Shown: one piece after another, positions 1-64,000 of the stretch
Position numbering within the stretch: the stretch's first letter is position 1
Layout of the letters: each line of letters opens with the position of its first letter
Assembly: GCF_008000815.1 (NCBI RefSeq)
Contig: NZ_CP042806.1
Coordinates: 5,456,001 to 5,520,000 of the forward strand
Source: Terriglobus albidus
Lineage (GTDB): Bacteria > Acidobacteriota > Terriglobia > Terriglobales > Acidobacteriaceae
Length of the DNA: 64,000 nt
Direction: 5' to 3'
Translations under genes and position numbers: made by a program
The notes under the pieces: generated by a model
The model's input: only the letters and a program-made list of their open reading frames with translations
Told to the model about the DNA's origin: nothing
Databases searched by the model: none

Positions 1-2
1 CG

Positions 3-725
3 TTCTCACCGCATACACTCGACACGACGCAGAGCCTGCTGACCGCGATCTCTGACCGCATTACCAGCGAGGCGCAGGCAGACAAAGGAAACGTCATCTT
101 CGCGGTGATGCAGCTGACCGGCAGCAATACACCGGTCTACAACACGCTCGATGCCATTCACAACACAACGACGCTCTACAGCTACGGCATCTCCGATGCA
201 CCCGAGGGCACGTACCTCTACAAGCCTGGTACAGCCACTGGCGTACTGGTCACAGGAAGGCCGGGCAAGACGACCCTTCCGCCCCCCTTCGATCAGGTGC
301 CGTCACCGCCGGGACACGAGATCCACGACAAGTTCGTCGTCTGCGGACTGAATGGAGACGATCCCGTGGTGTACTGCGGCTCCTCCAATCTGGCGACCGG
401 CGGCGAGCAGCAGAACGGGGATAATCTGCTGCAGATTCACGACGCCGATGTAGCCACTGCGTTTGCGATCGAAGCGCTGCTGCTGGTGGATCACTATAGC
501 TTCCTCAATCGCTACGCGAATCCGAAGAAACCGCACGCAGCGCCGACGGCGGCCACTGCTACGAAGAAAGCTGCTACGAAAAAAACCGTGGGGAAGAAGA
601 CGGTAAAGAAAGCTGCAAAGAAGACTGTGGCCAAGAAAGTAGCTGTTAAGACAGCAACGAAGAAAGTGGCAAAGAAGGCCGTCAAGAAGGCTGCGAAAAA
701 AACAACGAAGAAGGCTAGGCCATAG
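3..725 (+). CDS. PLD-like protein with histone-H1-like tail (5' partial)
   Basis: The frame is open to the left edge of the window, so the true start lies outside; an internal GTG at 105 is not the likely start. The visible part matches the C-terminal half of a phospholipase D-like domain: an HDK motif (IHDKFVVCG) followed by GSSNLATGG, as in the second HKD motif of PLD nucleases and phosphodiesterases. The Asp expected five residues after the Lys is replaced by Gly. After the domain comes a tail of about 58 residues made almost only of Lys, Ala, Thr and Val (KKAAKKT-like units), like bacterial H1-type DNA-binding tails. A nucleic-acid role is inferred from this fusion. A small Lys/Ala-rich protein follows 15 bp downstream. 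The PLD assignment is fairly sure, the substrate unknown. Confidence 0.72.
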   Translation, partial: FSPHTLDTTQSLLTAISDRITSEAQADKGNVIFAVMQLTGSNTPVYNTLDAIHNTTTLYSYGISDAPEGTYLYKPGTATGVLVTGRPGKTTLPPPFDQVPSPPGHEIHDKFVVCGLNGDDPVVYCGSSNLATGGEQQNGDNLLQIHDADVATAFAIEALLLVDHYSFLNRYANPKKPHAAPTAATATKKAATKKTVGKKTVKKAAKKTVAKKVAVKTATKKVAKKAVKKAAKKTTKKARP

Positions 726-740
726 CCGGAAGGAGACCAC

Positions 741-935
741 ATGGCGCCGCGTAAATCGAAGACAGCCGCACCTGCATCGACACCACAGCCCCAGCCGCTT
801 CTCGCGGCACAGCCACAGTCTGCCCAGGCAGCAGCGGTGCAGAAGGGGTTGTTTCTTTACACCGATGATTCCTGGTCGCAGGATTACTTCAATAAGAATG
901 ACCTTCACTTTATTGAGCGGGAGTTGTTTGGGTAG
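741..935 (+). CDS. Small hypothetical protein, 64 aa
   Basis: A 64-residue protein with a good ribosome binding site (GGAAGGAG, 6 bp before ATG), 15 bp after the PLD-like gene and probably co-transcribed with it. The first 40 residues are rich in Ala, Pro and Gln with a basic start (MAPRKSK). The C-terminal 25 residues look folded and acidic/aromatic (LFLYTDDSWSQDYF). No family is recognised. It may be a partner of the upstream protein; that is inference from position only. Confidence 0.55.
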   Translation: MAPRKSKTAAPASTPQPQPLLAAQPQSAQAAAVQKGLFLYTDDSWSQDYFNKNDLHFIERELFG

Positions 936-980
936 AAGCTAAGCGCCAAATAAAGCCGTGTTCGTTGCGGGCTCGGTATA

Positions 981-1031
981 GGACGGCTGAAGCCGTCCCC
1001 TTAAGCAAGACATTCGCATCTGCGATGCGAA
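981..1031. repeat. Family A hairpin repeat, short form
   Basis: Two perfect hairpins side by side. The first, 981-998, has stem GGACGGCT/AGCCGTCC. It is followed by CCTTAAGCAAGAC and then a second hairpin at 1013-1031 (TTCGCATC, loop TGC, GATGCGAA). The same conserved flank is found near 21.46, 21.57, 36.7 and 36.8 kb, but the second hairpin differs in sequence at each place. REP-like dispersed element. Confidence 0.7.
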
Positions 1032-1063
1032 ACGGTTGCGCCGCGCGCAACCTCTCTACGAGT

Positions 1064-1861
1064 CTATGAACACACCAGCAGATGCTGCGGTTCGAAGCGG
1101 AACATGTCCGGGAAGCTGCAGAACTCGGGGATACCCAGCTCCAGCACCGGCACAGCCTCTGCGATGCGCTTGATGTGAACCCGCATCAGGTCGCGATAGG
1201 CACTCCGCTCTTCCGCGGTAAACGGAACCATCTGGTACGACATCGTCATGTGGAACTGATATTCGGCGTGATCCCGTAGCCGGAAGCCAAAGACCTCCGC
1301 AAGTTGATCGCGTAGTGACCGCAGCTTCCTGCCTTCCTCTGCATCAGCCCCTACCAACCGCAAGCTGCATGCCATGGGATAGTTGATGGTGTATTCCTGG
1401 TCGACGCGGACACGCAGCGGCAACTGGCATGCGAATTGTTTCTTCGCGATCCGCTCGCCCACCATGCGGGTGCAGACTTCGATGGGAGCGTCAGAGGGGA
1501 CATAGGATGGCCACCCATATGCGGAACGGTCCAGGTCGTTTGCTCCCGGAAAGATGGTCATGTGGTAGCTATCGGTCGAGGTCAGTCCGAGCTTGGTGTG
1601 GTAGCTCGCGCGCTTCAGCTCCTGATGCAGCGTCGCCATCGCATCGCGCATCGCCGACTGCACGGGAAGATGACAAATCACCGTGTTTCCTGCAAACGGG
1701 CGCGGTGTGCCATCGGGATTGAACTTGAGCGTCGTGTCGCGGTTTGGAATCTTAGGTGTTTCTGCCGCGGCGGGTTGCGCGAACAACGAAGACGGAAGCA
1801 GCGATGCGGCTACGGCAGCAGAGGACTCGAGAAGAAACTGACGGCGGGTGTGGGTGGTCAA
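1064..1861 (-). CDS. DUF1868-type 2H phosphoesterase-like protein, Tat-exported
   Basis: A 265-residue protein with a twin-arginine signal (TRRQFLLESSAA) and a cleavage-like SLFAQPAAA near residue 33, so probably exported to the periplasm folded. Two H-x-T motifs typical of 2H phosphoesterases are present: HMTIF at His100 and HMTMSY at His204, about 100 residues apart. This matches DUF1868, a 2H superfamily branch whose substrate is not established. It lies downstream of the TonB receptor gene on the same strand, but an intrinsic terminator separates them, so it probably has its own promoter. Family call good, reaction unknown. Confidence 0.8.
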   Translation of the reverse strand: MTTHTRRQFLLESSAAVAASLLPSSLFAQPAAAETPKIPNRDTTLKFNPDGTPRPFAGNTVICHLPVQSAMRDAMATLHQELKRASYHTKLGLTSTDSYHMTIFPGANDLDRSAYGWPSYVPSDAPIEVCTRMVGERIAKKQFACQLPLRVRVDQEYTINYPMACSLRLVGADAEEGRKLRSLRDQLAEVFGFRLRDHAEYQFHMTMSYQMVPFTAEERSAYRDLMRVHIKRIAEAVPVLELGIPEFCSFPDMFRFEPQHLLVCS

Positions 1862-1887
1862 GGAACGATCCTTTCCAGAAGAATTTT

Positions 1888-1925
1888 GAAAAAAGAAAAG
1901 CCGGCAGAACCGAGCTCTGCCGGCC
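1888..1925 (-). terminator. Intrinsic terminator of the TonB receptor gene
   Basis: Reading the minus strand, a 9-bp GC-rich stem (GCCGGCAGA/TCTGCCGGC, loop 7 nt, 1901-1925) is followed at once by TTTTCTTTTTTC. It lies about 20 bp after the receptor stop codon at 1945. This is a textbook Rho-independent terminator. Confidence 0.88.
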
Positions 1926-1944
1926 TGGGAGGGCTGAGTTTCAG

Positions 1945-4900
1945 TTAGAAGGCAACGCGCAGTACAAGCTGCACCTGGCGTGATGGATACACACTGGTGC
2001 TGCCCGTGAAACTGCCAAAGCTGCTGCTGTACGTCGGTGCTCCTGAAGTAGCATTCACCGAGCCAACGCTCGAAGAAGGGCTGATGTAGTTGGTGGCGTT
2101 GAAGACGTTGAAGGCCTCAATCCGGAACTCGGCGTTGTACCGTTCGTTCGGCAGCGTAAACCGTTTGTGCGCCGAAAGATCGAACTGTCCAAATGCCGGG
2201 CCACGCAGGATATTGCGGCCTGCATTGCCGAAGAGCTGCGTGCCGGCGGGAATCGAGACACCCGGAGGCGGCGTCGTTCCCGAGCCTGCGATCAGATAGC
2301 CGTTCAACGCGCTCGCCGTCTTGACCAGCGTCTTGCCATAGACCGCTGACGGCGATCCCGTCAGATTAGGCCGGATCGCATACGTCGCGCTTGTTGTCGA
2401 GACCACCTGGTTGCTGCTCGGCGAATAGGTCAGGTTGATGGGCACTCCGCTCGTCACCACGTTGATGCCGGTCAACTGCCAGCCACCGAGGATCTGCTGC
2501 TGCCATCCAGGAGCCGACGAACCGAAGCGGCGTCCCTTGCCGAAGGGCAGATCGACAATCGCGGAGGTGGTGTTGTTCAGCGGCTGGTTGTAACCCGAAG
2601 GTCCACGATCGCCGGCGGGGTTGGCCTTGTTGATCAGCGCGCTGTCGCCGTTCTGCGTCTCCAGATCGGCGGAGTTCAGATCGATGCCGCGCGACCAGGT
2701 AAACGAGTTGATGAGGAAAACACCGCCGCGGAAACGGCGCTGCAGCTTGGTCTGCAGCGAGTGATAGATCAGAGATCCTGCGTTGCTCTCCGTCAGGATG
2801 TCAGTAAAGTTGGCGATCGGCCGGCGGTTGAGCAACGAGGTCGTGCACTGGCCCTGCGCCGCAGCCGGAACTTCGCTGGGCAGGCACAGGCGCGCCTGGT
2901 TGAAGTCCAGAAGCGCCGGGATATGGACGGTGTGATTGCCGACGTACGCCACTTCCAGCGTGGTGTTATAGGGCAGCTCCTGCTGGACTGACAGATGGAA
3001 GGCCTGCACATAGGCGGGCTTGAAGTCCTTCGGCGTATACCGCGTCTGCGCCTTGGTGGTGGAGAAGTTCACCGGTCCGGCAAAGTTGGTCTGATAACCA
3101 TCCTGTGTTCTGCGGAAGCAGGTCGTGGGATCCTGCGTCAACGAGGTGCACAGGCCCTGGCTCGGTGTCTGGTTCGAGGGCAGCGTCGCTGCGTAGTTGT
3201 TCGGGCCGTTGTAGGCAAGCAGGCCCTCTCCACCGAAACGGAAAAGATAGGCATAGCTGATGGCGTAACCGCCGCGAATCACTGTCTTCGGCAGGGCCTG
3301 GTAGGCAAAGCCCACGCGCGGACCGACGTTCTTATAGTTCGGATCAACCAGACCACGATCGGCCAGCGAGTTACCGCCGACATAGTGGAGGTTGTAAACG
3401 TGTCCTGGCGCTGTGCTGTTCACGTCCGTTCCGCTACCGGCGGCCAGCAGACGGTTGTTCACCGGGTCGAAGTTGTAGAGCTTGTTGTTCTCTTCGTAGT
3501 TCGGCGTCATGAACTCATAGCGAAATCCGAGGTTCACGGTCAGCGAAGGCAGCGGCTTCCAGTCATCCTGCAGATAGCCCATGTGCCAGTAGCGCAGATA
3601 GTTCACCTCATTGACCGCGTTCAACTGGTAGTTGCTGCGCGCGCCGAAGAGGAAGTCCGCAAGGTTCGCCGCCTGCGCTGTCGTTGCGCTGCCGGCTGAG
3701 CTGAACGAACCCGCATAGGTATCCGAACCGAACTTCGGATGAAAGTCAGAGATCGCCTGCGACATCCAGCCGAACTCATAGCCGACCTTCAGGCTGTGGC
3801 GGCCCCTGATCCAGGTGTAGTTGACCTTAGGATTCGCCTGCGTGGGATTGTTGAACTGCGGATTGGTTCCCTGCTCGCCGAACTGCGTGAAGCCAGAGAC
3901 AGACTGCGGGCTCAGGCCACCGGTATAGGCAGGATCCTGCGGGACGTTAGGAATACCCGCCAACAGATTCGTAGCACCGAGGAAGATGGGGAACTTTCCG
4001 CTCTCCGTCCAGGTCTCACCGAAGCGCATCTCCAGAATCGAGGTGGGCGTCAGTGTCCAGTTATAGCCCGCAGCGAGCTGCCGTGTCCGGGCATAGAGGG
4101 TTCCATTGCTGTTACCGCCGGCGGCACCGGGAAACGGCGGCGGCTGGAAGTAGGTGACCGCGCGCTGGCTGTAGCGGAAGAAACCATTTTGGCGATCGTT
4201 ACGAACGAAGTCGACACGGCCATCGCCCTTGTCGTCAACCGTCGGAGCCGCAGGGAGATATTGATAGTTCGCCGCTGTCAGTGCGGCCCCGGGAATATTC
4301 GGCGAGGGCAGCAGGCTGAAGACCTTCAGCGCGACAGGATTGATGTTCGGGTCGCCGAGCGGTACACGGCCATTGCTGTACACCACACCCGTATAGGGAT
4401 TCTTGATCGGGATTGGAGTACCCGTTGCGGTGCCGTCTGTCGTAAAGATTCCGTTCAGCTCAGCAGTGGTTGGCAAGGTTGCGGTGGTGAGAGAGTGAGA
4501 GACGGCGCGCAGACCTTCGTAGTCCACGAAGAAGAAGAGCTTGTCACGCAACACCGGACCGCCGAAGGTGCCGCCAAACTGATTCTGTACCAGCGTCGGC
4601 TTGATGCCGGTTCCGTAGAAGGGCCCGAAGGCGTTCAGCACCGTGTTGCGGAAGTACTCGTATGCACCGCCGTGGAAGGCATTGGTTCCGCTGCGGGTGG
4701 TGGCGTTGACGATGGCACCGCCGGCGCGGCCATACTCCGCAGAGTAGTTGTCGGTCTGTACCTTGAACTCCTGCAGTGAGTCGGGTGACGGAATCACTGC
4801 CTGGTTCGAATATCCCTGGTTGGCTTCCTGATAAGCATTGTTGTCGATGCCATCCAGGACGAAGTTGTTGTCCATCGAGGTAAGGCCGTTGACGTTGTAG

Positions 4901-5472
4901 GAAGCATCGCGCGGCGGGTTGGAGGCAACCGTTGCAATCAGCGAGCGGCGGACACCCGGCACCAGTTGCGCCAGGTCGGCATAGGAGCGTCCGTTCAGCG
5001 GCAGGGTCACCGCTTCGGCTCCCTGGATCGTCTGACCGCGGTCGCTGGTCTCTGTCTCTAACTGCTCGGCTGCGTCGGTCACGGTAACGCTGTCGCCGGT
5101 CTGACCGACGCTGAGAGTAAGGTCGACACGCTGACGTGCTCCAACGTTCACCCGGAAGGAGTCCGTCTTCAGATTCTGGAAGCCCGATGACGTCACCGTC
5201 ACGATGTAGTCGCCCGGCTGTACGCTATCGAACTCATAGGATCCGCTCGCGTCTGTCTGCCGCGTGCTCTTGACGCCCTTGGCGACATTGGTCAGCTCGA
5301 CCGATGCGCCGTTGATCGTTGCTCCCGAAGGATCCTTGATCGTACCCAGCACCGCGCCCGAATCGAACTGGGCGTAGACCCTGCCTCCGGCCGCCAGCAC
5401 CAGCAACAGGGCCAGGCGAAGGAGTAGCCCATACCATCGGGCAGATTGTTTCTTATTGATGTTCGGCGTCAT
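1945..5472 (-). CDS. Oar-like TonB-dependent receptor with carboxypeptidase-regulatory domain
   Basis: Outer-membrane receptor of about 1175 residues. The chosen ATG at 5472 gives a clear signal peptide (LLLRLALLLVLAAGG, cleavage after VYAQ); the frame stays open to 5616 but the extra 48 residues look non-coding. Domains in order: Ig-like carboxypeptidase-regulatory domain (GTIKDPSGATINGASVEL, about 40-120), plug with LPLNGRSYADLAQLVPG near 160-180 and the NFVLDGIDNN stretch, then a long beta-barrel ending in QLVLRVAF. This layout is typical of the large Oar/Cna_B receptors of acidobacteria, thought to take up oligosaccharides or other large nutrients; the ligand cannot be read here. A membrane-anchored regulator is divergently transcribed. 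A strong terminator follows the gene. Confidence 0.93.
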   Translation of the reverse strand: MTPNINKKQSARWYGLLLRLALLLVLAAGGRVYAQFDSGAVLGTIKDPSGATINGASVELTNVAKGVKSTRQTDASGSYEFDSVQPGDYIVTVTSSGFQNLKTDSFRVNVGARQRVDLTLSVGQTGDSVTVTDAAEQLETETSDRGQTIQGAEAVTLPLNGRSYADLAQLVPGVRRSLIATVASNPPRDASYNVNGLTSMDNNFVLDGIDNNAYQEANQGYSNQAVIPSPDSLQEFKVQTDNYSAEYGRAGGAIVNATTRSGTNAFHGGAYEYFRNTVLNAFGPFYGTGIKPTLVQNQFGGTFGGPVLRDKLFFFVDYEGLRAVSHSLTTATLPTTAELNGIFTTDGTATGTPIPIKNPYTGVVYSNGRVPLGDPNINPVALKVFSLLPSPNIPGAALTAANYQYLPAAPTVDDKGDGRVDFVRNDRQNGFFRYSQRAVTYFQPPPFPGAAGGNSNGTLYARTRQLAAGYNWTLTPTSILEMRFGETWTESGKFPIFLGATNLLAGIPNVPQDPAYTGGLSPQSVSGFTQFGEQGTNPQFNNPTQANPKVNYTWIRGRHSLKVGYEFGWMSQAISDFHPKFGSDTYAGSFSSAGSATTAQAANLADFLFGARSNYQLNAVNEVNYLRYWHMGYLQDDWKPLPSLTVNLGFRYEFMTPNYEENNKLYNFDPVNNRLLAAGSGTDVNSTAPGHVYNLHYVGGNSLADRGLVDPNYKNVGPRVGFAYQALPKTVIRGGYAISYAYLFRFGGEGLLAYNGPNNYAATLPSNQTPSQGLCTSLTQDPTTCFRRTQDGYQTNFAGPVNFSTTKAQTRYTPKDFKPAYVQAFHLSVQQELPYNTTLEVAYVGNHTVHIPALLDFNQARLCLPSEVPAAAQGQCTTSLLNRRPIANFTDILTESNAGSLIYHSLQTKLQRRFRGGVFLINSFTWSRGIDLNSADLETQNGDSALINKANPAGDRGPSGYNQPLNNTTSAIVDLPFGKGRRFGSSAPGWQQQILGGWQLTGINVVTSGVPINLTYSPSSNQVVSTTSATYAIRPNLTGSPSAVYGKTLVKTASALNGYLIAGSGTTPPPGVSIPAGTQLFGNAGRNILRGPAFGQFDLSAHKRFTLPNERYNAEFRIEAFNVFNATNYISPSSSVGSVNATSGAPTYSSSFGSFTGSTSVYPSRQVQLVLRVAF

Positions 5473-5675
5473 TGCATTCGCTCCATAAGTAGTGCTTCCA
5501 ACAGAAGTAGTGGTTCCAACAGAAAGCCCGCGCATGTTTGTCTCTGGGTAAGCGTCAGGAAGGGGGCCGTTGGGAGAGGAATAGCAGCGACGCTTCCGAG
5601 GCAGAAGCGATTTCACGGCGACAACTGCGATACACCGGTGAACTGCTGTGGAATAAATGGTTTACCGGGCTGTCA

Positions 5676-5689
5676 TGTATCTTGATACA
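5676..5689. promoter_or_regulatory. Inverted repeat in the divergent receptor/regulator promoter region
   Basis: A perfect 6-bp inverted repeat with a 2-bp spacer (TGTATCTTGATACA) lies in the 279-bp gap between the TonB receptor and the divergent regulator gene, 63 bp before the latter. A candidate operator by position and symmetry only. Confidence 0.35.
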
Positions 5690-5751
5690 GTGAATGCCGT
5701 GTGAATAGTTCATGGCGCATTCACACGATCTGCGTAGACTGACGGCAACTC

Positions 5752-7113
5752 ATGCTCACGGCGAAGCAAGATCGCTCCGTAGACTCCCCCTGGTCTGCAC
5801 GCACGGCTTCTGTGACAGACTGGCCGGAGAGCGCCCAACGCGAGTTGATACGGCGTATCCTCGCATCTCCGACCTTTGCGCGGAGCGAACGCCTCTGTTC
5901 TCTGCTCACGTATGTCTGCGACATCGCCTTCCAGGGCCGTGAAGCGGAGTTGAACGAACAGAAGATCGGCCAGGCTGTCTTCGGCAGATCGCCGGACTAC
6001 GACTCGTCCATCGACGGCATCGTTCGCACCCAGGCGAGCCGTCTGCGTCAACGCCTGGAGATGTACTTCGAGCAGGAGGGCGCTGAAGAAGTTCTGCGCG
6101 TCATCATTCCGAAGGGCAGCTATATCCCTGTCTTCACTCCGCGTCACACCGCGGAGCCCGTCGCGCCTTTGCCCCCGCCGCATGAGATACCGCCGCCCCC
6201 GATTGATGCGGCAGCTCCGTTGAAGACGTGGTCTACAAGCAGCCTGGTTAGCAGCCTGGTGCCGTGGCTTCTGTGTGCCGCACTGGCCATTGCGCTGACG
6301 GCGGTGCTGATCCGGAATCATGCAACGGCAGCGCCCGCAGCTCCTCCACCGCATCCGCTGTGGAGCCAGATCTTTTTGCCGCAACAGCCGACGCTGGAGG
6401 TCCCTGGAGATTCGGGCCTGGTGCTCTCGCATACCTTCGATCTGCGCAGCATCTCGCTGAACGAATATCTGCTCGGCGACTACCGGACATCGACCTTCAA
6501 CGCATCCTCCAATCCCCTGCCCTCGGATATGCGCTCGCTGCGGGTCGAGATGGCGAACCGGCGCTACACCTCGATCGTCGATCTCGATGCCGCGGTGCGG
6601 CTGGCGCAGATTGCGCAGACGCTCCACAGCAATCTGCAGGTGCGCTACTCCCGTGACCTGCGCCCCAACGATCTGAAGACCGGCAACGTCATCCTGGTTG
6701 GAGCCTTTGAAGCCAATCCATGGGTCGAGCTTCTGGAACGCAACATGAACTTCCTGTTGCAGAACAACTACAAGGCGAAGGTCTTCTCGGTCATCAACAA
6801 GTCTCCGCGTGAGGGAGAGCCTACGCACTGGGATTCGAGGCTCGACGATCCGCAACGCCGTGTGTATGGTGTGGTCGCCTTTGCTCCGAATCTTTCGGGT
6901 AATGGCAATGCTTTATTAATTGAAGGCACCTCGATGGCCGGTACCGAATCCGCCTGGGACTTCGTCTCGGATGATTCGGAGTTGCTGCCCTTCCTAAAGC
7001 GTATCCAACGGCCAGATGGAAAGATTCCCTACTTTGAGTTGCTGCTCGAAACGCAGAACATGAGCTCCAGCGCGGTGCACAGTAATGTGCTTGCATGGCG
7101 GGTTACGAATTAG
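5752..7113 (+). CDS. Membrane-anchored putative regulator with N-terminal wHTH-like domain
   Basis: A 453-residue protein. Residues about 25-125 carry a pattern common in acidobacteria: RRILASPTF-RSERL, then IGQAVFGRSPDYDSS-D-IVRTQASRLRQRL and IIPKGSYIPVF. This domain is usually annotated as DNA-binding or winged-helix-like and often precedes a membrane span. Here a Pro-rich linker leads to one transmembrane helix (residues about 169-187, LVPWLLCAALAIALTAVLI) and an extracytoplasmic domain of about 260 residues that I do not recognise. The topology resembles ToxR/CadC sensors. It is divergent from the TonB receptor, so it may control that gene; this is inference. Confidence 0.7.
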   Translation: MLTAKQDRSVDSPWSARTASVTDWPESAQRELIRRILASPTFARSERLCSLLTYVCDIAFQGREAELNEQKIGQAVFGRSPDYDSSIDGIVRTQASRLRQRLEMYFEQEGAEEVLRVIIPKGSYIPVFTPRHTAEPVAPLPPPHEIPPPPIDAAAPLKTWSTSSLVSSLVPWLLCAALAIALTAVLIRNHATAAPAAPPPHPLWSQIFLPQQPTLEVPGDSGLVLSHTFDLRSISLNEYLLGDYRTSTFNASSNPLPSDMRSLRVEMANRRYTSIVDLDAAVRLAQIAQTLHSNLQVRYSRDLRPNDLKTGNVILVGAFEANPWVELLERNMNFLLQNNYKAKVFSVINKSPREGEPTHWDSRLDDPQRRVYGVVAFAPNLSGNGNALLIEGTSMAGTESAWDFVSDDSELLPFLKRIQRPDGKIPYFELLLETQNMSSSAVHSNVLAWRVTN

Positions 7114-7578
7114 GGCAGTCCATACACCGGGTGTTCCGTGTGTCTTTTAAGGAGCGCTGAAGGCGCGTCCCATACCAGCCTGGAGCAACGGCCCAGGTAC
7201 TGGGCTCAAGAAAGAACAAAGGGCTGAAGGCCCGCTCTATAATCGCGCCTTCAATCCCATGCGTATCGTTCATCGGATGTATTCCACATCTTGTGTAAGA
7301 AGCCGAGAAACAATAACGATTGAGATTGTGACATTGCGGCAATATAGGTCGGGCCTTCAGCCCTCTTACCGTTTTGCCATCCGTAACCTGGGGCGTTTCC
7401 ACAGGCTGTTATAGAGCGCGCGTTTCCACCCCAATGAACAAGTTCATTGGGGACCCCGGCCTTCAGCGCTTTTCGGTGGCACAACTTCAGCCTGTCTTAA
7501 GGGATACGACGCAGACTGGTGAGGCTGTGCGGAATTGCCGCGCGTAGCAATATCCAATTCAAAACGAGGAGGGCTCCC
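7114..7578. repeat. Gap with two inverted copies of repeat family B
   Basis: This 465-bp gap has no gene. It holds two copies of a family-B repeat in opposite orientation: about 7151-7245 (minus) and 7344-7470 (plus). The core reads CTATAGGTCGGGCCTTCAGCCC ... CCTGGGGCGTT-CCCAGGCTGGTATAGAACGCGCC ... TTCAGCGC. The second copy carries an extra palindrome (CCCCAATGAAC-AA-GTTCATTGGGG) just before its end; the first does not. Other copies are near 8.65, 46.1 and 47.9 kb. Confidence 0.72.
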
Positions 7579-8601
7579 ATGCAACGAGTGATACGCATTG
7601 GAACCATCGTATTTTCCCTTCTGCTTGCCGGTGCTCTACCATCTCTGGCGCAAAACAAATGGTCAGAGAAGCAAACCTTTCCCATCGGAGGACAAGGTGG
7701 ATGGGACTATCTGACAGTCGATCCGGCGACTCACCGGCTGTTTGTTCCACGCGGCACGCACACGCTGGTAGTCGATGCAGATTCAGGCAAGACGCTGGGT
7801 GATATTCCAGGCCAGAAGATCGCGCATGGTGTGGCCATCGCTCCGGAAGCGGGACGAGGCTTCATCAGTGACGGCGGCGGAGACGGCGCGATTGTGATCT
7901 TCGACCTCAAGACATTTGCCATCCTGGGCAAGATCACCGCCCAGCCCGATGCAGACGGAATCATCTACGATCCTGCTCTTAAGCGGGTGCTGGTTGTCTC
8001 TGGAGACAAAGGTGTCATGATGACCTTCAGCCCGGAGATCGATCCCGCGGCGGGCAAGATAGAGACGCCGATCGATCTGGGAGGATCGCCTGAGTTCCTT
8101 GCTTCAGATGGCGCCGGAAAGATCTACGTCAACCTGATGGACAAGAACGAAGTCGCGGTCGTAGACATGAAGACGCGCAAGGTGGCTGCGCGCTGGCCGG
8201 TCGCTCCTGGTGGTGCTCCCGTCGGCATGTCGATCGACACAAAAAAGAAGCAGCTCTATATCGGCTGCCGGAAACCGCAGAAGCTGATCGTCATGAGCCT
8301 GACGGACGGCAAGGTCTTGTCGGCGCTGCCCATCGGTGACGGAGTCGATGCGACCAAGGCCGACGGTGGAGAGATCTTTGCGAGCTGCCGCGATGGTTCC
8401 CTCGCTGTTGCGCGCGAAACCTCGCCGGGCAACTTCGAGATCGTGCAAATGGTGAAGACGCGGACCGGTGCAAGAACAATGGGGATTGATCCGATGACGC
8501 ACCGCATCTATCTGCCGACGGCGGAGTATGAGACCGGTCCGAATGGCAAACCAGCCACTAAGCCGAATAGTTTCATGATTGTTGTTGTTGCCCGGCAGTA
8601 G
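7579..8601 (+). CDS. YncE-like beta-propeller protein, secreted
   Basis: A 340-residue protein; the ATG at 7579 has a strong Shine-Dalgarno (GAGGAGGG, 5 bp before) and begins a signal peptide (IGTIVFSLLLAGALPSLAQ). The rest is a series of blades typical of YncE/YVTN propellers: HRLFVPRGTHTLVVDADSGK, GAIVIFDLKTFAILGKI, KIYVNLMDKNEVAVVDMKTR, KQLYIGCRKPQKLIVM. Such proteins are periplasmic or extracellular and mostly of unknown substrate. It stands alone between repeat regions. The frame is open to 7519 but without a ribosome binding site there. Confidence 0.85.
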   Translation: MQRVIRIGTIVFSLLLAGALPSLAQNKWSEKQTFPIGGQGGWDYLTVDPATHRLFVPRGTHTLVVDADSGKTLGDIPGQKIAHGVAIAPEAGRGFISDGGGDGAIVIFDLKTFAILGKITAQPDADGIIYDPALKRVLVVSGDKGVMMTFSPEIDPAAGKIETPIDLGGSPEFLASDGAGKIYVNLMDKNEVAVVDMKTRKVAARWPVAPGGAPVGMSIDTKKKQLYIGCRKPQKLIVMSLTDGKVLSALPIGDGVDATKADGGEIFASCRDGSLAVARETSPGNFEIVQMVKTRTGARTMGIDPMTHRIYLPTAEYETGPNGKPATKPNSFMIVVVARQ

Positions 8602-8626
8602 CTCACTCGCCTAACGAGTCCTCAAC

Positions 8627-8758
8627 CGAGCGCTGAAGGCCGGGGCTCCGATGAACTTGTTCATCGGGTGGAAAGGCGCGTGCTTACCAGCTTTCAGTGC
8701 TCTCCCAGCGAACAAGTTCGCTTGGGACTCCGGAGCATGGGGCGCGCCCAGTGGTGGG
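8627..8758. repeat. Diverged family B repeat with two variable palindromes
   Basis: Starts with GAGCGCTGAAGGCCGGGG and carries two palindromes, CGATGAACTTGTTCATCG and CAGCGAACAAGTTCGCTTGG, of the same type as the CCCCAATGAAC palindrome at 7.4 and 48.0 kb but with other stem sequences. Minus-oriented relative to the 46.1-kb copy. Confidence 0.6.
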
Positions 8759-9250
8759 CTACTGCAAACTCTTCTCCAGCTCACGCACCAACGCTGAATC
8801 AGGATTCTCCCGTATGAGCTGTTCCAACTGCTGCTTCGCAGCCTCCGTCTGACCAGCCTTCCGATACAGAGTAGCCAGCAGCAGATGCGCCTGTGGATTC
8901 ACCTTTTCAATCGCGGCTGCCTTCTCTTGTAAAGCTGCCGACGCATCGGGCGCGGCAGGAGCTGGTAAACGGTGATCCTGCAGCACCGTGGCTAGTACCG
9001 TCAGTTGCTCCGCGGTAAATCCTGCAGGTGCAGTGAGAGTGCCATCGGGATGCAGCTTCAACTCACCACCAGCGTCGTGAACCGATGCGACAACCTCGGT
9101 CGACCGCTGCTTCTGGCGTCCTGCAAGCCCAACCAGCAGCACCATGATCGACACCACCGCCGCCAGTGCAAAAAACCATGTGGGGAGTCGATGAGTCTTC
9201 TTCGTAGAAGAGGTCGACGGATTCGGGCTGGCCGGTTGCGGATCAGTCAT
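8759..9250 (-). CDS. Small membrane-anchored TPR protein
   Basis: A 163-residue protein. A Ser/Pro/Thr-rich cytoplasmic start is followed by one transmembrane helix at about residues 25-44 (WFFALAAVVSIMVLLVGLAG). The C-terminal half holds a tetratricopeptide-like helical pair (HLLLATLYRKAGQTEAAKQQ, then LIRENPDSALVRELEKSL). Probably a type II membrane protein with a periplasmic TPR. No partner can be named. It stands on the minus strand downstream of the TIGR03435 gene and may be co-transcribed with it (65-bp gap). Confidence 0.68.
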   Translation of the reverse strand: MTDPQPASPNPSTSSTKKTHRLPTWFFALAAVVSIMVLLVGLAGRQKQRSTEVVASVHDAGGELKLHPDGTLTAPAGFTAEQLTVLATVLQDHRLPAPAAPDASAALQEKAAAIEKVNPQAHLLLATLYRKAGQTEAAKQQLEQLIRENPDSALVRELEKSLQ

Positions 9251-9315
9251 TCGCAGAAAATTTTATCGAATCGATGCGACCGGTTTCTCCGCTGTTGAAC
9301 TGTTTCCAGCCACAC

Positions 9316-10215
9316 CTAATTCTCCGTAGGCCGCGTCAATGCATCGATCACCGGCAACGCAACCACAGCCCGAGTCGGCTTCAACTTAATACCGAGTTGG
9401 TCCCGTATCGCCTCCAGCATCGTCGGTCCGTTGGCGGTGGCAGCATCCTGCGAACGCACTTTCGATGGAGGCATGGCTTCAATCGTGTAGTCCCACAATC
9501 CTATGAGCCCTGTCTGATCCACGACACGCCGCCCGACCTCGCCGGAGTTTTCGGCAAGATTCCCCACCAAGAGAGCCAGCAAACTCATCGATCCGGCTCG
9601 CGACCCGGCCTCAAACAATCCATCCTTTGTCGGCCTCGCCCCCTGGGTGTAACACTCCCAGGGAAACACCTCCGGCTTCGGAGCTTGATCACATGGCGGC
9701 CCTTTCTCGTGCGGAATCAATTTTGGCCCTGGTGTTCCAGGATTCACCAGCACCATAGCCAGCACCGGCGCCTCCTTTCCCTCAAAGTGCAGCTTCAACC
9801 CGAACCGCTCGGCCAGCAGCGCCTGCATCATCAACCGGTACTGGTCCTTGGTGGCATGCAGCGGAGCCGTCGCCTCGATCGAGAACCGTGTCGACCTCAC
9901 CCAATCGGGATACTTCGCAAAGATCGCCCTGGTCTCTTCCCCCGTCAGCCAGATTTTGTATGCGAACTGGATATAGATCGGCAGTGCAAAATCGGCGTGG
10001 AACCGGCCATTCGGATCGTGGAACCATTCATCGGCGCTCAATGCGAAGGAAGGCGGCTTGAACGCCTCCTTGTCTTCATGGATCGATGCGACCTCAAAGC
10101 TCATCGCTCCGCCCGCCGCCTTCTGCCAGTCAGGAACGCTCTTCGCACTGTTCTGAGCGGGGAGAACACCGCTACACACGAGAAGGCACAGCAGCAGGAA
10201 GGAAAGAGTTTTCAT
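9316..10215 (-). CDS. TIGR03435 family secreted protein
   Basis: A 299-residue protein with a signal peptide (LSFLLLCLLVCSGVLPAQ). It shows the hallmarks of TIGR03435: MSFEVASIHEDK near the mature N-terminus, the FALPIYIQFAYKI stretch, RLMMQALLAERFGLKLHFE, an internal GGSMSLLALL-like segment (AGSMSLLALLVGNL), RRVVDQTGLIGLWDYTIE, and a C-terminal LEAIRDQLGIKLKPTRA. The family is expanded in soil acidobacteria and has no known function. It is transcribed away from the peptide-export cluster, sharing the promoter gap 10216-10398. Confidence 0.9.
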   Translation of the reverse strand: MKTLSFLLLCLLVCSGVLPAQNSAKSVPDWQKAAGGAMSFEVASIHEDKEAFKPPSFALSADEWFHDPNGRFHADFALPIYIQFAYKIWLTGEETRAIFAKYPDWVRSTRFSIEATAPLHATKDQYRLMMQALLAERFGLKLHFEGKEAPVLAMVLVNPGTPGPKLIPHEKGPPCDQAPKPEVFPWECYTQGARPTKDGLFEAGSRAGSMSLLALLVGNLAENSGEVGRRVVDQTGLIGLWDYTIEAMPPSKVRSQDAATANGPTMLEAIRDQLGIKLKPTRAVVALPVIDALTRPTEN

Positions 10216-10340
10216 GGGGCTCCGGTCGACTCTTCCGCATTGGACGCCCCCTGCGGCACATCGTCAACCGCCTTCAAAACTGCCCGCGTCCCATTCTGGG
10301 GCAACCCATTACCCTTCGCACGAGTTACGTCATTGTCTCG

Positions 10341-10369
10341 TTGGCGCGGCGAATGTCTATGGATAGAAT
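10341..10369 (+). promoter_or_regulatory. Candidate sigma70-type promoter of the peptide-export cluster
   Basis: TTGGCG at 10341 and TAGAAT at 10364 are spaced by 17 bp, 30 bp before the proposed GTG start of the TolC-like gene. The -10 matches five of six consensus bases, the -35 only partly. Read by eye. Confidence 0.35.
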
Positions 10370-10398
10370 GGGAGCCAACTCCTGAATCTGGAAGACCT

Positions 10399-12024
10399 GT
10401 GTCTCTCGTTGTGAAACTCAGAGCAGTCCCACGAGTGGCGTTGGGATGCTTTTGCCTTTGGTTCTCTAGTCCGCTTATCTGCCCGGCGCAGACCCCTTCC
10501 ACGTTCTCTTTGCAGGACGCGTTACGCCTTACGCTGCTGCATCATCCGCAGCTCCAGATCCAGCAGGAGCAGGTCAACGCACAGCGCGGGGTGCTCAGGC
10601 AGACCGCGGGACAGTTCAACCTGCAGCTCGGCGCAGACGGCAGTCAGGCCCATACCTATCGCCCGCTTACCGCCTACGAAGAGTTCGTCTATGGCCAGTA
10701 CGGCCAGGTGGGAACCTCGCTAACCACCAATACGAGCCAGCTTGCTTTCGAAGCCAGCCGTCAGCTCCGCAACGGCATCACCCTGTCGCCCAGCATCAGC
10801 GCGGCGCGCACCACCGATAATCTCACCAACCTGGGCGGCATCAGCCAGGGCTCCATTCAGTTCGCGGTGACGCTGCCGCTGCTGCGCGGACGCGGACGCT
10901 CGGTCGTCGATGCACAGGAGCTCTCCTCCGCCAAACAGGTCGAGGCCGCGGTCTTCGAGGTGAACGAGACTATCACCGGCCTGCTGGCCACCACTGCCAA
11001 CAGCTACTGGAGCGTGGTTGCGGCCCAGAAGAATCTCGACGTACTCAAAGAAGCAGAGACACGCTCCAATGCCCTGGTGGAAAATACGCAGTCGCTGATC
11101 GAGGCAGACCGTCTGCCCCGCGCGGAGATCAATACCGCCAAAGCAAACCAGGCACAGCGTATCGCCAACCGCATGGAGGGTGAACGCCTGGTCGTCGAGG
11201 CCCGGCAACAACTCGCCGTCGACATGGGACTGGACGTTTCGCAGGTCAACCTTCTGCCAGAGATCTCTACCGACTTCCCCGCCGGCATGGATCCCGAGAC
11301 CGTTCCTTCCGGACCGCAGGCCATCGAGGCATACACGCAACTGGCGCTGCAACAGCGACCCGAGCTCAAGGCGCTGAAGAAGCGGGAAGAGGCCTCGCAA
11401 ATTCTTGCCGTTGCCGCGAAGAACGGCCTGAAGCCACAGTTGGATGTCCGGGTGTCGACCGGAGCCTCCGGCCTGGATGAAGGCACCCGCTTCGATGAGT
11501 TCCTGTTCGCGCCCGGCCACTCGGCCCGCGGCATGGACGTCTCCGGCGGCATCACCTATCGCTTCCCGCCGGCGCGCGACGCCGCTGCCGGCGCCCTGAT
11601 GCAGGCTAATGCCGCCAAACGTCAGGTCGATCTGCAGTATATGGATACAGCCCGCCGCACCGCCGCCGCGGTGACTCCCGCGCTTGTCGGGGTACGCAGC
11701 GAGGCGCAGCAGCTTCGCCGCACGCATGAGTCGGCGCAGTTCTACCGCAACGCCGTCGATGCCGAGCGCGAGAAGCTACGCATGGGCGCGGGCAGCGTGC
11801 TCAACACCCTACAGATGCAGGATCGCCTGATTCTGGCGATGCAGACCGAGGTCCAGGCAGAGCTCGAATATGCACAGATGCTGGTGCGGATGCGGCAGGC
11901 CACCAGCACCATCGTCACCACCTACGACCAGGGAGGCACGATCGACCCCGATGTCTTCTCGACCCTGCCCGCACTCCCCCAGACCCAACAGCAGACCCAG
12001 CAGAAGGCGGTACCCCTTCCATGA
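10399..12024 (+). CDS. TolC-family outer-membrane factor of the NHLM export cluster
   Basis: Outer-membrane channel of about 541 residues for a type I-like export system. The frame stays open far upstream, but that part only mirrors the antisense TIGR03435 gene. The GTG at 10399, with GGAAG just before it, opens a signal peptide (VALGCFCLWFSSPLICPAQ). The mature part begins TFSLQDALRLTLLHHPQLQI and has the two repeats of long helices typical of TolC, including NSYWSVVAAQKNLDVLKEAE and RPELKALKKREEASQILAVA. The stop overlaps the start of the HlyD-type gene (ATGA), so they are translationally coupled. It should form the outer part of the channel that releases the processed peptide. Confidence 0.88.
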   Translation: MSLVVKLRAVPRVALGCFCLWFSSPLICPAQTPSTFSLQDALRLTLLHHPQLQIQQEQVNAQRGVLRQTAGQFNLQLGADGSQAHTYRPLTAYEEFVYGQYGQVGTSLTTNTSQLAFEASRQLRNGITLSPSISAARTTDNLTNLGGISQGSIQFAVTLPLLRGRGRSVVDAQELSSAKQVEAAVFEVNETITGLLATTANSYWSVVAAQKNLDVLKEAETRSNALVENTQSLIEADRLPRAEINTAKANQAQRIANRMEGERLVVEARQQLAVDMGLDVSQVNLLPEISTDFPAGMDPETVPSGPQAIEAYTQLALQQRPELKALKKREEASQILAVAAKNGLKPQLDVRVSTGASGLDEGTRFDEFLFAPGHSARGMDVSGGITYRFPPARDAAAGALMQANAAKRQVDLQYMDTARRTAAAVTPALVGVRSEAQQLRRTHESAQFYRNAVDAEREKLRMGAGSVLNTLQMQDRLILAMQTEVQAELEYAQMLVRMRQATSTIVTTYDQGGTIDPDVFSTLPALPQTQQQTQQKAVPLP

Positions 12025-13265
12025 GCCTTCGCCGTATCTCGAAAGAGAAGCTCTCCTCCCCCGATCAGCTTGACCAGACCATGCACGTCGCCGGGCCCAT
12101 GTACTGGACCTCGCTGCTCGCTATCCTGATCGCGCTTGCCGCCGCGGGTATCTGGTCGTACACCGGCAGTATCCCCACAAAGGCCATCGGCGAAGGCACC
12201 GTGATTCGTCCCGGCGGCGTCTTCAATGTCTTTGCCGGCGGCTCCGGCTTCATCAAGGACTTCAAGGTCAAGGTCGGCGACCGCGTGCACGCCAACCAGA
12301 CGGTTGCCGAGATATATCAGCCGTCGTCCGACGACGATATCCGCGCCCTGGAAGAGCACCTCACCGAGCTGAGAAGCCAGACCTCGCAGTCTGTCTCGCT
12401 GCGGCAGGACAGCGCCAAACTGCAGATCAAGAGCCTCGACCTCGAGCGCGAGAACGACCGCAACGAGATTGAGCAACAACAGAAGATGGCGAAGATCACC
12501 TCCGACGAGGTCGGCACCGACGAACAGCTCTTCTCCAAAGGCCTGATCACCCGGCAGGTATTGGTCGATGCGCAGCAGCGACTGGTCACCATCCAGACCT
12601 CCATCGCCCGGCTGCAGGCAGCCATCTCACAAGCCGATTCGCAAGCCTTCCAGTCGAACTGGCAGCCCACCGAACTGAAGCGCCAGCAGGAGATCGAGAT
12701 CCACGATCTGGAAGCCCGCCTGCTGGGGGCGCGCAATCGCGCTCACCTCAGCTCTACTGTTGTCGCCCCGGTTAATGGTGAGATCGTCGAAGAGAAGATC
12801 TATACCGGCGCCATGATTCCCACCGGAACGCCGGTCGTGAGCATTCAGGCAGACACCGACCAGGTCATCGCGGTGCTGTACGTTCCATCGAATCTGGCCA
12901 AGGACATTAAGCCGGGCATGGACGCCGAGATCTCTCCCTCGACGGCTAAACGCGAAGAGTATGGCTTCATCCGCGGCAAGGTGACCTTCGTTGCCCGTTA
13001 TCCTGCGACCACCAGCGGCATGATGACCCTCTTTGAGAACGATGCCCTGGTTGACTCCCTGCGCAGCCGCGGCCTTGTCACCGAAGTAGACATCGCGATG
13101 GAGCGCGCCGCAGACACGCCCTCCGGCTTCCGCTGGTCCAGCTCGCGCGGGCCTGACACCATCATCGGCCCGGGCACGCTCTGCTCCGCGCAGATCGTCA
13201 CCCGCAAGCAGAAGCCGATCACACTGGTCTTCCCCTTCCTGAAAAAACTGATGGGGCTTCACTAA
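12021..13265 (+). CDS. HlyD-like membrane-fusion protein, NHLM bacteriocin export type
   Basis: A 414-residue adaptor linking the inner-membrane ABC exporters to TolC. One transmembrane helix at about residues 30-48 (LLAILIALAAAGIWSYTG), a lipoyl half (GGSGFIKDFKVKVGDRVHAN), a long coiled coil (about 110-225), the second lipoyl half (VVAPVNGEIVEEKIYTGAMI) and a beta-barrel region. The fit is to the NHLP/NHLM secretion-protein branch of HlyD. It overlaps the TolC gene by 4 bp, and the peptidase-ABC gene starts on the base after its stop, so these genes form one tight operon. Confidence 0.88.
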   Translation: MSLRRISKEKLSSPDQLDQTMHVAGPMYWTSLLAILIALAAAGIWSYTGSIPTKAIGEGTVIRPGGVFNVFAGGSGFIKDFKVKVGDRVHANQTVAEIYQPSSDDDIRALEEHLTELRSQTSQSVSLRQDSAKLQIKSLDLERENDRNEIEQQQKMAKITSDEVGTDEQLFSKGLITRQVLVDAQQRLVTIQTSIARLQAAISQADSQAFQSNWQPTELKRQQEIEIHDLEARLLGARNRAHLSSTVVAPVNGEIVEEKIYTGAMIPTGTPVVSIQADTDQVIAVLYVPSNLAKDIKPGMDAEISPSTAKREEYGFIRGKVTFVARYPATTSGMMTLFENDALVDSLRSRGLVTEVDIAMERAADTPSGFRWSSSRGPDTIIGPGTLCSAQIVTRKQKPITLVFPFLKKLMGLH

Positions 13266-15440
13266 ATGGCAGAGTCACCAAAGCTGCAGCACCGCACCGT
13301 TCGCACCGAAGCCATCCTGCAGATGGAAGCGACGGAGTGCGGCGCGGCTTCGCTCGCCATCGTCCTGGCGTACTTCGGCCGCCACGTTCCACTGGAAAAA
13401 CTGCGGCAGGACTGCGGTGTCTCTCGTGATGGAAGCAAGGCGGGCAACGTCCTCAAGGCCGCCAGGACCTACGGTCTGGTCTGTTCTGGATGGCGTAAAG
13501 GCGCGGATGTCCTGCTGGAGCTGAAACCTCCCTTCATCGTCTTCTGGAAGATGAACCACTTCCTTGTGGTGGAGGGTTTCCGTAAAGATCGCGTTCTGAT
13601 CAGCGATCCCGCTTCGGGACGATATAAAGTCAGCCGTACCGAGTTTGAAGAAGCCTACTCCGGTGTTGTGCTCACCTTCGAAAAGGGGCCTGACTTCAAA
13701 ACCGGCGGTTCCCGCCCGGCCGTATGGCAAGCACTCTTAGCCCGGCTTCCAGGCAGCCGGCGGCCACTGCTCTTCCTGCTGCTGGCCAGCCTTGCGATGG
13801 TGGTACCGGGGTTGCTGACGCCGGTCTTCTCCCGCGTCTTCCTGGACAACATCCTGATCGGCGGTCTGACGAACTGGCTGCTGCCTCTGCTTGAGATCAT
13901 GGGGCTCTCAGCCATCCTGGCCGCGGTGCTGACCTGGATGCAGTCCTACATCGTGCAGCGGCTCTCGATGAAGCTGTCGCTCTCGGGCTCGGCCAAGTTC
14001 TTCTGGCACATTCTGCGGCTGCCGATGGAGTTCTACGCACAGCGTTACGCAGGCGAGATCGGCTCCCGCGTCTCTCTGAACGACACGCTTGGCATCACCG
14101 TCGCCAGCCAGTTGACCGGCGGTGTTCTCAGCCTTCTACTCATCGTCTTTTATGGCATTGTGCTCTTCAAGTTCGACGCCGCGCTGACCTCCGTCGGCGT
14201 CTTCACCATGGTGGTGAACCTCCTGGTCCTGCAGTGGATCACCCGCCACCGTGTCGAACAGGGCCAGAAGCTCACCCAGTTTCAGGGCAAGGTCGTCAGC
14301 ACCTCGATGGTCGGCCTGCAGAGTATTGAGACCATCAAGGCCAATGCCGGAGAATCAGACTTCTTCGCCAAATGGGGCGGGCACCAGGCAAAGCTACTGA
14401 ATGCCAGCCAGGAGCTTGCCAGCTCCTCCATCGTGCTCTCCGGCATTCCCACGGTGCTGAACCAGTTGAACATCGCCACCATGATCTGCCTGGGAGGCAT
14501 CCGCGTCATGGACGGCGTGCTGACCATGGGATCGCTGATCGCCTTTCAGGCCTTGATGGGGAGCTTCACCGCGCCGGTCAGCTCACTGCTCTCCACCAGC
14601 AGCCAGATCCAGGAGATGAAGGGCACCGTCAACCGCCTCGACGACGTGCTGCGCAATCCCATCGATCCGCAACTGGCCAATGAGCCCAAACCGATTCCGC
14701 ATCTCGAAGGTGTTGCCCGGCTGGCCGGAGCGGTGGAGCTTCGCGATCTCACCTTCGGCTACAGCAGGCTCGATCCGCCGCTGATTCAGGGCTTCAACCT
14801 CACCCTGCGTCCCGGTCAGCGTGTCGCCCTCGTCGGAGGCTCGGGCAGCGGCAAGTCCACTGTCTCGCGTCTTATCTGCGGCCTCTTTGCTCCGTGGTCC
14901 GGCGAAGTGCTGTTCGATGGCATTCCCCGCAATGAGCTGCCGCGCCGTCTTATCCACGACTCGGTCGCCTTGGTCGATCAGGATATCGTTCTCTTTTCCG
15001 GAACCATGCGCGAGAACATCACCCTGTGGGACTCGACGGTTCCCGACGCGTCCATGATTCTGGCTGCGAAGGACGCGGCGATTCACGACACCATCGCGGG
15101 CCTGAAGGGCGGCTACGACTTCCAGGTGGAAGAGGGCGGACGCAACTTCAGCGGCGGCCAGCGTCAGCGCATCGAGATTGCACGCGCACTCTGCGGCACC
15201 CCTCGCGTGTTCGTGCTCGACGAAGCGACCAGCGCGCTCGATCCGCTCACCGAGCAAGAGGTCAGCGACAACATCCGCCGCCGCGGATGCACCTGCATCA
15301 TCGTCGCCCATCGGCTCAGCACCATTCGCGACTGCGACGAGATTCTGGTGATGGAGCGCGGCAAGATCGTACAACGCGGAACCCATGAGGAGATGGCGGC
15401 AGTCGACGGGCCCTACGCCCGCCTGATTGCCACGGCATAA
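13266..15440 (+). CDS. C39-peptidase ABC transporter, NHLM type
   Basis: A 724-residue exporter that would remove the leader of a double-glycine peptide and pump the core out. The N-terminal C39 peptidase has its catalytic residues in place: Cys25 in ATECGAASL, His98 in MNHFLVVEGF and Asp114 in ISDPASG. Six transmembrane helices follow (about 155-430). The ATPase domain has Walker A GGSGSGKST (near 525), signature FSGGQRQR and Walker B VFVLDEATSALD. This is the peptidase/permease/ATPase member of NHLM systems. The precursor two genes downstream carries a matching GG site, so enzyme and substrate are found together. Confidence 0.93.
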   Translation: MAESPKLQHRTVRTEAILQMEATECGAASLAIVLAYFGRHVPLEKLRQDCGVSRDGSKAGNVLKAARTYGLVCSGWRKGADVLLELKPPFIVFWKMNHFLVVEGFRKDRVLISDPASGRYKVSRTEFEEAYSGVVLTFEKGPDFKTGGSRPAVWQALLARLPGSRRPLLFLLLASLAMVVPGLLTPVFSRVFLDNILIGGLTNWLLPLLEIMGLSAILAAVLTWMQSYIVQRLSMKLSLSGSAKFFWHILRLPMEFYAQRYAGEIGSRVSLNDTLGITVASQLTGGVLSLLLIVFYGIVLFKFDAALTSVGVFTMVVNLLVLQWITRHRVEQGQKLTQFQGKVVSTSMVGLQSIETIKANAGESDFFAKWGGHQAKLLNASQELASSSIVLSGIPTVLNQLNIATMICLGGIRVMDGVLTMGSLIAFQALMGSFTAPVSSLLSTSSQIQEMKGTVNRLDDVLRNPIDPQLANEPKPIPHLEGVARLAGAVELRDLTFGYSRLDPPLIQGFNLTLRPGQRVALVGGSGSGKSTVSRLICGLFAPWSGEVLFDGIPRNELPRRLIHDSVALVDQDIVLFSGTMRENITLWDSTVPDASMILAAKDAAIHDTIAGLKGGYDFQVEEGGRNFSGGQRQRIEIARALCGTPRVFVLDEATSALDPLTEQEVSDNIRRRGCTCIIVAHRLSTIRDCDEILVMERGKIVQRGTHEEMAAVDGPYARLIATA

Positions 15441-15441
15441 G

Positions 15442-18030
15442 ATGGACACCCTCACTCCAACACGGTTTCTGCTCGACGGCGAAGGCGGGGCCTGGCGTAT
15501 CGAACGCGGCACGGTCGATCTGTTCCTGGTCGACGTGGACCATGCAGGCCAGACCGGTCCTCTCTTCCACAGCACAACGCTGGAAGCAGGTACGGCGATC
15601 TTTGCTGTCGGCAAGGTGGTGCAGACGGAGAACATGGCTACCCTTCTCTGCCAGGCGCGCGCGGGTGCTGTGGTTACTCCTCTGCTGCAACCGCAGGAAG
15701 ATGAGATCGCCGAGTGGAAGGAGAAGCTCGCCTTCGCCTCCGGCCTGGAGAAAGATCCCGACGCCCCGCTCGATGCGCTGCACTACATCCTTCTGCAGAC
15801 CCTCATCGCCCAGCGCGACAGCCACGAACACGGCGAGAGCCGACGGCTGAAAGACAAGGAACGGGAGGGCCGCTCCGCCGTCAGCCGTGCCCTGCTGGAG
15901 CTTGGTTCTGTCCTGTCTACGCACGAAGATCCTGATGCCGTTATCGCCGACGAGCGCTCGGCCATCTTCGCCGCTTGCCGGTTCCTGGGCCACCATGCCG
16001 GCATTGAGATCCGTGCTCCGAAGTCCTTCAGCACATCTGACGATCCACTGCGTGACGTCGCCGCCATCGCGCGTGCCTCCGGAGTCCGCCATCGCGAGGT
16101 GGTGTTGCGTGGCGCATGGTGGAGGCAGGACCACGGCCCGCTGCTCGCCTTCCTGGCGGAGAACGAGGATGCAGCGCCGTCGCCGGTCGCGCTGCTGCAT
16201 GAGACCCACAGCTATCGCATCTACGATCCCGCAAAAGGGACCGTCGTTCCGCTGACCACTGACATCGCAGCAAAGCTGCTGCCGGATGCGGTGATGTTCT
16301 ATCGTCCCTTCCCATCACGCGCCATCGATTGGAAAGACCTGCTCCGTTTCGGTCTCTTCGGCACACGCAAAGACGCCACGACCGTCGTCATCGTCGGCAT
16401 CGCGAGCGGCCTGCTGGCCCTGGTGACACCGGTAGCCACCGGCATTCTGTTCGACACCATCATTCCCAGCGCGCAGCGGCCGCAGCTCTATCAGATGGCA
16501 GCACTGCTCTTCACGGCAAACATGGTCGGCTTCCTCATCTCCTTGACTTCAAGCATTGCCATGCAGCGCATGGAAGGCCGTATGGAAGGGGCCATTCAGT
16601 CCGCCGTGTGGGATCGCCTGCTGAGCCTGCCTGTCCGCTTCTTCCGCGACTACAACTCCGGCGACCTGGTAAATCGCAGCCTCGCGATTGGGCAGATACG
16701 GCAGATGCTGACCGGCACGGCGCTGTCCACTATCCTCTCCGGCATCTTCTCCATCTTTTCCTTCTTCCTGCTGTTCCGTTACAGCATGTCGATGGCGCTG
16801 GTAGCCAGTGTTCTGGTTGTCATCACGGCAGCCTTCTCCGCCCTGTGCGGCTATCTGCAGATGCGCTTTCATCGGCAGATCTACGAGATCGCCGGAAAGA
16901 TCTCAGGCCTGACGCTGGAGATCATGAACGGTATCGCCAAGCTGCGCATGTCGGGTACGGAATCACACGGATTCGCGCGCTGGGCAACAGAGTTCGCCAA
17001 ACAGAAGAATGCCTACAACAAGGCCGCGCGCGTCAACATCGCCATCGACATCTTCAACGGGATCTTCCCCTCCGTCGCCGGCATCGCCATCTTCTATTAC
17101 GGCTTTGAACAGATGACCAGCAGCGCCGGACTCACCCCAGGCAGCTTCGTCGCCTTCAATGCCGCCTTTGGACAGTTTCTGGGCTCGGCGCTTGGCCTGG
17201 CGCGCACGCTGGTTTCCATCATCGGCATCATCCCGGCGTATGAACGTGCCGCGCCGATCATGAAGGCCATACCGGAATCGACGGAATCGCGCTTCGATCC
17301 AGGCCGCCTGCGCGGCGCCATCGAAGCCAGTCGCCTGCGCTTCCGCTACAAGGAAGATCTTCCCATCGTTCTGAACGATGTCTCCTTCACTATCAATCCG
17401 GGAGAGTTCGTCGCCTTTGTCGGCCACTCCGGCTCGGGCAAATCCACGCTCTTCCGTCTGTTGCTCGGCTTCGAGAAGCCGGAGTCGGGCTTCATTCACT
17501 TCGACGGCCTGGATCTGGACGATATCGACCCACAGGCGCTGCGCCGCCAGATGGGCGTGGTGCTGCAGAATGGTCGCATCACCGACGGCGATATCTTCAC
17601 CAACATCATCGGCTCCGCCCCTTTAAGTATCGACGACGCCTGGGTGGCCGCACGGGCCGCCGGTCTGGACAAAGATATTGAGGCTATGCCGATGGGCATG
17701 CACACCATCATCAGCGAAGGCGGCGGCGGGCTCTCCGGCGGACAGCGCCAGCGCCTGCTGATCGCCCGCGCCATCGTCCACAGGCCGCGTATCCTGCTCT
17801 TCGATGAGGCCACCAGCGCGCTCGATAACCAGACCCAGGCCACCGTAAGCCGCAGCCTGGAGCAGCTTAATTCCACCCGCATCGTCATCGCACACCGCCT
17901 CAGCACTATCCTGCATGCGGACCGCATCTTCGTCTTCGACCAGGGCCGCATTGTGCAGCAGGGGAGCTATGAAGAACTGATGAGCCAGGAAGGGCTGTTT
18001 CGTAACCTGGCCGAGCGCCAGATCGCCTGA
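15442..18030 (+). CDS. Second NHLM-type ABC transporter (no peptidase)
   Basis: An 862-residue ABC exporter whose ATG lies one base after the stop of the C39 transporter. The N-terminal 290 residues have no C39 peptidase; they form the extended cytoplasmic region seen in the NHLM export permease/ATPase subunit. Then come six membrane helices (about 310-580) and an ATPase domain with Walker A GHSGSGKST, signature LSGGQRQRLLIARAI and Walker B ILLFDEATSALD. NHLM loci normally carry exactly this pair of transporters, and they probably form a heterodimer. Confidence 0.9.
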   Translation: MDTLTPTRFLLDGEGGAWRIERGTVDLFLVDVDHAGQTGPLFHSTTLEAGTAIFAVGKVVQTENMATLLCQARAGAVVTPLLQPQEDEIAEWKEKLAFASGLEKDPDAPLDALHYILLQTLIAQRDSHEHGESRRLKDKEREGRSAVSRALLELGSVLSTHEDPDAVIADERSAIFAACRFLGHHAGIEIRAPKSFSTSDDPLRDVAAIARASGVRHREVVLRGAWWRQDHGPLLAFLAENEDAAPSPVALLHETHSYRIYDPAKGTVVPLTTDIAAKLLPDAVMFYRPFPSRAIDWKDLLRFGLFGTRKDATTVVIVGIASGLLALVTPVATGILFDTIIPSAQRPQLYQMAALLFTANMVGFLISLTSSIAMQRMEGRMEGAIQSAVWDRLLSLPVRFFRDYNSGDLVNRSLAIGQIRQMLTGTALSTILSGIFSIFSFFLLFRYSMSMALVASVLVVITAAFSALCGYLQMRFHRQIYEIAGKISGLTLEIMNGIAKLRMSGTESHGFARWATEFAKQKNAYNKAARVNIAIDIFNGIFPSVAGIAIFYYGFEQMTSSAGLTPGSFVAFNAAFGQFLGSALGLARTLVSIIGIIPAYERAAPIMKAIPESTESRFDPGRLRGAIEASRLRFRYKEDLPIVLNDVSFTINPGEFVAFVGHSGSGKSTLFRLLLGFEKPESGFIHFDGLDLDDIDPQALRRQMGVVLQNGRITDGDIFTNIIGSAPLSIDDAWVAARAAGLDKDIEAMPMGMHTIISEGGGGLSGGQRQRLLIARAIVHRPRILLFDEATSALDNQTQATVSRSLEQLNSTRIVIAHRLSTILHADRIFVFDQGRIVQQGSYEELMSQEGLFRNLAERQIA

Positions 18031-18115
18031 TAGCGACATGACCATTACCTGCTCTGCCCTTTCTGGAAAACGGAGATGGCTTTCTGTTCTGGTTCAGAGT
18101 AGATTGAAGACGTTC

Positions 18116-18131
18116 TGTTCCCCCTGGAACA
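18116..18131. promoter_or_regulatory. Inverted repeat before the precursor gene
   Basis: TGTTCC, spacer CCCT, GGAACA: a perfect 6-bp inverted repeat 32 bp before the precursor ATG, in the 133-bp gap after the second ABC gene. It could be an operator, or a small hairpin that changes precursor expression relative to the exporters. Function not shown. Confidence 0.35.
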
Positions 18132-18163
18132 TTTGCTGCTAAATCTACTGCCTTGGAAAAATC

Positions 18164-18622
18164 ATGAGTTTGCAAAGCGCTACTGAGTTTACGAACACCC
18201 TTACGTCCAATCCCGAACTGGCTGCTACCCTCTTCCAGTCTGCCAACGGCAAGACTGTTTCAGAAGCAGCCGCCATCGCCAGCGATCTCGGCAAACAGCA
18301 CGGTTTTGACTTCACCGCCGATGAAGCCATCGAGGCCCGCAACGCCTACGCTTCAGCCAACCCCCTCTCGGAAGAGGAACTGGACTCGGTTGCAGGTGGC
18401 GGAGATTCCGCCCCTTATATCGGCACGATGATCGGCACCGTTGCCGGTCAGCTCGCTCCCACCGGAACTGGCGGCGTCGTCGGAGCCGGCGTTGGAGCCG
18501 GTGTCGCTACCGCCGTTGGCGGCGGCTCTGCATCCGAGTCTGTCGCAGCCGGTGCTGTCGCGGCAGCCAACAACTTAAACGAATCCAAGAACATCGTGCA
18601 GCAGATCTTCAGCGGCTGGTAA
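18164..18622 (+). CDS. Nif11-like double-glycine precursor peptide
   Basis: A 152-residue precursor. Residues 1-79 resemble the Nif11-type leader (MSLQSATEF start, GFDFTADEAIEARNA helix) and end in LSEEELDSVAGG, the classic double-glycine cleavage site of C39 peptidases; a third Gly follows. Cleavage after Gly79 would release a 73-residue core, rich in Gly (about 16), Ala, Val and Ser, with GxxxG-type runs (GVVGAGVGAGVATAVGGG) like helix-packing bacteriocins. The core has no Cys, so no thioether or disulfide chemistry. It has a single Tyr (Tyr85) and a single Trp, the C-terminal residue (Trp152). The first fits a phenol-oxidising enzyme and both fit aromatic prenylation. Start supported by GGAA 7 bp before ATG. 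Confidence 0.87.
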   Translation: MSLQSATEFTNTLTSNPELAATLFQSANGKTVSEAAAIASDLGKQHGFDFTADEAIEARNAYASANPLSEEELDSVAGGGDSAPYIGTMIGTVAGQLAPTGTGGVVGAGVGAGVATAVGGGSASESVAAGAVAAANNLNESKNIVQQIFSGW

Positions 18623-18629
18623 ACGCGGC

Positions 18630-20075
18630 TTGTCCCTCGAAACAGACGTACTCGCAGAGTTCAGAGCGGCCATCGGCGAACAACATGTTCTCACCGAGGC
18701 CGCTCTTCTGCGTGCCTGCGAAACCGCGACCTTCCCAACTACCCAACAGGTCTTCGGCCTCCTACAGCCGGCCTCGGCGGAAGAGGTTGCTGCATGCGTG
18801 AAGGTCGCGGCCAATCATCGCGTTCCGCTCTACCCCATCAGCCGCGGACGGAACTGGGGGCTGGGCTCGCGTGTGCCATCGAACCATGCCGTGCTGCTCG
18901 ATCTCTCACGCATGAACCGCATCCTGCACTTCGACGAGCGCTTCGGCTGCCTCACCCTTGAACCCGGCGTGACCTTCGAGCAGGTGCATGCTTTCCTGAT
19001 TAGACAGAAGGCGCAGTGGTTTCTACCCACCATCGGCGGTCCGCCGGACGCCAGCGTGCTCGGTAACTTTCTTGAACGTGGCGACGGCATCGGCCCTCGT
19101 GCCGAACGAACAGCAAACATGGCCTCGCTGCAGGTGGTGCTGGGCGATGGCTCGATTATCGATGATGGTTATGCGCGCTTCGAGGATATTCCGCTTGCAT
19201 TGCTGAGTGCTATGCCCGCGGGCCCGGCCTTCAGCAGCATCTTCACCCAGTCAAACCTCGGCGTCGTTACGCGCATGACGGTCTCGCTCGCGCGCCGTCC
19301 CAGTCATCTGCAGATGGTCTATGCCCCGATCCCCGATGAACATCGAGTATGTACCATCGATGCGCTGCAGCAATTACAGACGGTCATTGGCTCCGAAGCA
19401 TTCCTCACGCTATGGAACGGCGGCAAACTGAACGCGCGCGGTCAGGCTATGCCGCAGGTGGATGCGAATGCATGGTTCCTCAGCGGAGCTCTTTATGGCC
19501 ACAGCAGCCTGATGGCGCAGGCACAGAAAGAAGCCGCCATCGCAGCGCTTGCATCGGGGCTTCCCGCGTTGCAGTTCTTCGATGAAAGCAATCTGCCTGA
19601 CTTTCAACAGCAGGCCGGCATCTATCTCGGCCAACCCAGCACGCTCAATCTGCAGAGTCTTTACGCCGCATCGCAACGAACGATGCCGGAGACTCCCGAT
19701 CCCGACCGCGACGGCTGCGGAGCCATCTGGCTCTGCCCTGAGATCCCCTTTGATGGAGCCACGATCGTGCGAGCGATTACTCTCTGCGAGACCATCCTTC
19801 GCAAGTACAATCTCTCACCCATTCTCGGCATGAGCGCGCTGTCATCACGCACGGTACGGTTCTTCGTCTCTATCCTCTACGATCGCACGGCTGAAAACGC
19901 CGATGAGAACGCCATGCAATGCCACGATGAGATGCAGGCAGCGCTTCTGGCTGAAGGCTTCTATCCCTATCGGCTCGGCATCCAGTCGATGAATGCAGTC
20001 GCGCCTTCACCACTGCTGGAACGGATCAAAGCAGCACTGGATCCGAAGGGGATCCTGGCGCCTGGGCGTTACTAG
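18630..20075 (+). CDS. FAD-linked oxidase of vanillyl-alcohol oxidase / 4-cresol dehydrogenase type
   Basis: A 481-residue flavoenzyme beginning with TTG 7 bp after the precursor stop, so almost surely co-transcribed. The FAD-binding half has PISRGRNWGLGSRVPS, LDLSRMNRILHFDERFGCLT, LEPGVTFEQVHAFL and LGNFLERGDGIGP, which match the order and spacing in 4-cresol dehydrogenase and vanillyl-alcohol oxidase. Near the C-terminus, YPYRLGIQSM holds a Tyr-Arg pair (447-448) like the phenolate-binding pair of that family, followed by LDPKGILAPGRY. The family oxidises para-alkyl phenols, and tyrosine is one, so I infer that the core's single Tyr could be the substrate. It could also act on a small molecule. 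No signal peptide, so it acts before export. Confidence 0.85.
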   Translation: MSLETDVLAEFRAAIGEQHVLTEAALLRACETATFPTTQQVFGLLQPASAEEVAACVKVAANHRVPLYPISRGRNWGLGSRVPSNHAVLLDLSRMNRILHFDERFGCLTLEPGVTFEQVHAFLIRQKAQWFLPTIGGPPDASVLGNFLERGDGIGPRAERTANMASLQVVLGDGSIIDDGYARFEDIPLALLSAMPAGPAFSSIFTQSNLGVVTRMTVSLARRPSHLQMVYAPIPDEHRVCTIDALQQLQTVIGSEAFLTLWNGGKLNARGQAMPQVDANAWFLSGALYGHSSLMAQAQKEAAIAALASGLPALQFFDESNLPDFQQQAGIYLGQPSTLNLQSLYAASQRTMPETPDPDRDGCGAIWLCPEIPFDGATIVRAITLCETILRKYNLSPILGMSALSSRTVRFFVSILYDRTAENADENAMQCHDEMQAALLAEGFYPYRLGIQSMNAVAPSPLLERIKAALDPKGILAPGRY

Positions 20076-20168
20076 GGCGAGGCTGTGTGAAAAACAGCAC
20101 TGGCTTTTGCATTGCCCTCAGCGGCTAAAGCCGCCTTCTTTCGTGTCGATATACGACACGGCTAAAGC

Positions 20169-21444
20169 TGTTCAGTTCCATGACATCCTTTACACCTTGT
20201 CTCCAGACATCCTTTACAGGTTTATGCCTGTTTAGGGGTGTTTTTGGATGGCATGGAGGAAGGTGGAAGTGGAAGCGCAGCGATTGCGGTTTGTGGAGGC
20301 GGCGATGATTGGAGAGCGATCGTTTTCGTCTCTGTGTGTGGAGTACGAGATTAGCCGTCCGACGGGTTATCTGTGGCTGAAGCGATACCGTGAGCATGGA
20401 GCGGCCGGCATGCAGGAAGCCAGCCGCAGGCCTCTGCTGAGTCCCCGTCAGAGCCCTGCCGAGTTGGAAGAGCAGATCGTGTCTTTACGGCGCCAGCATC
20501 CTGACTGGGGTGCACGTAAGCTTCGCGTTCTGCTCGGCCGATCTGGGGTGAAGGTGCCATCGTCGACCGTACATCGAGTGTTGCGTCGGCACGGTCTGAT
20601 CCACCGGCTGGACAGCCATCCACAGGCCACTGGCAGCTTCTGTCGCGAGGCGCCTAATCAGCTCTGGCAGATGGATTTCAAAAGCCCTAAGGGATGGAAC
20701 GCGCATCTTGGCCCCTTATCCGTGTTGGATGACCACAGCCGCTATGCCTTGGTGTTGGAGCAACTGTCCTCGGGTGAAGGTCTCGTCGTCCAACAGAGGC
20801 TGGATAAGGCGTTCTCTGACTGTGGGTTGCCCGAGGCCATGCTGATGGATCACGGCCAGCCCTGGTGGAACGCGCAGTCACCAGGAGGATGGACGCAGCT
20901 ATCCGTGTGGCTGATGCGGCTGGGCATCCGGCTGTACTTCTCCGGAGTCCGCCACCCGCAGACCCAGGGTAAGGTGGAACGCTTCCACGGTGCCCTGGAG
21001 CGGGCACGGAGAAGGTGCGGGCCGATGGATACGCCGCCTGGCCAGTCATGGCTGGACCGCTTCCGGGAAGAGTACAACCATGTTCGTCCCCATGAAGCGC
21101 TGGACATGGAAACGCCAGCAGACCACTGGCACCCCAGCCAGCGAGAGTACACCGAACCACGTAACCCCGCGTATGCCCCGGATGCCGAAGTGCGCGAGCT
21201 CAACAGCAACGGAGCGCTCTGGCTGGACGGACGCAGCTGGCAGGTAGCCGGAGCCCTGGCTCATCAGCCTGTCCGTCTCGCTCGCATCGATCAACGCATC
21301 CTGATCTTCTACGGTGACACGCCCATCCGGGAACTCGACCTCACGGGGCAGGGTTCCACGATCGTGGAACCCTGCCCCGCAAACTCACTCAATCTGTAAA
21401 GGATGTGTGGAGACAAACTGTAAACCATCTCTGGAGACTAGACA
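20169..21444 (+). mobile_element. IS481-family insertion sequence, complete
   Basis: A 1276-bp element. The two ends are 51-bp imperfect inverted repeats, both starting 5'-TGT and ending in a shared ACATCCTTTACAG. Each end holds two copies of a motif like CTCCAGACATCCTTTACAG. The element is flanked by an 8-bp direct repeat, GCTAAAGC, at 20161-20168 and 21445-21452, the likely target duplication. Removing the element restores a perfect hairpin (GACACGGC-TAAA-GCCGTGTC), so it hit a family A repeat. The single transposase gene is intact, so the element may be recent. Confidence 0.85.
20248..21399 (+). CDS. IS481-family transposase
   Basis: A 383-residue DDE transposase. An N-terminal helix-turn-helix region (FSSLCVEYEISRPTGYLWLK) is followed by a second HTH-like stretch (GARKLRVLLGRSGVKVPSST) and the integrase core with D in WQMDFK, D in LMDHGQPW and E in KVERFHG. 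The typical HPQTQGK and YNHVRPHEAL stretches are present. The stop codon lies inside the inner right inverted repeat. Full length, no frameshift: probably active. Confidence 0.93.
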   Translation: MAWRKVEVEAQRLRFVEAAMIGERSFSSLCVEYEISRPTGYLWLKRYREHGAAGMQEASRRPLLSPRQSPAELEEQIVSLRRQHPDWGARKLRVLLGRSGVKVPSSTVHRVLRRHGLIHRLDSHPQATGSFCREAPNQLWQMDFKSPKGWNAHLGPLSVLDDHSRYALVLEQLSSGEGLVVQQRLDKAFSDCGLPEAMLMDHGQPWWNAQSPGGWTQLSVWLMRLGIRLYFSGVRHPQTQGKVERFHGALERARRRCGPMDTPPGQSWLDRFREEYNHVRPHEALDMETPADHWHPSQREYTEPRNPAYAPDAEVRELNSNGALWLDGRSWQVAGALAHQPVRLARIDQRILIFYGDTPIRELDLTGQGSTIVEPCPANSLNL

Positions 21445-21662
21445 GCTAAAGCCGTGTCCTTAAGCAAGACGATTCGCGTAAAACGCGAATGCTCATGCTG
21501 ACGCATGAGTAAGATATTCGAGCGAAGCTTGAATCGGCGGATATCAACACCCAGGCCAGCTCTGCTGGCTGTCTTGCTTAAGGGCACGGCTTTAGCCGTG
21601 CCGTAAAAGCCCTGCAAATATGCGGCTTTAGCCGCTGAGGTACTGATCTTACAAAATGAAAC

Positions 21663-22664
21663 CTATTCTCTGACCTCAGGCAAACCGACTTGCTTAGGTC
21701 TCCGGCCCCCCGCCGGCATGTAATACAGCGAAAAGTTCTCAACCTCTCCACGCTCCAACTCATGCATCGGCAACGAGACCACCATATCCAGCAGCGGAAC
21801 CTCTCCATAGAGACCATGCACCCGCGCCGCAACAGGATGCGGTACCCACTTCGCAAGAAACGCAGATGGCTCCATCGGATGAAGCTGCACCATCAGGTCC
21901 CGGTTTCGGCTCGAGATTTGAAAGTGCGTCCACAATGCCTCTTCCATGGCACACATGGTCTGCCGAGAAAGCACCGGCTGCAGCCGCGCCCGCACACTAT
22001 CGGAAGCAAACTCTTCCGCCGTAACATCCGGATAGCTGCGAAACCCCGTCGACCCATCGAAACAAAGATCGTATCCAAACAACAGCGAGGGGTGCAGATG
22101 CAATGCATCGAATAACTCATCCCTCCCGTGCATGGCCAGCGCCTTCTGTACCGGATTACGTACAACCCCAGTCTCATCGTCCGCAAAGAACCACAGCTTC
22201 AAACGCGATTGCAATGCCTGCTCACGAAGATCAAGACCGACGACCACACGGCTGACACGTGTCCAATCGATATCGCCCTCCAGAAACCGCCACAGCAAGG
22301 AGAGGTCCAGTGCAGGAGCCTCCGCCGCTTTCACCGCTTCGAAGAACGACATCACCCCGGCAACGAATCCCTGCACATCTTGTGGTACGCAAAAGAGATT
22401 GAACCTGCCGGCTTGAACGCTGTCTCCTGCAACCTTGATCGACAACTCCACGGTTGCATACGCCGCCTCACGCACCAGCTCGCGGAAGCCTTGATAAGCC
22501 ACGCTCACCTGCACCGCCTCTCCGATTCCGAAGATACGGCAGTGTGTCTCCATCCACCGGAGGTTTTTAGCAATGTGCCAGGCAGCAGGTTGCTCCGCCA
22601 GCATGCGGATGTGAGCCTGTACCCGTTCCTGAAAGCCTGCAGTTCCCGAGGAAGATATCGACAC
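21663..22664 (-). CDS. LynF/TruF/PatF-like peptide prenyltransferase (putative)
   Basis: A 333-residue protein with a GTG start. Several stretches follow, in order and spacing, those I recall from cyanobactin prenyltransferases (LynF, TruF, PatF): SRVVVGLDLREQALQSRLKL, LLFGYDLCFDG, AARVHGLYGEVPLLDM and, near the C-terminus, HELERGEVENFSLYYMP. The length also fits (about 290-330). That family transfers dimethylallyl or similar groups to Tyr, Trp, Ser, Thr or other positions of ribosomal peptides. No signal peptide or membrane span. It is convergent with the peptide cluster and separated from the FAD oxidase by repeats and the IS. Family call is by eye from remembered sequences; substrate and link to the precursor are inference. 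Confidence 0.68.
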   Translation of the reverse strand: MSISSSGTAGFQERVQAHIRMLAEQPAAWHIAKNLRWMETHCRIFGIGEAVQVSVAYQGFRELVREAAYATVELSIKVAGDSVQAGRFNLFCVPQDVQGFVAGVMSFFEAVKAAEAPALDLSLLWRFLEGDIDWTRVSRVVVGLDLREQALQSRLKLWFFADDETGVVRNPVQKALAMHGRDELFDALHLHPSLLFGYDLCFDGSTGFRSYPDVTAEEFASDSVRARLQPVLSRQTMCAMEEALWTHFQISSRNRDLMVQLHPMEPSAFLAKWVPHPVAARVHGLYGEVPLLDMVVSLPMHELERGEVENFSLYYMPAGGRRPKQVGLPEVRE

Positions 22665-22820
22665 TGAGGGCCATTCTAGTCAATTCCAGCGAGTCTAGCC
22701 ACCGCGGGACCTGGAGGCCAACAAGCAACTTCGTTACAGTACCGGGCTATATCGCGCCTATCCATTCCTATCGAATCCACATCTCCACCGCCGGATAGAG
22801 TTGGCCTCTGGGGGTGTGCA

Positions 22821-23909
22821 GTGTCACACTTAGGAGCGATCGGTTATTTCGCTGTGAAGCGCCTCTCGATGCCTCTGAACTTCAGCCCGTTGAAAACTGA
22901 CCTGCTCGCAGTTGCAGCGTGTGTTCTCGCCCTGCCACTTGCCTGGGAGCTGGATGCGCCTTCCTCGTGCCTTCTGCTTGCGGTGATGGTAAGCAGCCTC
23001 TATGGCGGCCGCCGTTCCGGATATATTTCGGTCGTGCTTGGAGCGGCACTGTTTTATGTATTCTTTCTTACGCCACGGTTCAGCCTGTTTCACCCAAGGG
23101 GAGAGTTCCTGCGTCTGTTTGTCTTCATCGTGGCCATGGTGCTGGCGACGGAGTTGATTGCGGCGAGGCACCGCGCGGAAGAGTCACTCCGCCAGACACA
23201 GACGAAACTCGCACAGGCAACACAGACCGCGACAATAGCCGAGTTCTCCGCCTCGGTGGTTCATGAGATCAGCCAGCCGCTCAGCGCCGTCGTAGCGCAC
23301 GGACAAGCCAGCCTGCGCTGGCTGCAAGCCGATCCTCCGAACTTCGCAAACGCCCAGGCTTCCGTCGAACGCATCGTTCGAGATAGCAAAGACGCGGTGA
23401 GCATCATTAAGGGCTTGAGGACTCTCTTTCGCAGGTCGCCGCTGCAGAAGGCCCCTATCGACCTGCGACCGGTTGTCAGCGAGGTCGTCTTGCTGGTGCG
23501 CGGCCGCGCGGAGAAAGACGGAGTTGTCGTCGAGGTCCAACTCTCGAAAGATCTGCCGTTGATCTTTGCTGACCGCATTCAACTGCAGCAGGTGCTCATG
23601 AACCTGGTATTGAATGGCATCGAATCCATGCGCGATGTCACCGGCCGGCAAAAGACTTTGGTGATCCACTCGCGAGAACAGGATGACATGCTGTTGGTGG
23701 AGGTCCGCGATCAAGGTATCGGCGTCGAGAACTTCGACAAGATCTTTGAGACGTTCTTCACCACGAAAGAAAGTGGCATGGGAATGGGACTCTCCGTCTG
23801 CCGCTCGATCATTGAGGCCCATGATGGTCGCCTGTGGGGAACGCCGGGGCCGGTTGCCGGAACGGTTTTCAGCTTCACAATTCCGGTTTTTCGGGAGCAT
23901 ACCGCATGA
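22821..23909 (+). CDS. Sensor histidine kinase with DUF4118-like membrane domain
   Basis: A 362-residue kinase. The N-terminal 110 residues hold about four membrane helices of the DUF4118/KdpD-like type (LLAVMVSSLYGGRRSGYISV, PRFSLFHPRGEFLRL). The HisKA region has the H-box VVHEISQPLSAVV, His148 being the phosphorylation site; it resembles FixL-type kinases. The ATPase domain has NLVLNGIES, DQGIGV and GMGMGLSVCRSII. Start is GTG at 22821; an ATG at 22869 is an alternative. The stop overlaps the start of the response regulator (ATGA), so they form a pair, and they lie just before an RND efflux operon. Confidence 0.9.
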   Translation: MSHLGAIGYFAVKRLSMPLNFSPLKTDLLAVAACVLALPLAWELDAPSSCLLLAVMVSSLYGGRRSGYISVVLGAALFYVFFLTPRFSLFHPRGEFLRLFVFIVAMVLATELIAARHRAEESLRQTQTKLAQATQTATIAEFSASVVHEISQPLSAVVAHGQASLRWLQADPPNFANAQASVERIVRDSKDAVSIIKGLRTLFRRSPLQKAPIDLRPVVSEVVLLVRGRAEKDGVVVEVQLSKDLPLIFADRIQLQQVLMNLVLNGIESMRDVTGRQKTLVIHSREQDDMLLVEVRDQGIGVENFDKIFETFFTTKESGMGMGLSVCRSIIEAHDGRLWGTPGPVAGTVFSFTIPVFREHTA

Positions 23910-24541
23910 GCGCCAGGCAGCCGATCGTCTACATTGTCGATGACGACTACAGAGTGCGGGAGGCACTGCAGGCACTGCTCGCATCGGCGGGGTACGAGGT
24001 CGTCGTCTTTGACTCAGCCGCGTCCTACCTGAACTTCAATCGGCCGGACAGAGCCGCATGTCTCATCCTCGATCTGGATCTTCCCGGCATGAATGGTCTG
24101 GAACTGCAACGAAAGATCGCCGGAGAAGATACGCCTCCCATTGTTTTTCTTACAGGGCACGGAGATATTCCCTCTACCGTCAAGGCGATGAAGGCGGGCG
24201 CGACCGAGTTTCTTTCAAAGCCGTTTGACGACGAGGAATTGCTCCGGTCCGTCGAGGCCGGCCTTCAACTCGATGAAACAACGCGAGCCAGATTTGCTGA
24301 GCTTGATGTCATCCGGAAGCGGTACGCCCTGCTGACTCCGCGGGAGCGGGAGGTACTTCCCTTCGTGATCGCAGGGCTTTTGAACAAGCAGACCGCATGG
24401 GAACTGGGCACCAGCGAGATCACCATTCGCATCCATAGAGGCCAGATTATGAAGAAGATGGAAGCAGAATCCCTCGCAGATCTCGTTCGGCTCGCCGCCA
24501 GGCTGGGAATAGAGCCCCTCTCCTCTAATACAAAACGATAA
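23906..24541 (+). CDS. FixJ-family response regulator (REC + LuxR HTH)
   Basis: A 211-residue regulator starting at the ATG that overlaps the kinase stop. The receiver has the acidic pair VDDD, phospho-acceptor Asp in LILDLDLPGMNG, Thr in FLTGHGD and Lys in FLSKPFDDEEL. The C-terminal LuxR-type HTH reads LTPREREVLPFVIAG ... ITIRIHRGQIMKKM. It is probably the partner of the upstream kinase and a likely regulator of the RND operon that follows. The frame is open to 23834, but that part overlaps the kinase. Confidence 0.92.
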   Translation: MSARQPIVYIVDDDYRVREALQALLASAGYEVVVFDSAASYLNFNRPDRAACLILDLDLPGMNGLELQRKIAGEDTPPIVFLTGHGDIPSTVKAMKAGATEFLSKPFDDEELLRSVEAGLQLDETTRARFAELDVIRKRYALLTPREREVLPFVIAGLLNKQTAWELGTSEITIRIHRGQIMKKMEAESLADLVRLAARLGIEPLSSNTKR

Positions 24542-24594
24542 TTGTTGGCCCCCCACCGAATTTCCTACGATGAAACTCGATCGCAGGAGACCGC

Positions 24595-25005
24595 ATGGCC
24601 GCTGGAAAAACATCCCGTATCGTCGCAGTCGTCGATGACGACCACCGCGTGCGTGAATCGCTGGAGCAACTCTTCCGGTCCGCAGGCGTAGAACATCTTC
24701 TCTTCTCCTCAGGGGAAGAAGTTCTTGCCCATGAAGGAACACAGCAGATCGGTTGCCTGGTCACGGATGTTCGCATGCCGGGCATGGACGGCTGTGAGCT
24801 CCAGCGTCGGATAGGAAGCAAGCTGCCTGATCTGGCCGTTATCTTCCTCACGGCGCATCAGGACGATGCCGTGTGGCGTCACGCCCGGCAACATGGGGCC
24901 TTTGCCCTTCTCTACAAACCATTTGACGGTGAAGAACTTCTCCGCCTTGTAATGCTGGCCCTAAGGTGGAGCCGCACACGGGAGGCTTTCGATGTGGATT
25001 GTTAG
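24595..25005 (+). CDS. Single-domain response regulator (receiver only)
   Basis: A 136-residue stand-alone receiver: VDDDHRVRE, Asp in LVTDVRMPGMDG, Thr in FLTAHQDD and Lys in LLYKPFDGEELL. No output domain. A good ribosome binding site (GCAGGAG) precedes the ATG. Its last 14 bp overlap the RND permease gene, so they are co-transcribed. It may compete for phosphate with, or relay to, the FixJ-type regulator just upstream. Confidence 0.9.
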   Translation: MAAGKTSRIVAVVDDDHRVRESLEQLFRSAGVEHLLFSSGEEVLAHEGTQQIGCLVTDVRMPGMDGCELQRRIGSKLPDLAVIFLTAHQDDAVWRHARQHGAFALLYKPFDGEELLRLVMLALRWSRTREAFDVDC

Positions 25006-28000
25006 GCTGGCGCTTTCGCGTCCGTACACCTTTGTCGTTCTCGCACTTCTGCTCTTCCTCATCAGCCCTGTGATGCTGATGCGGACACCGGTCGACATCT
25101 TCCCTTCAATCAATATTCCGGTCGTAAGCATTATCTGGACCTATAACGGCCTGGTGCCCGCGGAGATGGAGTCACGTATCACCTCCATCTACGAGCGCGC
25201 GCTGACTACGACGGTGGGCAACATCGATCACATCGAATCGCAGTCGCTCAACGGAGTTTCTGTCATCAAGGTCTTCCTGCAGCCGCAGGCGAATGTGGAT
25301 GGAGCCATTGCGCAGGTTACGGCTGAGGCCCAGGCAACGCTGAAGCAGCTTCCTTCCGGCATCACACCGCCGCTCGTGATTCAGTACAGCGCCTCCACGG
25401 TGCCTATTCTGCAACTGGGCCTGAGCGGAAAAGGACTTTCAGAACAACAATTGAATGACTTCGGATCGAACTTCATCCGTCCACAGCTCGCCACTGTTCC
25501 CGGCGCCGCTGTTCCCCTGCCGTATGGCGGTAAGGTTCGCCAGATCATGGTGGACATCGATTCGGCACAGCTCACCTCGAAGGGGCTCTCTCCGGTCGAT
25601 GTGGTCAACGCCATCAATGCACAGAACGTAATTTTGCCATCGGGCTCGGCGAAGATCGGCAAAACCGAATACACCGTCGGCCTGAACGGCACACCGGTCA
25701 CAGTCGACCAGCTCAACGCGCTTCCGGTAAAGACGATCAACGGCGGGTCGATCTTCATGCATGACGTCGCCAACATCCGCGACGGATTTGCAGTGCAGCA
25801 GAACATCGTTCGTCAGGATGGCCAGCGGGGCGCCTTGCTCACGATTGAAAAGGCGGGCAGCGCCTCCACCCTCGCCATCGTCTCCGGGATCCGTTCCGTA
25901 TTACCGCGTATCGCCTCAACGCTTCCGCCGGAGTTGGTGATGCGGCCGCTCGCCGATCAGTCCGTCTTCGTCAGGGCATCGCTGAACGGAGTTCTGCGAG
26001 AAGGGATGATCGCGGCCTGTCTCACCTCGATCATGATCCTGGTCTTCCTTGGGAGCTGGCGCAGTACGCTGATCATCTGCATCTCGATCCCACTCTCGAT
26101 CCTTACCTCGCTCCTCATCCTCAGCGCGCTTGGCGAAAGCATCAACATTATGACGCTTGGCGGCCTGGCGCTCGCGGTTGGCGTGCTGGTCGACGACGCG
26201 ACCGTGGAGATCGAAAACATGCAGCGCAATGTGGCCATGGGGAAAGATCTCCGCCAGGCAATTCTCGATGCTGCCCAGGAGATTGCGGTACCTGCCTTTG
26301 TCTCAACCATATGCATCTGCATCGTCTTCGTGCCGATGTTCTTTCTCACCGGCGTCGCGCGTTACCTCTTCGTTCCTCTCGCGGAAGCCGTTGTCTTCGC
26401 GCTGCTGGCCTCTTACTTCTTCTCGCGAACCATCATCCCCACTCTGGTGATGTTCCTGCTTCCCAAAGAGGTGGAGGAACACCGGCATCCTGCATCAGAC
26501 GCCAGGCCTGGCCGCTTCGCCCGGCTCCATCAGCGGTTTGAGGCCGCCTTCGACCGGTTGCGCGATCGTTATACTCACCTTCTCTCGCAGTGCCTGGAAC
26601 ACCGTGCGATCTTCGCAGCGTGCTTCATTACCTTCTGCCTGGGAAGCGTGTTGCTCATTCCCCTGCTGGGGCGCGACTTCTTCCCGTATGTCGATGCCGG
26701 ACAGATTCGCCTGCATGTACGGGCAAAAACGGGTACTCGCATCGAAGAGACCGCGCGTCTGGTGGACGAGGTTGACCGGTATGTCAGAACCCAGATCCCC
26801 GCGGAGGAGATGGGTGGAATTCTGGATAACATCGGTCTGCCGACCAGCGGCATTAACCTTTCGTACAGTAACGGCGGCACCATTGGAAACGCAGATGCCG
26901 AGGTGCTGATCTCGCTCAACCAGAAACACCACCCAACGGCAGAGTATGTGGCGCATTTGCGCGAAGAACTGCCAAAGCAATTTCCTGGGACAGCGTTCTT
27001 CTTCGAGCCCGCCGACATCGTCAGCCAGACGCTGAACTTCGGTGTCCCGGCTCCAATCGATATCCAGATCGCCGGCAAGGACTTCGAGAGCAACTTCGCG
27101 CTCGCCTCCCAGATCGCAAACAAGATGCGATCGGTTCCCGGAGCCGTGGACGTTCATATCCAGCAGCAGATCGATCAACCGCGCCTGCAATATGACATTG
27201 ACCGCACTCGTATTCAGCAGGTGGGCCTGACAGAGCGTGACGTCGCCGGGAACGTACTCGTCTCTCTCAGCTCCAGCTTCCAGACGACACCAAACTTCTG
27301 GCTCAACCCGAAGAACGGCGTCTCCTACAACATCGCCGTACAGACGCCACAGTACAAACTCAGCTCAATCGACGCCATCGGGAATATTCCCATCAATTCA
27401 CCCAGCGCGCCCACGCCGCAGCTCTTCGAGAACCTTGCCACGATGAGCCGGACCTCTGAGCCCGCGGTCGTGAGCCACTACGATGTACAACGTGTTATCG
27501 ACATCTATGGCAGCGTGCAGGGCCGCGATCTCGGTGGAGTCGCCAACGATGTACAGAAGATCGTGGATGACGCATCGCATCATCTTGTTCGCGGCAGCCG
27601 CATCATCACCCGCGGCCAGGTGGCCACGATGCAGGCATCCTTTACAGGACTCTTCGCCGGTCTGGCCTTCGCCATCGCGCTCGTCTATCTGCTGCTGGTC
27701 GTGAACTTCCAGTCATGGACTGAGGCCTTCATCATCATCACAGCCCTGCCCGGCGCACTGGCAGGTATCTGCTGGTTCCTCTTCCTGACGCACACTTCGC
27801 TCAGCGTCCCGGCACTGATGGGAACCATCATGAGCATCGGAGTGGCCACCTCGAACAGCGTACTCATCATCACCTTCGCCAACGAACACTTCCAGGAGAA
27901 CAAAAATGCCATCAAGGCGGCTATTGAAGCTGGGGCGACCCGCCTGCGGCCGGTCATCATGACGGCCATGGCAATGATCATCGGCATGATTCCGATGGCG

Positions 28001-28165
28001 CTCGGCCTCGGCGATGGTGGCGAGCAGAATGCGCCTCTCGGACGGGCCGTCATCGGTGGCCTTCTCTTCGCAACCGTCGCAACGCTGTTCTTTGTTCCTA
28101 CGGTCTTCGCGCTCATTCGCAACAAGCGCAGCACAAACTACGCCCCCACGCCGGGCAACGCATAG
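24992..28165 (+). CDS. RND efflux permease, HAE1/AcrB-like
   Basis: A 1057-residue inner-membrane proton-driven pump. It has the usual 12 helices and two large periplasmic loops. Typical stretches: RPYTFVVLALLLF at helix 1, VDIFPSINIPVVSIIWTYNG, LGGLALAVGVLVDDATVEIE in helix 4 (proton-relay Asp pair), GRDFFPYVDAGQIRLHVRA after helix 7, and GGLLFATVATLFFVPTVFAL at the end. The gene overlaps the receiver gene by 14 bp. Here the permease comes before its adaptor and outer-membrane factor, the reverse of the usual order. The substrate cannot be told from the sequence. Confidence 0.93.
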   Translation: MWIVRLALSRPYTFVVLALLLFLISPVMLMRTPVDIFPSINIPVVSIIWTYNGLVPAEMESRITSIYERALTTTVGNIDHIESQSLNGVSVIKVFLQPQANVDGAIAQVTAEAQATLKQLPSGITPPLVIQYSASTVPILQLGLSGKGLSEQQLNDFGSNFIRPQLATVPGAAVPLPYGGKVRQIMVDIDSAQLTSKGLSPVDVVNAINAQNVILPSGSAKIGKTEYTVGLNGTPVTVDQLNALPVKTINGGSIFMHDVANIRDGFAVQQNIVRQDGQRGALLTIEKAGSASTLAIVSGIRSVLPRIASTLPPELVMRPLADQSVFVRASLNGVLREGMIAACLTSIMILVFLGSWRSTLIICISIPLSILTSLLILSALGESINIMTLGGLALAVGVLVDDATVEIENMQRNVAMGKDLRQAILDAAQEIAVPAFVSTICICIVFVPMFFLTGVARYLFVPLAEAVVFALLASYFFSRTIIPTLVMFLLPKEVEEHRHPASDARPGRFARLHQRFEAAFDRLRDRYTHLLSQCLEHRAIFAACFITFCLGSVLLIPLLGRDFFPYVDAGQIRLHVRAKTGTRIEETARLVDEVDRYVRTQIPAEEMGGILDNIGLPTSGINLSYSNGGTIGNADAEVLISLNQKHHPTAEYVAHLREELPKQFPGTAFFFEPADIVSQTLNFGVPAPIDIQIAGKDFESNFALASQIANKMRSVPGAVDVHIQQQIDQPRLQYDIDRTRIQQVGLTERDVAGNVLVSLSSSFQTTPNFWLNPKNGVSYNIAVQTPQYKLSSIDAIGNIPINSPSAPTPQLFENLATMSRTSEPAVVSHYDVQRVIDIYGSVQGRDLGGVANDVQKIVDDASHHLVRGSRIITRGQVATMQASFTGLFAGLAFAIALVYLLLVVNFQSWTEAFIIITALPGALAGICWFLFLTHTSLSVPALMGTIMSIGVATSNSVLIITFANEHFQENKNAIKAAIEAGATRLRPVIMTAMAMIIGMIPMALGLGDGGEQNAPLGRAVIGGLLFATVATLFFVPTVFALIRNKRSTNYAPTPGNA

Positions 28166-28176
28166 GGAGATCAACC

Positions 28177-29355
28177 ATGACTGAACACACTCCATCTAAT
28201 CCCGTTTTACCTTCTTCCAGCGGCAGACGGCTTCTGTTCTTCCTTCTGGTTCCCGCGGTGCTCTGCATTGCCGGAGTTCTGACACTCGGCCTGCGGGGGC
28301 GGCAGACGAAAGCTCTCGCGGCAACCACGCGCGCCCTGGAATCGGAACCGGTCTCGATCATCCATGCCAAAGTAGGCGCCCCTAACAGCGACCTCACGTT
28401 ACCCGGAACCTTGCAGGCCTACTCCGATTCACCGATCTATGCACGGACAAGCGGCTACGTCTCCCACTGGTACGCTGACATCGGTACCCATGTGCGCCAG
28501 GGCCAGCTCCTCGCCGAGATTGACTCACCTGAGATCGACCAGGAGCTGAATCAGGCGCGTGCAACCGTGAACCAGGTACAGGCGAACCTCACCCTGGCGA
28601 ATATCACCGCCAAACGCTACCAGGACCTGATCCGGACGAACGCGGTTTCGCAGCAAGAGGTGGATCAGAACAATCAGAACCTCGAAGCACAGAAGGCAAA
28701 CCTGCAGGCCGCCGCCGCCAATGTGAACCGCTTGCAGCAGATGCAGGGTTTCGAGCGTGTCGTGGCCCCCTTCGACGGCGTTATCACACAGCGCCGGACC
28801 GATATCGGCGACCTCGTCAATGCCGGCAACGGAGGCGCTGCCTTTGAACTCTTCCGCATCTCGAAGATCGACACCGTCCGTATCTTCGTTCCGGTTCCGG
28901 AAGCTTACAGCCAACAGATCACGAACGGGCTGAAGGCGACACTGGAGCTTACAGCGATTCCCGGAAGAGAGTGGAGCGGTAGTGTCACCCGCGACAACCA
29001 CGCAATCGACGCCACCTCACATACGCTGCTTACTGAGATCGACGTGCCGAACCCGAAGGGTGAGCTAATGCCCGGCGCCTATGCCACGGTACGCTTCCAT
29101 GTCACACAACCGGTCTCATCTTTGACCATCCCGTCCGGGTCTATTCTCTACCAGGCAAGCGGGCCACAAGTCGCCACCGTGACTTCGCAGAACACCATCC
29201 TGCTCAAGAAGGTCGCTGTCGGACGCGACTTCGGCGACTCGGTGGAAGTCACAAGCGGCATCTCGGCAAACGATGCCGTCGTCTCCAGCCCACCTGATTA
29301 TCTGATCGACGGCATGCGCGCCGACATTCAGAACTCAGCAGCAGGCCAAAACTAA
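28177..29355 (+). CDS. RND efflux periplasmic adaptor (HlyD/AcrA family)
   Basis: A 392-residue membrane-fusion protein joining the permease to the outer-membrane factor. One N-terminal membrane helix (LLFFLLVPAVLCIAGVLTLG), first lipoyl half (IYARTSGYVSHWYADIGTHV), a coiled-coil hairpin with NQARATVNQVQANLTLA, second lipoyl half (RVVAPFDGVITQRRTDIGDL), and beta-barrel and membrane-proximal domains. No lipobox. It starts 11 bp after the permease stop. Confidence 0.92.
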   Translation: MTEHTPSNPVLPSSSGRRLLFFLLVPAVLCIAGVLTLGLRGRQTKALAATTRALESEPVSIIHAKVGAPNSDLTLPGTLQAYSDSPIYARTSGYVSHWYADIGTHVRQGQLLAEIDSPEIDQELNQARATVNQVQANLTLANITAKRYQDLIRTNAVSQQEVDQNNQNLEAQKANLQAAAANVNRLQQMQGFERVVAPFDGVITQRRTDIGDLVNAGNGGAAFELFRISKIDTVRIFVPVPEAYSQQITNGLKATLELTAIPGREWSGSVTRDNHAIDATSHTLLTEIDVPNPKGELMPGAYATVRFHVTQPVSSLTIPSGSILYQASGPQVATVTSQNTILLKKVAVGRDFGDSVEVTSGISANDAVVSSPPDYLIDGMRADIQNSAAGQN

Positions 29356-29364
29356 GGAGGGACC

Positions 29365-30798
29365 ATGCAGAGCAAGCAGCGTTTCATTTCGGCCGTCCTC
29401 GCCTGCGCTTTCACCGTGCTATTAGCGGGTTGTATGGTAGGCCCGAATTATAAGAAGCCAGTCGTTCCAGTGCCGCCCACGTTCGCCGGTGCAAACGCAT
29501 CGTCCGACAATTCCCAGAGCTCGATCGCATATACAAATTGGTGGAAGGTCTTCAACGACCCTGTACTCAACGACCTCGAGACCCAGGCCGACCAGGCGAA
29601 TCGTGATATCAAGATCGCCGTAACCCATGTCGATCAGGCATCCGCCTTTACTCAAGGCGTTCGGTCGCAGTTGTATCCCACGATCGGCATCGGCGGATCC
29701 GCGCTTCGCGCACGTGAGGCACAGAACCGCCCCAACAACGGCAATACGGCGGGACGGGCGGCCACGTATAACGATCTTCAGCTATCCCTTGCGGCCAGCT
29801 ATGAGTTCGATGCCTGGGGACGCATCCGGCGCTCGATCGAATCTGCCCGGGCAACACAGGAGGCGTCCCAGGCGGACCTTCGCTTCGTGACCCTTTCTGT
29901 CGAGTCCGATGTTGCGGTGACGTACTACAACCTCCGACAGACAGACCAGCAATTGCAGATTCTCAGCGACACAATCGATACACTTCGTCAGAGCCTGGAC
30001 CTGACGACGAGCCTGTTCCAGAAAGGGCTCAGCAGCGAGCTTGAAGTCAAGCAGGCGCAGACACTGCTCGATCAAACCGTAGCGCAACAACATGCCGCCG
30101 AGTTACAGCGTGCGCAGATGGAGCACGGCCTGGCAGTGCTGCTGGGACGCACTGTAGAAAGCTTCTCGCTGCCAGCCGCGCCGTTGCAGGCTCTTCCTCC
30201 ACAGATCCCCATCGGCCTGCCGGCCAACCTGCTCGAGCGACGCCCTGACATTGTGGAGGCCGACCGCTCCGTAGCTGCAGCCACCGCACAGATCGGTGTT
30301 GCGAAGGCCGCCTACTTCCCTCAACTGTCGCTTACGGGACTGGCTGGATATGAGAGCAGCAATGCAGCCCATCTGCTCAACTGGCAGAACAGTATCGCCT
30401 CCCTTGGAGCGTCTGTGGCTGCGCCTCTCTTTACCGGCGGCAGACTGAAGGCCGGCGTGGAACAGGCGCAGGCTGTCTACAGACAGTCGTTGGCGCAGTA
30501 TGAGAAGACGGTCCTCGGCGCCTACCGCGAGACCGAAGATCAGCTATCCGCACTTCACTTCCTGGAACAGCAGGCCGACGCACAAGGCAGAGCGGTGCAG
30601 GAAGCGCAGCAGGCACAAGCCATCGCAACAGCAAGGTACAAGAGCGGCCTTGTAAGTTATCTTGACGTTGTGGTCGCGGAGCAGACGGTGCTGGCCAATG
30701 AGCGCAGCGCGGCCCAGATCGCCGGAGAACGCATGGTCGCCTCAGTCGTTCTGATCAAAACCCTGGGCGGCGGATGGAATGGGACCGCAACTCCCTAG
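29365..30798 (+). CDS. RND outer-membrane factor (NodT/OprM family lipoprotein)
   Basis: A 477-residue outer-membrane channel. The signal has a lipobox (VLLAGC) followed by MVGPNYKKP, the hallmark of the NodT family. The two repeats of the channel are seen, with SYEFDAWGRIRRSIESARAT in the first and APLFTGGRLKAGVEQAQAVY in the second. It starts 9 bp after the adaptor gene, completing a tripartite efflux operon. Confidence 0.93.
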   Translation: MQSKQRFISAVLACAFTVLLAGCMVGPNYKKPVVPVPPTFAGANASSDNSQSSIAYTNWWKVFNDPVLNDLETQADQANRDIKIAVTHVDQASAFTQGVRSQLYPTIGIGGSALRAREAQNRPNNGNTAGRAATYNDLQLSLAASYEFDAWGRIRRSIESARATQEASQADLRFVTLSVESDVAVTYYNLRQTDQQLQILSDTIDTLRQSLDLTTSLFQKGLSSELEVKQAQTLLDQTVAQQHAAELQRAQMEHGLAVLLGRTVESFSLPAAPLQALPPQIPIGLPANLLERRPDIVEADRSVAAATAQIGVAKAAYFPQLSLTGLAGYESSNAAHLLNWQNSIASLGASVAAPLFTGGRLKAGVEQAQAVYRQSLAQYEKTVLGAYRETEDQLSALHFLEQQADAQGRAVQEAQQAQAIATARYKSGLVSYLDVVVAEQTVLANERSAAQIAGERMVASVVLIKTLGGGWNGTATP

Positions 30799-30823
30799 AA
30801 GGCCACAGCCAGGCCCAATAAAA

Positions 30824-30856
30824 CCCGGCGATGAGCGAGTTTCGCCCACCGCCGGG
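30824..30856 (+). terminator. Possible hairpin after the RND operon
   Basis: Outer stem CCCGGCG/CGCCGGG with a small inner stem (GCGA/TCGC), 26 bp after the last stop of the RND operon. There is no T-run after it, so it could be a factor-dependent terminator or an RNA-stabilising hairpin. Nothing else is seen up to the AraC gene. Confidence 0.35.
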
Positions 30857-31033
30857 ACCCTGGAGGCTAACCAAGGAACTTATCTCTTCGCGGAGAGATA
30901 CTTCTGAATCTTCACGTTTAGACGACGGCAGGACAGAGAAAGACGCATTATTACGAGCTGCGCCCTTCTACGTTAGGGCGCGCTGAATGTCGTGTGATAG
31001 ATGATGCAGAATCGCAGCGATGACTGCGAGACT

Positions 31034-32041
31034 CTACGCGGTTGTGGATGCCCGATGCGCCTCACGCCAGTCGCCGGGTGGTACGCCTTCCCACGAGCGG
31101 AAGGCGCGGCCGAAGGAGTTCGGGTCCTGAAAGCCGAGAAGATAGGCGGCTTCATTCAGTTCCAGCGCCGAGTTGCTGAGATAGTACCTTGCCATCTGGT
31201 GACGAGCCTCATCGAGAACCCGCTGGAAGCTGGATCCACCTTCCTGCAAGCGGCGCTGCAAGGTGCGCGAGCTCATATGCAATGCACGCGCCACGATCTC
31301 AATCGATGGCCGTTGACCGGTCAGCCGATCCTGAATCGCACGCCTCACCAACTCGATAAAGCTGTCTTCCGCTTTATGCAGCTTCATCTGTTCGTCAAAC
31401 TGCGGGGCAAGCAGATCCAATAGCTCCGTGTTCCGGGTCACAAACGGAAGCATGGCATCCTCTGCGCGGAAGACAATTGCGTTCTGGACAGCTCCGGTCG
31501 TCACCTGGCATCCCAAGAGGCGCTCCGTCGCGCGCACGTTCGATCGTGGCTGAATGTACTCCACACGCAGAGGCGTCACCGGCTTTCCCGTGCCATGCCG
31601 CGCAATCGTCACCATCCACGCGAAACAATAATCCGTCAGCAGCCGCGGCTCTGTCTCCACTGCCGCCAGCCAGCGAAAACTGATGCTGAACTCGTCCTCG
31701 CTAATCTGGTGGAGAATCTCTTCCGGCGCCGTCAGCTTCTTGTAGCGGGCCATATGCTTTACCGCTGCTACGAGGTTTTCGGTCGACAGCGCGGCTATCC
31801 CCATGGGATGGAAGCGCTCGGTCTTTGTCTCGACGGCAAGCTTCAGGCCGATCAGCGGATCGGAGCTCACGCACTCGATGGCATGCCACAGCGCGAAGAG
31901 CTCTTCGGTCGATACCAGGATGCGCGTCTGCCGAAAAAGATCCTGCGGCAAGCCCGCCTTCCGCAATACCTCAGGAACGGACACACCAAGCTCCTCAAGC
32001 TTGTTGGCGAGCCGGCCGGCGACACGAAAGTGCTTCAGCAT
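31034..32041 (-). CDS. AraC-family transcriptional regulator
   Basis: A 335-residue regulator of the OruR/ArgR-like type with the long N-terminal Arabinose_bd domain (about 15-195; GLPQDLFRQ ... LVSTEELFALWHAIE) and a C-terminal double HTH (about 235-330; IEIVARALHMSSRTLQRRLQ and EAAYLLGFQDPNSFGRAFRS). The final RSWEGVPPGDWRE matches the family's usual F-R-W-x-G-x-x-P-x-x-WR. It is divergent from an aldo/keto reductase gene 245 bp away and probably controls it. Confidence 0.92.
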   Translation of the reverse strand: MLKHFRVAGRLANKLEELGVSVPEVLRKAGLPQDLFRQTRILVSTEELFALWHAIECVSSDPLIGLKLAVETKTERFHPMGIAALSTENLVAAVKHMARYKKLTAPEEILHQISEDEFSISFRWLAAVETEPRLLTDYCFAWMVTIARHGTGKPVTPLRVEYIQPRSNVRATERLLGCQVTTGAVQNAIVFRAEDAMLPFVTRNTELLDLLAPQFDEQMKLHKAEDSFIELVRRAIQDRLTGQRPSIEIVARALHMSSRTLQRRLQEGGSSFQRVLDEARHQMARYYLSNSALELNEAAYLLGFQDPNSFGRAFRSWEGVPPGDWREAHRASTTA

Positions 32042-32253
32042 GGAGTTCGTCCTCCTCTTTAAGCCTACCGGAGTACGTCATGGCCCGGCATGCCTATCGC
32101 GCCATACAGCATGCGAACCGCGCCAACTCTGGCGGCGCGGAATGGCGTATTTTGCAGATAGATTGGCGGGCGATGTTGGGCGAGCCGCGCAATATCCAGT
32201 TATTGTCAGAGCATCGGAACGCGGCTTCCCGCACTCCAACTGGCACGGAGTGA

Positions 32254-33768
<1,515 letters not shown>

Positions 33769-35211
33769 CTAAACCTCCAGCACTCCCTTCAACCGCCGCA
33801 TACCTTCCCGAATCTCCGCCTCACGCAACCTCGCAAATCCCAGGATCAATCCCGGCCTCAACGGCTTCCCGACATAGTGCCCGGAGACTCCATAGATCCC
33901 CACACCTCGTTCGGCGGCACGCGCAATTACCGCTGCTTCCTCGATGCGTCGCTTTGGCCAGAGAACGATGTGAGCCCCCGCGCCCTGCCCTGTTACTGTC
34001 ACCTGGTCACCGAAGACATCCTCCACCGACTCCAGCAAAGCATCGCGGCGCGCTACATTGCTTCGCCGCAAACGCCGCAGATGCCGCTCATACATCCCGC
34101 TGATAAGAAACTCCGCCAGCGTCTGCTGTTCCAGGGTTGAAGTATGCCGATCACACAGCCACTTCGCCGCCATGAGTGCCGGCATCAGCGAACGCGGAGC
34201 AATCAGGTAGCCGATACGCAGCGCTGGGAAGACGGTCCGCGAGAATGTCCCCAGATAAAGGACACGGCCCTCACGGTCCAGCCCCTGCAGCGACTCCAGC
34301 GCCTGGCCCCCATAGCGGAATTCGCCATCGTAGTCGTCTTCCACAATCACCGCGCGATTGTGCTTGGCCCAGTCCAGCAGCTCCAACCGGCGTGAGAGCG
34401 GCAGCACCGCACCGGTCGGAAACTGATGCGACGGCGTCACGAAGACCATCCGCGCCGCTGCGGGAATCTTCCCAGGGATAATGCCTTCATGATCCACCGG
34501 CACCGGCCTCAACCGCGCCCGTGCCGCGCGCAGCCCTTCGCGGATGCCGCGATATCCGGGATCCTCAATCGCGACCGAGTCTTCGGGTTCCACCAACACA
34601 CGCACAATCAGATCCAACGCCTGTGCCGAGCCGTTCACGATCAGCACCTGCGATGGATCGCACACTACACCGCGCGAGCGCTTCAGGTGGGCAGCAATCG
34701 CCTCCTGCAACTCCGGTGATCCGGCTGCGGCGCCATAATCCAGCTCATGCACCGGAGCCTTGCGGGCGCTGCGCAACAGCATGCGCCTCCACGCTTCAAA
34801 GGGAAACAGATCGATGTTGCTGCGGCCATAGACAAAGTCATAGCGCGGGGGCCGCCGCGGTCGACGATCGGTCTCACCCAGCTCCGTGGCCGTTTGCTCT
34901 ACAAGCTTGCCGAAGCGCGACATCCGGAACCGTGCGGTGTGCATCCGCTCCTGCACCGCTCGCAGATTCAGCGCATCGGTCACATAGGTGCCCGCGCCGC
35001 GACGGCCCGCGATATATCCCTCCGCCAGCAATTGGTCGTAAGCAAGTAACACGACCGTCCGCGAGACATGAAGCTGCTCCGCCAATTCGCGCGTTGACGG
35101 CAGCCGCTCGCCGGAACGCAGCTTGCCCGCCAACACGGCATCGCGCAGGCCATGGTAGATCTGCCGGAAGAGCGGCTCGCCAGTCGGAGAAATTGGTATT
35201 ACCAGATTCAT
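33769..35211 (-). CDS. MocR/PdxR-type regulator (GntR HTH + aminotransferase domain)
   Basis: A 480-residue fusion regulator. Residues about 10-75 form a GntR winged helix (FRQIYHGLRDAVLAGKLRSG, LPSTRELAEQLHVSRTVVLL). From about 120 on is a fold-type I aminotransferase domain that binds PLP, with LDYGAAAGSPELQEAIAAHL, VIVEDDYDGEFRYGG and GTFSRTVFPALRIGYLI holding the PLP-lysine position (in this copy the expected TFSKT lysine reads TFSRT, Arg instead of Lys). The frame runs on upstream to 35868 but that part is antisense to the flavin-binding gene. It is divergent from the PNPOx-like gene 39 bp away and likely controls it. Confidence 0.9.
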   Translation of the reverse strand: MNLVIPISPTGEPLFRQIYHGLRDAVLAGKLRSGERLPSTRELAEQLHVSRTVVLLAYDQLLAEGYIAGRRGAGTYVTDALNLRAVQERMHTARFRMSRFGKLVEQTATELGETDRRPRRPPRYDFVYGRSNIDLFPFEAWRRMLLRSARKAPVHELDYGAAAGSPELQEAIAAHLKRSRGVVCDPSQVLIVNGSAQALDLIVRVLVEPEDSVAIEDPGYRGIREGLRAARARLRPVPVDHEGIIPGKIPAAARMVFVTPSHQFPTGAVLPLSRRLELLDWAKHNRAVIVEDDYDGEFRYGGQALESLQGLDREGRVLYLGTFSRTVFPALRIGYLIAPRSLMPALMAAKWLCDRHTSTLEQQTLAEFLISGMYERHLRRLRRSNVARRDALLESVEDVFGDQVTVTGQGAGAHIVLWPKRRIEEAAVIARAAERGVGIYGVSGHYVGKPLRPGLILGFARLREAEIREGMRRLKGVLEV

Positions 35212-35250
35212 AAAAAGTGGACCTTTGAGATTACCACGCCGTCTGGCACG

Positions 35251-35922
35251 ATGAGACCCATGACAGATCAGGTACAAAGGCCCATGACCGAACGCTCGCA
35301 GGTAAGGCGTGTTCCCAAGCGCGCCGCCTATGACGCCGCCACCATCCACGCCATCCTGGATGCCGCATTCCTGGCCCACGTTGGCTTCGTCGTTGAAGGG
35401 CAGCCGTTCGTCATTCCCACGCTTTACGGCCGCAGGGACGACAAGCTGTATCTTCACGGATCGTCCGTGAGCCGGATGCTCCGCGAGTCGGGCAAAGGCA
35501 TTCCGCTCTGTATCACCGTCACGCTCGTTGATGCCCTGGTGCTGGCGCGCTCTGCCTTTCATCACTCGATGAACTACCGCTCGGTGGTCGCCTTCGGCAA
35601 CGCACGCCTGGTCGATGATGCGGAGCAGAAGAACGAGGCTCTCCGCCTGATCTCTGACCATCTCCTCGCCGGCCGCTGGGATGAGGTGCGTCCGCCTACC
35701 GCGCAGGAGCTGAAGGCGACGGCGGTGCTGGAGTTCACCATCGAAGAGGCCTCCGCCAAGACCAGAAGTGGTTTTCCGGTGGACGATGAGGAAGATTATG
35801 CGCTGCCGGTATGGGCGGGCATTCTTCCTTTGCCGGTGATACCGCAGGCCCCCATCGCCGACCCGCAACTACCTGCGGATATTGCTGTATCTGCAAGCAT
35901 TACCGACCGATCTAGCCGCTGA
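35251..35922 (+). CDS. Pyridoxamine 5'-phosphate oxidase-family flavin-binding protein
   Basis: A 223-residue protein of the NimA-like/split-barrel FMN-binding type: AFLAHVGFVVEGQPFVIPTL, LYLHGSSVSRMLR, CITVTLVDALVLARSAFHHS, MNYRSVVAFG. It probably binds FMN, PLP or a related cofactor. ATGs at 35251 and 35260 are both possible. A MocR-type regulator starts 39 bp away in the other direction; the pairing of this regulator type with PNPOx-like proteins is common and suggests PLP-responsive control. Confidence 0.85.
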   Translation: MRPMTDQVQRPMTERSQVRRVPKRAAYDAATIHAILDAAFLAHVGFVVEGQPFVIPTLYGRRDDKLYLHGSSVSRMLRESGKGIPLCITVTLVDALVLARSAFHHSMNYRSVVAFGNARLVDDAEQKNEALRLISDHLLAGRWDEVRPPTAQELKATAVLEFTIEEASAKTRSGFPVDDEEDYALPVWAGILPLPVIPQAPIADPQLPADIAVSASITDRSSR

Positions 35923-35998
35923 CCGAACAGACTAACCGAGTCACCGGTCTGCCGGTCTAATATGGAGACGACATTTTCGGTCTGGAAGGAGAGGTCCT

Positions 35999-36526
35999 AT
36001 GCGCCGCTATTACCTTCTCGCCCTTGCCGCATTGCTTACCGCGACAGCCTGCACACAGCAGCCGTCGCCAGTCGTCCAGTATCGGCTTCCCGAACTTCTG
36101 GCCTCGCCTGCGGCCTGTCCCATCGGCTTCACCGCGCGTGCCAGCGGAACACCGGTGATGGTGCAGACAAAGGATGGAAAGGGCAAAGAGCCCGCCCACT
36201 CCGTCTCGCTCCAATTCAAGAGCAACGATACGCGCCGCGTTGAAAGCGCAACGGTGACGATCCACGGCATCCGGCAGACAAACCTTTATCTCAAGACCCG
36301 CGGTGCAACCGAAGCAAATACCTCACGCACTTTCTATCTGCATCCCAACGCGGGATCAGACGGAATCGTGCAGGATCAGGTCTCGGTCGCAGGAATCACC
36401 ACATTGCGATCTGCCGAGATAACGGAGATGCGCTATACCGATGGAACAGTCTGGCATCCTTCCAAGCTCTCGGCCTGCCAGGCAGCGATCAGCGGCTTTC
36501 GGCTTATCAACACACCTGCTCATTGA
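35999..36526 (+). CDS. Putative lipoprotein, unknown function
   Basis: A 175-residue protein with a lipoprotein signal (YYLLALAALLTATAC, lipobox Cys18). The mature part is beta-rich, with RASGTPVMVQTKDGK and SVSLQFKSNDTRRVESATVT; three Cys remain or less. No family recognised. Strong ribosome binding site (GGAAGGAGAGG). It stands alone. Similar lipid-anchored proteins are frequent in acidobacteria, but I cannot assign a role. Confidence 0.72.
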   Translation: MRRYYLLALAALLTATACTQQPSPVVQYRLPELLASPAACPIGFTARASGTPVMVQTKDGKGKEPAHSVSLQFKSNDTRRVESATVTIHGIRQTNLYLKTRGATEANTSRTFYLHPNAGSDGIVQDQVSVAGITTLRSAEITEMRYTDGTVWHPSKLSACQAAISGFRLINTPAH

Positions 36527-36965
36527 GGAGCGTGTCGGTGGAACGGCTTGTGTTTGGAATCGTTGTAGGCTTGTGTTTCCAATTGCTATAGGGCTTAGCC
36601 GCCCATATCGAGTTTGCAAAGAACTTCAGGCGCTGAGGTACCAAGCGATTGACCTCAGCGGCTAAAGCCGCACTCCCACGACGCTGTTTCGGCACGGCTG
36701 AAGCCGTGCCCTTAAGCACGACATCGCGCTTCGCGCGACCGGATACAGGAGGGATCGTGCTCGGTTCCATCCTTTCGTTGCGCATACGTGCAACGGATTC
36801 GCACCGCAGGTGCGAGTGTCTTGCTTAAGGGGACGGCTTTCAGCCGTCCCATATCGAGCCCGCAAAGAATGCGGCTTCAGCCGCTGAGGTACCAGGCGGT
36901 TAATCTCAGACACATCCCTATACCACCCGATGGAATCTCCAATGCCGACCCATTAACATAAAACC
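36527..36965. repeat. Gap with a composite family A hairpin array
   Basis: A 439-bp gap without genes. It contains, from about 36652 to 36889, an intact version of the array that is split by the IS at 20.2-21.4 kb: outer arms CTCAGCGGCTAAAGCCGC and GCGGCTTCAGCCGCTGAG, inner arms GGCACGGCTGAAGCCGTGCC-CTTAAGCACGAC and GTCTTGCTTAAGGGGACGG. Between the inner arms are three unrelated palindromes (CGCGCTTCGCGCG, TTGCGCATACGTGCAA-like, TCGCACC-GCA-GGTGCGA). Confidence 0.7.
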
Positions 36966-37640
36966 ATGCAGGAGTTCGTGATCGGCAACAAGCAGAAGGT
37001 AGACCTCGAAACCTGGGAGCGCCGCTCCATCTTCAACTTCTTCAAAAACTTCAGCGAGCCCTATCACGGCGTATGTCTTCGCTTGGACTGCACCCAGACC
37101 TTTCGCTACGCCAAGGAGCATCGCCTCTCTGTCTTCATCTCCCTGGTGCATCGTTCACTCGTTGCCTCTCACCTGGTGGAGAACTTCAAGACCCGCATCG
37201 TAAACGGCGAGGTGTGGCGCTATGACCAGATCCACGGCGGTAGTGCGATCGGCAGACCAAACGGCACCATCGGCTTCGGTCACTATCAGTTCCGCGAAGG
37301 CATCCAGCAGTTCGTACGCGAAGCCTCTCTCAAGGTCGATGAAGTCAAGCAGCGCGACGACATCGAGCGCTTTCCGGAAGACAATCTGATCCGCTTCTCC
37401 GTGCTTCCCTGGTTCGACTTCACCTCCATCTCGCACGCACGCGAGTTCGCGAGAGTTGACTCCGCACCTAGGATCACCTTCGGCAAGATCACCGACGCGG
37501 ACGGACGCTGCACCATGCCCGTCTCCATCCACGCGCATCACGCTCTGGCCGATGGCCTGCACGTCGCACAGTTCGTCGAACGTTTTCAGGAGCTGCTGCA
37601 CGCACCCGAGGCTCAGCCGGTTTTGCATGGCAGGACATAG
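36966..37640 (+). CDS. CatA-like O-acetyltransferase
   Basis: A 224-residue protein of the chloramphenicol acetyltransferase fold. The active-site motif HHxxxDG is intact: HAHHALADGLH, with catalytic His192 and structural Asp196. The N-terminal WERRSIFNFFKNF and FTSISHAREF stretches also fit. The trimeric CAT fold is used by many acyltransferases, and chromosomal copies need not confer chloramphenicol resistance; the substrate is open. Next gene starts about 50 bp downstream on the same strand. Confidence 0.87.
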   Translation: MQEFVIGNKQKVDLETWERRSIFNFFKNFSEPYHGVCLRLDCTQTFRYAKEHRLSVFISLVHRSLVASHLVENFKTRIVNGEVWRYDQIHGGSAIGRPNGTIGFGHYQFREGIQQFVREASLKVDEVKQRDDIERFPEDNLIRFSVLPWFDFTSISHAREFARVDSAPRITFGKITDADGRCTMPVSIHAHHALADGLHVAQFVERFQELLHAPEAQPVLHGRT

Positions 37641-37687
37641 CGGGAAATTCATTGCAGCCCATATCCCGCCGGGATACGCTTTTCTTC

Positions 37688-39382
37688 ATGTTCGCAATCA
37701 GTCTTCGTAATACGGTCGCCGCTGTTGCGGCCTTGGGGCTTAGCCTCACGGCCTCTGCACAGATGGAGCATCATCACCACGATGCCGCACCGCCGGCTGC
37801 TTCAGAAAAACTCGGCTCCGTCTCCTTCCCTACGAGCTGCGCCGCCATATCGCAAAAGCCCATGGAGCGCGGCGTAGCCCTGCTGCACTCGTTCGGATAC
37901 ACCGAGGCGCAGCAGCAGTTCGAGGCGATTGCTAAAGCCGACTCTACCTGTGCGATGGCTCACTGGGGCATTGCGATGACGCAGTTCCGGCCACTGTGGG
38001 AGCGTCCTGATGCACAGGCGCTCAAGCTCGGCGCCGACGAGATGGCCAAAGCCCGCGCCCTGGCCGGCAACGCCACGCCGCTGGAACATGGCTACATCGA
38101 TGCTCTCAGCGCCTTATACAAACCGGAGACCGCGGTCTACGAGCAGCGCACCGCCGACTATGAACGTGCGATGGACGTACTGCATGCCGCCTTTCCCGAC
38201 GACGTAGAGCCTGCAGCCTTCGACGCCTTGGCCATTCTTGCCGCCGCGCCCGCAAACGAAGCGAGCCTGGAGCATCCGCGGAAGGCGCTCGCCATCCTGC
38301 AGCCGCTCTTTGCGGCGCATCCCAATCACCCCGGCCTGGCGCATTACATCGTGCATACCTGCGATACACCGGCGCTTGCTCCTCAGGGACTAGAGGCAGC
38401 CCGCGTCTATGCCTCTATCGCACCATCATCGGCACACGCCCTGCATATGCCCGGGCACATCTTCTCCCGTCTTGGCATGTGGCAGGAAGATATCTCCTCC
38501 AACCTCGCTTCGATGGCGGCATCGGAACAGGCAGAGAAGGCGCACCAGACCGGCGCCGCACACCAGATGCACGCTGACGAGTTCCTGATCTATGCCTGGC
38601 TGCAGACCGGCGAGGACGAGAAAGCCCGCGCTCTGACCGCGAAGATGCGCTCAATCTCGGCAGAGATGGCGGCCATGCCCTATATGGACGACATGAAGGA
38701 CTATGGCCCTTTCTTCGACAACGAGCTGCACTCGATCTATATGTTGGAGATGCGTGACTGGAAATCCGCCGCTGCTTTACAGATTGCACCGAAGGCGCCT
38801 CCCTCGTCGCAGTTCTACGTGTACTGGGCAAACGGCCTGGCCGCGGGACATCTCGACAATGCAGCCGCGCTCGATACGGCCATTCACAATATGGATGGCG
38901 AGATCGAGGCCGTAAAACAGTCTCCCTTCGCCTGGCTGATCGACGTGCTCTATATTCAGCGCTACGAGCTCACTGCCTGGAAGAGCCTTCTCGCAGGCAA
39001 GCCGGACGACGCCATCGCCGCAATGCGATCGGCAACAGAGCTGCAGGACAAGCTCGGCCAGCAGGAGGTCGACCTGCCTGCGCATGAGATCTTCGCCGAC
39101 ATGCTGGTCACCATGAAGCGGCCGGAGCAGGCGCTGGACGAATACAAACAATCGTTAAAGGTTAGCCCCAACCGCCTGAACACGCTGCTGAGCGCCGGTC
39201 AGGTCGCCGAACAGCTAGGCCGCACCAGCGAAGCCCGTGCCTTCTACAAGACCGCAGCCGCGCAAACGGCGAACGGTGCGCATAGCCAGCGCGCCGACCT
39301 GAAACACGCCGTCACCATCGCCAACGAAAAGGGATCCGGTTTGTCGTTCAGTGCGGATCTTCTTAAACCGGGCCAGCGATAA
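37688..39382 (+). CDS. Secreted TPR-repeat protein
   Basis: A 564-residue protein. The ATG at 37688 begins a signal peptide (NTVAAVAALGLSLTASAQ); a TTG at 37652 would add 12 residues. A His-rich stretch (MEHHHHDAAPP) follows the cleavage site. The body is helical repeats, several of TPR type: GYTEAQQQFEAIAKADSTCAMAHWGIAM near the start and KRPEQALDEYKQSLKVSPNR near the end. The family is frequent in acidobacteria and Bacteroidetes and its function is unknown. The 3' end overlaps the convergent glycosylase gene by 20 bp. Confidence 0.83.
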   Translation: MFAISLRNTVAAVAALGLSLTASAQMEHHHHDAAPPAASEKLGSVSFPTSCAAISQKPMERGVALLHSFGYTEAQQQFEAIAKADSTCAMAHWGIAMTQFRPLWERPDAQALKLGADEMAKARALAGNATPLEHGYIDALSALYKPETAVYEQRTADYERAMDVLHAAFPDDVEPAAFDALAILAAAPANEASLEHPRKALAILQPLFAAHPNHPGLAHYIVHTCDTPALAPQGLEAARVYASIAPSSAHALHMPGHIFSRLGMWQEDISSNLASMAASEQAEKAHQTGAAHQMHADEFLIYAWLQTGEDEKARALTAKMRSISAEMAAMPYMDDMKDYGPFFDNELHSIYMLEMRDWKSAAALQIAPKAPPSSQFYVYWANGLAAGHLDNAAALDTAIHNMDGEIEAVKQSPFAWLIDVLYIQRYELTAWKSLLAGKPDDAIAAMRSATELQDKLGQQEVDLPAHEIFADMLVTMKRPEQALDEYKQSLKVSPNRLNTLLSAGQVAEQLGRTSEARAFYKTAAAQTANGAHSQRADLKHAVTIANEKGSGLSFSADLLKPGQR

Positions 39383-39956
39383 GATAACGCGCCATTCGAT
39401 CCGCCGCCTTGGTAATACCAATGCGGCGCGTCGTGATGATCTCGCCCGCCTTGTAACCATCGTCGAAGATACGGAGAGCGGCATCGGACTCGGTCATATC
39501 GATACCATCTTCTGTCTTCCGCGCAATGCCGAGGGCCTGGCATAAACGTCCAGGTCCTCCGGTGAGCTGCCTGGCAGATGCCTTAGGTGTCAGCTTACGA
39601 AGCCTTGCCATCGTCTCCAGACCTTGCAACGGATAGAGAGCGCGAAAGAGCACGCCGCCGGCCTGTCCGTCAGGCATACATGACACGTTCAGGCAGTAAT
39701 ACATGCCGTAGATGAAATAGACGTACGCCACGCCCGGCGGACCGAAGAGTACAGCGTTGCGCGATGTGCGTCCGATATAAGCGTGCGACGCCGGATCCTC
39801 AAGACCGAAGTACGCTTCCACTTCCGTGATCCTGCCGCTCAGCTCTTCATCGCCAAGACGGCGCACCAACACCTTTCCCAGCAGCGCCTTCGCTACGACA
39901 TCGGGAGTTCGCTCATAGAAGCGGCTTTCAAGCTGGATCGGGCGCTTGGCTCTCAT
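39363..39956 (-). CDS. DNA-3-methyladenine glycosylase (AAG/MPG family)
   Basis: A 197-residue base-excision repair enzyme that removes 3-methyladenine and related lesions. The AAG family marks are clear: LARxLLGKVLVRR-like start (VAKALLGKVLVRR), catalytic Glu in ITEVEAYFG, SHAYIGRTSRNAVLFGPPG, YVYFIYGMYYCLNV and LTGGPGRLCQALGI. It begins 16 bp after the Ogt gene and is the third gene of the alkylation-repair operon. Confidence 0.95.
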   Translation of the reverse strand: MRAKRPIQLESRFYERTPDVVAKALLGKVLVRRLGDEELSGRITEVEAYFGLEDPASHAYIGRTSRNAVLFGPPGVAYVYFIYGMYYCLNVSCMPDGQAGGVLFRALYPLQGLETMARLRKLTPKASARQLTGGPGRLCQALGIARKTEDGIDMTESDAALRIFDDGYKAGEIITTRRIGITKAADRMARYLIAGPV

Positions 39957-39972
39957 CGTTCTTATTTGATTC

Positions 39973-40455
39973 TCAACCCTTCCTCTCCATATCGAGAAGC
40001 CGCGCCTTTACGTCCAGACCTCCGGCGAATCCTGTCAACTTGCCGGAAGAGCCGATCACTCGATGACAGGGAACAACGATAGAGATCGGATTACGTCCGT
40101 TCGCCGCTCCCACGGCACGGCTTGCGGAAGGTCTGCCTAGTTGCTTCGCCAGTTGCCCGTAGCTCCGTGTCTCTCCGTAAGGGATCGCGAGCAGGGCCTC
40201 CCACACATCTTTCTGAAATGTGGTTCCCCGCATGTCCAGCGGCAGATCGAAGGCCCGTCGTGAGCCGCCGAAGTACTCTTCAAGCTGGCGCTCTGCCTTC
40301 AAGAGGATCGGATGCCGGTCGCCTTCTACCAGTCCGGTCAACGGAACGCGGCGAGGACTATCGTTCTCCCACAGGATGGCTGCCAGCCCCTTGTCACTCG
40401 CAACCAGCTTCAGTGCCCCAACCGGGCTCTCGACAAATTTATAGACGAGGTTCAT
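39973..40455 (-). CDS. ogt: Methylated-DNA--protein-cysteine methyltransferase
   Basis: A 160-residue suicide repair protein that moves the methyl group from O6-methylguanine to its own Cys130 in VVPCHRVIGSSG. YGETRSYGQLAKQLGRP and SRAVGAANGRNP form the DNA-binding part. The ATG at 40455 has an excellent ribosome binding site (AGGAAGGAG). The frame is open to 40683 but that overlaps the Ada-AlkA gene. It lies 23 bp after that gene and 16 bp before the 3-methyladenine glycosylase. Confidence 0.95.
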   Translation of the reverse strand: MNLVYKFVESPVGALKLVASDKGLAAILWENDSPRRVPLTGLVEGDRHPILLKAERQLEEYFGGSRRAFDLPLDMRGTTFQKDVWEALLAIPYGETRSYGQLAKQLGRPSASRAVGAANGRNPISIVVPCHRVIGSSGKLTGFAGGLDVKARLLDMERKG

Positions 40456-40478
40456 TGCATGCTCCTTCCTGATAGTTG

Positions 40479-41951
40479 TTATTCCGAATCGCCATCGGCG
40501 GCCCAGAGATGTTGTGCTGCGTAGGCTCGCCAGGGTCTCCATGTTTCGGCCCTGCTGTGGAGCTGCTTCGCCGTCAGCACATTGCCTGTCACCTTCTTCG
40601 CTCCGCGCAGCAGACCGATATCCGATGCAGGAAAAGCGTCTACCTCTCGCAGAGCTCGAAGCGCGATGTACTGTGCCGTCCATTCCCCGATTCCGGGAAT
40701 AGCTTTCAAAGACGCAATAGCCTGCTCCATCGAACTGGCGGACTGGAAGATCTCAGGAGACTTCGCCGCCGCGCGTGTCACCGATCGCAAGGTCTCAAGC
40801 CTGGCTGCGGGCATGCCAAGGCCAAGTGACGACGCCTTTGCGAGGTGCTGCGCCGCAGGAAAGGCATGCGTGAGATCGGGATGCATACCGTTGGCAGACG
40901 GCAGGGTCCTGCCATGCAGCTCAACCAGCTTGCCTGCCAAACGCCTCGCCGCGGCCACACTTACCTGCTGCCCCAGCACAGCCCGGATCGCGAGCTCAAA
41001 GCCATCCCATCCTCCCGGCGCACGCAGCCCCGGCCTGCGGGCTACAAATGGTGCAAGCTGCGTATCGCGGGAAAGATGTTCATCGATTGTGCCGATATCG
41101 ACATTCAGATCGAACTGGCGACGCACCCGATGCACAATCGCAGGCAGCGCCTTCACGCTGGGAAATTGAATCGTGACACACAGGCTTTCGCGCCTCGGCA
41201 GATGTTTCACCGCAATCGCACCCAGCTCTCCATCAAGCTCAATGACGCGGTGATAGACACGATTCGCAACCACCTCCACCCCGGGGATCGCGCGTGCTTC
41301 AAGAAAATGCAGCATCGCGTCCCAATCGTAAGGCGGCCGGTAGCGCAGCCGAAGCATCGTGCCGGCGTCTGTTGCCACCACACTCGACCTGCGCCGCAGC
41401 GCACTGGGAGGGCGCTTAAAGAGATTCTGAAAGACCTCATTGAATCGGCGCAAACTGCTGAAACCCGAGGCCATTGCCACTTCCGTCATCGGCAGATCTG
41501 TATCGTGAATCAACTGCTTCGCGAACAGCACACGACGGGTCTGCGCCACGGCGATGGGTGACGCTCCGAGATGCTGTAGAAACAGCCGGCGTAGCTGGCG
41601 CTCGCCTACACCAAGCCTCTCGGCCAGGGTTTCAACCGTCTGCGCTTCACCATCCAGCGCGCCTTCTTCGATCAGCGCCAGCGCGCGAGAGACTGTGCTG
41701 CTTGTTCCCTGCCATGCCGCAAGCTGAGGCGCTGTCTCAGGGCGGCAACGCAGGCACGGACGGTAGCCGGCCTCCTGCGCCGCAGCGGCCGAGCCATAAA
41801 ACGTGCAGTTCTCAAACTTCGGCGTACGCGCCGGACAGACGGGCCGGCAATAGATTCCTGTGGATTTGACGCCCACATAGATCTGACCATCGAACCGTGC
41901 GTCATGACTCTGTAGCGCCTTGTAAGCAACCGCCTTATCGGGGACAACCAT
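40479..41951 (-). CDS. Ada-AlkA fusion: methyl-sensing activator and 3-methyladenine glycosylase
   Basis: A 490-residue fusion of regulator and repair enzyme. Residues 10-75 are the Ada zinc domain with Cys35, Cys39, Cys66 and Cys69 (spacing as in E. coli Ada; Cys35 would take the methyl from phosphotriesters). Residues about 85-190 are an AraC-type HTH (ETLAERLGVGERQLRRLFLQ). From about 200 on is AlkA: the N-terminal domain and HhH-GPD with PGIGEWTAQYIALRALREVD and catalytic Asp444 in FPASDIGLL. Methylation of Cys35 should turn it into an activator of its own operon, which includes Ogt and the AAG-type glycosylase. Confidence 0.95.
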   Translation of the reverse strand: MVVPDKAVAYKALQSHDARFDGQIYVGVKSTGIYCRPVCPARTPKFENCTFYGSAAAAQEAGYRPCLRCRPETAPQLAAWQGTSSTVSRALALIEEGALDGEAQTVETLAERLGVGERQLRRLFLQHLGASPIAVAQTRRVLFAKQLIHDTDLPMTEVAMASGFSSLRRFNEVFQNLFKRPPSALRRRSSVVATDAGTMLRLRYRPPYDWDAMLHFLEARAIPGVEVVANRVYHRVIELDGELGAIAVKHLPRRESLCVTIQFPSVKALPAIVHRVRRQFDLNVDIGTIDEHLSRDTQLAPFVARRPGLRAPGGWDGFELAIRAVLGQQVSVAAARRLAGKLVELHGRTLPSANGMHPDLTHAFPAAQHLAKASSLGLGMPAARLETLRSVTRAAAKSPEIFQSASSMEQAIASLKAIPGIGEWTAQYIALRALREVDAFPASDIGLLRGAKKVTGNVLTAKQLHSRAETWRPWRAYAAQHLWAADGDSE

Positions 41952-42345
41952 GCCTTGAGTGTCTCTTGCCTACGCCCCGAAATACTCGCGGAATTCGGAC
42001 ATCAATGGAAAAGAAGGATGTCCATGCGTAACGTCATGCCAGGCGATCGTAGAAAGAACGAAGCAGAAGGCTCCCGACTTGCGTAGCGAGAGCATTTTTC
42101 TGTTGCTGGGTATTCCGGAAGGGGCGTGCAGCAACGGAAAAAATGTTCTAACTATGCGTTCTCAATCACTTAGCCACCTCTCCCATGGGCTAACGTGCTT
42201 CGCCGTACAAAGAAAACGTGAGATCTTTCCTCAACTTCGCGATTCGGTTCAAACAACACGAGGGGGTTTTATGTGTCTCTAAACATGAGTCGGTGCCAGA
42301 TCTGTACCAGGTCTATGCGCAGGTGGATAGGAGTGTGTTTTAAGA
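41952..42345. other. Intergenic region, divergent promoters, no gene seen
   Basis: 394 bp between the Ada-AlkA operon (minus) and the TonB-like gene (plus). It must hold both promoters, but I see no convincing repeats, RNA or gene. A 107-codon frame at 41959-42282 has no protein-like composition. Confidence 0.5.
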
Positions 42346-44103
42346 GTGTTGCAGCCACTACAGCTCGAAGAGGTGAAGACTCGTTATGCAAATGAGATCG
42401 CTGAGTTGCGAGATTTTCTCCAGAAAGCTGGTTGTACCCCCGGAGCGCCCGAATCGCTGCGCGCCATCGTCAACCGGCTACAGCGGGACCGCTCGTTTCA
42501 TCGCGATCTGACCTCCTACATCTGGGTCGCCATTCACAGCGGCAATCGAAACATCAGTTACGCCGACCTGCTTGGCGTACTGACGGTTGCAGCCGCCGGT
42601 GGCCGGTATGCGGCCGAAGCAGAGGGGGACGATGCGCACGCCCTGCTTCGCTTTGTCATCGAAGCGCGCGAATCGCTCGATGGAACCAGCCGGCAGAAGA
42701 ACCCGCCTGCTGCCGATCATCTGCCGCCAGTCGTCCCGGCGCCTGTAGCCCCAGAGCCGCCGGTCGAGCCAAAAGCGGTCCATCCGCAACCTCCTGAGCC
42801 AGAACCGGCCCCGCAACAGTCTGCAGAGAGCCAGCCTGTCCAGTCACAACCGGTGCAGTCACGACGTGGCCGCTCACGGCACGTCCGGTCGCAGCAGGTC
42901 GAACCACAACAGCAGGCTGAGCCACAGCAGGTCGAACTACAGCAGGCCGAGCCGCAGCAGAGTGGGCCACCGCGCGCCGAGTCACAACCTGTCGAGTCAC
43001 AACGCGTCGAGCCACAATCTGTCGAGCCGGGGCCAGTTGAGTCAAAGCCCGTCTATGACCATGAGCCGTTTTATCCGCACGCACGTCCTTTTCCCGAGGA
43101 GTTCTCTCCTCTGAAAGACGAAGAGGAAGGCACCGGCACGCGGAAGCGTTTGATCTGGCTCACAGTATTTTTTTTGGCAGCCGGTTTAATCGCCAGGATT
43201 GCCTTCCACAATCGCACCGTTCTGGATGAGACCGCCGCGCCAGCAACACCTGCGACAACCGCTCCGGCGGAGAGCCCTGCTCGCTCTACCCCTCCCAGTC
43301 CAAGCTCCACCCCTCCCAGTCCTCGCATCGACACAGCGCCAGCGCCCGCACCCGAACCCGAGGTAGCCGCACCTGCTCCTTCTACAACGGAAGAACGAGG
43401 CGACCGCACTCCCCGCGCCGGCTCCCAGACCCGGGGTGCCCACAGACCTTCGACAGTGAACTCTCCGGCCTCCGCTTATCCCTCAACTCCTTCAGCGTCT
43501 CCGCCGCCTCGTGTCACGACTCCATCCGGGCCGGCTCCAAAGATCCCTCCTCCACCTGAATCTCGCTCGCCAACTCCGGCCCCCGCGACGACTCCGGCTG
43601 CGCGCCCTACCTCTCCGTCTGAGCCGGATCTCACTAACACCGACCGAGGCCGTGCGGTCCCCCACCTTTTACGCCGTACTCCGGAAGATCAAGCAGAGCT
43701 GGCCGACGCATCGCCACCCGCGAATATGCCGGCGCCCACCAACGCGTCCACCACCGCATCCAAGATCGCGGCGTCCAGGCCCGCCCCCGTCGCCACTCCA
43801 CAAGCACCTCGCGGTAACGTCCGGGCCGTCTCACTGGGGGTGAATGCATCCAATGTTCTCTACAGCCCCACACCGGCTTACCCTCAGGCTGCTTCTGACG
43901 CGCATGTACAGGGAGACGTAAAGGTAGAAACCAATGTCGACCGTAATGGCAACGTCGCTTCCGTACGCGTCGTCAGTGGCCCTCCGCTCCTGCGGGATGC
44001 CGCCCTCGATGCGGCGCAACGCTGGCGTTATCGCCCCCACTTCATCGGAGGCGACCAGGCTGCCATGAGCACCATTACGGTCTTCGAGTTTCAGTTGCCA
44101 TAG
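42346..44103 (+). CDS. TonB-like energy transducer with cytoplasmic N-terminal domain
   Basis: A 585-residue protein with a GTG start. Residues 1-110 are a folded cytoplasmic region (RDFLQKAGCTPGAPESLRAI, LTSYIWVAIHSGNRNISY) that I do not recognise. Residues about 115-245 are Gln/Glu/Pro/Val-rich degenerate repeats (units like QPVESQRVEPQSVEPGPVES). One membrane helix is at about 267-287 (LIWLTVFFLAAGLIARIAF), then a Pro/Ala/Ser-rich periplasmic linker to about 490 and a TonB C-terminal domain (GDVKVETNVDRNGNVASVRV, DAAQRWRYRP). TonB passes proton-motive energy to outer-membrane receptors such as the one at 1.9-5.5 kb. The long N-terminal part before the helix is unusual. Confidence 0.83.
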   Translation: MLQPLQLEEVKTRYANEIAELRDFLQKAGCTPGAPESLRAIVNRLQRDRSFHRDLTSYIWVAIHSGNRNISYADLLGVLTVAAAGGRYAAEAEGDDAHALLRFVIEARESLDGTSRQKNPPAADHLPPVVPAPVAPEPPVEPKAVHPQPPEPEPAPQQSAESQPVQSQPVQSRRGRSRHVRSQQVEPQQQAEPQQVELQQAEPQQSGPPRAESQPVESQRVEPQSVEPGPVESKPVYDHEPFYPHARPFPEEFSPLKDEEEGTGTRKRLIWLTVFFLAAGLIARIAFHNRTVLDETAAPATPATTAPAESPARSTPPSPSSTPPSPRIDTAPAPAPEPEVAAPAPSTTEERGDRTPRAGSQTRGAHRPSTVNSPASAYPSTPSASPPPRVTTPSGPAPKIPPPPESRSPTPAPATTPAARPTSPSEPDLTNTDRGRAVPHLLRRTPEDQAELADASPPANMPAPTNASTTASKIAASRPAPVATPQAPRGNVRAVSLGVNASNVLYSPTPAYPQAASDAHVQGDVKVETNVDRNGNVASVRVVSGPPLLRDAALDAAQRWRYRPHFIGGDQAAMSTITVFEFQLP

Positions 44104-44271
44104 CGGAAGCAACTCCCCAAAAGAGCACGACTTCCCCGCAGTTTATTTGCGATTTACCGCGAATGCCCTAAAATGTTGGCACCGCCGCAGGTTCGCAGTT
44201 GAGCGACTCCGAAGAACCTCGATCCTTGGATAGCTTGGCCGAAAGAAGCCCTCGCACCGCGGGCACTATCG

Positions 44272-45981
44272 ATGCAGAAGCAGCTATCCAGTCCGAAGGC
44301 TCCGATCGTCCTGACGCTTCTTGCCGCCCTTGGATCCATCTGCTTTGCGGTCGGTTCCGGACTCTTTCTTTACAGCAATACCGAGAAGCTAATCGCTGCC
44401 CGCGAATGGATCGAACATACGCAGCAGACTCAGCTTGCGATCGAACGGCTGTCGAGACAGGTCGAACGCATCGATACGCAAACCCGGCTGTACGCCGCTA
44501 CTCATGATGAGAGCACCTTGCGCTCCGCGGTTTCAGCAGCGATCGCCCTGCAAAGCGGATCGCTGCGCATGAAAAATCAGCTTGCCGATAATCGCAATCA
44601 GAACCAGAACGTCGAGCAGGTTCAGGAGTGCGCCAATCACCTGCTCGGCACCCTGACCTCGCAGTCACAAGCCGCCGCTGAGATTCGGGGCGAGACGGTG
44701 CAGTGCCAGCACTCCCTCTCCCTGATGGCGGGACAGGAAGGCGATCTGCTCCGGCAGAGAAATCAGGCGTCAGACAGCCGTTCCAAATTGTCCGTCGTGA
44801 CCGAACTGATGGTGGTTCTCATTACGGTAGTAGTGCTGCTCGTTCTCTTCGCACTTTTAGTGCGCGACATTATCATGCGCAACCGGATCGCACGACATCG
44901 GGAAGAAGCTTCCGCAGAGCTGGAAGAGAGCAATCGGGATCTGGAAGCAAGCATGAAGACTCTGCGGCAGCTTGCCGATGAAGGTGTGCTGCTCTCCGCC
45001 TTCCGTGACGATCTGCAGCTCTGCACCACGACCGACGAGGTCTATGAGGCGGCATGCGTCCGCTTCCCTCAGATCTTTCCAGAGACCAGCGGCGCAATCT
45101 GCATCATCAACAACTCGCGGAACGCGCTGGAGAGCATGTCGACCTGGGGAGAGTCTTCGAACCAGATCTCCGAGGTCTTTCCGCCGGATGCCTGCTGCGG
45201 CCTCCGTATGGGACAGTTCCGCTTTCGCAAACCGGGCGCTTCAGAGGTCCACTGCAGTCACTTCGTCGGCAAGCCTCCTATGCGTTATGCATGTGTCCCG
45301 CTCATGGCACAGGGTGAAACCCTGGGGATGGTCTTTCTCAGGTGCCCCACGGAGGAGGTAGCGGCACAAGTCGAGACCAGAAACGAAGCTCTCCGCCAGC
45401 TTGTGCAGCTCACGGCTATCACACTGGCCAGCATTGACCTTCGCAATAAACTCGAGGCTCAGTCTGTCCGCGACTCCCTCACCGGCCTGTTCAATCGCCA
45501 TTTCATGGAGATCGCCCTCGACCGTGAACTGGCCCGTGCCGCACGCCGCAAGAACATGCTGGCGATCTTTATGATCGACGTCGATCACTTCAAAACATTC
45601 AACGATCGCTACAGCCACGCGACCGGCGACAGCGTACTCAAGAAGGTCGCTAAAGTCATCGGCGCTTCCATCCGAACCGAAGATGTCGCCTGCCGGTATG
45701 GCGGCGAAGAGTTCACCGTCATCGTGCCCGACACAACCATCGAAGCCGCGCATGAGAGAGCCGAACGTCTACGCACAGCAGTCGAAGCGCTGCCGGCGGC
45801 TCTGGAGAACGGCCTCCATACGAACGTAACGATCTCGATCGGCATTGCCATCTTCCCCAATCACGCAACCTCTCCCGATCACCTGTTACGCAGGGCCGAT
45901 GAGGCTCTCTATCGCGCAAAGCACGAAGGCCGCAATTGCGTGCGCGTCGCCGACTCTGTAGCAGAAGTTGTGCTTACTTAG
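44272..45981 (+). CDS. Diguanylate cyclase with CHASE3-like, GAF and GGDEF domains
   Basis: A 569-residue membrane enzyme making cyclic di-GMP. N-terminal helix (about 12-33), periplasmic CHASE3-like domain (TQLAIERLSRQVERIDTQTR), second helix (about 180-202), coiled coil, GAF-like domain (about 235-385) with several Cys (PPDACCGLRMG, SEVHCSHF), and GGDEF domain with active-site GGEEF at 477-481. The inhibitory site RxxD is present as RTED five residues before it, so product inhibition is likely. It follows the TonB-like gene by 168 bp on the same strand. Confidence 0.93.
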   Translation: MQKQLSSPKAPIVLTLLAALGSICFAVGSGLFLYSNTEKLIAAREWIEHTQQTQLAIERLSRQVERIDTQTRLYAATHDESTLRSAVSAAIALQSGSLRMKNQLADNRNQNQNVEQVQECANHLLGTLTSQSQAAAEIRGETVQCQHSLSLMAGQEGDLLRQRNQASDSRSKLSVVTELMVVLITVVVLLVLFALLVRDIIMRNRIARHREEASAELEESNRDLEASMKTLRQLADEGVLLSAFRDDLQLCTTTDEVYEAACVRFPQIFPETSGAICIINNSRNALESMSTWGESSNQISEVFPPDACCGLRMGQFRFRKPGASEVHCSHFVGKPPMRYACVPLMAQGETLGMVFLRCPTEEVAAQVETRNEALRQLVQLTAITLASIDLRNKLEAQSVRDSLTGLFNRHFMEIALDRELARAARRKNMLAIFMIDVDHFKTFNDRYSHATGDSVLKKVAKVIGASIRTEDVACRYGGEEFTVIVPDTTIEAAHERAERLRTAVEALPAALENGLHTNVTISIGIAIFPNHATSPDHLLRRADEALYRAKHEGRNCVRVADSVAEVVLT

Positions 45982-46382
45982 CCATGCACTGTGTGCCCCA
46001 TCCATCGCATCGCGATGGGTGGAATATCACGCTACGCGGGACCATTGTTGCCGTGCAAAGCGAATCAGGGTGCATCAAAAATTACGGAAGCCAAGACGAT
46101 CGAACTATAGGACGGGCCTTCAGCCCTCTTACTCTTCTTGCCCCGGAGACCTGGGGCGTTGCCCCAGGCTGGTATAGAACGCGCCTTCAGCGCTCACAGT
46201 TGTCAGCAGCTTTTGTCATTTCGGAGCACGCGGGTTCCTAGCCAACTTCGTTGGATGAGGTGAAGCTGAGGGGGAAAAATCTGCTTTTCGCTCATCTTCT
46301 TTATCCGGGTGCCCCACTCACGGAGTTAGGGTGGGCTAGGCTCACCCCCAAATTCCAAAACGAATGTTGCCACAGAAACGAT
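45982..46382. repeat. Gap with family B and C repeats
   Basis: A 401-bp gap without genes. At about 45990-46030 is a family C repeat (GTGCCCCATCCATCGCATCG, palindrome CCATCGC-ATC-GCGATGG). At 46101-46195 is a plain family B repeat that lacks the extra palindrome found in the 7.4- and 48.0-kb copies (GCGCC goes directly to TTCAGCGC). A further palindrome CCAAC-TTC-GTTGG lies near 46240. Confidence 0.7.
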
Positions 46383-47642
46383 CTACTCCTCCGAACCCAA
46401 CGGCGCCAGCACTTCCACCGTCGCCATCGTGTCTGCTTCTTCGCCAACATCCGGCTTATGGATATCCGGCAGGAACCCGGTAAGCAGGCCAAGCGCAGGC
46501 AGCACCGAGCAGACCTTGTAGACGAAGTCGATGCTGGTGTGGTCCGCAAGTGCGCCAAGAACAGCCGCCCCTAATCCACCCAATCCAAACGCAAGCCCGA
46601 AGAACAGGCCGGAGACCATGCCGACCCGTCCAGGCAGGAGCTCCTGTGCATACACAAGAATGGCCGAGAATGCGGAAGCGATCACCAGCCCGATCACAAC
46701 ACTAAGCGCGACCGTAACCGGCAGAGCGACATAGGGTAACAACAGCGTGAGCGGCAGCACTCCCAGGATCGAGATCCAGATCACCTTCTTGCGCCCGATG
46801 CGATCGCCTACCGGACCACCGATCACCGTACCTGCTGCGACCGCCGCGAGAAACAGGAACAGGTAGAGCTGGGCATCGCGTTCGCCGGTATGGAAGTGCT
46901 GCATCAGATAGAAGACGTAATAACTGGTGATGCTGGCCAGATAGAAGTACTTTGACAGCGTCAGCAGAATCAGAACCGCCAGCGCCCCGCCAATCCGCTT
47001 CCGGCTGAGATTCAGTGTGTGCTTCACTGCAGCATGCTTCTTTTGAATCGCATGGCCGTGCAGCTTGTACCAATGTCCAAGACCTGTCAGCAGCACGATG
47101 CCAAAGAGCGCTGCCAAGGTAAACCACGCCAGGCTCTTCTGGCCTCGCGGAAGCACGACGAAGGCAATCAACAGAGGGCCAAGCGAAGAACCGAAGTTCC
47201 CTCCCACCTGGAAGACCGACTGCGCCATGCCATGCGCTCCGCCTGACGCCAGGCGCGCGAGCCGGGATGACTCCGGATGAAAGATCGACGAACCCACACC
47301 CAGCAGCGCGCCGCCAACCAGCAGCATTCCATAATTCTGCGCAAAGGCTAGAACCAGCAGACCGGACATGGAGATGGTCATACCAACCGGCAGCGAATAC
47401 GGCTGCGGCCTTCGATCGGTATAAAGCCCCACCAGCGGCTGCAGCAGCGATGCCGTGATCTGGAAGACCAGCGTGAGCGCGCCGATCTGGCCGAACGACA
47501 GGTGAAAGTTGCCTTTGAAGATGGGATATGCAGCGACAAAGAGTGACTGCAACATGTCGTTGAGCATGTGGCAGAGACTCGCTCCTCCCAGCACACGATA
47601 GGTTGCGGAGTTTTCCTTCGGATTTCGTATCGCTTCGCTCAT
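46383..47642 (-). CDS. fsr: Fosmidomycin-resistance-type MFS transporter
   Basis: A 12-helix major facilitator of about 419 residues. It matches the Fsr branch: LCHMLNDMLQSLFVAAYPIF in helix 1, QITASLLQPLVGLYTDRRP, GVGSSIFHPESSRLARLASG (the FHPE stretch is the hallmark), and GGPVGDRIGRKKVI between the halves. Fsr exports fosmidomycin in E. coli; natural substrates elsewhere are unknown. ATGs at 47642, 47648, 47666 and 47702 are possible; I prefer 47642, which has GGAA 6 bp before it. Confidence 0.9.
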   Translation of the reverse strand: MSEAIRNPKENSATYRVLGGASLCHMLNDMLQSLFVAAYPIFKGNFHLSFGQIGALTLVFQITASLLQPLVGLYTDRRPQPYSLPVGMTISMSGLLVLAFAQNYGMLLVGGALLGVGSSIFHPESSRLARLASGGAHGMAQSVFQVGGNFGSSLGPLLIAFVVLPRGQKSLAWFTLAALFGIVLLTGLGHWYKLHGHAIQKKHAAVKHTLNLSRKRIGGALAVLILLTLSKYFYLASITSYYVFYLMQHFHTGERDAQLYLFLFLAAVAAGTVIGGPVGDRIGRKKVIWISILGVLPLTLLLPYVALPVTVALSVVIGLVIASAFSAILVYAQELLPGRVGMVSGLFFGLAFGLGGLGAAVLGALADHTSIDFVYKVCSVLPALGLLTGFLPDIHKPDVGEEADTMATVEVLAPLGSEE

Positions 47643-47666
47643 GACCATTTCCGTATTTCTCTTCAT

Positions 47667-48292
47667 CTCGAACGATACAATCTCTTCAATGCGGCCCACC
47701 ACCCGTGTTGGGACAAATTCTTATGCGAATGGGCCATCGATTCTTTCGCTAAGGCGAAAGGGTGGGGTATCGCGCTGTGCGCGACCGCTTTTTTTGTTTT
47801 GTCATCCCGTAGGGATCTGCTTTTCCAAGGCGGCTGCACGCAGTTGCGGAGGCGTATCGATAAAATTTGCCTGGACTTAGCTCGAACTATAGGTCGGGCC
47901 TTCAGCCCTGTAACATCTTGTGGGCACTGAAACCTGGGGCGTTGCCCAGGCTGGTATGGAACGCGCCTTTCCACCCCAATGAACAAGTTCATTGGGGACC
48001 CGGCCTTCAGCGCTCAAAGGCATGGCACTTTTGTTTGTCATTTCGCAGCGACCGGGGTCCCCGGCCAGCGTGCTGGCTGGGGTGGGTCGACCGAAGGGAC
48101 CGGAGAAATCTGCTTTTCAACCAATATCTTTTCACCCGGAAGATTCTGGAAAAGCAGATCCCTTCGGGATGACAAATAAAAAGAACCCGCGCATAGGAAA
48201 CGCCTTCCCATAGAAGTTCGAGCGGTGTACTATCTTCTCCCATAGAAGTCCGAGTGGAGTCCGCTGGTCCGCAATCAAAGGAGGCGTCCCCG
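47667..48292. repeat. Gap with family B and D repeats
   Basis: About 600 bp without a gene. A 27-nt family D repeat occurs twice in opposite orientation, at 47801-47827 and 48147-48173 (GTCATCCCG-AGGGATCTGCTTTTCCA), with one mismatch. Between them is a family B copy (47881-48015) with an 11-bp-stem palindrome (CCCCAATGAAC-AA-GTTCATTGGGG, 47974-47997), and a further palindromic stretch with GCCAGCGTGCTGGC near 48062. Confidence 0.7.
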
Positions 48293-50926
48293 ATGACCTG
48301 GTTCCGTTTTTTCCGCCGCCAACGTTCAGACTCCGAGTTACAGCAGGAGATTCGCGCTTACGTCGAAGCCGAAACGGAAGAGAACATCGCCCGGGGAATG
48401 GCTCCGGAAGAGGCTCGGCGACGAGCCAACATTAAGTTCGGCAATCCCCAAAGCATTCGCGAAAAGCTTTGGCGGCAGAACACGGTGGCTGCAATCGACC
48501 ATCTGTGGCGAGACCTTGCGTATGCAGCCAGAACGTTGAAACGGACTCCTGGGTTTGCAGCGATCGCTATTCTCGTGATGGCTCTGGGCATCGGAGCCAA
48601 TGTGGCGCTGTTTACCGTGGTGCGCCACGTCCTGCTCAATCCCCTGCCCTTTTCCAACCCCAACCAACTGATTGCGTTGGACGAAACCTCCGGCCACGAC
48701 AAGAAAGACAGTGTCGCCGGCGGAGATTTCTACGACTGGCAAAGCGCATCCCACGGCTTTCAACAGATGGCGATCTGGCGATTCAGTGGTTACAACATCT
48801 CCGGCGATCGCAACGAGCTTCCGGAGTTCCTGCCGGCGATGACATGTTCCTGGAATCTGTTTTCCACTCTTGGCGTGCAACCCGCACTGGGCCGGTTGTT
48901 CGTCGATGCGGACGATACGGACAAGGCAGGCGTTACCGTGGTTCTTTCCTGGAGCCTCTTCAAACGCCGCTTCAATGCAGACCCGTCCATCATCGGAAAG
49001 ACGATCCGGCTTAATACATTCCCCTATACCGTCATCGGTGTACTTCCGCAGAGCTTCAGCTTTCCCGATCCAAAGGTCCAGTTGTGGGTTCCCTATTACA
49101 AAGGAACTCCCAGCATCATCCTGCATAGCCACTACAGCCATAACGGTCATGTGATTGCGCGCTTGAAACCTGACTACTCCGCGTCGCAGGCGGTTCAGGA
49201 AGTTCAGGCAATCCAGCGGGGAATCTATACACGCTTCTCGGGCACGGGTCCGGTCAGCTCCGAAGTTGTTTCGCAGCCATTGATCGACGACGTCGTCGGA
49301 GATACCAAAGCTCCGCTGTATCTTCTGATGGCCGCTGTAAGCTGTCTTCTGCTGATCGCCTGCCTGAACCTGTCGAACCTGCTGGTTGCCCGCGCTGTCG
49401 CCCGCCGTAAGGAGATGGCGGTGCGATCGGCACTGGGTGGGAGCCGAGTTCACCTGATCTGCCAGCAGATTACGGAGTGTGTCCTGATCTGTATCTCGGG
49501 CGGCATCCTTGGCGTCGGTCTTGCTCACCTGGCTGTTCGTTGGCTGACCAAATACTGGCTCAATCTGCCGCGGGCGGAAGCGATTCACATCGATGCCACT
49601 GTTCTCTTCTTCGCTCTCGGAGTGACTGCTTTCGCTGGAGCTGTGTCAGGAATTCTTCCGGCGCTGTTGTTCACCGACGCCAATGTTTCCACCGCCCTGC
49701 AAGACAGCCCCAGAACAGCCGGCAGCTCCTCATCCAAAGCTTCGCTACGCAAAGGACTCATGACGGTCGAATTCGGCATCACCGTCGTTCTGCTGATCTG
49801 CGCCGGCCTCTTGTTCAAGAGTTTTCTCCAGCTCGGCTCTGTCGATCCTGGCTGCGCCACCCGCAATGTCCTCACCATGCGTTACTTTCTACGCGGACAA
49901 ACCTATTCCAAGCCGGATCAGGTTATTTCGTTCCAGGAACAGCTTCTCGAGCGTGTCCGCCATCTGCCCGGTGTAACCGCCGCCGGACTCACGAATGTAG
50001 TTCCAGGCGATGGGCCCTACGGCGAGATGACCTTCACCATCCCGGAACACCCACCGCAGCCTCCGGAAAAACATGATTCTGCTCTCTTCCGCACGGCAGA
50101 TCCCGGCTACTTCCAGGCGATGCAGATTCCGCTTGTCGCGGGCCGCTTCTTCATCTCCACCGAACGGTTAGGCAACAGCAGCTTCGTCATCATCAACCAA
50201 AGGCTGGCGCATGAGTTCTTTCCCAACGAAGACCCCCTCGGAAAACATCTGGCCGTCAGCTGGCGCAGCCCATCGGCTGAAAAGCTGGAGATCGTCGGCA
50301 TCGTCGGTGACACGCGCCATCGGCTGAATGAGCCGGTCCAGAGCATGATGTGGTTCCCCATCCTCTCCGGAGCCCCCGGCGTCACCGCGGAGACAGCACT
50401 TGTCGTCCGCTCCACGACCGATCCAGCTCCGCTCTCCATCCCCATTCAGAAGTCCATCGCTGCGATTGATCCGGATCTTCCTGTCTCGAATGTCCTCACC
50501 ATGCAGGAGCTCCTTGGCAGGTCCATGGCCAGCTCCAGCTTCGAGACCAGCCTGCTGGGAGCATTCGCCACGCTCTCTCTGTTGCTTGCATCCGTGGGGC
50601 TGTTTGGAGTGCTCTCCTACCTCGTCGCCCAGCGGACAAGCGAGATCGGCATCCGCATCGCATTGGGTGCACAGCGGGAACAGGTGCTTCGGTTGATCCT
50701 GACCGATGGTTTGCGCCCGGCATTGGTCGGCCTGGCACTTGGGCTCTGCATCAGTGCCGCAGTGACACGCAAGCTCCAGTCGCAGCTTTACGGAACCCAT
50801 CCACTCGATCCTGCCGTCTTCGGACTGGTTGCGATCGCACTCCTGCTGGTTGCAGCCGCCGCCTGTACGTTTCCCGCGTGGCGGGCTTCACGGCTTGACC
50901 CAATCAAAGCACTGCGGATGGAGTGA
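48293..50926 (+). CDS. MacB/FtsX-type ABC permease, acidobacterial duplicated orphan permease (ADOP)
   Basis: An 877-residue permease; the ATG at 48293 has a perfect AGGAGG. Residues 1-65 are the ADOP prefix domain (SELQQEIRAYVEAETEENIA, ARRRANIKFGNPQSIREKLW). Then follows a duplicated MacB periplasmic domain plus FtsX membrane domain: GFAAIAILVMALGIGANVAL, LLIACLNLSNLLVARAVARR, and in the second half LASVGLFGVLSYLVAQRTSE and PLDPAVFGLVAIALLLVAAA. The end, ACTFPAWRASRLDPIKALRM, is typical. No ATPase gene and no PadR-type regulator adjoins it, which fits the orphan state. Function unknown. Confidence 0.93.
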   Translation: MTWFRFFRRQRSDSELQQEIRAYVEAETEENIARGMAPEEARRRANIKFGNPQSIREKLWRQNTVAAIDHLWRDLAYAARTLKRTPGFAAIAILVMALGIGANVALFTVVRHVLLNPLPFSNPNQLIALDETSGHDKKDSVAGGDFYDWQSASHGFQQMAIWRFSGYNISGDRNELPEFLPAMTCSWNLFSTLGVQPALGRLFVDADDTDKAGVTVVLSWSLFKRRFNADPSIIGKTIRLNTFPYTVIGVLPQSFSFPDPKVQLWVPYYKGTPSIILHSHYSHNGHVIARLKPDYSASQAVQEVQAIQRGIYTRFSGTGPVSSEVVSQPLIDDVVGDTKAPLYLLMAAVSCLLLIACLNLSNLLVARAVARRKEMAVRSALGGSRVHLICQQITECVLICISGGILGVGLAHLAVRWLTKYWLNLPRAEAIHIDATVLFFALGVTAFAGAVSGILPALLFTDANVSTALQDSPRTAGSSSSKASLRKGLMTVEFGITVVLLICAGLLFKSFLQLGSVDPGCATRNVLTMRYFLRGQTYSKPDQVISFQEQLLERVRHLPGVTAAGLTNVVPGDGPYGEMTFTIPEHPPQPPEKHDSALFRTADPGYFQAMQIPLVAGRFFISTERLGNSSFVIINQRLAHEFFPNEDPLGKHLAVSWRSPSAEKLEIVGIVGDTRHRLNEPVQSMMWFPILSGAPGVTAETALVVRSTTDPAPLSIPIQKSIAAIDPDLPVSNVLTMQELLGRSMASSSFETSLLGAFATLSLLLASVGLFGVLSYLVAQRTSEIGIRIALGAQREQVLRLILTDGLRPALVGLALGLCISAAVTRKLQSQLYGTHPLDPAVFGLVAIALLLVAAAACTFPAWRASRLDPIKALRME

Positions 50927-51013
50927 TGTCAGAGATTCACCTCTCTCGCGCGCTGCTCCCTGCTCGTTTGACTGGAAGGGTATGCAAAATGCCGGCTGCC
51001 TGTCAGAGATCCT

Positions 51014-52030
51014 TTACTCTCTCGCCGGCTCGTTGGGTGATGAGTTGGCATCCAGCCATGCGAGAAGACCACGAATGCTGCCTGTAGCTAACGCGATGCA
51101 GGAGTCGCCCGCACCGTAGTAGAGGCGGATCGTATCGCCATCCGGCTCTATGACCTGACCGCAAGGGAAAACAACATCTTTGACATCGCCTCCCCGCTCG
51201 TATGGAGCTTCAGGCCCAAACATCCAGGAATCTCCTCGCTGAAGACATAGATAGGGCTTTTCGAGATCAAATAGAGCGAGCCCCAGGCGATAGATACTGC
51301 CCGATGCCGTCCTTCGCACTCCGTGATAAAGCACCAGCCACCCCTTGTCCGTTTCAATCGGCGGAGAGCATAGACCTATTTTGTTGGCATCCCACCAGCC
51401 TCCACGCCGGGCCTCAAGCATGACTTTGTGGCTTCCCCAATGTCGTAGATCTGGAGAGTAAGAGATCCACATGTGCGTACCAAGGCTTGTCATTGGGCGG
51501 TGGATGAGAGCCCAGAAGCCGCCCATCTTGCGTGGTAACAAGGCAGCATCTTTATCTTCCGGCGGCATGATGACGCCAAGACGCTCGAAGCTCCGAAAGT
51601 CTGTCGTCAACGCGAGAGAGACCCCAGGACCGCCCCGTGCGTAGGAGGTATACGCAATGGCGTACTGCTCCAGTTCAGGCACGTAGGTAATTCTGGGATC
51701 TTCAATACCCCAGATCTCCTCAGGATACTCACGAGGGTTGGCCATCAGGGTCGGTTCCTCATCAATGCGCCAACCGTCGATTCCATTGACGGAACGAGCG
51801 GCGCACAGGTGCGACAGGCCTCTTCTGTCTTCCACACGGCAAAGCAACAGGACCTCGCCATCAGGCAGTCGTACGGCTCCTGCATTGAAGACACTGTTGA
51901 TGGGATACGGCCAATCGCTACGGCTCAGGATGGGATTACCAGAGTGACGCGTGAACAAAGATTCTTCCACGGACGGTTTTGATTCAGCTGAAGTGTCCGG
52001 CCATTCAGCCGGCAGAGCAATCGGAGTCAA
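51014..52030 (-). CDS. GH130-family glycosidase/phosphorylase
   Basis: A 338-residue five-bladed propeller enzyme related to beta-1,4-mannoside phosphorylases. Typical parts: NPILSRSDWPYPINSVFNAG near residue 33, LLLCRVEDRRGLSHL, the catalytic-region WGIEDPRITYV, RGGWWDANKIGLCSPPI and GWLVLYHGV. It overlaps the glycosyltransferase gene by 4 bp, so they are coupled. Such GT-GH130 pairs point to making or remodelling of a mannose-type glycan, but the substrate is inferred only. Confidence 0.88.
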   Translation of the reverse strand: MTPIALPAEWPDTSAESKPSVEESLFTRHSGNPILSRSDWPYPINSVFNAGAVRLPDGEVLLLCRVEDRRGLSHLCAARSVNGIDGWRIDEEPTLMANPREYPEEIWGIEDPRITYVPELEQYAIAYTSYARGGPGVSLALTTDFRSFERLGVIMPPEDKDAALLPRKMGGFWALIHRPMTSLGTHMWISYSPDLRHWGSHKVMLEARRGGWWDANKIGLCSPPIETDKGWLVLYHGVRRTASGSIYRLGLALFDLEKPYLCLQRGDSWMFGPEAPYERGGDVKDVVFPCGQVIEPDGDTIRLYYGAGDSCIALATGSIRGLLAWLDANSSPNEPARE

Positions 52031-54366
52031 CGGGGAACACTCATTTCCAGATGCGTGTGGGTGGAGCTTGTGATCTCAAAGTTCTGCATATCGAGAAGAG
52101 CCATGAGGAACGACAGGGTTGATTCAGCCCCCTGGTTTTCATTGACGCGGTCTGGATGCAGCCCGTCCCGGCAGCCGCCGGTAATTGGGTCGTAAAGCGC
52201 AATCTGCAGGTCGTTCTCTCCAAGGAACCAGCGGAAGGCGGATCTTGCTTCATCAAGCCATTGCTGCTGCTGCGTTATCCCGTAAGCAAGCAGGCACGAA
52301 GAGACTGTGCCACACGCCTCAATCGGTTGTTGATCGAAACGTGCCTTCATGCCGGCGGCAAACGCAAACCCTCTTGAGCCAATCGGAACAAAGGTGGCTT
52401 CGTCGCCTCGGTGCTGCTCTGCAAGAAGCCAACGCAGGGATTCCAATCCCGCTTCCACCATCCTCTGATTGTCACTACTGTCTCCTGCAAGAATGAGGGC
52501 CTGGGACAACCTGGCATTCGAATAGGCGAGAGTCTTCTCAAACCAGAGCCACTCCTTGCTGCGAGTGGCTTCATAGATCGTCAGCAGACGATTCGCGAGC
52601 TCGTTGCGGTAGCTTTGCACATAACGGTCTCCTGGAAACTTCTCCAGGTAACCTTGCATGCCCAAGATGGAAAACGCCCACGCCCGAGGACTTGTGAATG
52701 AAAGAGCAATTGCTGAAGCAGCTTCAAAAAGCCGCCCCGCCGCCAGGCGAAGCCCGGTGTCCCCCGTACTCGCCAAGACTGATCCTAATGCCCACAACGA
52801 ACGTCCGTGGCTATCTTCAGAGCCGACATCCTCCAACCACTCTCTGCCATAGCTGAGGAAGTTTCTGAACCTGCCGCTCTTTTCATTGAATGCAAGCCAC
52901 AGAAACGCAAGGTACCGCCGTGACAGGGCAACGTAGTCCTCGCAGCTTGTCAACGGAGAATTGTTGAGCCGCATGGTGACAATCAGTGCCCGGGCGTTGT
53001 CATCCGTCGTGTAGCCTTCACTGTAGTTTGGAAGAGTGAAGATGGCGTGTTGCAGGATGCCGGTATCGTCGGTCATCGTCTGCAGATGGCCACTATTGAA
53101 TTCCGGCAGTAGGTCCATCGCCTTCGCAGCGAAAAGATCAGAGAGTGCAGGACGTGGCCGCAACATACGCCCGATACGAGCGCGCTGAAAGCACGCTATA
53201 TAAGCCTGTGCTGTCTTCTGCCATGTTGTGCCGCGCGAGTAAAGGTAAGCCCGCTTGCGCATTGCGTGGCGGATCGCGCCATCATGCAACAGGCCGATTA
53301 CTGCTCCCGCGATAGCTTCGTGGTTATCGAATGGAACCAGTATGCCGCGGTCCCCAGCGAGAAGCTCCTTAGCATGCCAATACGGCGTAGAGATAACGGC
53401 TTTGCCTGCGCCCAGAGCGATTGCGAGCGTTCCGGAGACGACCTGCGCTTCTTGCCGGTACGGCGTGATGTAGATATCCGCGGAGCCAACATGCTCAAAG
53501 AGCTCTTCAGGATTGACAAAGCGGTTATGAAATACGACATGGGACGAAACGCCCAGATCTTCCGCCAGCCGCTGTAAGCCACTTCTGTAGCGCTCCCCTT
53601 CCGATCGCAGGACATGAGGGTGGGTAACGCCGCAGACAACGTAGACTACGTCTTTGTTTTCTTCAAGAATCCGTGGAAGAGCGCGAATGACGTTCTCAAT
53701 GCCTTTATTCGGCGAGAGGAGCCCGAACGTCAGTAAGACCTGCTTCCCTTCGGTCCCAAACAGATCTTTGAAGTAGTTTGGATCAGAAAACGGGAGATCC
53801 GGCACTCCATGGGGAATCATGTCGATCTTCTCAGCCGGCACGTCATAGACATCACGCAATAAGCCGGCGGCGTACTCACTCATGACGATTATCCGGTCTG
53901 AAAGAAAAACAATCTCATCCAGGACCTCACGCTGTTCACGATCCGGTTCACGAAGAACCGTGTGAAGGGTTGTCACCAGCGGCATTTTCAGCCTTCGGAG
54001 CAACGTGAGGATATATCGTCCAGCCGCTCCGCCATAGATACCGTACTCGTGCTGCAGGCAAACCAGATCGTTCCCATTGAAGTTCAGGAAGTCGCCGGCG
54101 CGCTCATAGGAAGACTCGTCTTCCTGCGTAATCTCCAGCCGCACGCGAGCAGGGTACTGATATGCGGAATCCGGATCGTTGACTGGAATGACGAAGAGTC
54201 CCAGGTCGGGATACTCACTCGCGATCGCATCGCTGAGGTCTGCCGTAAAGGTCGCAATACCACATTGGCGCGGCAGATGATTGCCGATCAAAGCGATTCG
54301 CGTGGGCAGGGGCAGCGCTACGCCTTCCAGGGGAATTGGATCATGCGGGAAACGCATACGAGCCAC
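52027..54366 (-). CDS. Two-domain glycosyltransferase (GT4 + helical C-terminal domain)
   Basis: A 779-residue protein. Residues about 20-400 form a GT-B glycosyltransferase of family 4: NHLPRQCGIATFTADL (the start of the fold), LVTTLHTVL, HGVPDLPFSD, LLTFGLLSPNKGIENVIRAL and YRQEAQVVSGTLAIALGAGK (E-x7-E region). Residues about 425-770 form a helical domain with toroid-like repeats (YTTDDNARALIVTMRL, EDVGSEDSHGRSLWALGSVL, GTVSSCLLAYGITQQQQWLD), as in (alpha/alpha)6 barrels. The second domain may trim or bind glycan. It is coupled to the GH130 gene. Confidence 0.88.
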   Translation of the reverse strand: MARMRFPHDPIPLEGVALPLPTRIALIGNHLPRQCGIATFTADLSDAIASEYPDLGLFVIPVNDPDSAYQYPARVRLEITQEDESSYERAGDFLNFNGNDLVCLQHEYGIYGGAAGRYILTLLRRLKMPLVTTLHTVLREPDREQREVLDEIVFLSDRIIVMSEYAAGLLRDVYDVPAEKIDMIPHGVPDLPFSDPNYFKDLFGTEGKQVLLTFGLLSPNKGIENVIRALPRILEENKDVVYVVCGVTHPHVLRSEGERYRSGLQRLAEDLGVSSHVVFHNRFVNPEELFEHVGSADIYITPYRQEAQVVSGTLAIALGAGKAVISTPYWHAKELLAGDRGILVPFDNHEAIAGAVIGLLHDGAIRHAMRKRAYLYSRGTTWQKTAQAYIACFQRARIGRMLRPRPALSDLFAAKAMDLLPEFNSGHLQTMTDDTGILQHAIFTLPNYSEGYTTDDNARALIVTMRLNNSPLTSCEDYVALSRRYLAFLWLAFNEKSGRFRNFLSYGREWLEDVGSEDSHGRSLWALGSVLASTGDTGLRLAAGRLFEAASAIALSFTSPRAWAFSILGMQGYLEKFPGDRYVQSYRNELANRLLTIYEATRSKEWLWFEKTLAYSNARLSQALILAGDSSDNQRMVEAGLESLRWLLAEQHRGDEATFVPIGSRGFAFAAGMKARFDQQPIEACGTVSSCLLAYGITQQQQWLDEARSAFRWFLGENDLQIALYDPITGGCRDGLHPDRVNENQGAESTLSFLMALLDMQNFEITSSTHTHLEMSVPR

Positions 54367-54440
54367 CTTTCACGAATCAGCATCGCGCCTTTGAGGATGT
54401 GAATCGACCTGCCCTTCTCTGGGCCGGCATGCTTGATCCT

Positions 54441-54842
54441 TTAGACCAGGACTTCTCGAAGGAGCATCTCGTCGACAAGCCCCAGGGAGGATTGGGGCTG
54501 AATCTGTCGCGTATGCAGCGTCACCTTGGCTACATAGAATCCCGGATATTTGGTTATCCTTACCGGACCTAATTCAGCCGTGTTGAAGCGAGCATGAATC
54601 CGATTCAGAGCCAGAGCAGCGGCATGGTCACATGCTGCCGCTTCTGACAGGCCTGCCGCCATACCGGCGGCGGACTCTACCAGCCAGACAAAGTGCCAGC
54701 CGGCCTGCCGGATCACTCTATCCATAGTGTTCACCGTCGTTGTTCCGACAGCCATCCATCCTTCACTGAAAGATTTCTGTACAAAGTCAACGTTGTCCGG
54801 CAAAACTGTACCGATACGGAGGAAAATCGCAGGAAGGTTCAC
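54441..54842 (-). CDS. Hypothetical protein, 133 aa
   Basis: A GTG-start protein that overlaps the stop of the gene upstream (GTGA), which supports both. The central part reads SFSEGWMAVGTTTVNTMDRV and QAGWHFVWLVESAAGMAAGL; the C-terminal half is beta-rich (RITKYPGFYVAKVTLHTRQI). No family recognised with certainty, no signal peptide. It precedes the two-domain glycosyltransferase by 74 bp on the same strand. Confidence 0.68.
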   Translation of the reverse strand: MNLPAIFLRIGTVLPDNVDFVQKSFSEGWMAVGTTTVNTMDRVIRQAGWHFVWLVESAAGMAAGLSEAAACDHAAALALNRIHARFNTAELGPVRITKYPGFYVAKVTLHTRQIQPQSSLGLVDEMLLREVLV

Positions 54843-55042
54843 GCCGGCCGTTTTCTGGTCGCGATCACAGCGAGCGACCCCTCGGGATCAAGAGCGCCCT
54901 GCGTTTCAGATTCATTCTCCAACGGTGATTTCTCGATGGAATTTCCTGTTGCATCAGGTTCGGACTCTGGCTTGAAAGGAAAGATGTTCTTATGGGGTTT
55001 GCGCCGCAGATGATTCTTTACATCAGAAGTTTTGCCAATCAT
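54839..55042 (-). CDS. Small basic hypothetical protein, 67 aa
   Basis: A 67-residue protein, highly polar: MIGKTSDVKNHLRRKPHKNI at the start, then an acidic Ser/Glu/Pro-rich stretch. GGAG lies 7 bp before the ATG at 55042 (the frame is open to 55147). Its stop overlaps the GTG of the 133-residue protein. First gene of the operon that ends with the GH130 enzyme. Probably disordered. Role unknown. Confidence 0.55.
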   Translation of the reverse strand: MIGKTSDVKNHLRRKPHKNIFPFKPESEPDATGNSIEKSPLENESETQGALDPEGSLAVIATRKRPA

Positions 55043-55386
55043 GGGGAGTCTCCAGCTATTCGGTTGCTTACTTGAAAGGTGCTCGTCTGGAGCAAAAGCA
55101 ATGAACCGCTGAAGGCGAGAAACGAAAATCTTGGCTACTTGTTTCAAGCATACGCTTCCAGATAGCAGCGTGCCGCCGCAAACGAAATATATAAATCCGC
55201 TCTTTTCGCTATCTTGGTTGAAGAAACCATGACACTATAGATCGCACTTTGTCCCAGAATCGACGCAGTGGGCTGGCATTTGCCGCGAATCACCGGGTGC
55301 CGCAATAACTTTGTCCTTTTCTCGCGCTCTGCCTCATCACTCATCCAAAAGCAGACAACATCGGGTGTTCTGAACAATTAAATGAC

Positions 55387-56238
55387 TTATTGCGACGTTC
55401 GCAGTTCTTCGGCAGTTAGTTTTAATCGGTCGCAGTAGCCATAGCCGGTTTTGCATGCACTCATGTTGCGTCGCTGTTCTACTCGCTTCAGAACGGAAAG
55501 TTCAGACGCGCTCAACAGTGCATAATTACATCCCGCACCTCTATCCTCACAAGCGGAATAGTTGCGTTGACGTTCACTACGTTCCAGGATGAGGGCGTCC
55601 TTTGGCGCCAGCTTGGAGCGATCGCAGGTCTTCCATCCATTTGTGCAATCAAAGAGGTTATGCTGCTTCTCAGCATCGGACACAGCAGTTCTTTCTGCAT
55701 GCGTTAGACTCCTGTGATTGCAGGTATCCATCAGACTCAGGCAATCGAACAAATTGCGCTGAGCAACGCTTTCCGCAACGGCTGCTCTTTCGCGTGCACT
55801 CAAAACGGAAGAGTCGCATGGCGTCCACCCACCCTTGCAGCGCGAGACATTTTGTTCCCGTTCAGCATTTGCGATTGCAAGCGCCTCCTTCGGAGTCAAC
55901 ATCGAGCGATTGCACGGCGCGATTCCATCCATGCAGGCCAGGACATTGCGCTGATGCCTGGCGACCGCTAATGCGGTTGCTTCTTGCTCCGTGAGCGCTG
56001 ACTGGTCGCAAGAGACATCCCCGTTTCTACAGTTCGTGACGTTCCTTTGGCGGTTGTCCGCCGCAGATATGTCGGGGAGCGCCTCCGCACGTGAAACCTC
56101 ACAAAGCTGCGTGTCAGTAACGCAGCCTCCTGAACGGGCGTCATGATTGAGTGTTTGTCCGGCGAGAAGGCCATTCCATGAGATCACTAAGGTCATCACA
56201 AAGCCGGGCAGAATGAGAGATGTAAGTTTCATTTTCAA
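55387..56238 (-). CDS. Secreted protein with seven 32-residue two-cysteine repeats
   Basis: A 283-residue protein with a signal peptide (about 1-28). After a spacer it has seven tandem repeats of 32 residues. Consensus: RN-x3-C-x6-C-(D/N)-x-S-x-L-(T/S)-x-x-E, followed by a helix of about 15 residues. Examples: RNVLACMDGIAPCNRSMLTP and RNMSACKTGYGYCDRLKLTA. Each repeat has one Cys pair spaced by six residues, likely a disulfide in the periplasm or outside, or a metal site. I recall such repeats only from uncharacterised acidobacterial proteins. It is divergent from the desaturase gene. Confidence 0.78.
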   Translation of the reverse strand: MKMKLTSLILPGFVMTLVISWNGLLAGQTLNHDARSGGCVTDTQLCEVSRAEALPDISAADNRQRNVTNCRNGDVSCDQSALTEQEATALAVARHQRNVLACMDGIAPCNRSMLTPKEALAIANAEREQNVSRCKGGWTPCDSSVLSARERAAVAESVAQRNLFDCLSLMDTCNHRSLTHAERTAVSDAEKQHNLFDCTNGWKTCDRSKLAPKDALILERSERQRNYSACEDRGAGCNYALLSASELSVLKRVEQRRNMSACKTGYGYCDRLKLTAEELRTSQ

Positions 56239-56574
56239 TCTCCTTCTGGAGATACGTCGCCAGGCACGCTTTATAAGTTGATCGCAGTTGCCTGAACCCG
56301 GTCCTCATCATTATTGGCCTATCTGCATGCGGACGATGATCAAATTTGATCACTGTCTGCCGAGTGCTCGCCAGCCGCGGCAATATGCGTATCGTGGATC
56401 GCACAAGCCTCGAACGCCGGGCATGTGGATGCGATGTAAGCATGCGCCGGCTCGCCGCACGGGTGTTCCTCTGACCGTCTAAGATGCGGATGAATACGTG
56501 ACTCACACTACATAAGTTTTTCTGGAGGTGTCCAGCCGCAGATGTGTCCGCATCCTATGGCAAGAGGTTGCACC
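56239..56574. other. Divergent intergenic region
   Basis: About 336 bp between the Cys-repeat gene (minus) and the desaturase (plus), holding both promoters. A short inverted pair ATGATCAAATTTGATCA at 56335-56351 (TGATCAAATTTGATCA is a palindrome-like stretch) could be an operator. No gene or repeat family seen. Confidence 0.4.
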
Positions 56575-57480
56575 ATGCGTCTCCCCTTCGCGAGCCGAGA
56601 CAGAACATTTACCCAACCCGTCGTTTGGGTGACCAGCCTGATATTCGTCGCACTCCACGCCGGGGCGATTGCAGCTCTCTTTTTTTTCACTACCAAGGCC
56701 TTCCTGATTGCTATGTGCCTTTGGTGGGTTGCAGGAAGCCTGGGAATCGGCATTGGATATCACCGACTGCTCACACATCGTAGTTTCAAGACTTCTAAAT
56801 GGGCTGAGTACTGCCTCACCATCTGCGCAACCCTGGCCCTTGAGGGCGGGCCGATCTTCTGGGTGGCAACACATCGCAAACATCATCAGAACACCGACAA
56901 AGAAGGCGATCCGCATTCCCCTAACGATGGAGCCATCTGGTCACACATTGGGTGGCTGGTGACAGGACAAACGATGCACAACGACTCCTCCAATCTTCTT
57001 CCATTGGTTCCGGACCTGCGAAAAGATCGGTTCCATGTGTGGATCAGCCGATGGCATTGGCTTCCGATCGTAGGTCTCAGTGCCGTTCTTATCCTTGTCG
57101 GTGGACTGCCGTTCTTGCTGTGGGGAATTTTCTTCCGGACCGTCCTTGGTCTGCATTCCACGTGGCTGGTGAACTCCGCGACGCACATGTGGGGATCTCG
57201 TCGTTTCGATACCGCCGACACATCGAGAAACAGCTTTTGGGTCGCAGTACTTACCTTCGGTGAAGGCTGGCACAACAACCACCATGCTCACCCTCAATCG
57301 TCGCGCCACGGGCTCACATGGTATGAAATCGACTTTAATTGGTACGGTATCGTCCTTTTGCAAAAATTGGGCCTGGCCTGGGATGTCAAAACATGTTCCC
57401 TTCCCGATGCGTCTCATAGCGAAGCCACAGAGGCCCAGGAAGAGGGGACAATTCACCTACCCGCGCACATCGGAACATAG
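56575..57480 (+). CDS. Acyl-CoA / acyl-lipid fatty-acid desaturase
   Basis: A 301-residue membrane di-iron enzyme that adds a double bond to fatty acyl chains (delta9-type by similarity). The three histidine boxes are intact: HRLLTH, HRKHH and HNNHH, between four membrane helices. ATG at 56575 has AGAGG 7 bp before it; ATGs at 56542 and 56557 would add up to 11 residues. The FGEGWHNNHHAHPQSSRHG stretch is a family hallmark. It may adjust membrane fluidity. A hairpin overlaps its stop codon. Confidence 0.93.
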   Translation: MRLPFASRDRTFTQPVVWVTSLIFVALHAGAIAALFFFTTKAFLIAMCLWWVAGSLGIGIGYHRLLTHRSFKTSKWAEYCLTICATLALEGGPIFWVATHRKHHQNTDKEGDPHSPNDGAIWSHIGWLVTGQTMHNDSSNLLPLVPDLRKDRFHVWISRWHWLPIVGLSAVLILVGGLPFLLWGIFFRTVLGLHSTWLVNSATHMWGSRRFDTADTSRNSFWVAVLTFGEGWHNNHHAHPQSSRHGLTWYEIDFNWYGIVLLQKLGLAWDVKTCSLPDASHSEATEAQEEGTIHLPAHIGT

Positions 57481-57501
57481 AGTGAGCTATTTTGCTCACT
57501 C
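57480..57501 (+). terminator. Hairpin after the desaturase gene
   Basis: Perfect 8-bp stem GAGTGAGC/GCTCACTC with loop TATTTT, starting on the last base of the stop codon. No strong T-run follows (CATTAAGCC), so a weak or factor-assisted terminator. Confidence 0.5.
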
Positions 57502-57551
57502 ATTAAGCCGCGCCTTTTGAAACAATGTAAGCGTTATTCAAGTGTTGCAGA

Positions 57552-58361
57552 ATGACAAGATGGTTTCCATTTCGTACTCTTTTACTGATTTCGCCGCTCT
57601 TGTTCTGCATAGGTCAGCGCCAGATGGCAAATGCGCAACAACCAGGCGGGTTCTCTCTGGTTACAAATCCTCCGCTTCTGACAGAGCAAATCATAGAAAA
57701 TCTGGTTAAGAGAAATATCGAGCGTGCCCAGACGCTTCATGCCTACTCGGGGACTCGAATTTACCAGGTGGAATACCGAGGCTTTCCGGGCGGCCGCAGC
57801 GCTGAGATGGTTGTGGACGTAAAGTACCAATCACCCGGCACAAAGGAATTCACGATTCGGTCTGCAACCGGATCCAAAATGATTATCGAAAAAGTATTCA
57901 AAAAGCTCTTACAGGCCGAAAAAGAGGCACTGGCTCTGGAGGCTCAAAAGCGGGCGGCGCTGAATAGCGACAACTACAGCTTCACGCTGGTCGGCTACGA
58001 AAACACGTCATCCGGTTTGACGTACGTGCTCACCGTGGAGCCTAAAACGAAGGACAAGTTTCTTTACCGGGGCCGAATCTGGGTAGATGCAGGAGACTTC
58101 GCGGTTGCCCGTTTAGCAGCAGAACCCGCAAAGAACCCCTCCTTTTGGACAAAGGATAGCGAAATTGAGCAGGTGTACATGAAAGTGAATGAGTTCTGGC
58201 TTCCTGTACGCAACCACAGCATCACTGAGATCCGGCTTGGTGGAACCGCCGAATTGACGATTCTCTACAGCGATTACCGCGTCATCAGTAAGGAAGAGGT
58301 CAACAAACTGTCGGCCCTGAAATCGGGTCGGCCGGCAGATGCTATCCCCGCACAGCACTGA
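57552..58361 (+). CDS. Secreted LolA/LolB-like fold protein
   Basis: A 269-residue protein with signal peptide (TLLLISPLLFCIGQ, cleavage near ANAQQ). The mature part starts with a helix (LTEQIIENLVKRNIERAQTL), then beta strands (GTRIYQVEYRGFPGGRSAEM, KEFTIRSATGSKMIIEKVFK), and RGRIWVDAGDFAVARLAAEP with KVNEFWLPVRNHSITEIRLG. This pattern is that of the outer-membrane lipoprotein-sorting (LolA-like) superfamily found in acidobacteria. Lipid or lipoprotein binding is possible but unproven. Confidence 0.7.
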   Translation: MTRWFPFRTLLLISPLLFCIGQRQMANAQQPGGFSLVTNPPLLTEQIIENLVKRNIERAQTLHAYSGTRIYQVEYRGFPGGRSAEMVVDVKYQSPGTKEFTIRSATGSKMIIEKVFKKLLQAEKEALALEAQKRAALNSDNYSFTLVGYENTSSGLTYVLTVEPKTKDKFLYRGRIWVDAGDFAVARLAAEPAKNPSFWTKDSEIEQVYMKVNEFWLPVRNHSITEIRLGGTAELTILYSDYRVISKEEVNKLSALKSGRPADAIPAQH

Positions 58362-58736
58362 TTGCTGCTGGTGACCTCGCTCGACTGTCGTGTATTAGTT
58401 GGCAATCCTCGACCTCAGGCTCTTCCGTTGCCGAGCCTTTGGCCTGGCATTCCCTGTCAGCAAGCCAGATTCGAGGAACCATTAGTCGGTCAGCCTGCTC
58501 TGAAGCGCGGCTTCAGCATTGTCGATTCTTCGAAGCATCCTGCGTGCTGAACCCTGTTCCAATGCGTGTTCGCTAATAAGACGACTGATCACTGCGCGCT
58601 CTGCACGGCCAGCTTCGAGCCAAAACGCATCTAATAAGGACCGGGTGCACTTAGAGTGGACGGAGCCGGGAAGTGATTTTTATATTGTTTCTGCATCCGA
58701 GCCGTTGAACGAATGGCCCTGGGAAAGGGGGATCCG
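58362..58736. other. Intergenic region, nothing assigned
   Basis: 375 bp between the LolA-like gene and the Crp/Fnr-type gene. No coding pattern, no copy of the repeat families. The promoter of the regulator should lie here. Confidence 0.4.
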
Positions 58737-59486
58737 ATGGCAGCATTTGAGAATGCGAGGTTTGACGTGGCTGTCTTTTTAACAAACGCCGGTTTAGGAC
58801 GAAAGATTGTTCAAGTGAAGGCCGGGCGTAATCTTTTTTCTCAGGGAGATGCGGCGGACGACGTTTTTTATCTTCAGAAAGGGCGGGCAAAGCTAACTGT
58901 CGTTTCGACACGTGGCAAGGAGGCGACGATTACCCTTCTGTCTCCCGGAGATTTTGTCGGGGAGGAGGCTCTTGCAGACAGCAAGGGACTGCGGATGGCA
59001 ACGGCAATTGCGATCACGACGTGCACAGTTCTCAGGATCAAGCGGGAAGAGATGATCCGTGTGATTCATGAGGAGCACGCCTTCTCCGACCTTTTCCTGA
59101 AGTTTCTGCTTGCCCGCAGCATGCGAACCCAGGCCGATCTCGTCGATCAGCTCTTCAATTCCAGCGAAAAGCGCCTGGCTCGGATTTTGCTATTGATGGC
59201 GGAGTTCGGAAGACCGGGCGAGCCCGAAATGCTGATTCCACCTATCACGCAGGAAACACTGGCGGAGATGATCGGAACGACACGATCTCGCGTCAGCTTC
59301 TTTATGAACCGTTTCCGCAAGCTTGGATTCATTGAGTACAACGGCCGCATCCGGGTACACAAGTCGCTGCTCAATGTTGTTCTGTATGACCGGCTATCGC
59401 CGCATAATGCAGAATCTGCGCCAATTGCACTTGCCAAGCCTGCAAAAACAAGGATGGCGCCCGCACCAAGGGATGAACAAATGTGA
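58737..59486 (+). CDS. Crp/Fnr-family transcriptional regulator
   Basis: A 249-residue regulator. A cyclic-nucleotide-binding-like domain (about 15-130: GRNLFSQGDAADDVFYLQKG, LLSPGDFVGEEALADSKGL) and a C-terminal winged helix (about 165-230: ITQETLAEMIGTTRSRVSFF, FRKLGFIEYNGRIRVHKSL). No Fnr cysteine cluster. The ATG at 58737 has AAGGGGGA; another at 58713 is in frame. A receiver gene follows 75 bp downstream. Confidence 0.92.
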   Translation: MAAFENARFDVAVFLTNAGLGRKIVQVKAGRNLFSQGDAADDVFYLQKGRAKLTVVSTRGKEATITLLSPGDFVGEEALADSKGLRMATAIAITTCTVLRIKREEMIRVIHEEHAFSDLFLKFLLARSMRTQADLVDQLFNSSEKRLARILLLMAEFGRPGEPEMLIPPITQETLAEMIGTTRSRVSFFMNRFRKLGFIEYNGRIRVHKSLLNVVLYDRLSPHNAESAPIALAKPAKTRMAPAPRDEQM

Positions 59487-59561
59487 GCTCCAGAAAGAAA
59501 ATAAGGATGGAATACTCCGCATCGAGGCCGCCTTTTGCGAGGCCTCGTCCGAGGTAACGCC

Positions 59562-59959
59562 ATGTCCTCTGCAAGAGCAAGCCTTCTCATCGTCGACGAT
59601 GACTCATTGCTTCGAGTTTCTCTGTCGCAGATTTTCAGCGGAATGGACTATGAGGTTCGATCCGCGGAAGATGGACTTTCCGCACTATGCGAGATCGATC
59701 GGAAGATTCCGGCGATCATCCTTTCAGATCTCTATATGCCCAGATTGTCCGGATTTGACTTCTTGGCCGAGGTTCGCAGCAGGTTTCCTTCGATCATGCT
59801 AATCGCAATGAGTGCTTCGTTTTTTGCATCGGACGGAGTAGTCGCGGACGCTTTCTATGAAAAGGGGCCGGTCTCAGGCCATTGCTCAAGATCATGCATG
59901 ACATGACCGCTACACACTGGATCTCATCCCGCCCGATGCTTACCCAGGCCCATCCTTAG
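59562..59959 (+). pseudogene. Single-domain response regulator with an internal frameshift
   Basis: Receiver domain with LLIVDDDSLLRVSLSQIFSG, phospho-acceptor Asp in LSDLYMPRLSGFDF, and the conserved Lys in FYEKG. In the start frame it ends at 59906 with an unlikely tail (KGPVSGHCSRSCMT). Reading one base back from the A-AAG-GGG run at 59861-59867 gives the tail expected for a receiver: KGAGLRPLLKIMHDMTATHW, to a stop at 59959. So either one base was lost, or there is -1 slippage at that run. GAGGTAA before the ATG at 59562 is a good start signal. Confidence 0.7.
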
Positions 59960-60147
59960 CACCCAGCGAGCACCGTATTTTGACACAGTGCCCTCTGAGC
60001 TATCTAGCTCAGACACCTCCCCTTGTATCTGCTCCAATAAGTCCGGAGAAGAGTCCGTATTTTCGGCTCCCAGATGGTTTCTGAGCTAAGTCAGCACATC
60101 TGACCGTTGTCCCCCTCTTAGCTTTCCCGCATTCTGCGAGGAACCCA

Positions 60148-60858
60148 ATGAAAACTATTTCTCTGCTCCTGGTTAGCGCCTTTCTAATGGCGAACGGAAG
60201 CCTCTGGGCTACAACCGGACGCCAGGACGCAATCGAGCGCCTGCGTATGTCCTCCGACGTACTTCACGACATCATGGAAGCTCCGGATAAGGGAATTCCG
60301 GAAGAAGTGTTAGGTAGTGCCAGGTGCATCGTGGTTGTGCCCCATCTGGTGAAAGGTGGCTTCATCTTTGGCGGTAAGCACGGCAGAGGCATCGCCTCCT
60401 GCCGTACGGCCTCTGGATGGAGTGCGCCGGCATTCGTCTCGATCGGCGGCGGTAGTTGGGGACTACAGATCGGGCTGGAGGGTGTAGACCTTGTCATGGT
60501 TGTAATGAATGAGCGGGGATTTCAGCACCTCTTGTCCAATAAATTTCAGCTCAGCGGAGATGCTTCCGCCGCCGCAGGTCCAGTGGGACGCCATGCTTCC
60601 GCGGGCACGGATTGGAAGCTTGACTCTGAGATTCTTACCTACTCCAGGTCACGGGGAGCCTTTGCGGGAATCACACTGGAAGGCGCTGTCGTACAGCACG
60701 ACAGCGATTCGACGAAGGCTATCTACGGGCGCGAGCGCTCATTTGAGTCGATCCTGTCAGGCAAAGTCACCGCTCCACAATCTACTCGTGGCTTCATGAA
60801 GGCCATTGCTCAGACAGCTCGCGCGGCCGAAGTCTCTGAGCTCAAGAAAGACAAGTAG
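60148..60858 (+). CDS. SYLF/Ysc84-domain lipid-binding protein
   Basis: A 236-residue protein with signal peptide (ISLLLVSAFLMANGSLWA). The SYLF pattern is clear: VLHDIMEAPDKGIPEEVLGS, CIVVVPHLVKGGFIFGGKHG, GWSAPAFVSIGGGSWGLQIG, LVMVVMNERGFQHLLSNKFQ, and GPVGRHASAGTD. The domain binds phosphoinositides or other lipids in eukaryotes; bacterial copies are periplasmic with unknown role. A bulged hairpin follows the gene. Confidence 0.93.
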   Translation: MKTISLLLVSAFLMANGSLWATTGRQDAIERLRMSSDVLHDIMEAPDKGIPEEVLGSARCIVVVPHLVKGGFIFGGKHGRGIASCRTASGWSAPAFVSIGGGSWGLQIGLEGVDLVMVVMNERGFQHLLSNKFQLSGDASAAAGPVGRHASAGTDWKLDSEILTYSRSRGAFAGITLEGAVVQHDSDSTKAIYGRERSFESILSGKVTAPQSTRGFMKAIAQTARAAEVSELKKDK

Positions 60859-60873
60859 CAGGACATTTCACTG

Positions 60874-60906
60874 CCCTGAAAGGAGGTTGTTACAGACCTC
60901 CTTCAG
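60874..60906 (+). terminator. Hairpin after the SYLF gene
   Basis: CTGAA-A-GGAGGT pairs with ACCTCC-TTCAG, an 11-bp stem with one bulged A and a loop TGTTACAG, 15 bp after the stop. No T-run; terminator or RNA-end hairpin is possible. Confidence 0.45.
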
Positions 60907-61030
60907 AGCAGCGCTTTCGCGTTTCGCTTGCTCTCAAATCAGATGACGACATCCGGCGGCGACGACATTACAGCAACGATGCCGGGATCGCCCACTGCAA
61001 CAGGACAGTCCTCTGTCCAATGGAGAAACC

Positions 61031-62512
61031 TTGAAAATCGCACATATGCTTCTTGCTACAACCACCTTATGCCTGAGCGCCATTGCTCAAACCAATATTC
61101 CAACAGCCATGCCTGCGCATGCACCTTTCTTTCTTGAGCCCGGCCCTCCTGTTCAGATCTTCCGCATGGCTACTATCAGCCGGAGTACCCAGGCTCTCAA
61201 CTACCAGCATCGTAGCGGTGCTACGAAGGTAGACTTCAAAGGAACCGAGCTCATGCCTCTGGCGAACGGCCAGGCGAAGGTAGAGAGCAAACGTGGCGCG
61301 ATTGAGATCGAGGTTGAATTCGCCAATCTGCAGACTCCGACGACCTTCGGCAGTGAGTATCTCACCTATGTTCTGTGGGCCATCTCTCCCGAGGGCAGAG
61401 CGTCAAATCTGGGCGAAGTCCTGGTCGGCGAGAATCACCGTAGCAAGCTGGATGTCACCACCGAGTTCCAATCATTCGCGATGCTTGTGACAGCTGAGCC
61501 GTATTATGCGGTCCGTCAGCCCAGCAACGTCGTCGTACTCGAAAATGTCATACGGACGGATACCAAGGCAACCGAGGCGGTGAGCGCGACGTACGAACTT
61601 ATGGAGCGCGGGGGTTATATCCCGACGGGATACACATTTGACCCCGTCGTTCTGGATGCCAGGGTACCCCTGGAATTTCTCGAAGCACGGAATGCGGTGC
61701 GCATCGCGGAATTAGAAGGCGCTGGGCAGTATGCCAACGATAGCTTTCAGCATGCACTCCAGCTGATGAAGATGGCAGATGGTTATGTCACGGATAAGCG
61801 CGCTTCCAAAAAGCAGCTCATCGCGACCTCCCGCGAGACTGTCCAGACAGCGGAAGACGCACGCGCGATTGCAATTAAGAACAGGACCGAAGAGAGCCTG
61901 GCGAAAGATCGGGCTGCTTCGATGAGCGCGCAGGCAAAATCACAAGCGCAGGCAAACCATGCAACGCTCGAGCGGGATGCGGCGCAAGCCGAAGCCGCTC
62001 AATCACGCCTGAACGCGGAGCAGGCGCAACAGGCTACCGCTCAGGCGCAGGACGATAGAGCGAAGATGCGTGCTCGCTTATCACAACAGCTAAACGATGT
62101 GTTACAGACGCGTGACAGCGCTCGCGGACTCATCGTAAACATGTCAGATGTCTTGTTCGACACTGGCAGATATTCCCTGAAGTCCGAGGCACGCGAAAAA
62201 CTCGCGAAGGTCTCGGGAATTCTTCTCTCATACACAGGGCTCAGCATTCAGGTGAGTGGCTACACGGACAATATCGGTGGCGATGTCATGAACCAGGAGC
62301 TCTCAGAAAACCGTGCCGGAGCAGTCCGGGATTACCTGGTACAGGAGGGCGTAGCAACCGGCGCTGTCAGCGCGAAAGGGTTTGGCAGCACAATCCCCGT
62401 TGCTTCGAATGACACTTCCGCCGGGCGCCAGCAGAACCGCCGGGTAGAGCTGCTTGTATCTGGCGATACCATCGGAGGCACTACTAGTGCAATGTTTGGC
62501 GGGCCACGCTGA
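61031..62512 (+). CDS. OmpA-family protein with coiled-coil middle
   Basis: A 493-residue cell-envelope protein, TTG start with GGAG 6 bp before. Signal peptide (MLLATTTLCLSAIA), a beta-rich N-terminal domain (about 30-180) not recognised, an Ala/Gln-rich coiled coil (about 255-360; AQAEAAQSRLNAEQAQQATA) and an OmpA-like peptidoglycan-binding domain (about 370-485) with LFDTGRYSLKSEAREKL, VSGYTDNIGGDVMNQELSEN and QQNRRVELLV. It should anchor the outer layer to peptidoglycan. Confidence 0.9.
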   Translation: MKIAHMLLATTTLCLSAIAQTNIPTAMPAHAPFFLEPGPPVQIFRMATISRSTQALNYQHRSGATKVDFKGTELMPLANGQAKVESKRGAIEIEVEFANLQTPTTFGSEYLTYVLWAISPEGRASNLGEVLVGENHRSKLDVTTEFQSFAMLVTAEPYYAVRQPSNVVVLENVIRTDTKATEAVSATYELMERGGYIPTGYTFDPVVLDARVPLEFLEARNAVRIAELEGAGQYANDSFQHALQLMKMADGYVTDKRASKKQLIATSRETVQTAEDARAIAIKNRTEESLAKDRAASMSAQAKSQAQANHATLERDAAQAEAAQSRLNAEQAQQATAQAQDDRAKMRARLSQQLNDVLQTRDSARGLIVNMSDVLFDTGRYSLKSEAREKLAKVSGILLSYTGLSIQVSGYTDNIGGDVMNQELSENRAGAVRDYLVQEGVATGAVSAKGFGSTIPVASNDTSAGRQQNRRVELLVSGDTIGGTTSAMFGGPR

Positions 62513-62620
62513 ACGCGGCACAAACACCAGGCAGTTCGACCGCCGGTATGGCTGTCGAATTGCCAGTTTTTTACTGGGGAGTAGTCAATTTTGACCATAT
62601 GACCCGATGGCCGGTGGCCT

Positions 62621-63226
62621 ATGCTGGCTAGGCCGTCAGGAGCCCTCAGTTTGAACCCAGAAACGAGACTGCCCCCGAACGACCCAACCATCCGCTTTGG
62701 AGAGTACGTCATTGATCCACAATCCTTGTGCCTGCTGCGAGGGATGGACGTCATTCATACCACAGCGAAACAGATTGAATTGCTTGCGCTGCTTCTTGAA
62801 GCAAAGGGGGAAGTGGTGAGTAGGATCACTCTGATGGACCGGCTATGGCGTAATGCTGAGGTGGAAGAGCACAACATTACACAAACAGTTTTTAGGCTCC
62901 GCTGCGTCTTAGGCAAATTGCCCAATGGCAAGGAATACATCGAGACCATCCCTCGACGCGGCTACCGCATGTCCTCGGCTTCGCTTGCAGTGTTACCGCT
63001 TCCTTCCGACCCGACGTCCGGGAAACGAGGAGCTAGATCTGAAACAGATCAAGGTCCCGCACAGCGCAAAATCTTCACAAAGATACGATCCCATCGTGAT
63101 GCCATTGTTATTCCGCCCTCGTGGTCAAGAACTCTAAGCCAGCTCGTCTTCATTTTTGCGATCCTTGCGAGAGGTTCCCGGAAGCGTCCGAGTGCAGGAT
63201 TCAGCATCGGAGATGAAAAACGCTGA
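62621..63226 (+). CDS. Short OmpR/CadC-type winged-helix protein
   Basis: A 201-residue protein. Residues about 25-118 are an OmpR/PhoB-type DNA-binding domain (RFGEYVIDPQSLCLLRGMDV, LLEAKGEVVSRITLMDRLWR, IETIPRRGYRM). A linker leads to one hydrophobic stretch (LSQLVFIFAILA, about 173-184) and then a short basic end. In acidobacteria this domain usually goes on after the membrane helix into a large WD40 or TPR domain, which is lacking here; it may be cut short or a membrane-held repressor. Confidence 0.75.
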   Translation: MLARPSGALSLNPETRLPPNDPTIRFGEYVIDPQSLCLLRGMDVIHTTAKQIELLALLLEAKGEVVSRITLMDRLWRNAEVEEHNITQTVFRLRCVLGKLPNGKEYIETIPRRGYRMSSASLAVLPLPSDPTSGKRGARSETDQGPAQRKIFTKIRSHRDAIVIPPSWSRTLSQLVFIFAILARGSRKRPSAGFSIGDEKR

Positions 63227-63311
63227 AGCAAACGGACGCCTTTCAAAGGTTATTCCCATGGCACTCCAAGTCGAGAAGAATCCCGCAATCCCGGATGAGG
63301 AAACTACGTAA

Positions 63312-64000
63312 TTATGAACCGGATTGTGTTTCCGGACTCGACGGAATGGGCTGCGCTTGCCGCGAATCGACGATACCCGCTTTTGTGATCAACCCACCCA
63401 GAAGATCAAGCGGAAGCGGAAAGACGATGGTGGTGTTCTTTTCAACTCCGATCTCAACCAGCGTCCGCAAATAACGGAGCGTGATGGCGCCGGGCTCACG
63501 GCCCAAAATGGCGGCTGCTTCAGCCAGTTTGGTGGATGCTTGAAACTCACCGGCCGCCGCAATGATCTTTGCTCTTCTCTCACGCTCTGCTTCTGCCTGA
63601 GCGGCGATGGCTCGCTGCATCTCCTGAGGAAGATCTACCTGCTTTACATTGACGCGCGTTACCTTCACTCCCCATGGTTCAGTATGTTCGTCCAGGATCG
63701 ATTGGAGCTTTGTGTTCAGCGTCTCGCGCTGCGATAGAAGATCGTCCAACTCCACTTCACCGAGCACCGACCGCAGGCCCGTCTGCGCTGCCTGCTCCAC
63801 GGCAAACCGGAAGTTCTCGACTTCGATGATGGCCTGAACCGCGGCGACCACTTTGAAATAGACGACTGCATTTACCTTCAAAGAGACATTGTCTTTTGTG
63901 ATCACATCCTGGGGCGGAATCACCCAGGTCACGACACGCAGCGATACCCTGACTATCCTGTCGATCGGCCAAATAATGGCAACGATGCCCGGGCCTCTCG
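63312..64000 (-). CDS. SPFH/band-7 protein, slipin-like (5' partial)
   Basis: The frame is open to the right window edge; the visible part starts [20 protein letters not shown], the conserved core of slipins, so only the N-terminal membrane helix is missing. It goes on through [40 protein letters not shown] and [20 protein letters not shown], then a coiled coil and a short tail. Such proteins form rings or scaffolds in membrane microdomains and often work with an NfeD-type partner, not seen here. Confidence 0.9.

Follow-up and report, generated by a model that had tools for sequence, protein, structure and literature searches.

Positions 10399-22664 of the window, the 64,000-nucleotide stretch of Terriglobus albidus DNA analysed here, were found by sequence and profile searches to carry an NHLM export set, a Nif11-type precursor, an FAD oxidase, an IS481-family element and a convergent prenyltransferase gene. 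This locus is predicted to yield a peptide natural product in which the C-terminal tryptophan is the modified residue, through the action of the oxidase, the prenyltransferase and the export complex, a reading to which a probability of about 60% is assigned. A more specific proposal, put at somewhat less than even odds, is that this peptide belongs to a family of ribosomal peptides present in three or more phyla. A VAO-type flavoenzyme would there oxidatively decarboxylate the C-terminal Trp of a precursor with a leader to a vinyl-indole (dehydrotryptamine) cap, so that the exported peptide loses its terminal carboxylate, prenyl and halogen groups being interchangeable decorations of this indole.

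Every gene listed in a preliminary description of this region is present, and the tight spacing reported there holds. The gene of the TolC-type outer membrane channel (10399-12024, plus strand, GTG start; PF02321, 93.4 bits, 2e-26) is overlapped over 4 bp by that of the HlyD-type membrane fusion protein (12021-13265, plus), which in turn abuts (13265/13266) the gene of the C39 peptidase-ABC exporter, the protein predicted to cleave the leader and export the product (13266-15440, plus; PF03412, 8e-35). A second ABC permease/ATPase gene, ABC2 (15442-18030, plus), starts with ATG after a gap of 1 bp. These last three proteins all exceed the curated NHLM cut-offs, with 290 bits for TIGR03794 (cut-off 156), 1046 for TIGR03796 (853) and 923 for TIGR03797 (709). 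The GG-site precursor, found where it had been described (18164-18622, plus), is 152 residues long and has a Nif11 leader (PF07862, 29.4 bits for a cut-off of 23.8; TIGR03798, 30.6 bits, just short of the cut-off of 32.3). This leader covers residues 1-79 and ends in LSEEELDSVAGG, the junction VAGG being read in the sequence, and the core covers residues 80-152. As stated earlier, these 73 residues contain no Cys, which rules out a lanthipeptide, a sactipeptide or a Cys-derived azole peptide. They include one Tyr and one Trp, the final residue Trp152 (codon 18617-18619, plus), which is the proposed modification site. The core is rich in Gly and Ala and gives the impression of a class II bacteriocin, the profile scores (MccV 0.4, Bacteriocin_IIc 0.93) not being significant. 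The locus can be classified from its genes as a probable NHLM-exported Nif11 RiPP system, whose core modification is predicted from the linked enzymes.

The oxidase gene (18630-20075, plus; FAD_binding_4, PF01565, 7e-23) begins with TTG 7 bp past the precursor stop, the distance given before. It is followed by an IS481-family insertion sequence (20196-21417, plus; NF033577, 231 bits for a cut-off of 224), which comprises a transposase gene (20248-21399) and inverted ends matching at 22 of 24 positions, near 20196-20219 and 21394-21417. The convergent LynF/TruF/PatF-like gene already recognized beyond this element (21663-22664, minus strand) encodes a peptide prenyltransferase of the DUF5838, ABBA type (PF19156, 97.1 bits for a cut-off of 28.8), with 120 bits for TIGR04445, below the cut-off of 140; its best solved match is SmiF (9vt8, 2e-29). 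It belongs to the same family as PagF, PirF, SmiF, DciF and other LynF/TruF/PatF-type enzymes but, unlike these four, sits with a Nif11/NHLM system. In cyanobactin loci, PatA/PatG-type proteases and an E-type precursor accompany the prenyltransferase. A cyanobactin pathway was rejected because no PatA/PatG-type protease domain occurs in the ten proteins scanned from 8762 to 22664, because the precursor is of the Nif11 type and because the prenyltransferase scores below the TIGR04445 cut-off. It counts against the proposed pathway that an insertion sequence separates the oxidase and prenyltransferase genes, that the latter is on the opposite strand and that the window proteins are divergent.

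No counterpart of the region 10247-22830 was found in four congeners, as judged from a DNA search that spanned 10247-19900 (no match at E 1e-30, with scores for 40 candidates in each genome) and from a search with the prenyltransferase, which gave no match in these genomes. In one congener, G128, both neighbouring regions are conserved (79-90%); the matches, to 1064-8602, 9315-10246 and 22831-30801, are on different contigs of a draft assembly. The gene set is rare in the family: among 150 family genomes, own genome included, TIGR04445 matches this locus only, TIGR03796 exceeds its cut-off in two genomes and the oxidase search (1e-30) returns its own locus only. No Rfam match was obtained at gathering scores over 8500-24600, and a promoter scan of 17900-22900 found 0 sites against 1.7 expected by shuffling.

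The co-occurrence check suggested in the preliminary description brought together ten loci combining precursor and oxidase in three phyla, Acidobacteriota, Cyanobacteriota and Pseudomonadota, gathered by oxidase or prenyltransferase similarity and not at random. In Coleofasciculus (L044), precursor, oxidase and prenyltransferase genes stand in a row. The window and L044 prenyltransferases are sisters (support 99/95); they share 31% identity, the best value obtained for the window enzyme, and the two oxidases share about 40%. The earlier idea of an NHLM-exported, oxidase-modified Nif11 peptide with a prenyltransferase in its pathway is thereby supported. A prenyltransferase accompanies the oxidase at two of the ten loci and, instead of it, a Trp halogenase at six, while L189 (Azospirillum) and L062 show no match to either in the DNA examined. 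All 14 precursors adjoining a RiPP-type oxidase end in Trp, and Tyr is missing from nine of their cores, that of L044 included; these precursors are not independent, as one locus contributes four and another two, and the pairs L211/L073 and L212/L063 appear to be sisters. The last two loci, gathered after the Trp rule had been written down, obeyed it, and both resemble earlier ones. Core length varies widely, from 12 to 36 residues in cyanobacteria to 73 in the window and 343 in Azospirillum.

Of 15 GG-junction Nif11 precursors in genomes that gave no RiPP-type oxidase match, none ends in Trp; these controls were drawn only from the loci retrieved, using a profile of eight oxidase-linked leaders, one of them incomplete, which favours similar leaders. 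The oxidase-bearing genomes hold four further Trp-ending precursors away from the oxidase and nine GG-junction precursors without a terminal Trp. The junction pattern skipped L183 and the L101 precursor, whose leader ends in AAG and not GG; both end in Trp and come from oxidase genomes. On a plasmid of Azospirillum sp. B510, Trp is the last residue of seven of the eight NHLP precursors and the 49 kb examined contain no oxidase, so this residue may also serve other enzymes. Eight of 20 NHLM plasmid records were examined, one of which, L195, is a further NHLM locus from the same A. oryzae record as L189; the prenyltransferase had no match on plasmids. A prenyltransferase scan with two strict peptide patterns, which may miss relatives, gave 15 loci, several of them short contigs; at 14 of these, the DNA examined matches neither oxidase nor precursor. 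In the Nodularia genome G430, which holds L063, a prenyltransferase (L046) lies on another contig. The cyanobacterial genome samples overlap between searches.

The FAD_binding_4 domain and full-length homology point to the VAO/PCMH flavoprotein family for the window oxidase. Its named solved relatives are mostly p-cresol methylhydroxylase (PCMH), vanillyl-alcohol oxidase (VAO) and eugenol oxidase (1dii, 1wve, 5fxd and others), the top matches being labelled just 'FAD-binding oxidoreductase'; the alignment of the L044 homologue to PCMH (1wve, 9e-70) covers 8-499. The YR pair near the C-terminus of the PCMH/VAO relatives, whose substrates are small phenols, is kept in the window oxidase. In contrast, Tyr95 of PCMH (chain 1dii), the phenol-site Tyr, is replaced by Leu78 in the alignment (codon 18861-18863, plus; motif NWGLGS). 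Each of the ten RiPP-linked oxidases has Leu or Phe here, and 19 of 20 other relatives still have Tyr. The RiPP-linked enzymes form a single clade (support 100/100 with seven sequences, 100/99 with eight, Azospirillum included) in trees built without L211 and L212, the window and Azospirillum oxidases being, according to a tool warning, long branches that meet in the larger tree. A Candidatus Megaera oxidase outside this clade also has Leu, with no NHLM genes annotated within 17.6 kb. Three other acidobacterial matches were rejected as close kin, since they keep the Tyr and fall outside the clade; their neighbourhoods gave no match to HlyD, an NHLM exporter or a precursor, and one short ABC ORF occurs at L041 only. 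The B510 plasmid counts against an exclusive link between Trp and oxidase. The proposed reading is further weakened by this Megaera Leu, the unpaired L189 and L062, the AAG of L101, and the non-adjacent Trp-ending precursors and GG-junction precursors without a terminal Trp in the oxidase-bearing genomes. Seven Tyr-keeping relatives have FeeM-like genes for N-acyl amino acid synthases at most 4 kb away; the substrates of these oxidases may therefore be N-acyl aromatic amino acids whose carboxylate is free.

In the pathway proposed, the Nif11 leader would recruit the enzymes through its LSEEEL motif. The flavoenzyme could then abstract a hydride at the Trp152 beta carbon to give an alkylidene-indolenine, from which CO2 might be lost because the C-terminal carboxylate is free, leaving a 2-(indol-3-yl)vinyl amide cap (about -46.01 Da, hand-calculated); if CO2 were kept, dehydro-Trp would result (about -2.02 Da). 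The prenyltransferase would place an isoprenyl group on the same indole, and the halogenases of the sister loci probably halogenate the equivalent one. The C39-ABC protein would cleave after GG and the NHLM/TolC complex export the 73-residue peptide, whose role is plausibly antagonistic. These catalytic steps, their order and the biological role are predictions from gene content. The chondrochloren oxidative decarboxylase is called CndG. Acyl-Tyr is what FeeG and the chondrochloren enzyme are described as decarboxylating oxidatively (PMC8762209, PMC3039461). The window oxidase probably acts similarly on a free C-terminal Trp: in both cases the residue concerned is aromatic, N-acylated and free at its carboxylate, and FeeM-like genes lie beside relatives of the window oxidase, but FeeG/CndG act on Tyr carried by a fatty acyl or NRPS product instead of Trp on a ribosomal peptide. 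The comparison is an analogy between enzyme descriptions.

The statement that no described pathway joins these elements has to be corrected in the light of MppE/MppC (PMC12715784), SrpI (PMC10858898) and PalQ (PMC10853753). In the first system, a Nif11-leader peptide is geranylated on Trp82 by an ABBA prenyltransferase of the cyanobactin family, a family whose cyanobactin members work without a leader (PMC12715784). It resembles the window in leader and enzyme type and differs by a lanthionine ring made by MppM and a heptapeptide core; in the window, none of the genes scanned encodes a lanthionine synthetase, and the core is free of Cys. SrpI/SrpE and PalQ/PalX brominate and prenylate the C-terminal Trp of proteusin/NHLP peptides with, as here, a long Nif11/NHLP-class leader (PMC10858898, PMC10853753), SrpI using an LxxxxL leader motif (PMC10858898). 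These systems differ by their flavin-dependent brominase and isoprene-synthase-like prenyltransferase, and the consulted parts mention no VAO-type oxidase (PMC10858898, PMC10853753). Tailoring of C-terminal Trp is thus already known; among the literature matches listed, none names an oxidase of the VAO type that acts on peptides of this kind.

Another outcome on the same Trp is possible, though clearly less probable: the oxidase could form alpha,beta-dehydro-Trp, beta-hydroxylate, or cyclise the prenylated indole, the carboxylate being kept. This alternative overlaps the dehydro-Trp branch above, and the odds assigned do not sum to one. VAO/PCMH enzymes catalyse hydroxylation, desaturation and related reactions, which favours it. 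Also in its favour are the dehydro residue formed without decarboxylation when the carboxylate is blocked (PMC3039461) and the dehydro-Tyr products in N-acyl-Tyr lipids (PMC12479983). A purely prenyl-dependent reaction is unlikely because a prenyltransferase was seen at just two of the ten loci in the DNA examined. However, the invariant C-terminal Trp and the FeeM-like neighbours point to an enzyme requiring a free carboxylate. A further alternative, that the Trp is kept for the halogenase or prenyltransferase and that the oxidase has a different target residue or merely assists, is unlikely. SrpI and PalQ do act on C-terminal Trp, and Trp-ending NHLP precursors occur without a nearby oxidase, but L189 and L062 pair Trp-ending precursors with an oxidase and show no match to either partner in the DNA examined, the oxidase is the sole enzyme common to the ten loci (collected, admittedly, by oxidase or prenyltransferase), and nine cores lack Tyr.

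The export of an unmodified Gly-rich bacteriocin, with oxidase and prenyltransferase as unrelated cargo of a mobile region, would agree with the intervening insertion sequence, the lack of a counterpart found in congeners and the bacteriocin-like impression of the core; it is made very improbable by the row of three genes in Coleofasciculus and the recurrence of precursor and oxidase at ten loci in three phyla. Oxidation and then prenylation at Tyr, the view first put forward, is the least probable of all: PCMH/VAO enzymes act on phenols, PagF and PirF prenylate Tyr and the window core has one Tyr, but this residue is absent from the core of L044, which also has the prenyltransferase, and from eight of the 13 others, and none of the ten RiPP-linked oxidases has kept the Tyr aligned with Tyr95, so that Tyr was rejected as the oxidase target. 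The likely target remains the C-terminal Trp, in which all 14 precursors end.

If the decarboxylation of this Trp is true, RiPP chemistry would gain a backbone-terminal modification, a peptide end lacking its carboxylate, from a type of enzyme that otherwise acts on small phenols and, by analogy, on N-acyl-Tyr lipids. The proposal would explain why some NHLM-class precursors end in Trp, would supply a search rule (an NWG[LF]GS oxidase beside a Trp-ending precursor) and might offer a leader-guided tool for capping protein C-termini. The long acidobacterial core would then share its type of pathway with the much shorter cyanobacterial ones and the far larger one of Azospirillum.

The gene set of the preliminary description was found where it had been placed. 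The TolC, HlyD, C39-ABC and second ABC genes overlap or abut within 1 bp, as claimed, and the NHLM-specific NCBIfam models TIGR03794, TIGR03796 and TIGR03797 each score above cut-off in these export genes. The Nif11-type precursor (18164-18622, 152 aa) lies above the Pfam Nif11 cut-off and slightly under that of TIGR03798. Its leader terminates in ...LSEEELDSVAGG, and its 73-residue core, free of Cys as first described, holds a single Tyr, Tyr85, and a single Trp, Trp152, the latter being the final residue. The oxidase starts with a TTG codon 7 bp past the precursor stop, again in agreement, and is separated from the convergent DUF5838 prenyltransferase by an IS481 element whose inverted ends match at 22/24 positions. 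Palindromic 'gcggctaaagccgc'-like repeats are observed on both sides of this element (20076-20200 and 21420-21660) and give the impression, nothing firmer, of dispersed REP-type repeats. The prenyltransferase scores 120 bits against TIGR04445, under the cut-off of 140, and its solved relatives are SmiF (9vt8) and other LynF/TruF/PatF-type enzymes.

A scan of 84,980 species for the prenyltransferase, with an alignment query and two peptide patterns, returned 15 loci, cyanobacterial without exception. The closest, L044 of Coleofasciculus sp. S288, has three consecutive genes on the same strand, in this order: a Nif11 precursor with a GG site and the ending ...NVGGW, an oxidase homologue (196/499 residues identical to the window enzyme) and a prenyltransferase (88/284 identical). 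The two prenyltransferases are sisters (99/95) in a tree of 19 such enzymes where the window branch is long. The oxidase was detected at 1e-20 in two of the 15 genomes of the prenyltransferase loci. In three overlapping cyanobacterial samples it was matched in 8/386 and 18/291 genomes at 1e-50, most further matches there being non-RiPP relatives, and in 9/388 genomes at 1e-130. Plasmids were searched separately. In all, ten loci combine the oxidase with an adjacent precursor: the window, L044, L062, L063, L073, L100, L101, L211, L212 and L189, the last on the Azospirillum oryzae plasmid NZ_CP054617.1. NHLM genes are present in the available DNA of seven of them (L073 and L211 showing the HlyD gene alone); the contigs of the remaining three measure 5 to 7 kb. 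The co-occurrence of oxidase or prenyltransferase with the precursor, proposed earlier as a check among acidobacterial genomes, is seen in these ten loci, L044 repeating the whole triad. Since the set recurs in other phyla, a true RiPP pathway, as already put forward for this locus, appears far more likely from these comparisons than an accident of neighbouring genes.

Of the 14 oxidase-adjacent precursors of the ten loci, four belong to L073 and two to L100, and Trp is the last residue of every one of the 14. In six of the 14 this is the sole Trp of the core, and nine cores are devoid of Tyr; the preliminary description, which placed the oxidation at Tyr, probably designated the wrong residue. 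L211 and L212, discovered once the rule of a terminal Trp was on record, both conform, with limited independence as L211 resembles L073 and L212 resembles L063. The leader of the L101 precursor ends in AAG in place of GG. The Azospirillum precursor of L189 is not of the Nif11 type and combines a short GG leader (MSKTQAAMVEISDDELLVVVGG) with a Gly-rich core of 343 residues, whose end is ...KKMKKW.

Control precursors were compared over the fetched loci. Where no RiPP-type oxidase was detected in the genome, none of the 15 GG-junction Nif11 ORFs ends in Trp; for genomes possessing the oxidase the figure is 14 of 23. Ten of these 14 adjoin the oxidase and four do not, one of the latter (L156) lying on the same contig about 12 kb away. 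When all Nif11 ORFs found are counted, the proportions are 1/42 and 17/30, respectively. The contrast between 14/14 adjacent precursors and 0/15 controls gives a one-sided Fisher value of 1.3e-8, the precursors being treated as independent though they are not. One precursor of genome G428, with FCTP... following its GG site, and a similar FCAF... one of G997 end in Trp; two precursors of this kind (LCTP... and FCTP...) from G437, a genome in which this oxidase went undetected, do not. The oxidase was absent from 20 kb of each of eight NHLM plasmid loci examined (20 records matched), three of which encode six short leader-type precursors, none with a terminal Trp. An exclusive link between Trp and oxidase has a counter-indication in Azospirillum sp. 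B510, where seven of eight NHLP-leader precursors end in Trp and no VAO-type oxidase was found in the 49 kb examined around them on the plasmid. These eight precursors, with hydrophobic cores, form an array adjoining NHLM export on plasmid pAB510a (L200:16441-22409), near genes of the JmjC_2/cupin and TfuA types.

Seven RiPP-linked oxidases, that is VAO/PCMH-type FAD oxidases with an adjacent leader-bearing precursor, constitute one clade (100/100) in a tree of 26 relatives. With the Azospirillum enzyme added, eight cluster together (100/99, with a long-branch warning); neither L211 nor L212 entered these trees. All ten RiPP-linked enzymes share the motif NWGLGS, in the form NWGFGS in L063, and 19 of 20 other relatives have Tyr at the motif position. 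The lone exception, encoded on a Candidatus Megaera plasmid, reads NIGLGG, and 17.6 kb of DNA there carry no annotated NHLM gene. Counted along an ungapped alignment block, the position, Leu78 in the window oxidase, is Tyr95 of the PCMH chain 1dii, a residue which presumably lines the phenol site, as would its VAO counterpart Tyr108. Its loss in the RiPP-linked clade fits a non-phenolic ring as substrate. Seven non-RiPP cyanobacterial relatives (L077, L078, L079, L103, L105, L106 and L107) have Acetyltransf_5/FeeM-like genes within 4 kb, and their gene content makes N-acyl aromatic amino acid pathways probable. Two others lie near type III PKS-like genes (L074:7833-11338 and L076:7627-11207).

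According to PMC8762209, FeeG converts N-acyl-Tyr to an aminovinyl phenol by oxidative decarboxylation. The chondrochloren enzyme is described in PMC3039461 as an FAD oxidative decarboxylase acting on an acyl-Tyr; a quinone methide is thought to form, a free carboxylate leading to spontaneous CO2 loss and a blocked one to a dehydro residue instead. The ribosomal counterpart of these substrates is a peptide with Trp at its C-terminus, an aromatic residue that is likewise N-acylated and has its carboxylate free. On the basis of this precedent, of the terminal Trp with its free carboxylate and of the loss of the phenol-site Tyr, it is proposed that the indole would pass through the corresponding alkylidene-indolenine and that the oxidase would convert the C-terminal Trp to a vinyl-indole cap. 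The same indole may also be prenylated or halogenated. A prenyltransferase is found at two of the ten oxidase loci (window and L044) and a Trp halogenase at six, identified by PF04820 (Pfam) in L063 and L073 and by homology to those in L100, L101, L211 and L212. Neither was seen in L062 (5.9-kb contig) or L189 (28 kb), and at none of the ten loci do both occur together. Enzymes of both types act on peptide Trp, according to PMC12715784 and PMC10858898. A metallo-beta-lactamase-fold gene, recognized by Pfam or homology, lies near seven of the ten loci, all cyanobacterial (L044:3766-5265, L063:15830-17146, L073:14091-15527, L100:5107-6597, L101:12787-14298, L211:5095-6525 and L212:2668-4038); its product is possibly a hydrolase of the same pathway, and the fold was not seen among the window proteins scanned.

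The system is rare around its host, whose 6.4-Mb genome is a single contig. Among 150 genomes of the family, the window genome included, it is the only one matching the prenyltransferase model or the oxidase at 1e-30, and one of two with an NHLM C39-ABC above cut-off; at 1e-20 the oxidase is found in four of 297 genomes of the phylum, this one among them. The second C39-ABC genome (L033:8693-15669, G091:C203) yielded no Nif11 precursor or oxidase match in 20 kb around that gene. Four congeners contain neither the oxidase (at 1e-30) nor the prenyltransferase, and no DNA match to window 10247-19900, the interval covered by the search of their whole genomes, among the 40 first candidates scored per genome. 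One congener, G128, matches the left flank (1064-8602 and 9315-10246) and, at 90%, the right flank from 22831 on; its flank pieces fall on separate contigs and no clean empty site was seen. The right edge of similarity lies between the prenyltransferase start and the next gene, which places the prenyltransferase on the operon's side.

Modification of Trp in such peptides has precedents in the literature: in a proteusin, SrpI brominates the Trp at the C-terminus via an LxxxxL leader motif (PMC10858898), PalQ prenylates the C-terminal Trp of the NHLP peptide PalX (PMC10853753; PMC13290415), and MppC carries out a leader-dependent geranylation of Trp82 in the Nif11 peptide MppE (PMC12715784). No oxidase of this kind appears in the available portions of PMC9505594 or PMC12615548, and the literature matches listed (titles and abstract starts of open-licence papers), those on N-acyl-Tyr and chondrochloren included, name no VAO-type or flavin oxidase with such peptides as substrates. 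The locus is a candidate for a Nif11/NHLM type of RiPP that would bear a new modification.
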